A DNA stretch of 33,003 bases. Origin: Methanosarcina sp. GTDB taxonomy: Archaea > Halobacteriota > Methanosarcinia > Methanosarcinales > Methanosarcinaceae. Under the pieces are notes generated by a model. It did not search any database. It saw nothing but the letters and a program-made list of their open reading frames with translations, and had not been told where the DNA came from. Below, piece after piece: positions 1 to 33,003 of the stretch. The DNA is taken from contig DUGT01000069.1 in the NCBI GenBank assembly GCA_013331275.1, forward strand, positions 2,789 through 35,791. The letters run 5' to 3'. The position numbers were made by a program, and so were the translations under genes. Within the stretch, counting starts at the first letter, position 1. Every line of letters begins with the position of its first letter.

Positions 1-51
1 TTTGCACACATTTTGTACTTGCATACATTTTATGTTTGCATACATTTTAAT
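1..51. repeat. Three tandem 17-bp direct repeats
   Basis: Three copies with a 17-bp period share the core TTGCAYACATTTT (bases 2-14, 19-31, 36-48). The first copy touches the window edge, so the array may continue to the left. The repeats lie about 220 bp upstream of the TrmB-like gene and could be a regulator-binding array or the end of something outside the window. No function is assigned. Confidence 0.8.
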
Positions 52-270
52 GATACTCACCTTTATTCTCTATGAGTTCAAGGTTCATTGCCAAAAGTTG
101 CATAATTTATAATGAAGCTTGCCTTTTTTCACTTAGCTGGAGATTTAGTATCTAAGATTTGTATAAGTATTAAGAGATACATTATTTTACGGCAAATTTC
201 CAGTAACTTAGATCTTTTGACGTATACAAACAGAAAAGATTTAAGTCTATTGTTACATTAGGGGTAACAG
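52..270 (+). promoter_or_regulatory. Upstream region of the TrmB-like gene
   Basis: No gene is visible here. A TATA-like sequence (TGTATAAGTA) lies near 160-169, and a Shine-Dalgarno-like AGGGGTAA at 260-267 sits a few bases before the ATG at 271. The TATA assignment is inference from composition and distance. Confidence 0.4.
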
Positions 271-1053
271 ATGGTCTTACAAATTGATCCTCAGTTAATT
301 CGCAACCTTGAAAAGCTAGGGCTAACCGAAAATGAGGCAAAAGCATATATCGGGCTCGTCAGTTTGAGAGAAGCTACAGCACGTGAAATCCATGAACTTA
401 CAAATGTTCCGAGAGCCAAAATATATGAAATTCTTAAAGTGCTTGCGAAAAAGGGATATCTGGAAGTGAGACAGGGATCTCCAACTTATTTCCGAGCAGT
501 TGATCCAAAAAAGGTAATCGGAGAAATAAAATATGAATTTATAAACTGTGCAATTGAGACGCTTGGTCAGCTTAACGAATTGAGTTATGAACTTCCAAAA
601 ACTTCTCCTGTATGGTACATCCAGAGTGATTGGGGAATAAAGAACCGAATACGTGAAATCATGGCTGGAGTAAAAGAAGAATTGATCATTTTCTCGACCA
701 GCCCTGAATTTCTGCAGGAGTTTGAGCCGGATATAAAAAAACTGGAAAGAACCTGTAATCTAATTTTTATCGTTGATGAACTAGAGAAGTTCAGGTCACT
801 TTCTTTTGAGTTCAAAGAAACCAATAAAGAATTTGCGGATTTCATGGATAACATTATAATTGACGGCATCCAGTATAAAGAAGAATTTTTCATGATTGCC
901 GATGGAAAAGAATCAATAGGTGTTCATAGTGCGGGGAACAAAAGAGAAGCAGTAATAATAAAACTGCCTATTGTCTCTTATATGCAGAAAATGATCTATG
1001 AAAGAGTGCTTGAACCAGGTTTCATCAAAAAGACGAAGCAACTAATGTCTTGA
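271..1053 (+). CDS. TrmB-family transcriptional regulator
   Basis: A 260-residue protein with a winged helix-turn-helix of the TrmB type at about residues 8-78 (LGLTENEAKAYIGL, then VPRAKIYEILKVLAKKGYLE). A longer C-terminal part (about 110-255) resembles the ligand-sensing region of TrmB-like regulators. Members of this family usually bind sugars or other small effectors and act as repressors or activators; the effector here cannot be read from sequence. The ATG is supported by the AGGGGTAA just upstream. The gene stands alone. The last codons and the TGA stop lie inside a MITE-like repeat starting at 1043, so the natural C-terminus may have been altered by insertion. The family call is firm; the target is unknown. 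Confidence 0.85.
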   Translation: MVLQIDPQLIRNLEKLGLTENEAKAYIGLVSLREATAREIHELTNVPRAKIYEILKVLAKKGYLEVRQGSPTYFRAVDPKKVIGEIKYEFINCAIETLGQLNELSYELPKTSPVWYIQSDWGIKNRIREIMAGVKEELIIFSTSPEFLQEFEPDIKKLERTCNLIFIVDELEKFRSLSFEFKETNKEFADFMDNIIIDGIQYKEEFFMIADGKESIGVHSAGNKREAVIIKLPIVSYMQKMIYERVLEPGFIKKTKQLMS

Positions 1054-1169
1054 CAACTTAATTGTTGAGCGTGACCTTGGCAGCTTCTCGTCATAATACA
1101 ATGATTTTAAGCTTAATACAATGATTTTAAGCTTATCAGATTGTCAATGACTAAGTTTTCGTGATACTA
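1043..1169. mobile_element. MITE-like element, copy 1 (with internal 20-bp duplication)
   Basis: The element starts TAATGTCTTGACAA and ends with an imperfect inverted copy (about 17 of 25 positions match). It aligns end to end with 25082-25188: once the internal 20-bp duplication is removed, both are 107 bp. No coding capacity is seen. The left end overlaps the 3' end of the TrmB-like gene and supplies its stop codon. No clear target-site duplication is visible. Confidence 0.7.
1095..1134. repeat. Perfect 20-bp tandem duplication
   Basis: The 20-bp unit AATACAATGATTTTAAGCTT occurs twice without mismatch inside MITE copy 1. The other copy at 25082-25188 has only one diverged unit, so the duplication happened after the copies separated. 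Confidence 0.95.
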
Positions 1170-1434
1170 GCCTGCAGGCAAGGGTTCTTCAGTTTTTCTC
1201 AAATCCACTTAATGCTTTTATGAATGCTATATAAAGCAGAAGTGTACTAACTTTTTAGGGTTATTTTTCTCTTTGAAGATAGAATAAACTCTCTTTTGAG
1301 CACCATGAATATAATTGAAAAACAGTTCTTCTATAAATATAACTATTTTATAAATATAATTGTGGAAATTGTGGAATAATCTGTCTATAAGTTTTCTCAT
1401 TAAACTCAGTTACGGAAATCCACAGGTGTTTGAA
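1170..1434 (+). promoter_or_regulatory. Intergenic region with promoter of the hydrolase gene
   Basis: No gene is visible. Two TATA-like stretches (CTATAAATA near 1331-1339 and TATAAATAT near 1350-1358) lie 75-105 bp before the ATG at 1435. A purine-rich AGGTG at about 1424-1428 is a ribosome-binding site that selects that ATG over an in-frame one at 1360. Confidence 0.5.
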
Positions 1435-2103
1435 ATGAACCGGGTAAAAATTGGAAAAGTTACTATTGAGTGGCTAGGCCATTCCGGCTTTTTATTTGAA
1501 GGAGATGAAAAGAAAATCTATATCGACCCTTATGACCTTAGTGAAGAGCCGGACTTTGAAGATAAAGCTGATATCCTATTAATCACCCATGAGCACTCTG
1601 ATCACTGTAGTCCCGAAGATATAAGAAAGGTCAGGCGGTCGGACTCAACCACCCTGATCCCTGAAAATTTATCCCTTCAATTCAAGGGAGACGCAAGGCG
1701 GATTGCTGAAGGAGATGTGCTGGCCGACGGGCTTGAAATCAAGGGAACCAGAATTGAAGTAGTTCCGGCTTATAATCTCGATAAACCTTATCATCCCCGT
1801 GGACTGGGAGTGGGATATATAGTAGAACTTGGAGGGATCAGAGTCTACCATGCAGGAGACTGCGATTTTATCCCTGAGATGAAAAATATAAATGCCGATG
1901 TCGCCCTTTTGCCTATTGGGGGCACGTACACAATGGATGAGGAGGAGGCAGCAAATGCGGCTGCAGCTATTTCCCCAAAATACGTAATTCCGATGCACTA
2001 CGGGAAGCCAGACATAACAGATGGTGATCCCGAAAAGTTTAAAGCTCTTGTACACAGCAAGAACCCTGAGATCAATGTTATTATTCTTAATTCCCGATTT
2101 TGA
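1435..2103 (+). CDS. UPF0173-type metal-dependent hydrolase (metallo-beta-lactamase fold)
   Basis: A 222-residue protein with the metallo-beta-lactamase metal site THEHSDH, a later HAGDCDF segment providing His and Asp, and the C-terminal PMHYGKP histidine. This arrangement and length match the UPF0173 family (YtkL-like) of predicted metal-dependent hydrolases, whose substrate is generally unknown. An in-frame ATG at 1360 would add 25 residues not expected in the family; the ATG at 1435 has AGGTG upstream and gives the usual start just before the first beta strand (VTIEWLGHSGF). The product is expected to be cytoplasmic. It is probably transcribed separately from rnp4, 56 bp downstream, although readthrough is possible. 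Confidence 0.85.
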   Translation: MNRVKIGKVTIEWLGHSGFLFEGDEKKIYIDPYDLSEEPDFEDKADILLITHEHSDHCSPEDIRKVRRSDSTTLIPENLSLQFKGDARRIAEGDVLADGLEIKGTRIEVVPAYNLDKPYHPRGLGVGYIVELGGIRVYHAGDCDFIPEMKNINADVALLPIGGTYTMDEEEAANAAAAISPKYVIPMHYGKPDITDGDPEKFKALVHSKNPEINVIILNSRF

Positions 2104-2159
2104 TTTTTAAAGAAACTTAAAAACCAGGTCTGGAACGAAAACGCAGGATCAGTTTATCC

Positions 2160-2483
2160 ATGTCCAGAATAGCAAGAAAGCAGCAGAAAAACCTGATTCA
2201 GGTAATTGCAACCCAGCGCATGTGGCGACTTTTTGAGCTTGCAAAAAGCGAGCATGCAGAACACCCTGACCGCAGCGAGCGTTACGTGCAGCTTATAAGG
2301 AACATTTCTATGAGAAACAGGATGAGTGTTCCAAGAGAAATAAAAAGCAGAATTTGCAAACACTGCTATACTTTTCTCGTGCCCGGAAAAAATGCTCGTT
2401 ACAGGCTGAAGGAAGGATATATCGTTATCTCTTGCCAGCGCTGCGGAAAAGAAATGAGATATCCTTACAAAAAATTAAAATAA
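2160..2483 (+). CDS. rnp4: Ribonuclease P protein component 4 (Rpp21/RPR2 type)
   Basis: A 107-residue basic protein. The N-terminal helical part (IARKQQKNLIQVIATQRMWRLFELA) is followed by a zinc ribbon made of ICKHC and SCQRCG pairs, about 30 residues apart. This is the archaeal RNase P subunit Rpp21 (Rnp4). It binds the specificity domain of the RNase P RNA with Rpp29 and helps tRNA 5' maturation. Length and cysteine spacing are normal. It faces srp19 across a strong hairpin at 2483-2550. Confidence 0.93.
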   Translation: MSRIARKQQKNLIQVIATQRMWRLFELAKSEHAEHPDRSERYVQLIRNISMRNRMSVPREIKSRICKHCYTFLVPGKNARYRLKEGYIVISCQRCGKEMRYPYKKLK

Positions 2484-2556
2484 AGGTCACATGGACTTAT
2501 AACAGCTACCTGAAGTCCAAAAGTAAAATTTTCAAGATGTATGTGACTTTTTAGTT
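2483..2556. terminator. Bidirectional terminator-like hairpin between rnp4 and srp19
   Basis: Arms AAGGTCACAT (2483-2492) and ATGTGACTTT (2541-2550) pair outside a second stem GGACTT/AAGTCC (2493-2498 and 2513-2518). T-rich sequence follows on the plus strand (2548-2561). It starts at the last base of the rnp4 stop codon and lies between convergent genes. Confidence 0.6.
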
Positions 2557-2632
2557 TTTTAGGAGTTAGAAGTCCTCCATTTTCTTATTAAGCTCTTCTC
2601 TATTAACTCCTGTTGGAAAGCAATATTAACCT

Positions 2633-2944
2633 TTAGGTTTTGGCAGAACTCTCCGGACCTCGCATCTTCTTTATGGCTAAAGCTATCTGTTTTGCAATAA
2701 CTGTTTTCGGACCATTATCATCCACGAGCACTCTCCCGCTTATTTCCCACCAGGATTTGGGATAGGCTTTTTCAGGCTCTACTTCGGGATTCAGGCCGAG
2801 TTGTCGGGCTGCTTCTTTAATCTCATTAAGCTGCGGTTCCCTTATCGCGTTTTTCCTGGAGATAATTCTGCCGCTGCTCCTTGATTTTGTCTGGTCGAGA
2901 TATACTGGCCAGATTACAAGTTTTCCCCTATCTCTCATCATCAT
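2633..2944 (-). CDS. srp19: Signal recognition particle 19 kDa protein
   Basis: A 103-residue basic protein with the SRP19 landmarks VIWPVYLD near the N-terminus, SRSSGRIISRKNAI (RNA-contacting loop) and KAYPKSWWEISGRVLV. SRP19 binds helices 6 and 8 of the 7S RNA and prepares it for SRP54 in cotranslational targeting. Three consecutive ATG codons (2944, 2941, 2938) could start translation; the third gives MRDRGK, but the sequence does not decide. It is convergent with rnp4 and divergent from the gene at 3101. Confidence 0.93.
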   Translation of the reverse strand: MMMRDRGKLVIWPVYLDQTKSRSSGRIISRKNAIREPQLNEIKEAARQLGLNPEVEPEKAYPKSWWEISGRVLVDDNGPKTVIAKQIALAIKKMRGPESSAKT

Positions 2945-3100
2945 GGTTATCTTCGTCCTAAATTGCTTTCATGAAATTTAAAACTGCCCCGGAGACTTCT
3001 ACGAACCAGGACTTTTTCCTGTATATGAAAAATTTTATTATATTGAAACTATAACCTGTAATTATTTATCTTTCCCGGACAAACCCTTCACGGTGTTAAT
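2945..3100. promoter_or_regulatory. Divergent promoter region, srp19 and the 81-residue protein gene
   Basis: The region has AT-rich cores usable in both directions. A TATA-like TTTTATTATATT at about 3031-3042 lies 60 bp before the plus-strand ATG. A minus-strand TTCATATACA lies about 75 bp before srp19. Promoter assignment is inference. Confidence 0.4.
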
Positions 3101-3346
3101 ATGATTCCGTCATTTTCAATTGATGAAAAGGTAAGAGCATATATAAGAAAGAGCGGGCAGGATTTCAGGGTCTGCACCTCTCCTGAGGGCCCTGTGCTTC
3201 TTCCAATCGGTACAGCCAAGCCCAAGCCGTCAGACCTTAAAATCCTGATTGGCAGCAATATTCTTTATGTTTCCAAGCTTCAAGCAAAGTATATAAAGAA
3301 AGTTGAGTGGGCTATGGTGGAAAGGTTTCTGAACCAACAAAGTTAA
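3101..3346 (+). CDS. Small hypothetical protein, 81 residues
   Basis: I do not recognise this protein. It is a compact, soluble-looking, basic product with no signal peptide or membrane segment. Its middle (PEGPVLLPIGTAKPKPSDLKI) suggests a small beta-rich fold followed by a C-terminal helix (YIKKVEWAMVERFLN). The start is supported by CGGTG about 7 bp before the ATG and a TATA-like box about 60 bp upstream. It is divergent from srp19 and codon use looks like that of its neighbours, so it is probably real. A single Cys (residue 25) is present and no metal-binding motif is seen. Confidence 0.7.
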   Translation: MIPSFSIDEKVRAYIRKSGQDFRVCTSPEGPVLLPIGTAKPKPSDLKILIGSNILYVSKLQAKYIKKVEWAMVERFLNQQS

Positions 3347-3639
3347 TGATAGACAGATTCAAACTTTCAGAACGTGAAACTTAGTAATATAGTTAAGGCA
3401 TAAAAGTAAGTGTAAAGACGATAGGTTGAGGGCCTATTTTCGTAGGAATTAGTGAATTCGAACGTACAATCGACAACCTTGATTGCTATCCCTTTGATAC
3501 TCTTGGCGAGCGAGGCAGAACGTACCAGCTTTTGGGATAAAACGAATCTGGTTATCAGTGAATTGAATGAGGCTCTAGCGACGTGAATTTGGGATTATCC
3601 AGTTTATTAATCCAGTTTATGCATCAATATCTAAGGGCC
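3347..3639. other. Intergenic region with gene remnant, downstream end of the lipoprotein array
   Basis: No intact gene is seen beyond the remnant listed separately at 3452-3586. The right part (about 3608-3635) repeats sequence found at about 5207-5235 between the last two lipoprotein copies. The repeated unit of the array therefore includes DNA downstream of the coding region. Confidence 0.5.
3452..3586 (+). pseudogene. Possible C-terminal remnant of an unidentified gene
   Basis: A GTG-initiated frame of 44 codons ends in LVISELNEALAT and reads like genuine protein (LILLASEAERTSFWDKTN upstream). It has no ribosome-binding site and is closed by a TAG three codons upstream. A stretch at 11767-11787 on the far side of the lipoprotein array shares AATGAGGCTCT and ends similarly (INEALVA). 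This may be the leftover tail of a gene, but the evidence is thin. Confidence 0.25.
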
Positions 3640-5164
3640 TTAACTTATAAAATTTCTACAATTATTTCTTGCTGCAATTATGTTTAGTTTTTTATCAAGT
3701 ATAATGTCCTGGTCAATAAATGAGTAATGTCCCCACATATACTCACTTTTGAAAGATAATCTTACTATTGTGGCGTTAGATAAATCCATCTGTGTAATGT
3801 CCCTATTCTCTTCAGAACGAAGTTCGTAGGTTTGATTCTTTAAGATTGCTGTTTTATCAAACTTTTTTGACGTATGGATTAGTTCCTTTCCAGCATCATC
3901 AACGACAATGAAACTGTTTACAGGAAATCCAGTATCATCAACAGTACTGAAATTATTTACAAAAGTTATGTTCCTTTCAGGTATGACCTTTAATGCATAG
4001 ACAATACTTATCCTGGGTTTGTTATCTCGGAACGCCTTTTCCATGTCTTCGAAATCAGCTCTGTTAAAGAATTCAAATATATTTCTGTTTACCCAGTTGG
4101 GCCATATGTACGGAAACTCCTCAAGGTCAGGTTTAAAAGAGTTATCATCAGCAGAACCATTGTTATAAGGCGGTATGCCAAAAATTACCGAGTAATCATA
4201 ACTTTCTGCTAGTTTCAGAGCTTCAATACTTCTTTCGAAAGAGGTTGAGGAAACAGGAGTTTCATTATATATTAGTAAAAATGATTCATTGTACAGCGAA
4301 GTAACCTGAAAAATAATAGACCCGTTTATAGTTTGTCCGGGAGATATAGTTGTATCTTTAATTTTAGTTTCTTTTTCAAGATCTGATAATACATCCAGCA
4401 GATCTGAATCTTGTGATAGCATATCCAGATCCGAGTCCAGATTTTCAGGTTCAGTTTTGACGTTAAATATATTATCCCCAGTGTGTAAGTTAAGATCACT
4501 TAGCCTGAAATCGAGATTCTTTGAACCATTATTCTTTATTGAAAGTCCATATACAGCGTAATACCTTCCTGTTATATCATGTCCAGCTTTATTCCCATAG
4601 TTGCCTTCATCAGCTTTGAATATACATAACTTACTATTTTTCTCTTTAACTTTTAATTGGATGTTATCGGGGGTTATCAGGACCGTATTATTATCGTCTG
4701 CAAGCTTTAACTCTAAAGAGTTTGTGGGAGTAAAAACACGAATAGTATCATTGTCAGCGGCTTTAATGATCTTCGCAGTACTTACCCAGCCAATTCCCAG
4801 ACTATTTCGGAGGTAATCTCTGAGTCTAGAACCTTCGCTACCAGGGACGTTATCCCAACTAAAAATATAATTTTCTATGTTTTCTGAATTATCATGCATA
4901 TAAACGCTTGAAAAGGATGTTACTTCAATTTCAGGAACATTTCCTTCTTTAGACGACAGGGCTGCTGATGATTGATTTGCTGATTCTTTTTGTAGAAGCT
5001 CAGCTGATTGATTAACTGGTTCAGTTGATTGATTAACTGGTTCAGTTGATTGATTAATCTGTTCATCGGATCGACTAACCTTACTTCCCTCAATGCATCC
5101 GCTGAGAATAATGAAGATTACCAGAATAGTTATTACGAATTTAGGCGTTAATCCTCAACCCCAA
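3640..5164 (-). pseudogene. Lipoprotein array copy 5, frameshifted in the signal peptide
   Basis: From 4899 down to 3640 there is an open frame of 419 codons (MHDNSENIENYIFSWDNV onward) homologous to the body of its four paralogs. The missing N-terminus is still present upstream. TTG at 5164 begins LGLRINA and then hits TAA at 5143-5141, whereas KFVITILVIFIILSGC with a proper lipobox continues in another frame. One indel near 5141-5150 separates them. The frame carrying the lipobox has no ATG, GTG or TTG before the cysteine. Either the copy is dead as a lipoprotein, or a cytoplasmic product starts at ATG 4899. It also carries a 7-residue repeat (NQSTEPV) absent from the others. An error in the sequence cannot be excluded. 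Confidence 0.7.
5006..5066 (-). repeat. 21-bp tandem repeats coding NQSTEPV
   Basis: Two identical 21-bp units (5006-5026 and 5027-5047) and a partial third encode a repeated N-Q-S-T-E-P-V linker just after the lipobox of array copy 5. The linker would lengthen the stalk between the lipid anchor and the folded domain. Only this copy has it. Confidence 0.85.
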
Positions 5165-5273
5165 TCTGTCATTAACTGTTAGCAAATAACTAAACCTGAT
5201 TGTGTAATCATTGACTCAGTATCCTGTTTTTGTGGCAAAGAGAATCCAGTTTATGCATCAATTACTAAGAGGC

Positions 5274-6692
5274 TCAACTTATTAAGTTATTAGAGCAGTT
5301 TCTTGCCGCAATTATATTCAGTTTTTTATCCATTATAACATCCTGATTAACAGATGTTATACGTCCCCATTCATAATAACTCGTGAAATGAATCTTTACT
5401 ATTGTGGCATTAGAGAAATTAACCTGCTGAGCTTCCCCATTTTCTCCGGAAAGGAGTTCATAGGTTTGATTCTTTAAAATTACTATTTTATCACTATTTG
5501 ATGCGTTAGTTAGCTCTTTCCCGGTATCATCTATAACAATAAAGTTGTTTTGAGAAATTTTAGATTTTTTAGAAGTTATAGTTATGTTCCTTTCAGGTAT
5601 AACCTTTAACACGTAGACGACTTTTGTCTGCGGTATATATTCCAAAGATAAGTTTTCCATTTCTTCGTGATCGGCCCTGTCAAAGAATTCAAATATACTT
5701 CTGTTTACCCAGTTAGCCCATATGTACGGATAATCCTCAAGGTTAGGTTTAAAAGAGTTATCGTCAGAGGAACCACTATTATAAGGCGGTATGCCAAAAA
5801 TTCCCGAGTAATTGTAACGTTCCGCCATTTTCAGAGCTTCAATACTTTTTTCGAAAGATGCTAAGGGAACAGGAGTTTCATTATACATCAGCAGGAATGA
5901 TTTGTTATATAGAGAATTAACCTGAAAAACAACAGATCCATTTATAGTCTGCCTGGGAGATAGAGTTGTATCTTCAACTTTAGTTTCATTTTCAATATCT
6001 TGTGGGACATTTAAACAGGACGAAAATAGATCCTCAGGTTCAATTGCGGTATTAAATACATGGCCTCCGTCACGCAGATAAAGTTCATTCAATTTAAAAT
6101 CGAGGTAATTTGAACCGTTATTCTTTATTGAAAGCCCATATACAGCATAATACCTTTCTGTTATATTATATACGGGCGTTTTCTTATTATAGTCAGTTTC
6201 AACTTGATATATTTGAAGACTATTATTTTTCTTCTTTACTTTTAATTGGATTTGATTTGGGGTTATTAGAACTGTATTTTTATCATCCGAAAGCTCAAAC
6301 TCTAAAGAATTTATGGGCGTAAAAACACGGATAGTATTATTGCCATCGGTTTTAATGATCTTCGCAGTATTTACCCAGTCAACTCCCAGATCATTCCCGA
6401 GATAATAGCGAAGTTTAGAATCTTCGTGACCTGGGACATTATCCCAACTAAAAATATAATTATACTTTTCTACGTTTGCTAAATTATCATGCATATAAAC
6501 GCTTGAAAAGGATGTTACTTCAATTTCAGGAATATTTTTTTCTCTGGATGACAGAGCTGCTGCTGATTGATTTTCCGGCGTTATATTTACTGACCCTTGA
6601 TATGCTGACTCATTTAGTTGAATGACATTATTTTCTTCAACGCATCCACTAAAAATAGTAAAGAGTATCAGAATAAGGATTAAAGTTCGCAA
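5274..6692 (-). CDS. Surface lipoprotein, array copy 4 (unknown function)
   Basis: A 472-residue predicted lipoprotein: signal MRTLILILILFTIFSGC with Cys17 as lipidation site, then an Asn/Ser/Glu-rich linker and the family motif PEIEVTSFSSVYMHDN. A central region (YYAVYGLSIKNNGSNYLDFKL through SPRQTINGSVVFQV and SFLLMYNE) resembles the Ig-like DUF4352 pattern. A conserved motif YPYIWANWVNRSIFEFF follows, then a C-terminal beta-rich domain. Many N-x-S/T sequons suggest a glycosylated extracellular protein. The frame is closed by TGA two codons before TTG 6692; the aligned first codon of its relatives is CTG here, so TTG at 6692 is the best start. It is closest to copy 5 in the middle region. 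Function is unknown. Confidence 0.75.
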   Translation of the reverse strand: MRTLILILILFTIFSGCVEENNVIQLNESAYQGSVNITPENQSAAALSSREKNIPEIEVTSFSSVYMHDNLANVEKYNYIFSWDNVPGHEDSKLRYYLGNDLGVDWVNTAKIIKTDGNNTIRVFTPINSLEFELSDDKNTVLITPNQIQLKVKKKNNSLQIYQVETDYNKKTPVYNITERYYAVYGLSIKNNGSNYLDFKLNELYLRDGGHVFNTAIEPEDLFSSCLNVPQDIENETKVEDTTLSPRQTINGSVVFQVNSLYNKSFLLMYNETPVPLASFEKSIEALKMAERYNYSGIFGIPPYNSGSSDDNSFKPNLEDYPYIWANWVNRSIFEFFDRADHEEMENLSLEYIPQTKVVYVLKVIPERNITITSKKSKISQNNFIVIDDTGKELTNASNSDKIVILKNQTYELLSGENGEAQQVNFSNATIVKIHFTSYYEWGRITSVNQDVIMDKKLNIIAARNCSNNLIS

Positions 6693-6908
6693 TCCCAGTC
6701 ATCCCCGGTTAATTCCGATAAGCTTTGTATAATTCCTCTAAGAGAGAATAGCTTTCATGAATTTAAAATGAACGAAATAGTATATTTTTTCTTGTTTATT
6801 TCAGCTTTATCGAAGCTATTTTAGATATGTTTTCTACAGAGCCTGAGTTATTACATTGGGATTGTTGAAAGGGTATGAATACCCCCTTCCTTTACCCTTT
6901 TTTAAATT

Positions 6909-8342
6909 TCAAGTTATGATTTTAAGACAATGATATCTTGCTACAACTAGATTCATTTTTTCATCCAGTATAAGATCCTGATCAATGATTGGTACACGCT
7001 TCGCTAGTAGCCATCCATAGTCGTTAAAATATGAAATATTTATTACTGTTGCATTAGAGAAATTCATCTGTGGAATATTCGTATTTTTGGAATAGCGTTT
7101 ATAGGTTTTATTGTTTAATATTGCTATTTTATCAATCCTGGATGTGTTAATTAGTTCCTCTCCAGTATCGTCAACGACAATGAAATAGTTGTTTTGGTAA
7201 GATGATGTTGTGTCTCTTTCAAGTATTGACGTTATGTTCCTTTCGGGTATGACCTTTAATGCATAGATAACTTCTGTATGGGGGATATCAGTACTATAGG
7301 AACTGGGTGTTAGAAGTCCCTCTGAATCAGCCTTATTAAAAAACTCAAATACACTTCGGTTTACCCAATTGGGCCATATATACGGGTACTCTTTAAGGTC
7401 AGGCTCAAAAGAAGAGTTATCATAAAAATCTGTATAAGGTGGCATGCCAAAAACTGCCGAGTAATCGTAATATTCTACGGCTCTCAGAACTTTTATGCAT
7501 TTTTCAAAAGATGCTGAAGAAATAGGAGTGTCATTATACATCAGTAAAAACGATTCATTATACAATGAATTAACCTGAAAAATGACATACCCACGTATAG
7601 TTTGTCCAGGAAAAAGAATTGCATCTTCAATTTTAGTTTCGGTTTCAAGAACTGACAATACCTCATTATTACTAGAATATTGGCTTTCAGGTTCATTTGT
7701 GGTATTAAATATCTGATTCCCGTCAAGTACATGGAGTTCATTTAATTTAAAATTGAGGTTACTTGAACCATTATTCTTTATTGACAGACCATATACCGCG
7801 TAATAATATTCAGTGATGTCGGATATGGGTTCGTATTCAAGCCTGCAGACACGAATCTTACCGTTTTCTTTTTTGATTTTTTTCGAATCATAATAAGAAT
7901 CGGAGCCAATGGTTGTTAGAATCTTACTTTTATTGTCTTCAAGCGTAAATTCCAGCGAATTTTCGGATGTAAACACACGAATAGTCTCATTATCATTGAT
8001 TTTGACAATCTGTGCATTATCTGCCCAATCAATACCCATATCATTCTTGAGATAATTTATGAAGCTCGGACTTTCGTTCCCAGGAACGTCATCCCAGCTA
8101 AAAAGATATTCATACACTTTTTCTGTATTATCATGCATATAAATGCTTGAAAAGGATGTAACTTCGATTTCAGGTATATTTTCCTCTTCTGGGGACAGGT
8201 TTGTAGATGATATATTTCCTGATGCCGCATTTACTGACCCTTGATATGCTGACTCATTTGATTGTGTGACATTATTTTCTCCAACGCATCCGCTAAAAAT
8301 AGTAAAGAGTGTCAGAATAAGGATTAAAACTCGCAATTCCAA
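6909..8342 (-). CDS. Surface lipoprotein, array copy 3 (unknown function)
   Basis: A 477-residue predicted lipoprotein. The signal MELRVLILILTLFTIFSGC puts the lipidated Cys at 19, followed by a low-complexity stalk, the PEIEVTSFSSIYMHDN motif, a DUF4352-like central beta domain, YPYIWPNWVNRSVFEFF and a C-terminal domain with ERNITSILERDTTSSYQ. The N-terminal third matches copy 2 best (SNESAYQGSVNAA), whereas the C-terminal third matches copy 1, so it is a mosaic. The start is TTG directly after an in-frame TGA, in the string ATGATTG preceded by GGG. More than fifteen N-x-S/T sequons are present. No enzyme motif is recognised. Confidence 0.78.
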   Translation of the reverse strand: MELRVLILILTLFTIFSGCVGENNVTQSNESAYQGSVNAASGNISSTNLSPEEENIPEIEVTSFSSIYMHDNTEKVYEYLFSWDDVPGNESPSFINYLKNDMGIDWADNAQIVKINDNETIRVFTSENSLEFTLEDNKSKILTTIGSDSYYDSKKIKKENGKIRVCRLEYEPISDITEYYYAVYGLSIKNNGSSNLNFKLNELHVLDGNQIFNTTNEPESQYSSNNEVLSVLETETKIEDAILFPGQTIRGYVIFQVNSLYNESFLLMYNDTPISSASFEKCIKVLRAVEYYDYSAVFGMPPYTDFYDNSSFEPDLKEYPYIWPNWVNRSVFEFFNKADSEGLLTPSSYSTDIPHTEVIYALKVIPERNITSILERDTTSSYQNNYFIVVDDTGEELINTSRIDKIAILNNKTYKRYSKNTNIPQMNFSNATVINISYFNDYGWLLAKRVPIIDQDLILDEKMNLVVARYHCLKIIT

Positions 8343-8547
8343 TCATCCCCGGTTAATTCCGATTGGCTTCGTAGAATTCCTCTAAGAGAATAAGAGTCTT
8401 CATGAATTTAAAATGAACGAAATAATGTATTATTCTTGTTTATTTTAGCTTATTGAAGCTATTTTAGACAGGTTTTCTATAGAATCCGGAATATTACAAG
8501 GGGATAAGGAGAAGCATGAATACCCGCCCTTTACTACTTCCAAAATT

Positions 8548-9897
8548 TTAAACATTGAAACTTCCACCATGATGTTTGGCTGCAACTATATTCAGCTTAT
8601 CGTCCAGTATAAGATCCTGATAAATAAATGACTTCCCAGACCCGAAGTGTAGATGTGAAATACTTACTATTGTAGCATTAGAAAAACTCATTCGTGAATT
8701 TAGAAATACTAATTGAGTACCATAACTGGATGTTTCCGTAATCAGTTCTTCTCCAGCATCATCAACACAAAGGGTATTTAAGGGTACATTTGAGAGATGA
8801 GTTTTTGAAGACATTGTTTCTTTGTTCCCTAGCATTGTAATATTCCTTTCAGGTGTGACCTTTAATACATAGTCGAGATATATGGAGGGTGCATTATTGG
8901 AAGGATAATTTAGCAGAAAATCTGAACTGGCCTTATCAAGAGACTCGAATACACTTCTATTTACCCAGTTAAGATAATAATGGTCCTCGTAAAGTGGTAT
9001 TCCAAAAATTTCAGAGTAATTGCAACTTTCTGCTGTTCTCAGAGCTTTAATGCTGTTTTCAAAAGAGGTTGAAGGAACAAGAGTTTCCTGATACATCAGC
9101 AAGAATGATTCATTATACAAAGAATCAACCTGAAAAGTAACAGATCCGCTTATAGTTTGTCCTGGAAATAGAGTTGCATCTTTAATCTTAGTTTCACTTT
9201 CGAGATCTGACAGTATCTTGTTTCCATCCGAGTATGGACTCTCAGGTTTAATTGTGGTATTAAATATCTGATTTCCGTCACGTAGGTGAAGGTCATTTAA
9301 CTTGAAATCGAGGTTGTTTGGTCCATTATTTGTTATTGAAAGGTTATATACTGCATAATATTTTTCTGTGATATTAGATCCATCTTCGTATTCAAAAGAC
9401 CTGTATACACAAATTTTACCGTTTTCATTTTCTATTTTTTCAGAGTACCAAGGAACGTAATTAATGGCTACTAGAATCTCAGTTTTATTGTTTATAAGAG
9501 TAAATTTCAGCGAATTTTTTGGTGTAAATACACGAATAGTTTCATTATCATTGGTTTTAACAATCTGTGCATTATCTGCCCAATCAATATCCAGATCATT
9601 CTTGATGTAACTTATAAGTCTCTGGCTTTCGTTTCCAGGAACATTATCCCAGCTAAAAATATATCCCTCTACTTTTTCTAAATTAGTATGTATATGAATG
9701 CTTGAAAAGGATGTTACTTCGATTTCAGGGATATTTTCTGCTTCGTGGGACAGGTTTGTAGACGATATATTTTCTGGTGCCGCATTTACTGACCCTTGAT
9801 ATGCTGACTCATTTGATTGAGTGACATTATTCTCTTCAATACATCCACTAAAAATAATAAAGATTGTCAGAATAAGTATTAAAACTCGCAATCCCAA
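8548..9897 (-). CDS. Surface lipoprotein, array copy 2 (unknown function, divergent C-terminus)
   Basis: A 449-residue predicted lipoprotein with signal MGLRVLILILTIFIIFSGC (Cys19). It shares the stalk and the PEIEVTSFSS motif with its paralogs, although the usual MHDN becomes IHTN. The central DUF4352-like region is conserved (YYAVYNLSITNNG, TISGSVTFQVDSLYNESF). It is the shortest intact copy: the segment before NWVNRSVFES lacks the acidic YPYIWP stretch, and the C-terminal domain is the most diverged and ends GGSFNV. The start is TTG after an in-frame TGA, as in copy 3. The C-terminal differences suggest replacement or relaxed constraint. Function is unknown. Confidence 0.75.
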   Translation of the reverse strand: MGLRVLILILTIFIIFSGCIEENNVTQSNESAYQGSVNAAPENISSTNLSHEAENIPEIEVTSFSSIHIHTNLEKVEGYIFSWDNVPGNESQRLISYIKNDLDIDWADNAQIVKTNDNETIRVFTPKNSLKFTLINNKTEILVAINYVPWYSEKIENENGKICVYRSFEYEDGSNITEKYYAVYNLSITNNGPNNLDFKLNDLHLRDGNQIFNTTIKPESPYSDGNKILSDLESETKIKDATLFPGQTISGSVTFQVDSLYNESFLLMYQETLVPSTSFENSIKALRTAESCNYSEIFGIPLYEDHYYLNWVNRSVFESLDKASSDFLLNYPSNNAPSIYLDYVLKVTPERNITMLGNKETMSSKTHLSNVPLNTLCVDDAGEELITETSSYGTQLVFLNSRMSFSNATIVSISHLHFGSGKSFIYQDLILDDKLNIVAAKHHGGSFNV

Positions 9898-10102
9898 TCA
9901 TTCCCGGTTAATTCCAATTGGCTTCGTAGAATTCCTTTAAGAGAATAAGAGTCTTCATGAATTTAAAATGAACTAAAGTGCATTTTTTTCTTATACTTCA
10001 TCTTCTTTAATCTATTGTATACAGTTTTTCTACAGAATCCGGACTATTACAAGGGATCGAAGAGAGACATAAATACCCCTTCCTTCACTGTTTTTTAACA
10101 CT

Positions 10103-11533
10103 TCAAGACATAGCTTGTACGCGACGCAATTTTGCTACAACTATGTTCATTTTATCATCCAGTATTAGATCCTGATCCACAAGTGAAAAACGTGCCCGAT
10201 TATAGTCGTTAAAATATGAAATCCTTACTATTATGGCATTAGAGAAATTCATCTGTGGAATGTCACTCTCATCTGAATAGAGTTTATAGGTTTGGTTGTT
10301 TAAAATTGCTATTTTGCCAATCAAGGATGTGTTAATTAGTTCCTCCTCGGTATCATCAACGACAATGAAATAATTTTCTTGGTAAGATGACGTTGTGTCT
10401 TTTTCAAGTATTGACGTTATGTTCCTTTCAGGTATGACCTTTAATGCATAGATAGCCTCTGTCTGAGGTATGTCCTCTAGGGATGACTTTGCCAGATTCT
10501 TGGAATCAGCCTTATTTAAAAACTCAAATACGCTTCTGTTTACCCAGTTGGGCCATATGTACGGATACTCCTCAAGGTCAGGTTCAAAAGAATTATTACT
10601 GTATACAGTATTAAAAGGCGGTATTCCAAAGGTTATTGAGTAATTGTATCGTTCCGCTGTCCTCAGAGCTTCAATGCTTTTTTCAAAAGATGCTGAGGTA
10701 ATCGAAGTTTCATTATACATCAGTAGGAAAGATTCATTATACGGAGAATTAACCTGAAAAATAAAAGATCCATTTATAGTTTGTCCGGGAGATAGAGTTG
10801 TATCGTCAATTTTAGTTTCTTTTTTGGAGGTAGAAAGCACTTCAAGATATGGTCTTTTTTCATAAAGACTGTAAGGATCAAAAATTGTAGTATTAAATAT
10901 CTGATCCCCATCACGTATATGAAGTTCACTTAATTTAAAATCGAGATTTTTTGAACCATTATTCTTTATTGCAAGGTCATATACTAAATAATTCCTTTTT
11001 GTGATATTAGGTACTGATTTGTATATTTTATCAGGCCCGTACACAAGAATCTTACTTTTTTCCTTTCTTATTTCCCAATTGTACCAGGGATGGGAGTCAA
11101 TGGTTACTAGAATCTCAGTTTTATTGTTTTTAAGAGTAAATTCCAACGAGTTTTTGGAAGTAAAAGCACGAATAGTTTCATTATCGTTGATTTTAGTAAT
11201 CTGTGCATCATCTACCCAAATAATATTCAGATTATTCTTAAGGTAACTTATGAGTCTCAGACTTTCGTTCCCAGGAACATTGTCCCAGTTAAAAAAGTAT
11301 CCATTTGCAATTTCATTGTTGTCGTGCATATAAATACTTAAGAAAGATATTACTTCAATCTCAGGAACAGTTCCTTCTTTGGAAAACAGAGCTGCTGATG
11401 ATTGATTTTCCGGTGTTATATTTACTGAATCTTGAGATACTGACTCATTTGATTGAGTGTTTTTGTTTTCTTCAACACACCCACTAAAAATAATACAGAT
11501 TGTCAGAATAAAGACCAAAGTTCGCAATCCCAA
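10103..11533 (-). CDS. Surface lipoprotein, array copy 1 (first in transcription order)
   Basis: A 476-residue predicted lipoprotein with signal MGLRTLVFILTICIIFSGC (Cys19), stalk, PEIEVISFLSIYMHDN, central DUF4352-like domain (YLVYDLAIKNNGSKNLDFKL, SPGQTINGSFIFQV), EYPYIWPNWVNRSVFEFL and a C-terminal domain very close to that of copy 3 rather than of its neighbour copy 2. The start is TTG in ATGATTG right after an in-frame TGA. The upstream spacer is AT-rich and differs from the spacers inside the array, so this copy may have its own promoter. It is probably anchored on the outer face of the membrane and glycosylated. Ligand and role are unknown. Confidence 0.78.
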   Translation of the reverse strand: MGLRTLVFILTICIIFSGCVEENKNTQSNESVSQDSVNITPENQSSAALFSKEGTVPEIEVISFLSIYMHDNNEIANGYFFNWDNVPGNESLRLISYLKNNLNIIWVDDAQITKINDNETIRAFTSKNSLEFTLKNNKTEILVTIDSHPWYNWEIRKEKSKILVYGPDKIYKSVPNITKRNYLVYDLAIKNNGSKNLDFKLSELHIRDGDQIFNTTIFDPYSLYEKRPYLEVLSTSKKETKIDDTTLSPGQTINGSFIFQVNSPYNESFLLMYNETSITSASFEKSIEALRTAERYNYSITFGIPPFNTVYSNNSFEPDLEEYPYIWPNWVNRSVFEFLNKADSKNLAKSSLEDIPQTEAIYALKVIPERNITSILEKDTTSSYQENYFIVVDDTEEELINTSLIGKIAILNNQTYKLYSDESDIPQMNFSNAIIVRISYFNDYNRARFSLVDQDLILDDKMNIVVAKLRRVQAMS

Positions 11534-12019
11534 TCATTCCCGGTTAATTTTTAAATTATCATTTTTTTGAAATGTTTTTTCTTTGTTTGTGACTTTAATA
11601 AAAGCGTATATGTCGTTATACAGTTTAAATTTTTGATTAAATTGCTGAAAGACAGAAATAGACAATTATTTAATCAAATGATATATTAGAAGTAGTTGAA
11701 AATCGATAATGAAAAGTTAGGAGAAAAGTTTGAAGAAAATTAGATGAAAAGTTTGAGTACAGAATAAATGAGGCTCTGGTAGCGTAAAAATGGAAGAGTT
11801 CGATATCTGAGTTTTGTTATGCCAGGTTTACTCCTTTTATATGATAAAGTGATCTTTATGTCATACCTCTTAGAGATGTCTATCCGTGTTGTTTATTAAG
11901 AAGAGAAAGCATAAGGTAATGTTAACCTGTTCCAGACCCTGTACAGGTTTTACCTCGAAAATGAGGGAAACTGCAGCAGGCTGAAAAAAGATCACTTAAA
12001 GTTTAGGGAGAATTTGTCT
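11534..12019. promoter_or_regulatory. Divergent intergenic region between array and DUF5803-like gene
   Basis: No gene is visible. On the minus strand a TATA-like CTTTTATTAAAG lies near 11596-11607, about 65-75 bp before copy 1. On the plus strand TTTTATATGA (11833-11842) is a candidate TATA. An inverted repeat AACCTGT/ACAGGTT (11924-11930 and 11943-11949) lies in the presumed leader of the gene at 12020. AGGGAG at 12005-12010 is its ribosome-binding site. At 11767-11787 a short remnant shares AATGAGGCTCT with 3566-3576 on the other side of the array. Confidence 0.45.
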
Positions 12020-12883
12020 GTGAAAATGAGAACGAAAATCGTGTTTATGCTTCTTGCCCTGCTTGTGGTCTTAGTATCGGGCTGTATGGAGCAAAAAAAG
12101 GAAATTGTCATAGATAAGCCTGGCAATATTTCTAACTATGAATTTGAGATTTTTCAGAACGAGTCGGGCAATCAAACGCTTGCAAATACCACTACCTATT
12201 ACCTGATGAAAAACGATACAGAAGTACAGGTTGTCAATATGGTAGTAAATACCAGCAAGCTTGAGATCTATCCTCCCGACATCCTGGATGGCGGATCAGA
12301 TGAAAGTCCTATTCAAAATTTCGTACAGCTTGTGAGCCCGACAAACGAGACTGTACCTAACCCACAAACGTTTAAAGAACTTTCTAGCAGAAACGAAACT
12401 TCGGCTATTAACTATACCCTGACTCAGGAAGTTATCCAGGGTATGAAAGTTATAAACCTGGAGTTCAAGGAACCTGTTACAGGTTTTGTTGCGTATACTC
12501 TCAGGAATTCGGGAGATCAGAGCTTTACATTTGTTAAACATGATTCCGAATTCATTCGCGTAGTACTTCCGGAAGGATATGTTACCGGCAACAGGGTATT
12601 CGGGATAGCAAGGCCTGAGCCTTCAAGTGTAACTTATGATGAAAAAGGAAGGCAAACCCTCCTGTGGATCTCCTCTAAGATGGGAGACCGGGAAGAAACC
12701 ATTCAGGTGAAATACTATATCCAATCAGCTCCCCTGTTGTTCTCAGCCGCAATTATAGCCCTGCTCTGTGGAGTTGGCCTTGTACTTTTACATTATGTAA
12801 AAAGTAAAAAGGAACTTGAAGCTGTTAGAGGAATTCTCGATCTGGAAAAAGAATATGAGAGGAAACAGCGAAAAAGGAAATGA
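12020..12883 (+). CDS. Membrane-anchored lipoprotein, DUF5803-like
   Basis: A 287-residue protein with a lipoprotein signal (VVLVSGC, Cys22) and, near the C-terminus, one membrane helix (LLFSAAIIALLCGVGLVLL) followed by a highly basic tail (EYERKQRKRK). The product should therefore be tethered at both ends, with a beta-rich extracellular domain of about 210 residues. This layout resembles archaeal DUF5803 proteins; I am not certain of the family. The GTG at 12020 lies 9 bp after AGGGAG and is preferred over TTG 12014 (3 bp) and ATG 12026 (15 bp). A hairpin terminator follows, so it is probably monocistronic. The role is unknown. Confidence 0.7.
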   Translation: MKMRTKIVFMLLALLVVLVSGCMEQKKEIVIDKPGNISNYEFEIFQNESGNQTLANTTTYYLMKNDTEVQVVNMVVNTSKLEIYPPDILDGGSDESPIQNFVQLVSPTNETVPNPQTFKELSSRNETSAINYTLTQEVIQGMKVINLEFKEPVTGFVAYTLRNSGDQSFTFVKHDSEFIRVVLPEGYVTGNRVFGIARPEPSSVTYDEKGRQTLLWISSKMGDREETIQVKYYIQSAPLLFSAAIIALLCGVGLVLLHYVKSKKELEAVRGILDLEKEYERKQRKRK

Positions 12884-12908
12884 TCTGGAGGATGTTTTCC
12901 CTCCAGAT
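12883..12908 (+). terminator. Hairpin after the DUF5803-like gene
   Basis: Perfect 9-bp arms ATCTGGAGG (12883-12891) and CCTCCAGAT (12900-12908) begin at the last base of the stop codon, with a T-containing 8-base loop. No long T tract follows, so it may act as a 3'-end processing or stability element. Confidence 0.6.
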
Positions 12909-12951
12909 TTGGCTATAGGTAGCATATCTTTTTAAAGTTAAGAAATTATTT

Positions 12952-13668
12952 ATGACAGTTTGTCGTATTTTCTTATTGATGAAAGTCTGGGGAAAAGTAC
13001 GAACCGAATATTACTTTTCGTTTAAATCAACATCTGAAGCCGTAGCCCCTATTACAGGTTCTCTTCTTATGTTGAGTATCCTGGTTATACTTGCAAGTAC
13101 GGTTGCCGTAACATTGTATAATACTGCTGGAGAAAGCGAAAACGCCCAATCCCTGATGGCAAAGATTTCACTTGAATCATGCGAAGGCGGACTTCCTAAT
13201 GCAGTAACAGGTCAAAATGCATCTTTTGAGAATAATAAGATTGTACTTATACACGAAGGAGGCAGACCTCTTCCTCTTGATACTATATCCATAAAGATTT
13301 TTGGATATGGGAAGTCTTACAGGCCTGCTATTGAACCGGGTACAAAGGGTTTTCTCACAGGAAATATTTCTCTTCTTTACCTGGATTTGAGCGTCCACGG
13401 AAAAAATTCTACATGTTATAGCGTTAATAACAAAGCCACTCTCGAAGACAGCTTATGGAGTGTCGGAGAAAAATTTGTACTCTGTGGGCAGGATAGTGCA
13501 ATAGGGACCACTAAATCCAGCGTAAAAGTTAGTGTGGATGGGGACAGTGACACTTCCGATAATTACGGATTCAAGGTAGGTTCTGAAATTATCCTTAAGG
13601 TTATTGACACAAAAAGCAGCAATGTTATTGCTGAACAAAAGGCTTTTGTAAAACATTATGAAGGCTAA
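12952..13668 (+). CDS. Archaeal type IV pilin-like protein
   Basis: A 238-residue protein. After a short charged N-terminus comes SEAVAPITGSLLMLSILVIL and a hydrophobic helix, the hallmark of archaeal pilin N-termini (Pilin_N, DUF1628 type) processed by a prepilin peptidase. The remainder is an extracellular beta-rich domain with KIVLIHEGGRPLPLDTISIKI, common in these proteins. ATG 12952 gives a long leader; ATG 12979 (MKVWGKV) gives a length nearer to the usual signal and may be the true start. Neither has a clear ribosome-binding site. It may form a surface filament or be a pilin-like membrane protein. A decayed relative of its 3' half lies at 15379-15672. Confidence 0.78.
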   Translation: MTVCRIFLLMKVWGKVRTEYYFSFKSTSEAVAPITGSLLMLSILVILASTVAVTLYNTAGESENAQSLMAKISLESCEGGLPNAVTGQNASFENNKIVLIHEGGRPLPLDTISIKIFGYGKSYRPAIEPGTKGFLTGNISLLYLDLSVHGKNSTCYSVNNKATLEDSLWSVGEKFVLCGQDSAIGTTKSSVKVSVDGDSDTSDNYGFKVGSEIILKVIDTKSSNVIAEQKAFVKHYEG

Positions 13669-14221
13669 AATTGAAAGAGAGAGGTCTCATCTATATCTGT
13701 TTCTCATATTTTTTATATGACACTCCCACATTTAGAAGCTAAATTTCCCAGACTGGGATTGTAGTCTATTCTTAAAACCGATAGATGTCCCTCATAAAAA
13801 TGAGGGGAGCAATCACCGTCAAAGAAAAAAAACTGTTCTTTTAACTCAAAAAATGCAATGAAGGATTAGAGAGAGATATTAAGAAGAAAAGAACACGATA
13901 AGAGATATAACAGAATGATAATAAGCAGATAGGAGATGTTTTTATTAAATAACTTATTTTGAGTGTTTTTTCAAAATAAATAATTAATTTATAACTAAAT
14001 GAAAAGATAATGAGTAATTATAGGAATTATAAGAAGAATATATAGGCTGAATCTTAGAAATAGGAAAATAAAAGCTAAATATGATTGTTTTCAGCACGTG
14101 GCTCCTTAACGATCTCTAATAAGTATTAAACACATAATAATTATATTTTTTGTTAACTGGATATCAAATAAAGTGTGTTTAAAAAGGCGATTTTTATAAA
14201 GCTTTACATGTACAAGTATGG
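13669..14221. other. AT-rich intergenic region with two hairpins
   Basis: No gene is seen. One hairpin has arms CCCTCAT/ATGAGGG (13789-13795 and 13800-13806) with loop AAAA. A second has 9-bp arms TTATTTTGA/TCAAAATAA (13954-13962 and 13971-13979). The purine-rich stretch 13855-14080 has stops in all frames. An uncharacterised RNA is possible but not shown. Confidence 0.4.
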
Positions 14222-14267
14222 TTATATTTTATTTAGCCGATTTAGGGGTTGTTGACACAGAGTCAAC
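14222..14267 (+). promoter_or_regulatory. Promoter with GTTGAC/GTCAAC dyad
   Basis: A TATA-like TTATATTTTA (14222-14231) is followed about 20 bp later by the inverted repeat GTTGAC-ACAGA-GTCAAC (14251-14267), at the expected transcription start. The gene at 16100 has the same TATA-dyad layout. Transcription from here would give a leader of about 205-220 nt before the ATG at 14472. Confidence 0.5.
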
Positions 14268-14376
14268 GTGACTAAGTTGGTCGAAATAGGATTTATGCAA
14301 TTGAACGAACAAAAGTCATTGGTGGCTATATTTGCTCTATTACTTCAACTGCATAGTCCTAAACTGATCAACAAAG

Positions 14377-14457
14377 AAATTTCGATAAACCATATTTCAA
14401 CAAGCTGTTTATACTCATTATAAACAATCAGCAGAAAATTAGGATTTATCGAAATTT
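14377..14457 (+). promoter_or_regulatory. Structured mRNA leader, two nested stems
   Basis: A perfect 13-bp outer stem (AAATTTCGATAAA 14377-14389 with 14445-14457) encloses a perfect 8-bp inner hairpin (TGTTTATA 14406-14413 with TATAAACA 14419-14426, loop CTCAT). The outer stem ends about 4 bases before the presumed ribosome-binding GAGG (about 14461-14464). It could control translation; it does not match a riboswitch I know. Confidence 0.6.
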
Positions 14458-14471
14458 ACAGAGGCTAAAAA

Positions 14472-14747
14472 ATGTTACAAAAAATAAAAAAAGTATTAGC
14501 AATTCTACTCGCAGTCTGTTTTCTGGGTACAGTGACAGCTGGGGCAGTAAGTGCACATGCAGATAACAATGGAAACTATGTAGTGCACGAAGATCATAAC
14601 AAACAAGTTAGCAAGAAAGTAATCAAACCAGTCCAGAAACCAGTAACCAAGAAAGTAGTCAAATCAGTCCAGAAACCAGTAACCAAGAAAGTAGTCACAC
14701 CGGTCAAGAAGCCAGTAACCAAGCCTGCACCAAAGACCGAGCTATAA
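14472..14747 (+). CDS. Small secreted Lys/Val/Pro repeat protein
   Basis: A 91-residue protein with a cleavable signal peptide (AILLAVCFLGTVTAGAVSA, predicted cut after residue 28). A short acidic/His segment follows (ADNNGNYVVHEDHN), then three 12-residue repeats of the type KVVKPVQKPVTK (residues 49-84) and PAPKTEL. The mature protein is strongly basic and should be extended, so it may bind an acidic surface polymer or cell-wall polysaccharide; this is inference. GAGG upstream and a long structured leader support the start. A strong hairpin follows. It shares promoter design with the secreted protein at 16100. Confidence 0.75.
   Translation: MLQKIKKVLAILLAVCFLGTVTAGAVSAHADNNGNYVVHEDHNKQVSKKVIKPVQKPVTKKVVKSVQKPVTKKVVTPVKKPVTKPAPKTEL
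14616..14723 (+). repeat. Three 36-bp in-frame tandem repeats
   Basis: Three 36-bp units encode KVIKPVQKPVTK, KVVKSVQKPVTK and KVVTPVKKPVTK. The units differ by a few substitutions and no indels, so the frame is maintained. Copy number may vary between strains. Confidence 0.9.
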
Positions 14748-14824
14748 TTTCTTGAGGTACAAAATCGATAAAAAATTCGATATACTCTTTACCTAAATAA
14801 ATGATAAAGGCTTTCGGATAGGGC

Positions 14825-14859
14825 TTATAGGACTTAAGAATCTTTTTTAAGTCCTATAA
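14825..14859 (+). terminator. Strong hairpin terminator after the repeat-protein gene
   Basis: Perfect 13-bp arms TTATAGGACTTAA (14825-14837) and TTAAGTCCTATAA (14847-14859) with a 9-base T-rich loop lie 77 bp downstream of the stop codon. Confidence 0.65.
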
Positions 14860-15135
14860 ACCACGTTTAAGTCTTGGAACCCATCCCAAAACCTATTCAG
14901 AATCATCAGGGGCTTTCACGATCATTTTCCATGATCAGATATCCTACTGACTGTTCTAAATATGAGATTCAAAACTCAGATTTTGAGTTTCGGGATAGGC
15001 TCTTGAATAAACAGTACAATACAGCTAATAAACCAATAAGCATTGAAACATCAGTTCTCTAACATTAAGTGCTATTACATTGAAGGTTGCGTTTGATTTT
15101 GCCCTCAAATTAAAAGCATAAAATCTTTGCCGGAC

Positions 15136-15162
15136 AGCAATATTTTGACTTAAAATATTGCT
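15136..15162. other. Perfect 11-bp hairpin
   Basis: Arms AGCAATATTTT (15136-15146) and AAAATATTGCT (15152-15162) enclose loop GACTT. A pyrimidine-rich stretch follows on the plus strand, so it could be a terminator, but no gene lies directly upstream. Confidence 0.6.
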
Positions 15163-15216
15163 ATCTTTCTACTTTTCAATCTCGTTTCCTGCATTTTTGA
15201 GACATTCAAAATTGAG

Positions 15217-15347
15217 TGAGCTCATCCAAGAACCAATTTTACTCTCAAAAATCAGTGAGGTTTCATACTATTTTCCTGATCCGAAACTTTACTGATTATT
15301 CGAAATGTAAATTCAAAGAGGCAATATTGAATTTTTGGATGAGCTCA
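15217..15347. mobile_element. 131-bp long imperfect palindrome, MITE-like or RNA-coding
   Basis: Perfect 13-bp terminal inverted repeats TGAGCTCATCCAA (15217-15229) and its complement (15335-15347) enclose inner 15-bp arms (15250-15264 with 15283-15297) that pair fully in RNA if two G-U pairs are allowed. The whole element can fold into one long hairpin. There is no coding capacity. It may be a MITE or a structured RNA; sequence alone does not decide. Confidence 0.55.
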
Positions 15348-15378
15348 TATCATTTATACTTGTTTTGGAATAGGTTCT

Positions 15379-15672
15379 AAAGTCATTCTTGATGACGGCT
15401 CATAGAATGCAGGGGAAAAGCTTGATCTCCATGGGCAGGACAGTCCTGACGGATCTATTGTTTCCAGTGTTAAGGTAAGTGTGAATGAGAAAGTAAGTGT
15501 GAATGAAAACAATTCATGTTAATAGACCAAAATTTAAGGCCGACTTCTGGTGCAAAATCGATAGCTTTCAGGCGAAAAAATTCCTTAACCGATGACCAAT
15601 GGAATACTTTCTAACTAAGCAATTATTTTCAACCCATACAAAACAGCGAAGAGCCAGCATTATGAAAGCTAA
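15379..15672 (+). pseudogene. Decayed 3' fragment of a pilin-like gene
   Basis: Frame-by-frame comparison with the intact pilin-like gene shows homology. KVILDDGS-stop-NAGEKLDLHGQDS here matches KATLEDSLWSVGEKFVLCGQDS there, and SSVKVSV follows in both. Further on only nucleotide similarity remains (ATTCCTTAA, then CATTATGAAAGCTAA at the end, matching CATTATGAAGGCTAA). The Trp codon has become TAG, and frames are lost after about 15520. The 5' half is missing: homology begins exactly after a 17-bp dispersed motif, suggesting that an insertion or deletion removed it. Confidence 0.65.
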
Positions 15673-15830
15673 AATTGAGATTTCGGAAAATGTACTGTTT
15701 TCTCAGGTTATATGGTTTTGGAGGATTCCGACATAGCTTAACTCTGTTATTAAAGGGTATATATGAAATTAAATGGACTATAAAGCTTCATCTGGAAATT
15801 AAAGTCTTATAATTTCCCGATATATGTAAG
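15673..15830. other. Intergenic, no gene seen
   Basis: This AT-rich stretch lies between the pilin remnant and the promoter of the coiled-coil protein gene. Nothing beyond short remnants is visible. Confidence 0.4.
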
Positions 15831-15877
15831 TATTTATATATAATTCTCGGCTAATTCAAGGCATGTCAACCGTTGAC
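15831..15877 (+). promoter_or_regulatory. Promoter with GTCAAC/GTTGAC dyad
   Basis: A TATA-like TATTTATATATAAT (15831-15844) is followed by the near-perfect palindrome GTCAAC-C-GTTGAC (15865-15877). Spacing and position match the promoter before the repeat-protein gene at 14472, and the implied leader is again about 220 nt long. Confidence 0.5.
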
Positions 15878-16099
15878 GATTGGCAAAACAATAGAAAACA
15901 ATAAAACAACAGGACTTATGCTGTTGAACTGAGAAAACAATAGCAGGAATTTTCTGTCGTTATATCAAAGTGTATCTGACAGATTTATTCGAGCTTTATT
16001 TTGAACCTCACATGTATGAGTCCTTTTGTGAATATAAAAAGAAAACTGTACCAAATTAGATCAAATGTATTAAATTAGAAAAAAAGTAGGATTAGAACT

Positions 16100-16504
16100 A
16101 TGGTAAAAAAAACATTTGACGGAATAAAAAAGCTAATGTGTATGTTTACATTGGTTTTTTTTGTAATATCATTAACAGCTGCATCAGTAAGTGCAGGTTC
16201 AAATGATACATATAAAATAGAGAAGACAAAGTTAGATACAGAAAAAGCTAAGTTGGAAAAGGAAAAAATAGTAATATTAAAAGAGAAGGCTACATTAGAA
16301 AAAGAAAAAAAGAAGTTGGAAGAACAGAAGAAGAAATTGAGCAAGAAAAATAAAACTGATAAAGAGTATCAGAACTGGCTCAAGAATTATAATAACTTTC
16401 TAACCAAATATAACAAATGTCTAAGCAAATATAAAACATGGGAAACCAAATATAACAACTGTTTAAACAACTATAAGGTTCTGGAACAAAAATATAAGAA
16501 ATAA
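16100..16504 (+). CDS. Small secreted coiled-coil protein
   Basis: A 134-residue protein with a signal peptide (hydrophobic MFTLVFFVISLTAASVSA, predicted cut near residue 32). A strongly charged Lys/Glu heptad segment (about 40-95) forms a predicted long coiled coil. The C-terminal part repeats aromatic and Asn/Lys blocks (KYNKCLSKYKTWETKYNNCLNNYK) with two Cys that could form a disulfide. TAGGA about 8 bp before the ATG supports the start. The promoter layout and the VSA cleavage motif match the gene at 14472, so the two may be co-regulated envelope components. No known family is recognised. Confidence 0.72.
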   Translation: MVKKTFDGIKKLMCMFTLVFFVISLTAASVSAGSNDTYKIEKTKLDTEKAKLEKEKIVILKEKATLEKEKKKLEEQKKKLSKKNKTDKEYQNWLKNYNNFLTKYNKCLSKYKTWETKYNNCLNNYKVLEQKYKK

Positions 16505-16529
16505 GATCAGTCAAGAAATAAGATCAGTC
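16496..16529. repeat. 17-bp tandem duplication over the stop codon
   Basis: AAGAAATAAGATCAGTC occurs twice (16496-16512 and 16513-16529). The first copy contains the TAA stop of the coiled-coil gene, so the second is a silent duplication downstream. Confidence 0.9.
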
Positions 16530-17014
16530 AAAACAGGCTATAAAACAAAAAACGGTGGCTATAAAGGACAGTGTACTAATTTTTCTGTAAAACCATAAGT
16601 TTCTAAAAATTATTGGATAGAAGAATCGATGTGCAGATCGATTTCATCCATAGCGTACAAAAACTTAACTTGAATTTACAGCAAATTTGCGACACTGCCA
16701 AGTAATTTCCTTACAGGATTTACGCACTGAGGGGAAAATAAAAGCAGGCAAAGATCTGCCATGAATATTTATTCAGACAAATAATGCTTCATACTATTGA
16801 TTTCTCAGTTCAGGTGCGTAAGTCCTGATTAAATATAATCTCTTTTAATATAAAAATATTCACTCTTTTTCACCCTATATTTCTGTTACGTACATATTAT
16901 TGAAGTTGTGTTTCAGATCTACAATTTGTTTTGGATTTGGAAGACGTGAGCTTTTTTCTATAAACTTTATTCTCGTTATCATCTTTTTGCCTTTTCAGAT
17001 CTGACGAAGTCAAG
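16530..17014. other. Intergenic region with hairpin and MITE-like element
   Basis: No gene is visible. A 7-bp hairpin AATCGAT/ATCGATT (16624-16643) could terminate the coiled-coil gene. A 114-bp inverted-repeat element (16714-16827) is listed separately. Confidence 0.45.
16714..16827. mobile_element. MITE-like element with GTGCGTAAGTCCTG ends
   Basis: CAGGATTTACGCAC (16714-16727) and GTGCGTAAGTCCTG (16814-16827) form 14-bp terminal inverted repeats with one mismatch around 86 bp of non-coding DNA. A single similar arm (GCGTAAGTCCTGACA) occurs at 29133-29147. It is probably a non-autonomous transposon remnant. No target-site duplication is clear. Confidence 0.6.
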
Positions 17015-17254
17015 TTACAGTCCAGCTCTTTCAATCAGTAGATCTGCCACCTGTTTTGCGTCTTTGAACGGGAAATCCTTTTCAGTAACTAGGCTTTGTG
17101 CCTCTCTTGCAGTAACTTCAACGTCACCTATCATGCATGTGGTTTCCAGCCCCTCAGGCAGGGCAGCAATCAATTCATCCATCGTGTTTATGGGAAATTT
17201 TGCATTCTTAAGTATTTCAAGGATCTGTTCGTAAACTTCTTCTTTTACGCCCAT
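17015..17254 (-). CDS. MTH865-family protein
   Basis: A 79-residue protein matching the MTH865 family of small archaeal helical proteins in length and pattern: an N-terminal helix (VKEEVYEQILEILKNAKFPI), TMDELIAALPEG, a central GDVEVTAREAQSLV and a final FPFKDAKQVADLLIERAGL. Members have an EF-hand-like helical fold and no established role. It is transcribed in the same direction as the importer operon, 108 bp after the distal methyltransferase gene, so cotranscription is possible but not shown. Confidence 0.85.
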   Translation of the reverse strand: MGVKEEVYEQILEILKNAKFPINTMDELIAALPEGLETTCMIGDVEVTAREAQSLVTEKDFPFKDAKQVADLLIERAGL

Positions 17255-17362
17255 CTTTTCCCTCCAATACGGGACTCTTTATTTCTCACTTTAAAGAGCC
17301 TATAAATATTGACTCCTGCCCATTAATCCTGTTTTCATTTTATTTCCATATTTCCTTCAGGT

Positions 17363-18124
17363 TTATTTTTCCCCATAGATTAAATGATAATTGTAATTAA
17401 AGGCTATCCGTTTCCGGAATGGCATATTCTCTTTCTGAAGGTTCATGATATCTTTCAGGTCGATATCTTTTATATTTTTGAATCCAGCAGCCCTGAAATA
17501 TTCAAGCATTTTTTCAGGAGGGACTCCATGCCTGTTTGGAAGCTCACTGTCGAGTTCTCTGGAGTAGTGTCCTTTTCTAGGATTCCTTCTTTCAACAAGC
17601 AAAGTACAGAAATCACTTACAAGTCGCCTTGCATTTGTTTCAATTGAACCGTCGTTCCAGACTCCGTCAATAACAATAAGTTTTCCCCCGTCCACGAGTA
17701 CTTTTTTCCAGTTCTGGACCGCAGTATCAGGGTGTGGAAGGGTCCAGAGGAGGTGGCGATTGACAACAATATCAAATGATCCGGCTTTAAAAGGAGGAGC
17801 CTCAGCATCCCCTTTTTTGAAAACACTGTTGAACTTCCTTTTAGAAGCTTTTTCCCTGGCTTTAGAGAGCATTTTTTCCGAAAGGTCAAGGCCTGTAACG
17901 TGGTGTCCCATTTCAGCAAACAGTAGCCCGATTTCGCATGTCCCGCAGCCTACGTCAAGCACCTTCAGCCTGCCTGGAGGAAGCAGGTTTTTAAACACAT
18001 TTTTCCAGGCTTCTCTTTCAGCTTCACTCTTGATCCCATGCCCTTCATGGCTGTCATATGTCTCGGATGAAACGTCCCATATTCGGGCAATAGTCTGTTT
18101 GATCTGGTTTTCCTGAGCTGTCAT
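17363..18124 (-). CDS. Class I SAM-dependent methyltransferase, distal gene of importer operon
   Basis: A 253-residue methyltransferase of the UbiE-like Rossmann type: motif I VLDVGCGTCEIG (about residues 54-66), acidic LDLSEKM at the end of strand 2, GDAEAPPF, then the conserved NRHLLWTLPHP and LIVIDGVWNDG. It is clearly paralogous to the operon's first gene (23376-24143), sharing the N-terminal WD-SSETYD-H-GHGI block and the RNPRKGHYS segment. The ATG overlaps the upstream ATPase stop by 4 bp, implying coupled translation. The substrate is unknown. Its place in a metal/peptide importer operon suggests modification of the imported or exported ligand. Confidence 0.85.
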   Translation of the reverse strand: MTAQENQIKQTIARIWDVSSETYDSHEGHGIKSEAEREAWKNVFKNLLPPGRLKVLDVGCGTCEIGLLFAEMGHHVTGLDLSEKMLSKAREKASKRKFNSVFKKGDAEAPPFKAGSFDIVVNRHLLWTLPHPDTAVQNWKKVLVDGGKLIVIDGVWNDGSIETNARRLVSDFCTLLVERRNPRKGHYSRELDSELPNRHGVPPEKMLEYFRAAGFKNIKDIDLKDIMNLQKENMPFRKRIAFNYNYHLIYGEK

Positions 18125-18828
18125 CTTTTAACATCTCTCTTTATATTTTCAATTGAAGTAATGGTCCCATTATCGAGATAAGCAATCCTGTGGCAGACCT
18201 TCCTTAACACCTCAAGGTCATGTGAGATTAGCAGGTAGGAAACACCTGTTTCCCTCTGAAGTTTCTGCATAAGGCGCAGGATCTGGGCCTGTACTGAAAC
18301 ATCAAGCATGGATGTGGGCTCGTCAGCAACTATAAAATCGGGAGATAAAGCCATGATCCTTGCGAGTACTATCCTCTGGATCTCCCCTCCGCTGAGCTGA
18401 ATAGGATAACGAGCAAGGTGCTCAGGGCGCAACCCTGTAAGTTCTGCCAGTTCCTCTCCACGCTTAAGGAGAGCATCTTGCTTTAGCCCGGAATGGAGTT
18501 TCAGAGGCTCGATAAGATTTTCAAAAGCTTTCATGCGGGGATCAAGGGAAGTCTCAGGATGCTGGAAAATAATCTGGATTTTAGGGCGTAGTTTCCTGAA
18601 CTCTTTTTTTCCCATGTCCAGTATGTTCGCTCCCTGAACACGGATTTCACCTCCAGTAGGTCTTTCAAGCCCTACAATACATTTGCCAATTGTAGTTTTT
18701 CCGGATCCGCTTTTTCCGAAAAGTCCCAGGGTTTCTCCGCGATCTACTGAAAAACTGACATTCCTGAACACCTCCAAAGTCCCGAAACTCATTGCCAGTT
18801 CGTTTACTGAAAGGATTGGAAGTGACAC
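18121..18828 (-). CDS. ABC importer ATPase, OppF/NikE type
   Basis: A 235-residue nucleotide-binding subunit with Walker A GKSGSGKTT, Q-loop FQHPETSLDP, signature LSGGEIQR, Walker B FIVADEP and H-loop SHD. The Q-loop followed by SLDP is typical of the nickel/peptide (Opp/Nik) branch. The C-terminal oligopeptide-type extension is absent, as in NikE-like proteins. It starts with GTG at 18828, inside the end of the upstream ATPase gene (25-bp overlap), and ends overlapping the methyltransferase gene. It pairs with the other ATPase to power the two permeases. Confidence 0.9.
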   Translation of the reverse strand: MSLPILSVNELAMSFGTLEVFRNVSFSVDRGETLGLFGKSGSGKTTIGKCIVGLERPTGGEIRVQGANILDMGKKEFRKLRPKIQIIFQHPETSLDPRMKAFENLIEPLKLHSGLKQDALLKRGEELAELTGLRPEHLARYPIQLSGGEIQRIVLARIMALSPDFIVADEPTSMLDVSVQAQILRLMQKLQRETGVSYLLISHDLEVLRKVCHRIAYLDNGTITSIENIKRDVKR

Positions 18829-19745
18829 CTGATCCAGCCTCCGTTATGGTTTTTCATTTCAGGGTGTTTTCTGAAACACTCAATACTCGAGTATCTGCAC
18901 CTCTCATGGAAAAAACAACCCTCGGGAAGGCTTATCCTGCTAGGGCTCTGTCCGCTAAGGGGAACAAGTCCGTTTCTTGGCTGAGCCCGGACAAGCCCCT
19001 TTGTATAGGGATGAGAAGGTGCGTTCAAAACCTTTGAAGCCTTATCCAGTTCTACAATCTCTCCTGCATACATCACAGCTATCCGGTCGCATACCTCAAG
19101 AGCCAGATCAAGATCATGGGTGATCAGGAGCATTGTCTTCCCATAATCATGTTTAATTTTAGTAAAAAGTTCCACTGCTCTTTCCTTTGCCTCGGGATCC
19201 AGACCTTTTGTAGGTTCATCCGCAATCACAAGTTCGGGTTCAAAAGAAAGAGACATACAAGCTATCAACCGCTGCCTCATGCCTCCAGATAACTGGTGAG
19301 GATAGAGATCGCAGAGTTTTTCAGGATCTCTTAAAAGGAGTTTTTTCATAAGCCTCAGAGATTTTTTCATTCCCTCTTTTTTGTCAATACCTCTTTCTTC
19401 GAAAACTTCCTCTATCTGAAGCCTGTTTTTCAGGACAGGATTCAGGGCTCCAGCAGGGTTCTGGGGCATAAGAGAAATACGTTTTCCCCTAATTTTCCTG
19501 AGTTCTGAGGGTCTAAGAGAAAAAAGATCCTGTCCTTGAAAAAATACCGTTCCTGAAACATTTGCGTTTGCCGGAAGAAGCCTTAGCAAGGCAAGACCAA
19601 TAACGGATTTCCCTGAGCCGCTTTCTCCGATTATTCCGAGAGTTTCTCCTTCCCTTACCTTAAAGAAGACATGAGAAACTGCTTTTACAGCGTTCTCTCC
19701 TGAAGAAAACTCAACCGAAAGATCTTTTATTTCAAGCAAGCTCAA
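18804..19745 (-). CDS. ABC importer ATPase, OppD/NikD type, with C-terminal Cys motif
   Basis: A 313-residue subunit: Walker A GESGSGKS, Q-loop MPQNPAGALNP, signature LSGGMRQR, Walker B LVIADEPTKGLDPEA and H-loop THD. The C-terminal oligopeptide-transporter extension (HPYTKGLVRAQP) carries GCFFHERCRYSSIEC plus a later Cys in IRCHF, the four-cysteine pattern found in some OppD/DppD subunits and linked to an iron-sulfur cluster. It appears to start with TTG at 19745, overlapping the permease stop (TTGA). Confidence 0.9.
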   Translation of the reverse strand: MSLLEIKDLSVEFSSGENAVKAVSHVFFKVREGETLGIIGESGSGKSVIGLALLRLLPANANVSGTVFFQGQDLFSLRPSELRKIRGKRISLMPQNPAGALNPVLKNRLQIEEVFEERGIDKKEGMKKSLRLMKKLLLRDPEKLCDLYPHQLSGGMRQRLIACMSLSFEPELVIADEPTKGLDPEAKERAVELFTKIKHDYGKTMLLITHDLDLALEVCDRIAVMYAGEIVELDKASKVLNAPSHPYTKGLVRAQPRNGLVPLSGQSPSRISLPEGCFFHERCRYSSIECFRKHPEMKNHNGGWIRCHFQSFQ

Positions 19746-20644
19746 TCGATTTCACCCCCTTCGTGGTTTGGGTCAAGGATATCCCTCATGCCATCTCCAA
19801 GGATGCTGAAGATAATCACAATAAAGGTTATTGCAAGCCCTGGAAAGATCGTCTGGTAAGGGGCTGTCCTCATGAATTCCTTTCCTGCGGAAAGCATTGC
19901 TCCCCATTCAGGCACATCGGCAGGAAGCCCTATTCCGAGAAAACTTAGTGTAGCAATAGAAAGAATTACATGCCCGAAGTCAATTGTGGCAAGCACGAAG
20001 AGAGTAGCTATGGCATTGGGCACGATATGCTTGCGGATTATGTAGAAATCTCCGGCCCCACCCGTTATGGCGGAAAGGACAAATTCCTGTTTTTTGATAG
20101 AAAGTACCTGACCTCGCATCATCCTGGCATACTTTGCCCAGTGAACTATGGAGAGAGCAAGCATCAGGTTGAAAACCCCGGCCCCGAGTGCCCCCATAAT
20201 AGTAAGGGCAAAGATGACACTGGGAAAAGAAAGGAAGATATCTGTAACCCTGGAGATGCTTTCATCCACAAAGCCTCCGTAATAGCCTGCTGCACAACCT
20301 GTAGCAGTTCCCAGAAATAGGGAGATCAGCACTACTCCTGAAGCAATTGAAAGAGAAGTCCGGGCCCCTATAAGGATTCGACTCAGGAGATCTCTTCCAA
20401 GATAATCAGTACCCAGGATGTGCTCCTCTGAAGGGGTCAGGTTCTTGTTTTTCAGGTCAATTGCATTGGGGTCATAAGGGGAAAGTAGGGGGGCAAAAAC
20501 GGAAAGTCCGGCAAAAAGCAAAAGAGCTGCCAGTGCAAAAAGCATATCTTTTCTTTGAAAAACTCTTTTTACAAATTGACTTCCGTAAGCTTCAGGAAGT
20601 GAGAAATTCTTTTTTCTTAACTTATTAGTAAATACATTGTCCAT
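19742..20644 (-). CDS. ABC importer permease, OppC/NikC type
   Basis: A 300-residue permease. It has an N-terminal OppC-type segment with one helix (LFALAALLLFAGLSVFAPLL) and the LSPYDPNAIDL and HILGTDYLGRDLLSRILIGARTSL motifs, followed by a five-helix core with the EAA-like loop (GGAGDFYIIRKHIVPNA). This is the standard order for nickel/peptide permeases. The start codon lies 5 bp after the OppB-type gene and the end overlaps the next ATPase gene. Confidence 0.92.
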   Translation of the reverse strand: MDNVFTNKLRKKNFSLPEAYGSQFVKRVFQRKDMLFALAALLLFAGLSVFAPLLSPYDPNAIDLKNKNLTPSEEHILGTDYLGRDLLSRILIGARTSLSIASGVVLISLFLGTATGCAAGYYGGFVDESISRVTDIFLSFPSVIFALTIMGALGAGVFNLMLALSIVHWAKYARMMRGQVLSIKKQEFVLSAITGGAGDFYIIRKHIVPNAIATLFVLATIDFGHVILSIATLSFLGIGLPADVPEWGAMLSAGKEFMRTAPYQTIFPGLAITFIVIIFSILGDGMRDILDPNHEGGEID

Positions 20645-20649
20645 AAATA

Positions 20650-21591
20650 TCAGCCGTACCTTATCCGTGGGTCCAGATGCGTATAGAGCATATCCACAAG
20701 GAAGTGCACAAAGAGGAACATCATAACGATCGCAAGCACACAGCCCTGGACCACAGGCAAATCCCTGGCAGAAATCGAGTCCACAAGCAAGCTTCCTATC
20801 CCTGGCCAGGCAAAGATCTTTTCAATCACAACAGTCCCTCCAAGCAAGCCACCCATCTGAAAACCAATAACTGTGATAACAGGTAGCATTGCATTTTTAA
20901 GCGCATGCCTGCTTACGATTTTCCATAAAGGAAGACCTTTGGCTTTTGCAAACCTGATATATTCCTGTCCCAGGGTCTCAAGCATGCTTGTCCTTGTAAC
21001 TCTCATAACCGCAGCAACGGAATGAAGAGAAAGTGCTGCAGCGGGCAAAAGCAAATTTTCCAGACTCCCGTAACCAGTCACAGGCACAAGTTTTAACCTC
21101 AGGGAAAATATCAGAATAAGAAGCAGGGCTACCCAGAAACCAGGCATTGAAACTCCAAAGAGAGTCACAATCCTAAGAATATGATCCGAAATTTTGTTTT
21201 CCCTGATAGCTGAGTAAATTCCCAGACTTACTCCTGCAAGCATTGCAATTAGCATACTCACCATTGCGAGCTGAATAGTTGCTGGAAGGCGTAAAGCCAG
21301 AAGATAAAGAACTGGCTTTTTGAAAACATAGGAGGTTCCTATGTCCCCTCTTAATACTGCTTCTTTAATCCACCTGAAAAACTGCAGGTAAAGAGGGTCA
21401 TCCAGGTCATATTTATCTGAAATCTGGTTAAGCTGTTCGTCTGTTACGCTTTCTTCCAGGCCCACGAATGTGTGCTTGAGGACTAACTTAGCTGTGCCTC
21501 CAGGAATTACGTTCATAAGGAAAAAGGTCAAAGCACAAACTGCAAAAATCGTAAGTGCCATGAAACCTACCCTTTTTATGAAATATTTCAT
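20650..21591 (-). CDS. ABC importer permease, OppB/NikB type
   Basis: A 313-residue permease with the OppB/NikB hallmarks: an N-terminal helix and FFLMNVIPGG, the YLQFFRW segment, and an EAA loop (QEYIRFAKAKGLPLWKIVSRHALKNAMLPVIT). GTVVIEKIFAWPGIGSLLVDSI follows, and the protein ends HLDPRIRYG. It is separated from the solute-binding gene by 113 bp containing a hairpin that may reduce expression of downstream genes relative to the binding protein. Confidence 0.92.
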   Translation of the reverse strand: MKYFIKRVGFMALTIFAVCALTFFLMNVIPGGTAKLVLKHTFVGLEESVTDEQLNQISDKYDLDDPLYLQFFRWIKEAVLRGDIGTSYVFKKPVLYLLALRLPATIQLAMVSMLIAMLAGVSLGIYSAIRENKISDHILRIVTLFGVSMPGFWVALLLILIFSLRLKLVPVTGYGSLENLLLPAAALSLHSVAAVMRVTRTSMLETLGQEYIRFAKAKGLPLWKIVSRHALKNAMLPVITVIGFQMGGLLGGTVVIEKIFAWPGIGSLLVDSISARDLPVVQGCVLAIVMMFLFVHFLVDMLYTHLDPRIRYG

Positions 21592-21658
21592 GTTTTTTCC
21601 TCAACCCGGACAGAAAGCAAGCCTATCTATCCGTACTACTCTGAGTAAATATGAGTCC

Positions 21659-21694
21659 CAGGGTTAGAGTCCGAAAAATCCGGACCCTTCCCTG
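21659..21694 (-). terminator. Intra-operon hairpin after the solute-binding gene
   Basis: Two stacked stems, CAGGG/CCCTG outside and GTCCG/CGGAC inside, lie between the binding-protein stop and the permease start. Such partial terminators or mRNA-stability hairpins often allow higher output of the binding protein; the role here is inferred. Confidence 0.5.
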
Positions 21695-21704
21695 AAAAAT
21701 CCCT

Positions 21705-23345
21705 TCAGCTTTTATTTTCCAAATACATGCCCGCATTTATGCGGTAGTCATGGGCTGTCGGATCGAAAACATACCCTTTTACATAATCTTTCTTTACTAT
21801 TGCACAACCGTAGTAAGCCACTATGATCATGGGCTGTTCATCATAAACGATAGCTTCTACCTCATTGAACTTTTTATAGCGTTCATTCGGATCCGTGATT
21901 TTTCTGGCTTCAGTTATCAGGGAGTCTACTTTAGGATTGGAATATCCTGGCGTATTGTCAGTTCCGTTTGTCATGTACCAGTTCGTGAGAATATATTCCG
22001 GATCGGGAACCATTGCAATATTGTAAGCGGCGAGATAGAGGTCCCAGTTGCCTTTTTCCCTTCTGTCATCTATTGACCCCATTTCCATAACTTCTGTCTC
22101 TATACCTATGCCTGCCTCCCTTAACTGGGCAGCCATAGCTTCAGCCATTGGAGGTAGTCCAGGCCTTGCAGCATAAGTCATCAGGTTGAGCTTGAGGGGT
22201 TTTCCGTCCTTATCCCTTATCCCGTCTCCATCAGTGTCCACCCAGCCTGCAGCTGTCAGAAGCTCATTAGCTTTCTCAAGGTTCTGGCTGTAGGGCTTCA
22301 GACTCTTATTTGCCCAGACCATTGTGGGCAGGAAAGGACCTGCAGCAGCCTCTCCTACATTATATAGCACATTTTCTGCGATATCAGACCTGTTAATGGC
22401 ATAGGAAATAGCCTGTCTTACTTTTACATCTTCAAGGGGTTCATGCTTCAGATTCAGGTCAAGTTTGTAGACTCTTGGAGTTTTGTATTTCTCTACATTA
22501 ATGCCGTCTATGGCGTCAACCCTGTCAGTTTCACTATAAGGTACATCGACAGTAAAGTCAATTTCTCCATTTTCAATTGCCATTGCTCTTGTGTTCGGGT
22601 CAGGTATCCCTTTAAGGATCAGTTTATCAAGCCCTACTTTTCCTCCCCACCAGTTTTCGTTCTTTACAACTGTCAGAATTCTGGTCTGTTCATCAAAGGA
22701 TTCGAATTTATACGGGCCCGTTCCAACGGGTTTAACAAATTCTCCTTTTTCATTATAAGAAGAGGGACTTATTATAGCGGTATCAGGATAATGTAGAACT
22801 CCAGGAAGGATAGGATTGATTTCTTTGGTTTTGATTTTAAGAGTATAGTCGTCAACTACTTCTATAGAGTCTATTTTTAACATGGAAGCAACTTTCGAGT
22901 TTTCCGAGATGACTTTTTCCAGAGTGAACTTTACTTCTTTTGCAGTCATTTTGCTTCCGTCATGGAAAGTAACATTATTTCTTAGCTTAAATTCCCAGGT
23001 ATTTTCATCAAGCTGTTCCCAGGAAGTTGCAAGCTCAGGCTTAAGCGAGAAATCTTCATTGGCACCAACGAGAGTTTCGGTTATTGCAGCTTTCTCGCAG
23101 ACAAGGGTACCATCCCCATTAATTGGATCAATTGATTCGATGTCCCACATTTCACCAAGTACGAGTGTATTATTTTCAGAGCCTCTTTCCGGATGGGAGG
23201 CGTTATCCGAACCGGAGGTAACTTCCATCCCGGAAACTTCTCCGGTTCCATTTTCGTCTTTACTGCTGCATCCTGAAGTCGTCAGGACGGCACAGGTAAG
23301 CATGATAATTAACAATATAATCAAGGGGGAGTTTTTACATTTCAT
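21705..23345 (-). CDS. Solute-binding lipoprotein, SBP family 5 (nickel/peptide type)
   Basis: A 546-residue lipoprotein: signal ending VLTTSGC (lipobox), Ser/Asp-rich linker, then a full-length family 5 binding protein (LKPELATSWEQLDENTWEFKLRNNVTFHDG; AVRQAISYAINRS-like segment; QLREAGIGIE; DPNERYKKFNEVEAIVYDEQPMI). The YAARPGLPPMAEAMAAQL segment is reminiscent of NikA-like proteins, but the ligand (free nickel, a metal-chelate or a peptide) cannot be read from sequence. GGAGA about 8 bp before the ATG supports the start. It follows a methyltransferase gene by 30 bp in one operon. Confidence 0.88.
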   Translation of the reverse strand: MKCKNSPLIILLIIMLTCAVLTTSGCSSKDENGTGEVSGMEVTSGSDNASHPERGSENNTLVLGEMWDIESIDPINGDGTLVCEKAAITETLVGANEDFSLKPELATSWEQLDENTWEFKLRNNVTFHDGSKMTAKEVKFTLEKVISENSKVASMLKIDSIEVVDDYTLKIKTKEINPILPGVLHYPDTAIISPSSYNEKGEFVKPVGTGPYKFESFDEQTRILTVVKNENWWGGKVGLDKLILKGIPDPNTRAMAIENGEIDFTVDVPYSETDRVDAIDGINVEKYKTPRVYKLDLNLKHEPLEDVKVRQAISYAINRSDIAENVLYNVGEAAAGPFLPTMVWANKSLKPYSQNLEKANELLTAAGWVDTDGDGIRDKDGKPLKLNLMTYAARPGLPPMAEAMAAQLREAGIGIETEVMEMGSIDDRREKGNWDLYLAAYNIAMVPDPEYILTNWYMTNGTDNTPGYSNPKVDSLITEARKITDPNERYKKFNEVEAIVYDEQPMIIVAYYGCAIVKKDYVKGYVFDPTAHDYRINAGMYLENKS

Positions 23346-23375
23346 TTCGGAATCTCCATCTGCTTTTAATGGATT

Positions 23376-24143
23376 TTATTTTCGGCCGCAAATGAGATAG
23401 TACTGGTAACTGCGTACAATCCGTTCACCCAACGGCATCTTCTCTTTCTGGGCATCTCTTACTTCTTTCAGGTCAAAAACCTGGAGATTTTCAAAACCTG
23501 AATTTAAAAGGTACTCCTTTACTTTTTCAAGTGGAGCTCCTCCGGAATGCGGGAGCTGGGCTTTGAGTTCATCAGAATAGTCAGAGTGCCCTTTTCGGGG
23601 GTCTTTTCTTTCAAGGAGCAGTGTCAAAAGAGCACCTGCGTTTCTTCGAACTCTGGACTCCAGTGTCCCGCTGTCCCACACTCCGTCGATAATCACGACT
23701 TTCCCATTCTTCCGCAGAACTCGTTTCCAGTTCTCCACAGCTGCTTTTGGATTTGGGAGTGTCCAGAGAAGATGACGGCTGAACACAATGTCAAAAGAAG
23801 ATGTATCAAAAGGAGGGTTTTCTGCATCCCCTTCCCTAAAGGCTAGGTCAGCTCCGCAGGCTTCAGCTTTTGCTTTTGCAATTTTCAGCATTTGTCCGGA
23901 AATATCAATTCCTGCGACCTCATGCCCCATCTCAGCAAACAGTAAGCTCAACTCTCCTGTCCCGCAACCAACATCAAGAATTTTCAAGCTTTTTTCCGGG
24001 AAAACCTTCAAGAAAGCACGCTTCCAGGCATCTCTTTCTTTTTGACTCTGAATCCCATGCCCTGCATGAGTATCAAAAGTCTCGGATGCAAGATCCCATT
24101 TATGGGCTACCATCTCTTTTATCTGGATTTCTGAAGAAGACAT
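23376..24143 (-). CDS. Class I SAM-dependent methyltransferase, first gene of importer operon
   Basis: A 255-residue UbiE-like methyltransferase with motif I ILDVGCGTGELS, IDISGQM, GDAENPPF, SRHLLWTLPNP and VVIIDGVWDSG. It is a close paralog of the operon's last gene, with the same length and insertions, including RKDPRKGHSDYS, which is unusual for generic UbiE proteins. Having one at each end of an importer operon points to two successive or alternative methylations of the same kind of ligand. The dyad at 24233-24268 lies about 90 bp upstream and probably controls the operon. Confidence 0.85.
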   Translation of the reverse strand: MSSSEIQIKEMVAHKWDLASETFDTHAGHGIQSQKERDAWKRAFLKVFPEKSLKILDVGCGTGELSLLFAEMGHEVAGIDISGQMLKIAKAKAEACGADLAFREGDAENPPFDTSSFDIVFSRHLLWTLPNPKAAVENWKRVLRKNGKVVIIDGVWDSGTLESRVRRNAGALLTLLLERKDPRKGHSDYSDELKAQLPHSGGAPLEKVKEYLLNSGFENLQVFDLKEVRDAQKEKMPLGERIVRSYQYYLICGRK

Positions 24144-24232
24144 TAACAGGTACTTAATTATCTTATGATTAATAATTTTCTATTTTGTAACACTATTTGT
24201 AATAAAACGATTTTTTAATAACATTAAATAGA

Positions 24233-24268
24233 GACAAATTTTATAAAAATAAGAAAAGAAAATTTGTC
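24233..24268 (-). promoter_or_regulatory. Candidate operator: 10-bp dyad with 16-bp spacer around the TATA box
   Basis: Perfect arms GACAAATTTT (24233-24242) and AAAATTTGTC (24259-24268) are separated by 16 bp. On the operon's strand the TATA-like TTTTTATAAAAT falls within this span. Bound protein would block TBP. A 16-bp spacer between half-sites is the geometry of bacterial NikR operators, although the half-site sequence differs. Confidence 0.55.
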
Positions 24269-25081
24269 CCCTGTTTATTTTTCACTTCACAGTAATCGTC
24301 TCAACTGAAGCTCAGGGAAATGGCTACTGAAAGTTTTCAGTGAAGACAAAAACTGAAAATTTTGAGAAATGTCAAAAACATTAGGGTCCTTAAAAATTGG
24401 TTCACTTTTTAAAGAATAATGAGCTCTATTTTTGAAATTAAATATTGCCCAGTTTTTTTCCGAAGTAAAATACACACGAAAATTACTTTTCTTAAGATTT
24501 AAAGGGGATGTAAGCTCTTAATGTTCAATTTAATCATTAATTAGTCCTTTTTTAGTAATGGGTGCAAGTTATTGGAAATCGTAAGCAAAAGAACCTCTCT
24601 GTATTATTCTCAATTTTGGGAGATATACTCGCTTTTTCGGAATTAATCAATGACTCACGGACACAACCCCTTTTAAGGTTAAGTTATGTAGAGAAAAATA
24701 TTATCAAAAGCCGTAATTATAGATACACAAAGTTTGTTAAGAAATAAAATTGTTAGCTATTATTGCATTCATTTTTTAATTTTAAAGCCTAATTTTAATT
24801 ATTATTTCAAAATTTTGATTTTATTAGCGAATTTCTGTTTGCAGGCCTCTAATTATAGGTATACAACCTAAAATAAGTATTTTGAAACCTTAATTGACAC
24901 GCTGATTTTGAAGGACTCTAAAAAGATCTGTTTGAATAAACATGGAGTTTCTCAGAAAACGATAGTACAGAATGCTAGTGCTGCGATTCTGAAATAAGTT
25001 CATAAAATTTGACTTGTGAAAGAATTAAAAGACTACTTGTTTTTTTTCAGCAAATAGGGAATTAATTTAGAATCAAAGCAC
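24269..25081. other. AT-rich intergenic region without intact genes
   Basis: No gene is supported. ACTGAAA/TTTCAGT forms a short hairpin near 24325-24340. TAATTATAGRTAYACAA occurs twice (about 24713-24729 and 24851-24867). A 42-codon open stretch near 24866-24994 reads YFETLIDTLILKDSKKICLN and then KHGVSQKTIVQNASAAILK before a stop, and may be a leftover of a larger gene. Confidence 0.4.
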
Positions 25082-25188
25082 TAGTGTCTTGGCAATTTAG
25101 TTATTGAGTATAACTCTGGCAGTTTCTCATCCGTATATAACGATTTTGAGCTAACTAGATTACCAATAACTAGATTTTCATGACACTA
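25082..25188. mobile_element. MITE-like element, copy 2
   Basis: This is a 107-bp element with imperfect 25-bp terminal inverted repeats (TAGTGTCTTGGCAA at the left and its inverted partner ending TCATGACACTA; 21 of 25 positions match). It is homologous over its whole length to 1043-1169. It is non-coding and must depend on a transposase elsewhere, if it is mobile at all. Confidence 0.75.
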
Positions 25189-25206
25189 ATTTGAAGGTAA
25201 AAGCTC

Positions 25207-25240
25207 CTTAATTAATCTGTTTTTACTGTACTTAATTAAG
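25207..25240 (-). terminator. Hairpin at the end of the cysteine-peptidase gene
   Basis: Perfect 9-bp arms CTTAATTAA (25207-25215) and TTAATTAAG (25232-25240) overlap the stop codon of the peptidase gene. A T-rich run follows on the minus strand (about 25201-25206 and beyond). Confidence 0.5.
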
Positions 25241-26524
25241 ATATATTACTCTACGTGGAGGATCATCAGATAGAGTAGTAGCATCAATTACAGAGTCTGA
25301 TTTAATAATTCCATCTTGCTCATGCCTAATTATCCATATATATTTAGGGAATGAAGATGTTAGAATTTCTTTTTTATTTATAAAAGACTTATCTAATAAA
25401 TATTCTTTATATTTATTCACCTCTGTTAAAAATAATCTGTGCTTGCTTTTAGTTGGATCGGTTAGATTCTTCATTTTCAAAAAAACTGGATGTATTATAC
25501 CAAAAGGATAACGTATTTTTGGATATAATGGGATCAATAAATTTTCAACTTGCAAGCTATCATACTTGCCAGAATCAATCCACTTATTTTTCCAATACAA
25601 AAAGTGTTTGTCTTTAGCAGGAAACGTTTTACAATATGGGCCAATTCCATCATCATGCAAATAAAGTTCAGTAATTTCACCCGTACTTTCACAACGATAC
25701 CCGCTTATAACTACTGCATGGTAAGCTGTATATTTTTCTTTTTCGAGTTTAATAGTGGCTATTATTGGTAATTGATAATCATTATATGCCTTAATTACAT
25801 CCAATATGACATCTGGATGTTTTTTTACGCTAATATTTTCAATCTCCAATCCAATTGAATTAAAGTATTCTTTAATTTGGAATATATTCAAGCCACCAGT
25901 ATTTGGAAAATTACGTTCATATCCTGGAAAACGAACAGAAGTTTGAGTGATCTCAAAAGGAGATTGCTTTACTGTTCCAAATAAGGAGTTCAACGCTGCT
26001 AGAGTAGTCCATATTGCTGTAGTGGCACAAGCTGCAACAATTGTATCTTGCATTTGATATGGAAGGGATTCAACAGTTAATTTTATCCCATAAAGTGACA
26101 CTCGATGCTCAAATTTTATATAATGGCGTTCACATCCATTCCCTGCATTGAATGGATATACTTTCAATAATGTTCGCCCTATAATTTTATTATATTTATT
26201 ATTTTCAATGGGTTTTATAACTACAAAACCTAGATAAAACTCCTTAATTTTGTCTTGAAACTCTTTATTAGAGTGAAAATTATCGTCAAAATATTCTTTT
26301 GTAAATTCATAATTAAAAAAATGTAAACGTATAGTATTTTTTTTATAAGGCTTAAAAGAACGTGCATAAAAATTTGAATAATCAATTAAATAATCTTTAT
26401 CAATATAGTCATCTTCCACAATTACAGTTTTGGCATTTAAATCGTTTAAATAACCAAATAAATAGTCATTTTCTGAGATATATTTTAAATCGGCAGGCAT
26501 TTTAGAAAAAGGTAGCACTTCCAT
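25232..26524 (-). CDS. Papain/C39-like cysteine peptidase-fold protein, unknown substrate
   Basis: A 430-residue protein. From ATG 26524, an N-terminal domain of about 150 residues (PADLKYISENDYLFGYL, then LGFVVIKPI and GRTLLKVYPF) precedes a cysteine-peptidase-like core. The core has a Gln near 159, Cys166 in VAACATTAIWTTL, His269 in YHAVVISGYR and Asp291 in LYLHDDGIGPY. Order and spacing fit a papain/C39-type triad. There is no signal peptide or membrane helix, so it should act in the cytoplasm. GGTGA 5 bp before ATG 26524 favours that start over GTG 26542. Base composition is far richer in A+T than the operons on either side, suggesting acquisition. A 50-residue protein gene lies 95 bp upstream. 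The family is not certain. Confidence 0.65.
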   Translation of the reverse strand: MEVLPFSKMPADLKYISENDYLFGYLNDLNAKTVIVEDDYIDKDYLIDYSNFYARSFKPYKKNTIRLHFFNYEFTKEYFDDNFHSNKEFQDKIKEFYLGFVVIKPIENNKYNKIIGRTLLKVYPFNAGNGCERHYIKFEHRVSLYGIKLTVESLPYQMQDTIVAACATTAIWTTLAALNSLFGTVKQSPFEITQTSVRFPGYERNFPNTGGLNIFQIKEYFNSIGLEIENISVKKHPDVILDVIKAYNDYQLPIIATIKLEKEKYTAYHAVVISGYRCESTGEITELYLHDDGIGPYCKTFPAKDKHFLYWKNKWIDSGKYDSLQVENLLIPLYPKIRYPFGIIHPVFLKMKNLTDPTKSKHRLFLTEVNKYKEYLLDKSFINKKEILTSSFPKYIWIIRHEQDGIIKSDSVIDATTLSDDPPRRVIYLN

Positions 26525-26619
26525 GAAAGTCACCAGAGACACTTAACAGTATGATTAAATGATATAAAAAGAGGTAAGTAAAATAAAATTCTAATTTGAT
26601 AGATTATTAATAAGTCAGA

Positions 26620-26772
26620 TTAAATAGTAAATGGTTTGAACAAATCTGCAACTGTTATATAGCTAAGTTGCTTCTCGCAATCATCCTCATTAGATGCGAA
26701 ATGTTCTTTTAGAACTTGGTCAAATTTATCTAGTAACTTTTCTTCATCTTTTATTTCATTTCCACTAACCAT
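26620..26772 (-). CDS. Small acidic protein upstream of the cysteine-peptidase gene
   Basis: A 50-residue open frame beginning MVSGNEIKDEEKLL and ending VADLFKPFTI, with one Cys (residue 32) in NEDDCEKQ. It has a strong ribosome-binding site (GGGAGAG about 7 bp before the ATG), which argues that it is real despite its size. The N-terminal two thirds should be an acidic amphipathic helix; the last ten residues are hydrophobic. It lies in the same direction as the peptidase gene, 95 bp before it, and the two may form an operon. It could be a substrate, an inhibitor or a modified-peptide precursor; none is shown. No family is recognised. Confidence 0.65.
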   Translation of the reverse strand: MVSGNEIKDEEKLLDKFDQVLKEHFASNEDDCEKQLSYITVADLFKPFTI

Positions 26773-26872
26773 TTATAACTCTCCCTAAAACCTAGAATTT
26801 AATTTATATAATTAGTAACATGTAGACAACTAGTTAACTTTCCCAATAATTGGGTGATGTATTGCTTTATAC

Positions 26873-26933
26873 ATTCGAAATTAACGAATATAAATTTTTC
26901 GAATTTAGTGAGAAATTTATATAAATTCTCACT
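26873..26933 (-). promoter_or_regulatory. Palindromic promoter of the small-protein/peptidase module
   Basis: AGTGAGAA (26907-26914) and TTCTCACT (26926-26933) flank the self-complementary TTTATATAAA (26916-26925) with one extra A, so the TATA box sits in the centre of a 27-bp palindrome. A second dyad ATTCGAAA/TTTCGAAT (26873-26880 and 26897-26904) lies downstream in the direction of the module. It is about 135-160 bp before the ATG at 26772. Confidence 0.55.
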
Positions 26934-26951
26934 ATAAGTTAAATTTAACCG

Positions 26952-26987
26952 ATAATCTAACCAATAATCTAATCAATAATCTAATTT
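26952..26987. repeat. Three 12-bp direct repeats
   Basis: ATAATCTAACCA, ATAATCTAATCA and ATAATCTAATTT stand in tandem (26952-26987), just upstream of the palindromic promoter on the minus strand and just before a TATATATAG stretch (26992-27000) on the plus strand. They may be regulator-binding sites. Confidence 0.75.
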
Positions 26988-27000
26988 CATGTATATATAG

Positions 27001-27381
27001 AAGTAAGAATCTAATTTATTTTACGAGTATTTAATTTTACCATATTATATACATTAAAATTATTCAACGCTTCTAATAATTCTTTGATTTTTCATGACCA
27101 ACTTATATGTAGTTTAAACAATTTTAATTTTAACCAAAAATAAAAACAAATTTTCCTAATTCAGCCCGACTTTTGACACATTTAGTTTATCGTGAAAAAT
27201 ATCGCTAACTCAATAGAACCAATTATAGCAAATTACATATCATCAGTAAGAAATAAGTAACCGTTTTCCTTTAGAAGTTCTATTTCAAAATTCTAATAAT
27301 ACCATAGACATTCTACGATCATTAATTATACCTATCCTGCGACCTTGTATATATTTTTACAGGATAAAACCCCGATATGCA
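27001..27381. other. AT-rich intergenic region, no gene seen
   Basis: Nothing coding is visible. A TATA-like GTATATATTTTT at about 27346-27357 lies about 25-35 bp before the ModE-like dyad and probably serves the binding-protein gene. Confidence 0.4.
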
Positions 27382-27401
27382 TTATGTCTGCTCAAACATA
27401 A
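27382..27401 (+). promoter_or_regulatory. ModE-like dyad upstream of the binding-protein gene
   Basis: TTATGT-N8-ACATAA (27382-27387 and 27396-27401) lies about 30 bp after a TATA-like stretch and 19 bp before the first ATG. Half-sites and spacer are identical in design to the dyad in front of fmdE (29224-29243). Confidence 0.55.
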
Positions 27402-27419
27402 CAGCTAAATAACCAAAGT

Positions 27420-28555
27420 ATGTCAGGCGTTTTTATGAATCGAAAAGTATATATTATATTGCTTCTCTTCCTCCTGCTTCCAGTTGCTATGCTCTGTGGA
27501 TGTGTAGAAAATACGGATCAGCAGGCTGTACCGAACTCAAGAACTGAGCTTCAGAACTCAAGCACCGTGCAGATAACCGACATGCTGGGAAGGCAGTTAA
27601 CCGTGCCTGCGGAAATATCCTCGGCTATAGGCACTTCTTCACCTCCTGCTATCCTTGTGTATATGCTTGCTCCGGACAAACTTGCAGGCTGGAACTCCAG
27701 GCAAAATTTCACCCATCCCTTTATGGATGAAAATTACTCAAATCTACCTGTAATAGGAAACTGGTTAGGAACCAAGACCGGAAACTATGAAACTATAATT
27801 GATATGCATCCTGACATTGTTATTGAAAGCACCTCCACGTATGGAAAAACTAATGAAGTTATAGAACGCAGGCAGGAAAATCTTGGCAGCATTCCGGTGG
27901 TGGCTATTAATGATTCTATTCTTTTTGTGACACAATCCGATCCTACTATCGAATATGTGGGCAAGCTGCTTAATTGTGAAGCCCAGGCAAAAAACTGATT
28001 GAATTCCGCAGTTCAATCCTCAACGAGATAAACAATACTGTAAAAGACATTCCCGAGGACCAGAAAGTACGCATTTATTATGCCGAAGGTCCAAAGGGAC
28101 TAATGACCGATCCATCAGGTTCGCAACATTCTCAGGTAATTGATATTTGTGGAGGTATCAACGTTGCCGACTGTCCTCTCACGCCCGAAAGCGGCATGAC
28201 ACAGGTCTCAATAGAACAGGTTATGAACTGGAATCCTCAGGTAATTATCACTTCCAATCCCCAGTTCTATTCGACGGTTTACTCTGATTCTCTCTGGCCA
28301 AGCCTAGATGCTGTGAAAAACAAAAGAGTATACCTTGCTCCTCAGAATCCTTTTTGCTGGATTGACAGGCCTCAGGGCCCTCACCTTATCCTCGGAACTG
28401 CCTGGACTGCAAAAATGCTGTATCCTGATCTTTTCGCAGACATGAACCTCTCCGAACTGACTCGTGAATTCTACTCGGAATTCTTCCACTACGACCTTAA
28501 GGATGAAGAACTTAACATACTCCTTAACCCTGAACCAAAACCTGAGCACGGATGA
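27420..28555 (+). pseudogene. BtuF/MolA-type solute-binding lipoprotein, frameshifted or requiring -1 frameshifting
   Basis: Two open frames together give one class III (TroA/BtuF-like) solute-binding protein of about 378 residues. It has a lipoprotein signal ending AMLCGC, then TDMLGRQLTVPAEI, VIGNWLGTKTGNYETIIDMHPDIVI and, after the break, RIYYAEGPKGLMTDP and WNPQVIITSNPQFY. The first frame ends at TGA 27996-27998. The second is -1 relative to it and open from the break onward. The break is at A_AAA_AAC (27989-27995) in the correct frame phase, with a 7-bp hairpin (GATTGAA/TTCAATC) starting one base later. It may be a one-A deletion, a sequencing error or programmed frameshifting. ATG 27435 (MNRKVY) may be the true start. 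Relatives bind cobalamin, iron chelates or, in MolA, molybdate/tungstate. No permease or ATPase gene is adjacent. Confidence 0.75.
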
Positions 28556-29187
28556 AAATTTCTCTCCAGAAATTACATGACTTTATATTTTACTGGGAAA
28601 TAATGTGGGTAAATTTCGGTTTTTGCCCTTTTTCCTCTTATTAATTATTTGTCCCTGTTTAGATTCACTTTAAATAGGTACACTTTAAAATATAATATGT
28701 GTAGAACACGTTTTCCAAACTTCAAAAAAGAGTTTCTCTATATGTCCTTTTTTAGCAGGAAATTCTATTTTCATCGATAATTTTATAAAAGACCTGTTTA
28801 TATATTTTAAGTGCACAGTCCTGTTCAGTATTTATAGAGAGATGCTGAGCTTTACGAATCTGGAAATGATAGGGTTCCAGCTGGTGTTTTTCTGTGTCCG
28901 ACCAATATTAGGGCTCTAAACCTTATATTGAAATTTCTCCTTTATGTTAAGTAAAAAATAAGTAAGTTTCTGTAAAAAAGTTACCTATAAATACACTGTA
29001 TCCTTCTGCGTTATGTTGAAATTTAAAGAATTTGGACTGGTGCGCCTGCGAAACTAAATCGTACACAATAAGAATCGTAATTAAAGACGAGATTTAGACA
29101 GTTAAAGGTTTGATGCTATCCACGTTTCAACCGCGTAAGTCCTGACATGTAACTCCTTCAGAGAACCTAACTGCCTTTAAATGATCC
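28556..29187. other. Long intergenic region upstream of the fmd operon
   Basis: No gene is supported. A possible distal promoter consists of CTATAAATACA (28985-28995) with a CGTTATGTT half-site at 29009-29017 on the expected start. A single inverted-repeat arm GCGTAAGTCCTGACA (29133-29147) matches the end of the MITE-like element at 16714-16827. Confidence 0.45.
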
Positions 29188-29218
29188 TGTTGGTACTTAT
29201 GTTGGTACTTAATATAAT
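29188..29218 (+). promoter_or_regulatory. fmd promoter: 12-bp direct repeats abutting the TATA box
   Basis: TGTTGGTACTTA occurs twice in tandem (29188-29199 and 29200-29211) and runs straight into the TATA-like AATATAAT (29211-29218). From archaeal promoter spacing, transcription would start close to 29240-29246, giving a leaderless or nearly leaderless fmdE mRNA. The repeats overlap the BRE position and may bind an activator or repressor. Confidence 0.55.
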
Positions 29219-29221
29219 TAG

Positions 29222-29245
29222 CGTTATGTTTATTTAAACATAACG
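29222..29245 (+). promoter_or_regulatory. ModE-like palindromic operator at fmdE
   Basis: A perfect 11-bp inverted repeat (arms CGTTATGTTTA and TAAACATAACG around TT) ends one base before the GTG start of fmdE. The outer halves CGTTATGT and ACATAACG, 8 bp apart, closely resemble ModE operator half-sites known from E. coli modABC. A regulator bound here would cover the transcription start. Confidence 0.65.
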
Positions 29246-29872
29246 GTGAAACCCACGGTGGTGTACAAATTGCATAAAAATTCAGATGAAGAAAAACGCC
29301 AGATGGAGACAATTCTGAAGCAGATAAAGGATCCGGAACTACTTTCACAAATCGAAAAAGTAGTCCCCTTTCACGGCTTCCTGACCTCTGGGGCATTAAT
29401 CGGTATCCAGATGCTCAATATCGCAAGAAGGGAGCTCGATGTCCGGAACGGAGAACGCATATACGTGACCTGCGAAACTAAAAGCTGCATGCCTGATCCA
29501 TTCCAGATCCTTGCTGGAGCTACCATCGGAAACAATGGGTTAAAGATCATGAACTTTGGGAAGATGGCGGTCACGATAAATAAACAGGCGCCTGAAGGAG
29601 CTAACAGCATAAAAGGAATTCGAATTCTCCTCGACCCTGAAAAAACGAAAGATTATCCCAAACTCCACGCATGGTTCCTGAATACTCAAAAGCTCCCTCA
29701 TGTAGAGGTTCTACCAATCCTCCTGACTGCAGGAGAAAAAGTGTACTCATGGAAATTTGTGGACATCGAGGTTCCGGTACACAAAAAAAAGCGGATACAG
29801 TGCTGCAAAAATTGCGGTGAAATGTTCATTCAACATGATAACGAGCTGCTGTGCGGCGGTTGCACAGAATAA
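29246..29872 (+). CDS. fmdE: FmdE, formylmethanofuran dehydrogenase operon protein
   Basis: A 208-residue protein. The FmdE domain (about residues 40-160: FHGFLTSGALIGIQMLNIAR, ETKSCMPDPFQILAGATIGN, and GKMAVTINK) is followed by a zinc-ribbon tail with CCKNCGEMF and LLCGGC. The family is found next to formylmethanofuran dehydrogenase subunits; its biochemical role is not settled. The GTG at 29246 directly follows the palindromic operator and has no ribosome-binding site, which fits leaderless translation. An internal ATG at 29303 is the alternative start. It is the first gene of the fmd operon; fmdF starts 18 bp after its end. Confidence 0.88.
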   Translation: MKPTVVYKLHKNSDEEKRQMETILKQIKDPELLSQIEKVVPFHGFLTSGALIGIQMLNIARRELDVRNGERIYVTCETKSCMPDPFQILAGATIGNNGLKIMNFGKMAVTINKQAPEGANSIKGIRILLDPEKTKDYPKLHAWFLNTQKLPHVEVLPILLTAGEKVYSWKFVDIEVPVHKKKRIQCCKNCGEMFIQHDNELLCGGCTE

Positions 29873-29890
29873 CGTTAAGAGGTAAGCGAA

Positions 29891-30931
29891 ATGCAAGAAG
29901 ATATGCGATTGTCTGTCTTTGCCGAAAAAAAAGACAAGCAGCTAATATATTCCCCCGAAAAATGCATTGGCTGCGGGACCTGTGTACAGGCATGCCCTAA
30001 AGGTAACCTGGCAGTTGGAGCTGTTGGCGCGATAACAAGAGGGTTGTTGGATGCGGATTTTCTGGAAATGAAGGAAAGTGAGTCCTGCCTTGTCTGTGGA
30101 ATTTGCGCAAAAGTTTGTCCCACAGGTGCTCTTGAAATGAAGCAGGAAGGAAAAACTCTCACTGACATGTCCTACCTTTTCAGGGCTATGAAACCCACGT
30201 CAGTAAATGAAAACTGCGTTCACTGCGGGCTTTGTGAGGATATCTGTCCGCAAGGTTGTATTGAGGTAACCCGTGAGATTTCAGCAGATGGAAAACTGAA
30301 ACTTGTCGGAAAGACCAATATTGATACCGAATGCTGTGTCCACTGCGGCTGGTGTGCAGAAGTCTGTCCGGTAAATGCTATTTCTGTAGAAAAACCCTTT
30401 GAAGGAAGCTGGACCAGGGATGAGGATATTTGCCAGACCTGCCATACCTGTGTGGAAGTTTGTCCTGCGAATGCCATTTTTAATAAAAAAGCCAAACCCG
30501 GAGAACAAGTCGAAAAAATAAGTCACCGTCCAGATGCCTGTATTTACTGTGGAGCTTGTGCGGTTGCCTGTCCTGTTGATGCTATTGATGTAAGGAAAAC
30601 TGCAGTTCTCCCGAGCGTGGAGAAAAAGGGTGTGCTTGAGAAAAAGCTGCTTGAAGCCCCTGTTCAGCCAGCTCAGCTACGTACCTGCCTGGAAACCGAT
30701 GAAGCTGCATGCCTGGGCTGCGGAAACTGTGTAATTGTCTGTCCTGTGAATGCCCTTTCTGACCGTGAACTTGCAGCCGGGCATCTGAACAATATGGACG
30801 AAAAAGCCCTTCTAGGGGTTAAAAATGGGAGAATTTCAGTTATAGACCAGGACCGCTGTGGAGCAGATGGTACATGTGTCCTTATCTGTCCTGTTGATGC
30901 GATCAGGCTTGTAAAAAAAGAGGTGGAATAA
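29891..30931 (+). CDS. fmdF: FmdF polyferredoxin
   Basis: A 346-residue polyferredoxin with eight cluster motifs. Seven are canonical CxxCxxCxxxCP (for example CIGCGTCVQACP, CLVCGICAKVCP, CVHCGLCEDICP and CLGCGNCVIVCP). The eighth, CGADGTCVLICP, has Asp in place of the second Cys. FmdF/FwdF carries electrons between ferredoxin-linked partners and the molybdopterin active site of formylmethanofuran dehydrogenase. AGAGGTAA about 6 bp upstream supports the ATG. The stop codon is directly followed by the ATG of fmdA. The Asp-substituted motif probably holds a cluster with altered potential or an exchangeable iron, as in Pyrococcus ferredoxin; that is inference. Confidence 0.93.
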   Translation: MQEDMRLSVFAEKKDKQLIYSPEKCIGCGTCVQACPKGNLAVGAVGAITRGLLDADFLEMKESESCLVCGICAKVCPTGALEMKQEGKTLTDMSYLFRAMKPTSVNENCVHCGLCEDICPQGCIEVTREISADGKLKLVGKTNIDTECCVHCGWCAEVCPVNAISVEKPFEGSWTRDEDICQTCHTCVEVCPANAIFNKKAKPGEQVEKISHRPDACIYCGACAVACPVDAIDVRKTAVLPSVEKKGVLEKKLLEAPVQPAQLRTCLETDEAACLGCGNCVIVCPVNALSDRELAAGHLNNMDEKALLGVKNGRISVIDQDRCGADGTCVLICPVDAIRLVKKEVE

Positions 30932-32686
30932 ATGGCAGGAACAATTGCAATTAAGAACGGATACGTCTTTGATCCCCTCAATGAAATAAATGGGGAAATT
31001 ATGGATATCTTCATCAAAGACGGAAAAGTTGTAAGAGAGCTTTCTGCAGCCGAACTGAAAGATACAAAGGTTATTGATGCCTCTGGTATGACGGTCATGC
31101 CCGGAGGAGTAGACTCTCATTCTCACGTTGCAGGTGCAAAGGTTAACGCCGGCAGGTCGATGCGTCCTGAAGATCATTATAAAGCAAATCTTCAGAAGAC
31201 TTCACTTACTCATTCAGGCTCAGGTTACACTGTCCCCTCAGTTTACAAACAGGGATACGATTATGCAGCAATGGGGTATACAACTGTTTTTGAAGCTGCA
31301 ATTCCCCCTCTTGAAGCTCGCCATACTCATGAAGAGATGCGTGCTACTCCTCTTCTTGACATGGGAGGATACCTGATCCTTGGAAACAATTTCTTTTTGA
31401 TGCGCTATCTCCATGATGGAGACATCGCAAAGGCTGCAGCTTATGTGGCCTGGATGATGAAAACTCACAAGTCCTATGGAATAAAATGTGTCAACCCTGC
31501 AGGAGTCGAAAACTGGGGCTGGGGTAAAAACATACACTCTCTTGATGAAGCAAACATCCATTTTGAAATTACCCCAAGGGAGACTATAAAAGGGCTTAGT
31601 GAGATCAACGAACTCCTGGGCATGCCTGTGCCTCTTCACCTGCATGCAAATAACCTGGGACATCCAGGATGCTGTACAATTACTGAGGACTCTCTCAAAA
31701 TCCTCGATGGTGTAAAGCCCAGGCAGAACATGGATGTAGAATGGGCTGAAACCAAAATGGACTCTACAAGGGACTGTTCAGTATACCTCGCCCACATGAT
31801 GTTCAACAGTTTTGCAGGCACTACCTGGGGAGATTGTGAATCAGGAGTAAAAAATATTGCAGCCTACATCAACAACAAAGACCATGTAGTAATCGATAGT
31901 GGTTGCACTCCATTCGGAGAAGCTACGGTTATGACAGGAGATGGACCTGCAATTCAGGATATGTACAAGCTTACAGGAAACAAGTGGTCGAATACTGACG
32001 TTGAAATGGAGGGAGGGTCAGGTGTTATTCCCTTCACTTACCTCAAATCCAACCCTGTACACAGCTTGCAGTGGGCAATGGGACTTGAATGCCTCCTGCT
32101 AATTAATGATCCCTGGAAGACAATTATGACCACGGATAGCCCCAATGGTGGGCCATTTACGAAATATCCGGAGGTTATGACATGGATCATGTCCGAGGCT
32201 TTCAGGAAACAGACCTTCAGTGAGTGCCACAAGTGGGCAAACGATAGGAGTGAACTCGGAAGCATAAACCGGGAACTTTCCCTCTATGATCTTGCAATCC
32301 TTACCAGAGCTAACCCTGCTAAGACAATCGGAATGGCACACAGAAAAGGTTCTCTTGGCGTGGGCGCTGATGGAGATGTTACAGTCTATAACATAAATCC
32401 GCAGCAGCTTGACACAAACAACTATGAAGCTCTTCTCAGAACTTTCAGGAAGGCAGAGTACACTGTAAAAGGCGGCGAAATCGTAGCTGCTAAAGGAGAG
32501 ATTGTTTCCTTGCCTGAAAAGCGTACATACTACTCCGAAGTGCATGTAGAAGACGAAAAGGAAAAGGAAATGCTGGTCGATGTGAAGGAATGGTTCAGGT
32601 ATTACACTGTAGGTTTTGCCAACTATCCAACCCCAGAGAAATATCTGAAAAATCCGACTCCTATACAGGTTAACGTTGTGAGGTGA
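30932..32686 (+). CDS. fmdA: Formylmethanofuran dehydrogenase subunit A
   Basis: A 584-residue amidohydrolase-fold subunit. It shows the metal-binding GGVDSHSHVAGAKVN (His63 and His65), the GIKCVNPAG segment with a lysine near 185 that is the likely carboxylated ligand, LHLHANNLGHPG (His236 and His238) and the TTDSPNGGPF aspartate. In the known enzyme, subunit A forms a dinuclear zinc site that condenses formate with methanofuran after CO2 is reduced in subunit B. AGGTGG about 5 bp before the ATG and the abutting fmdF stop indicate tight coupling. Length is as expected. The stop is followed 4 bp later by fmdC. Confidence 0.96.
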   Translation: MAGTIAIKNGYVFDPLNEINGEIMDIFIKDGKVVRELSAAELKDTKVIDASGMTVMPGGVDSHSHVAGAKVNAGRSMRPEDHYKANLQKTSLTHSGSGYTVPSVYKQGYDYAAMGYTTVFEAAIPPLEARHTHEEMRATPLLDMGGYLILGNNFFLMRYLHDGDIAKAAAYVAWMMKTHKSYGIKCVNPAGVENWGWGKNIHSLDEANIHFEITPRETIKGLSEINELLGMPVPLHLHANNLGHPGCCTITEDSLKILDGVKPRQNMDVEWAETKMDSTRDCSVYLAHMMFNSFAGTTWGDCESGVKNIAAYINNKDHVVIDSGCTPFGEATVMTGDGPAIQDMYKLTGNKWSNTDVEMEGGSGVIPFTYLKSNPVHSLQWAMGLECLLLINDPWKTIMTTDSPNGGPFTKYPEVMTWIMSEAFRKQTFSECHKWANDRSELGSINRELSLYDLAILTRANPAKTIGMAHRKGSLGVGADGDVTVYNINPQQLDTNNYEALLRTFRKAEYTVKGGEIVAAKGEIVSLPEKRTYYSEVHVEDEKEKEMLVDVKEWFRYYTVGFANYPTPEKYLKNPTPIQVNVVR

Positions 32687-32690
32687 GGTA

Positions 32691-33003
32691 ATGACAGAGG
32701 GAGTCCTTATTAATAAAAAAGAGACAGAGAGTAAGCTTGAAGGAGTAACTATAAAACCTGAATCATTTACTGACAAAAGTGCTGGAGAAATGGAAGAAGT
32801 AACGCTTATTCCTAAAAAAGAGATTGATATTAAAGTAGAAGCTGATGTTATAACTCCTGACTCTTTTGCAGGCAAAAGTGCTGAAGAAATCGGAAACTTG
32901 GCAGTCTGGCAGGGGCCAAAGACCTATCCTCTCTCCGAGTTTTTTGAAGTTACAGGCAATGCAGGCAGTTCTGCAGCTGAGACCTCCATCCGTATAAAAG
33001 GTG
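32691..33003 (+). CDS. fmdC: Formylmethanofuran dehydrogenase subunit C, 5' part
   Basis: This is the first 104 codons of a gene cut by the window end, starting MTEGVLINKKETESKLEGV. GAGGTGAGGT just before the ATG is a strong ribosome-binding site. Position after fmdA and a C-subunit-like segment (VWQGPKTYPLSEFFEVTGNAG) support fmdC. Subunit C normally folds as a beta-helix related to the C-terminal domain of glutamate synthase. The N-terminus holds two similar blocks, KPESFTDKSAGEMEEV and TPDSFAGKSAEEIGNL, indicating an internal duplication. By comparison with other Methanosarcina, fmdD and fmdB should follow. Confidence 0.88.
   Translation, partial: MTEGVLINKKETESKLEGVTIKPESFTDKSAGEMEEVTLIPKKEIDIKVEADVITPDSFAGKSAEEIGNLAVWQGPKTYPLSEFFEVTGNAGSSAAETSIRIKG

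Follow-up and report, generated by a model that had tools for sequence, protein, structure and literature searches.

The window analyzed here, a 33,003-nucleotide stretch of a draft Methanosarcina genome, carries an orphan binding-protein gene and the beginning of the operon for the molybdenum-type formylmethanofuran dehydrogenase (fmd), each preceded by the palindrome TTATGT-N8-ACATAA. The locus thereby raises the question of whether both are controlled by one regulator, by which one, and in which direction. A sequence-only reading had taken the palindromes for ModE-like sites, and our analysis supports this interpretation: judged by genome comparison, it is highly likely that the dyads are operators of an archaeal ModE with a single Mop domain, which would govern molybdenum/tungsten uptake and fmd as one regulon.

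Four things were computed directly: where the sites lie, which regulon they form, how they depend on ModE being present, and which domains the regulator has. A pattern scan of the window located the claimed pair of exact dyads at 27382–27401 and 29224–29243, and no further exact copy was found in the 33 kb. The longer palindrome described for the site before fmdE was also recovered as a 24-bp, CG-bounded dyad, CGTTATGT-N8-ACATAACG, at 29222–29245. The control rate in the genus predicts 0.006 exact copies for the window, and the probability of finding at least two is ~2e-5. Pattern and family searches covered the host genome (4.33 Mb, 224 contigs), where eight exact dyads were found vs one match to the reversed pattern. 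Seven of these eight lie upstream of molybdenum/tungsten genes, namely the MolA-like gene and fmdE of the window, a second fmdE-fmdF operon, an intact MolA-like paralogue, modA with its permease, and a third Peripla_BP_2 gene with two upstream dyads 168 bp apart; the remaining one has no evident target gene. A targetless exact dyad occurs at the same place in genomes G000 and G004 with a different spacer (L001:1501-1520 and L156:2378-2397), possibly marking a small gene or RNA that the annotation lacks.

The 31 Methanosarcina genomes contained 141 copies of the N8 dyad vs 23 of the reversed control, and altered spacers gave 11 (N7) and 21 (N9) copies. Hence, the dyad is not a common genome-wide sequence, and its enrichment is specific to N8. 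The flanking C/G bases, which are absent from the query pattern, were enriched as well (~64–70%). Relaxed matching with up to two or three mismatches fell close to background (421 vs 434 control in the host genome), and we discarded it as evidence. This last result speaks for two A/T-rich palindromes formed by chance, but the exact, spacing-specific enrichment, the functional clustering and the genus-wide counts contradict this explanation, whose probability we regard as negligible.

Next, we inspected the surroundings of all exact sites in 11 genomes and assigned the individual sites to genes by hand. As expected from the proposed enrichment before molybdenum/tungsten genes, 62 of 69 exact dyads were linked to molybdenum, tungsten or nitrogenase. 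The target classes were fmd, the tungsten-type operon fwd, modA or modA-like genes, wtpA, MolA-like genes, FecCD genes, and nitrogenase-type nifH/PII genes; the identities of modA (TIGR01256) and wtpA (TIGR03730) were above the curated cut-offs. Two dyads (L111, L168) that fall within a coding sequence resembling a nitrogenase subunit probably arose by chance. At nitrogenase-type nifH promoters of M. acetivorans (L107, ~8270-8360 and ~17110-17200), a GGAA-N6-TTCC-like element lies beside the dyad; it resembles the NrpR operator. This arrangement suggests that the nitrogenase-type operons may be under joint nitrogen and molybdenum control. Two further sites were observed. M. acetivorans and genome G007 share a conserved dyad that separates the gene of a peptidyl-prolyl isomerase from an HTH gene (L109:2301-2320 and L164:2458-2477). 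In another genus, a dyad lies upstream of a ModD/NadC-like gene (L134:1501-1520), and its 20-mer was found again in several genomes belonging to that genus.

A regulator that could recognize these sites was then sought. The sequence-only reading had proposed looking for a ModE-type HTH protein, and the host genome encodes one ModE-like protein, C127 (L016), in which a ModE-type HTH is combined with a single domain of the Mop/TOBE type. Its N-terminal HTH matched TIGR00637 (ModE_repress) at 64–65 bits (E=1e-17), below the curated NCBIfam cut-off of 98.5, and its C-terminal domain matched TIGR00638 (Mop) at 64.3 bits, above the cut-off of 55, as well as TOBE PF03459. The DNA-binding stretch aligned to E. 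coli ModE 1b9m and to 2ijl, sharing the ISYK-AW motif and the GGK wing with 1b9m. Tandem Mop domains as in E. coli ModE were not found in C127, which contains one TOBE stretch only; we therefore class it, from its domain matches, as a probable single-Mop ModE outside the E. coli class. A free-standing Mop/TOBE (molbindin-like) match was also noted ~1 kb from the second fmd promoter (L018, G000:C48:4528-4716). Autoregulation of modE was considered and rejected, since in six inspected loci the 400 bp upstream of the gene contained no dyad.

The dyads followed the presence of this protein. In a family set of 112 genomes, the 100 ModE-bearing genomes contained 263 dyads vs 43 for the control, whereas the 12 genomes without ModE, several of which are incomplete, contained 4 vs 5. 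G018, a nearly complete Methanosarcina genome, has neither ModE nor dyads and retains fmdE only as broken fragments; ModE-bearing genomes with zero exact dyads also exist (e.g. G025, G061, G063) and, like the HTH score below the cut-off and the lone Mop domain of C127, count against the ModE reading. These counts bear on whether the dyads bind another regulator, such as Tfx or a different HTH protein. Tfx binds downstream of the fmdECB promoter in Methanothermobacter (PMC3087415), where molybdenum formylmethanofuran dehydrogenase is likewise under metal-dependent control with a molybdate transporter adjoining, and a gene for a sigma-like HTH protein lies near some MolA-like genes (L003, L034). 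However, Tfx was found in none of the 31 Methanosarcina genomes and was ruled out as the fmd regulator there, with ModE-type sites in its place. As the enrichment also tracks ModE and the site is laid out like a bacterial ModE operator, control by another regulator appears quite improbable.

The noted likeness to E. coli ModE operators was borne out. The bacterial consensus, ATCGNTATATA-N6-TATATANCGAT (PMC545781), and the Methanosarcina dyad share a 24-bp, CG-bounded layout with an NTATRT half-site, and modA is among the targets. The proteins share a LysR-like winged HTH, the ISYK-AW helix, the GGK wing and a Mop/TOBE oxyanion domain. In contrast to the bacterial system, the Methanosarcina protein has a single rather than a tandem Mop domain, its half-site has G for A (TATGT vs TATAT), and its sites stand at archaeal TATA promoters with fmd, fwd and MolA-type genes as targets. 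The principle is known: PMC9765008, citing Studholme and Pau (2003), ascribes to ModE the control of modABC in Methanosarcinales and an effect on nitrogenase types, so ModE control in this group had already been proposed. In the literature consulted, which did not include the original regulon of Studholme and Pau (2003), we found neither fmd nor MolA-like genes as targets, nor the triple operator of fmd with its decay in the host clade, nor the fwd geometry.

At the binding-protein gene, the following features were located.

27344–27357, plus strand: TATA-like box of the binding-protein promoter, CTTGTATATATTTT, read directly, 25–38 bp before the dyad
27382–27401, plus strand: ModE-type operator dyad of the binding-protein gene, TTATGTCTGCTCAAACATAA, exact pattern match
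27435–28555, plus strand: orphan MolA-type substrate-binding lipoprotein gene (Peripla_BP_2), with PF01497 in both halves

Four relatives (G003, G004, G005, G030) share the gene, the dyad and the adjoining fmd operon, with an intact frame of 375 aa, and the dyad lies 19 bp before the annotated start in these orthologues. An ATG had been claimed at that distance; position 27420 is GTG in the four orthologues, and the conserved start is the ATG at 27435. A one-base frameshift was found in the window copy, where an A-run near 27990 (27975-28020) is one A shorter than in the four relatives; the cause is a recent break or else an error in the assembly. The intact paralogue matched Haemophilus HI_1472 (MolA) 3psa with E=9.6e-27 over 306 residues. 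The proposed tie of the orphan protein to molybdenum supply agrees with its family, which includes this solved protein. Like MolA of the MolBC-A molybdate-tungstate importer, the MolA-like proteins fall into the BtuF-like Peripla_BP_2 class, with E=9.6e-27 to 3psa/3psh, and FecCD permease genes belong to the regulon of relatives; unlike it, the gene in the window is a frameshifted orphan, and the best solved match of the intact paralogue is another binding protein, 4pag, ahead of MolA. Because 4pag matches better, molybdate or tungstate is only a putative ligand, suggested by the regulon context. The dyad, at or just past the expected transcription start, suits repression, as judged from its spacing to the TATA-like box. 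Elsewhere in the window, five tandem paralogous lipoprotein-like genes (3640-11533, minus strand) and a dipeptide/nickel-type ABC transporter operon between two related methyltransferase genes (17363-24143) were observed.

The fmd region was more complex, and an upstream alignment of fmdE from ~25 genomes, together with pattern scans and domain matches, gave the following organization.

28797–28807, plus strand: candidate far-upstream fmd promoter P1, TATA-like box TTTATATATTT, present in most relatives
28839–28860, plus strand: decayed fmd operator O1, from multi-genome alignment and scan; AGATATGT-N8-ACATATCT in relatives
28985–28993, plus strand: main fmd promoter P2, conserved TATA box CTATAAATA, from the fmdE upstream alignment
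29011–29030, plus strand: fmd operator O2, decayed (two mismatches, right half degenerate), located where transcription is predicted to start
29222–29245, plus strand: fmd operator O3, the 24-bp dyad described above, exact and kept in nearly all fmdE loci
29246–29872, plus strand: fmdE, PF02663 (E=2e-31), start probably TTG 29270
29891–30931, plus strand: fmdF polyferredoxin, from many Fer4 domains and gene order
30932–32686, plus strand: fmdA, amidohydrolase subunit, PF07969 (E=2e-78)
32691–33003, plus strand: fmdC, start only, running off the window, from ORF and gene order

The gene order is that of M. acetivorans fmdE1F1A1C1D1B1 (PMC2838876). As shown by the alignment, three dyads precede fmdE, and their half-sites persist while the spacers vary. 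The O1 half-site is the variant AGATATGT; O2 comes immediately after the conserved promoter AAAAAGTTACCTATAAATACAGTGTATCCTTCTGCG and is exact in about a dozen relatives; O3 stands just before fmdE. The distance between O2 and O3 is ~79–88 bp in most species, and in the host clade ~128 bp are inserted between them and the right half of O2 is degenerate. O1 is also degenerate in the host genome, leaving O3 as the only intact fmd operator there. By this comparison, three dyads appear to be the ancestral state of the fmd operon.

This organization modifies the earlier description of the fmd promoter. A TATA-like box had been placed just before each dyad, which holds for the binding-protein gene, but the A/T stretch before O3 (29210-29218) is not conserved as a TATA box, and the conserved promoter lies ~239 bp upstream of O3. 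Therefore, the earlier promoter model for fmd was probably wrong, though its operator was right. The dyad was also said to lie directly before fmdE; the GTG at 29246 that abuts O3 is not conserved, whereas a ribosome-binding-like GGNGGTG and, downstream of it, the TTG at 29270 are. O3 might instead form an RNA hairpin in the mRNA leader, given that it is a perfect inverted repeat, adjoins the ribosome-binding region and follows the conserved promoter. Changes in one half-site are, however, uncompensated in the other (TTGTGT/ACATAA, TCTTGT/ACATAA), and the dyad also adjoins TATA boxes and stands upstream of fwd, so we consider a hairpin in place of a DNA operator very improbable.

On the preferred interpretation as ModE operators, a dimer of ModE, probably with molybdate or tungstate as its ligand, would bind TTATGT-N8-ACATAA, extended to CGTTATGTT-N6-AACATAACG. 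Physical binding, the ligand and the sign of ModE action are inferred. In most of the uptake promoters, the dyad overlaps the stretch between TATA and ~+25, and bound ModE is therefore predicted to block initiation. Bound at or just after the TATA box, it would hinder transcription of the molybdenum/tungsten uptake genes and, likewise, of the molybdenum-type formylmethanofuran dehydrogenase; in the window, the orphan MolA-type binding protein and the fmdEFAC... operon would then be under common ModE control. The suggestion that a bound protein blocks the transcription start accordingly fits most uptake promoters, whereas for fmd it had been derived from a promoter other than the conserved one. 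Repression by ModE is likely for the uptake genes and less certain for fmd.

Methanothermobacter makes fmd only with molybdate (PMC3087415), and repression of fmd by molybdenum-loaded ModE would therefore be of the opposite sign. Also counting against the preferred interpretation is the high expression of fmd1 by M. acetivorans in methanol medium (PMC2838876). A reactor deprived of Mo, W, Co, Ni and Mn showed a rise of Fmd in Methanosarcinaceae (PMC5859356), which agrees with derepression but is confounded by the other metals. It is conceivable, though doubtful, that ModE binds these operators with the other sign, such that apo-ModE represses or molybdenum-loaded ModE activates fmd and molybdenum induces the molybdenum enzyme. 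The Methanothermobacter requirement would fit this, and so would the dyad of fwd, found 484–665 bp upstream of tungsten-type fwdD in seven genomes (L106, L028, L030, L042, L165, L167, L169) and, where checked, directly upstream of a conserved TATA-like box; such a position would suit activation if that box is used, and either sign may thus be possible. Against it, O2, which is conserved, sits over the predicted start with O3 downstream of it, as at the uptake promoters, and the confounded reactor result also points the other way. Another reading, somewhat less likely again, is that single-Mop ModE is a metal-choice switch, which would repress fmd through the start-site operators, activate fwd through the dyad upstream of the TATA-like box, and shut the uptake and nitrogenase-type operons.

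For the preferred reading, in which single-Mop ModE governs uptake and fmd as one regulon, the conflict over sign thus lies between fmd sites that look repressive and a Methanothermobacter molybdenum enzyme made only with molybdate. The choice between the molybdenum- and tungsten-type formylmethanofuran dehydrogenases in Methanosarcina has been described as the subject of a test in progress (PMC2838876). To this question, our analysis supplies a candidate regulator, a defined operator, and a list of targets that contains both isoenzyme operons. If the metal-choice switch proved true, it would act on the first step of methanogenesis, at the choice between the molybdenum- and the tungsten-type enzyme.
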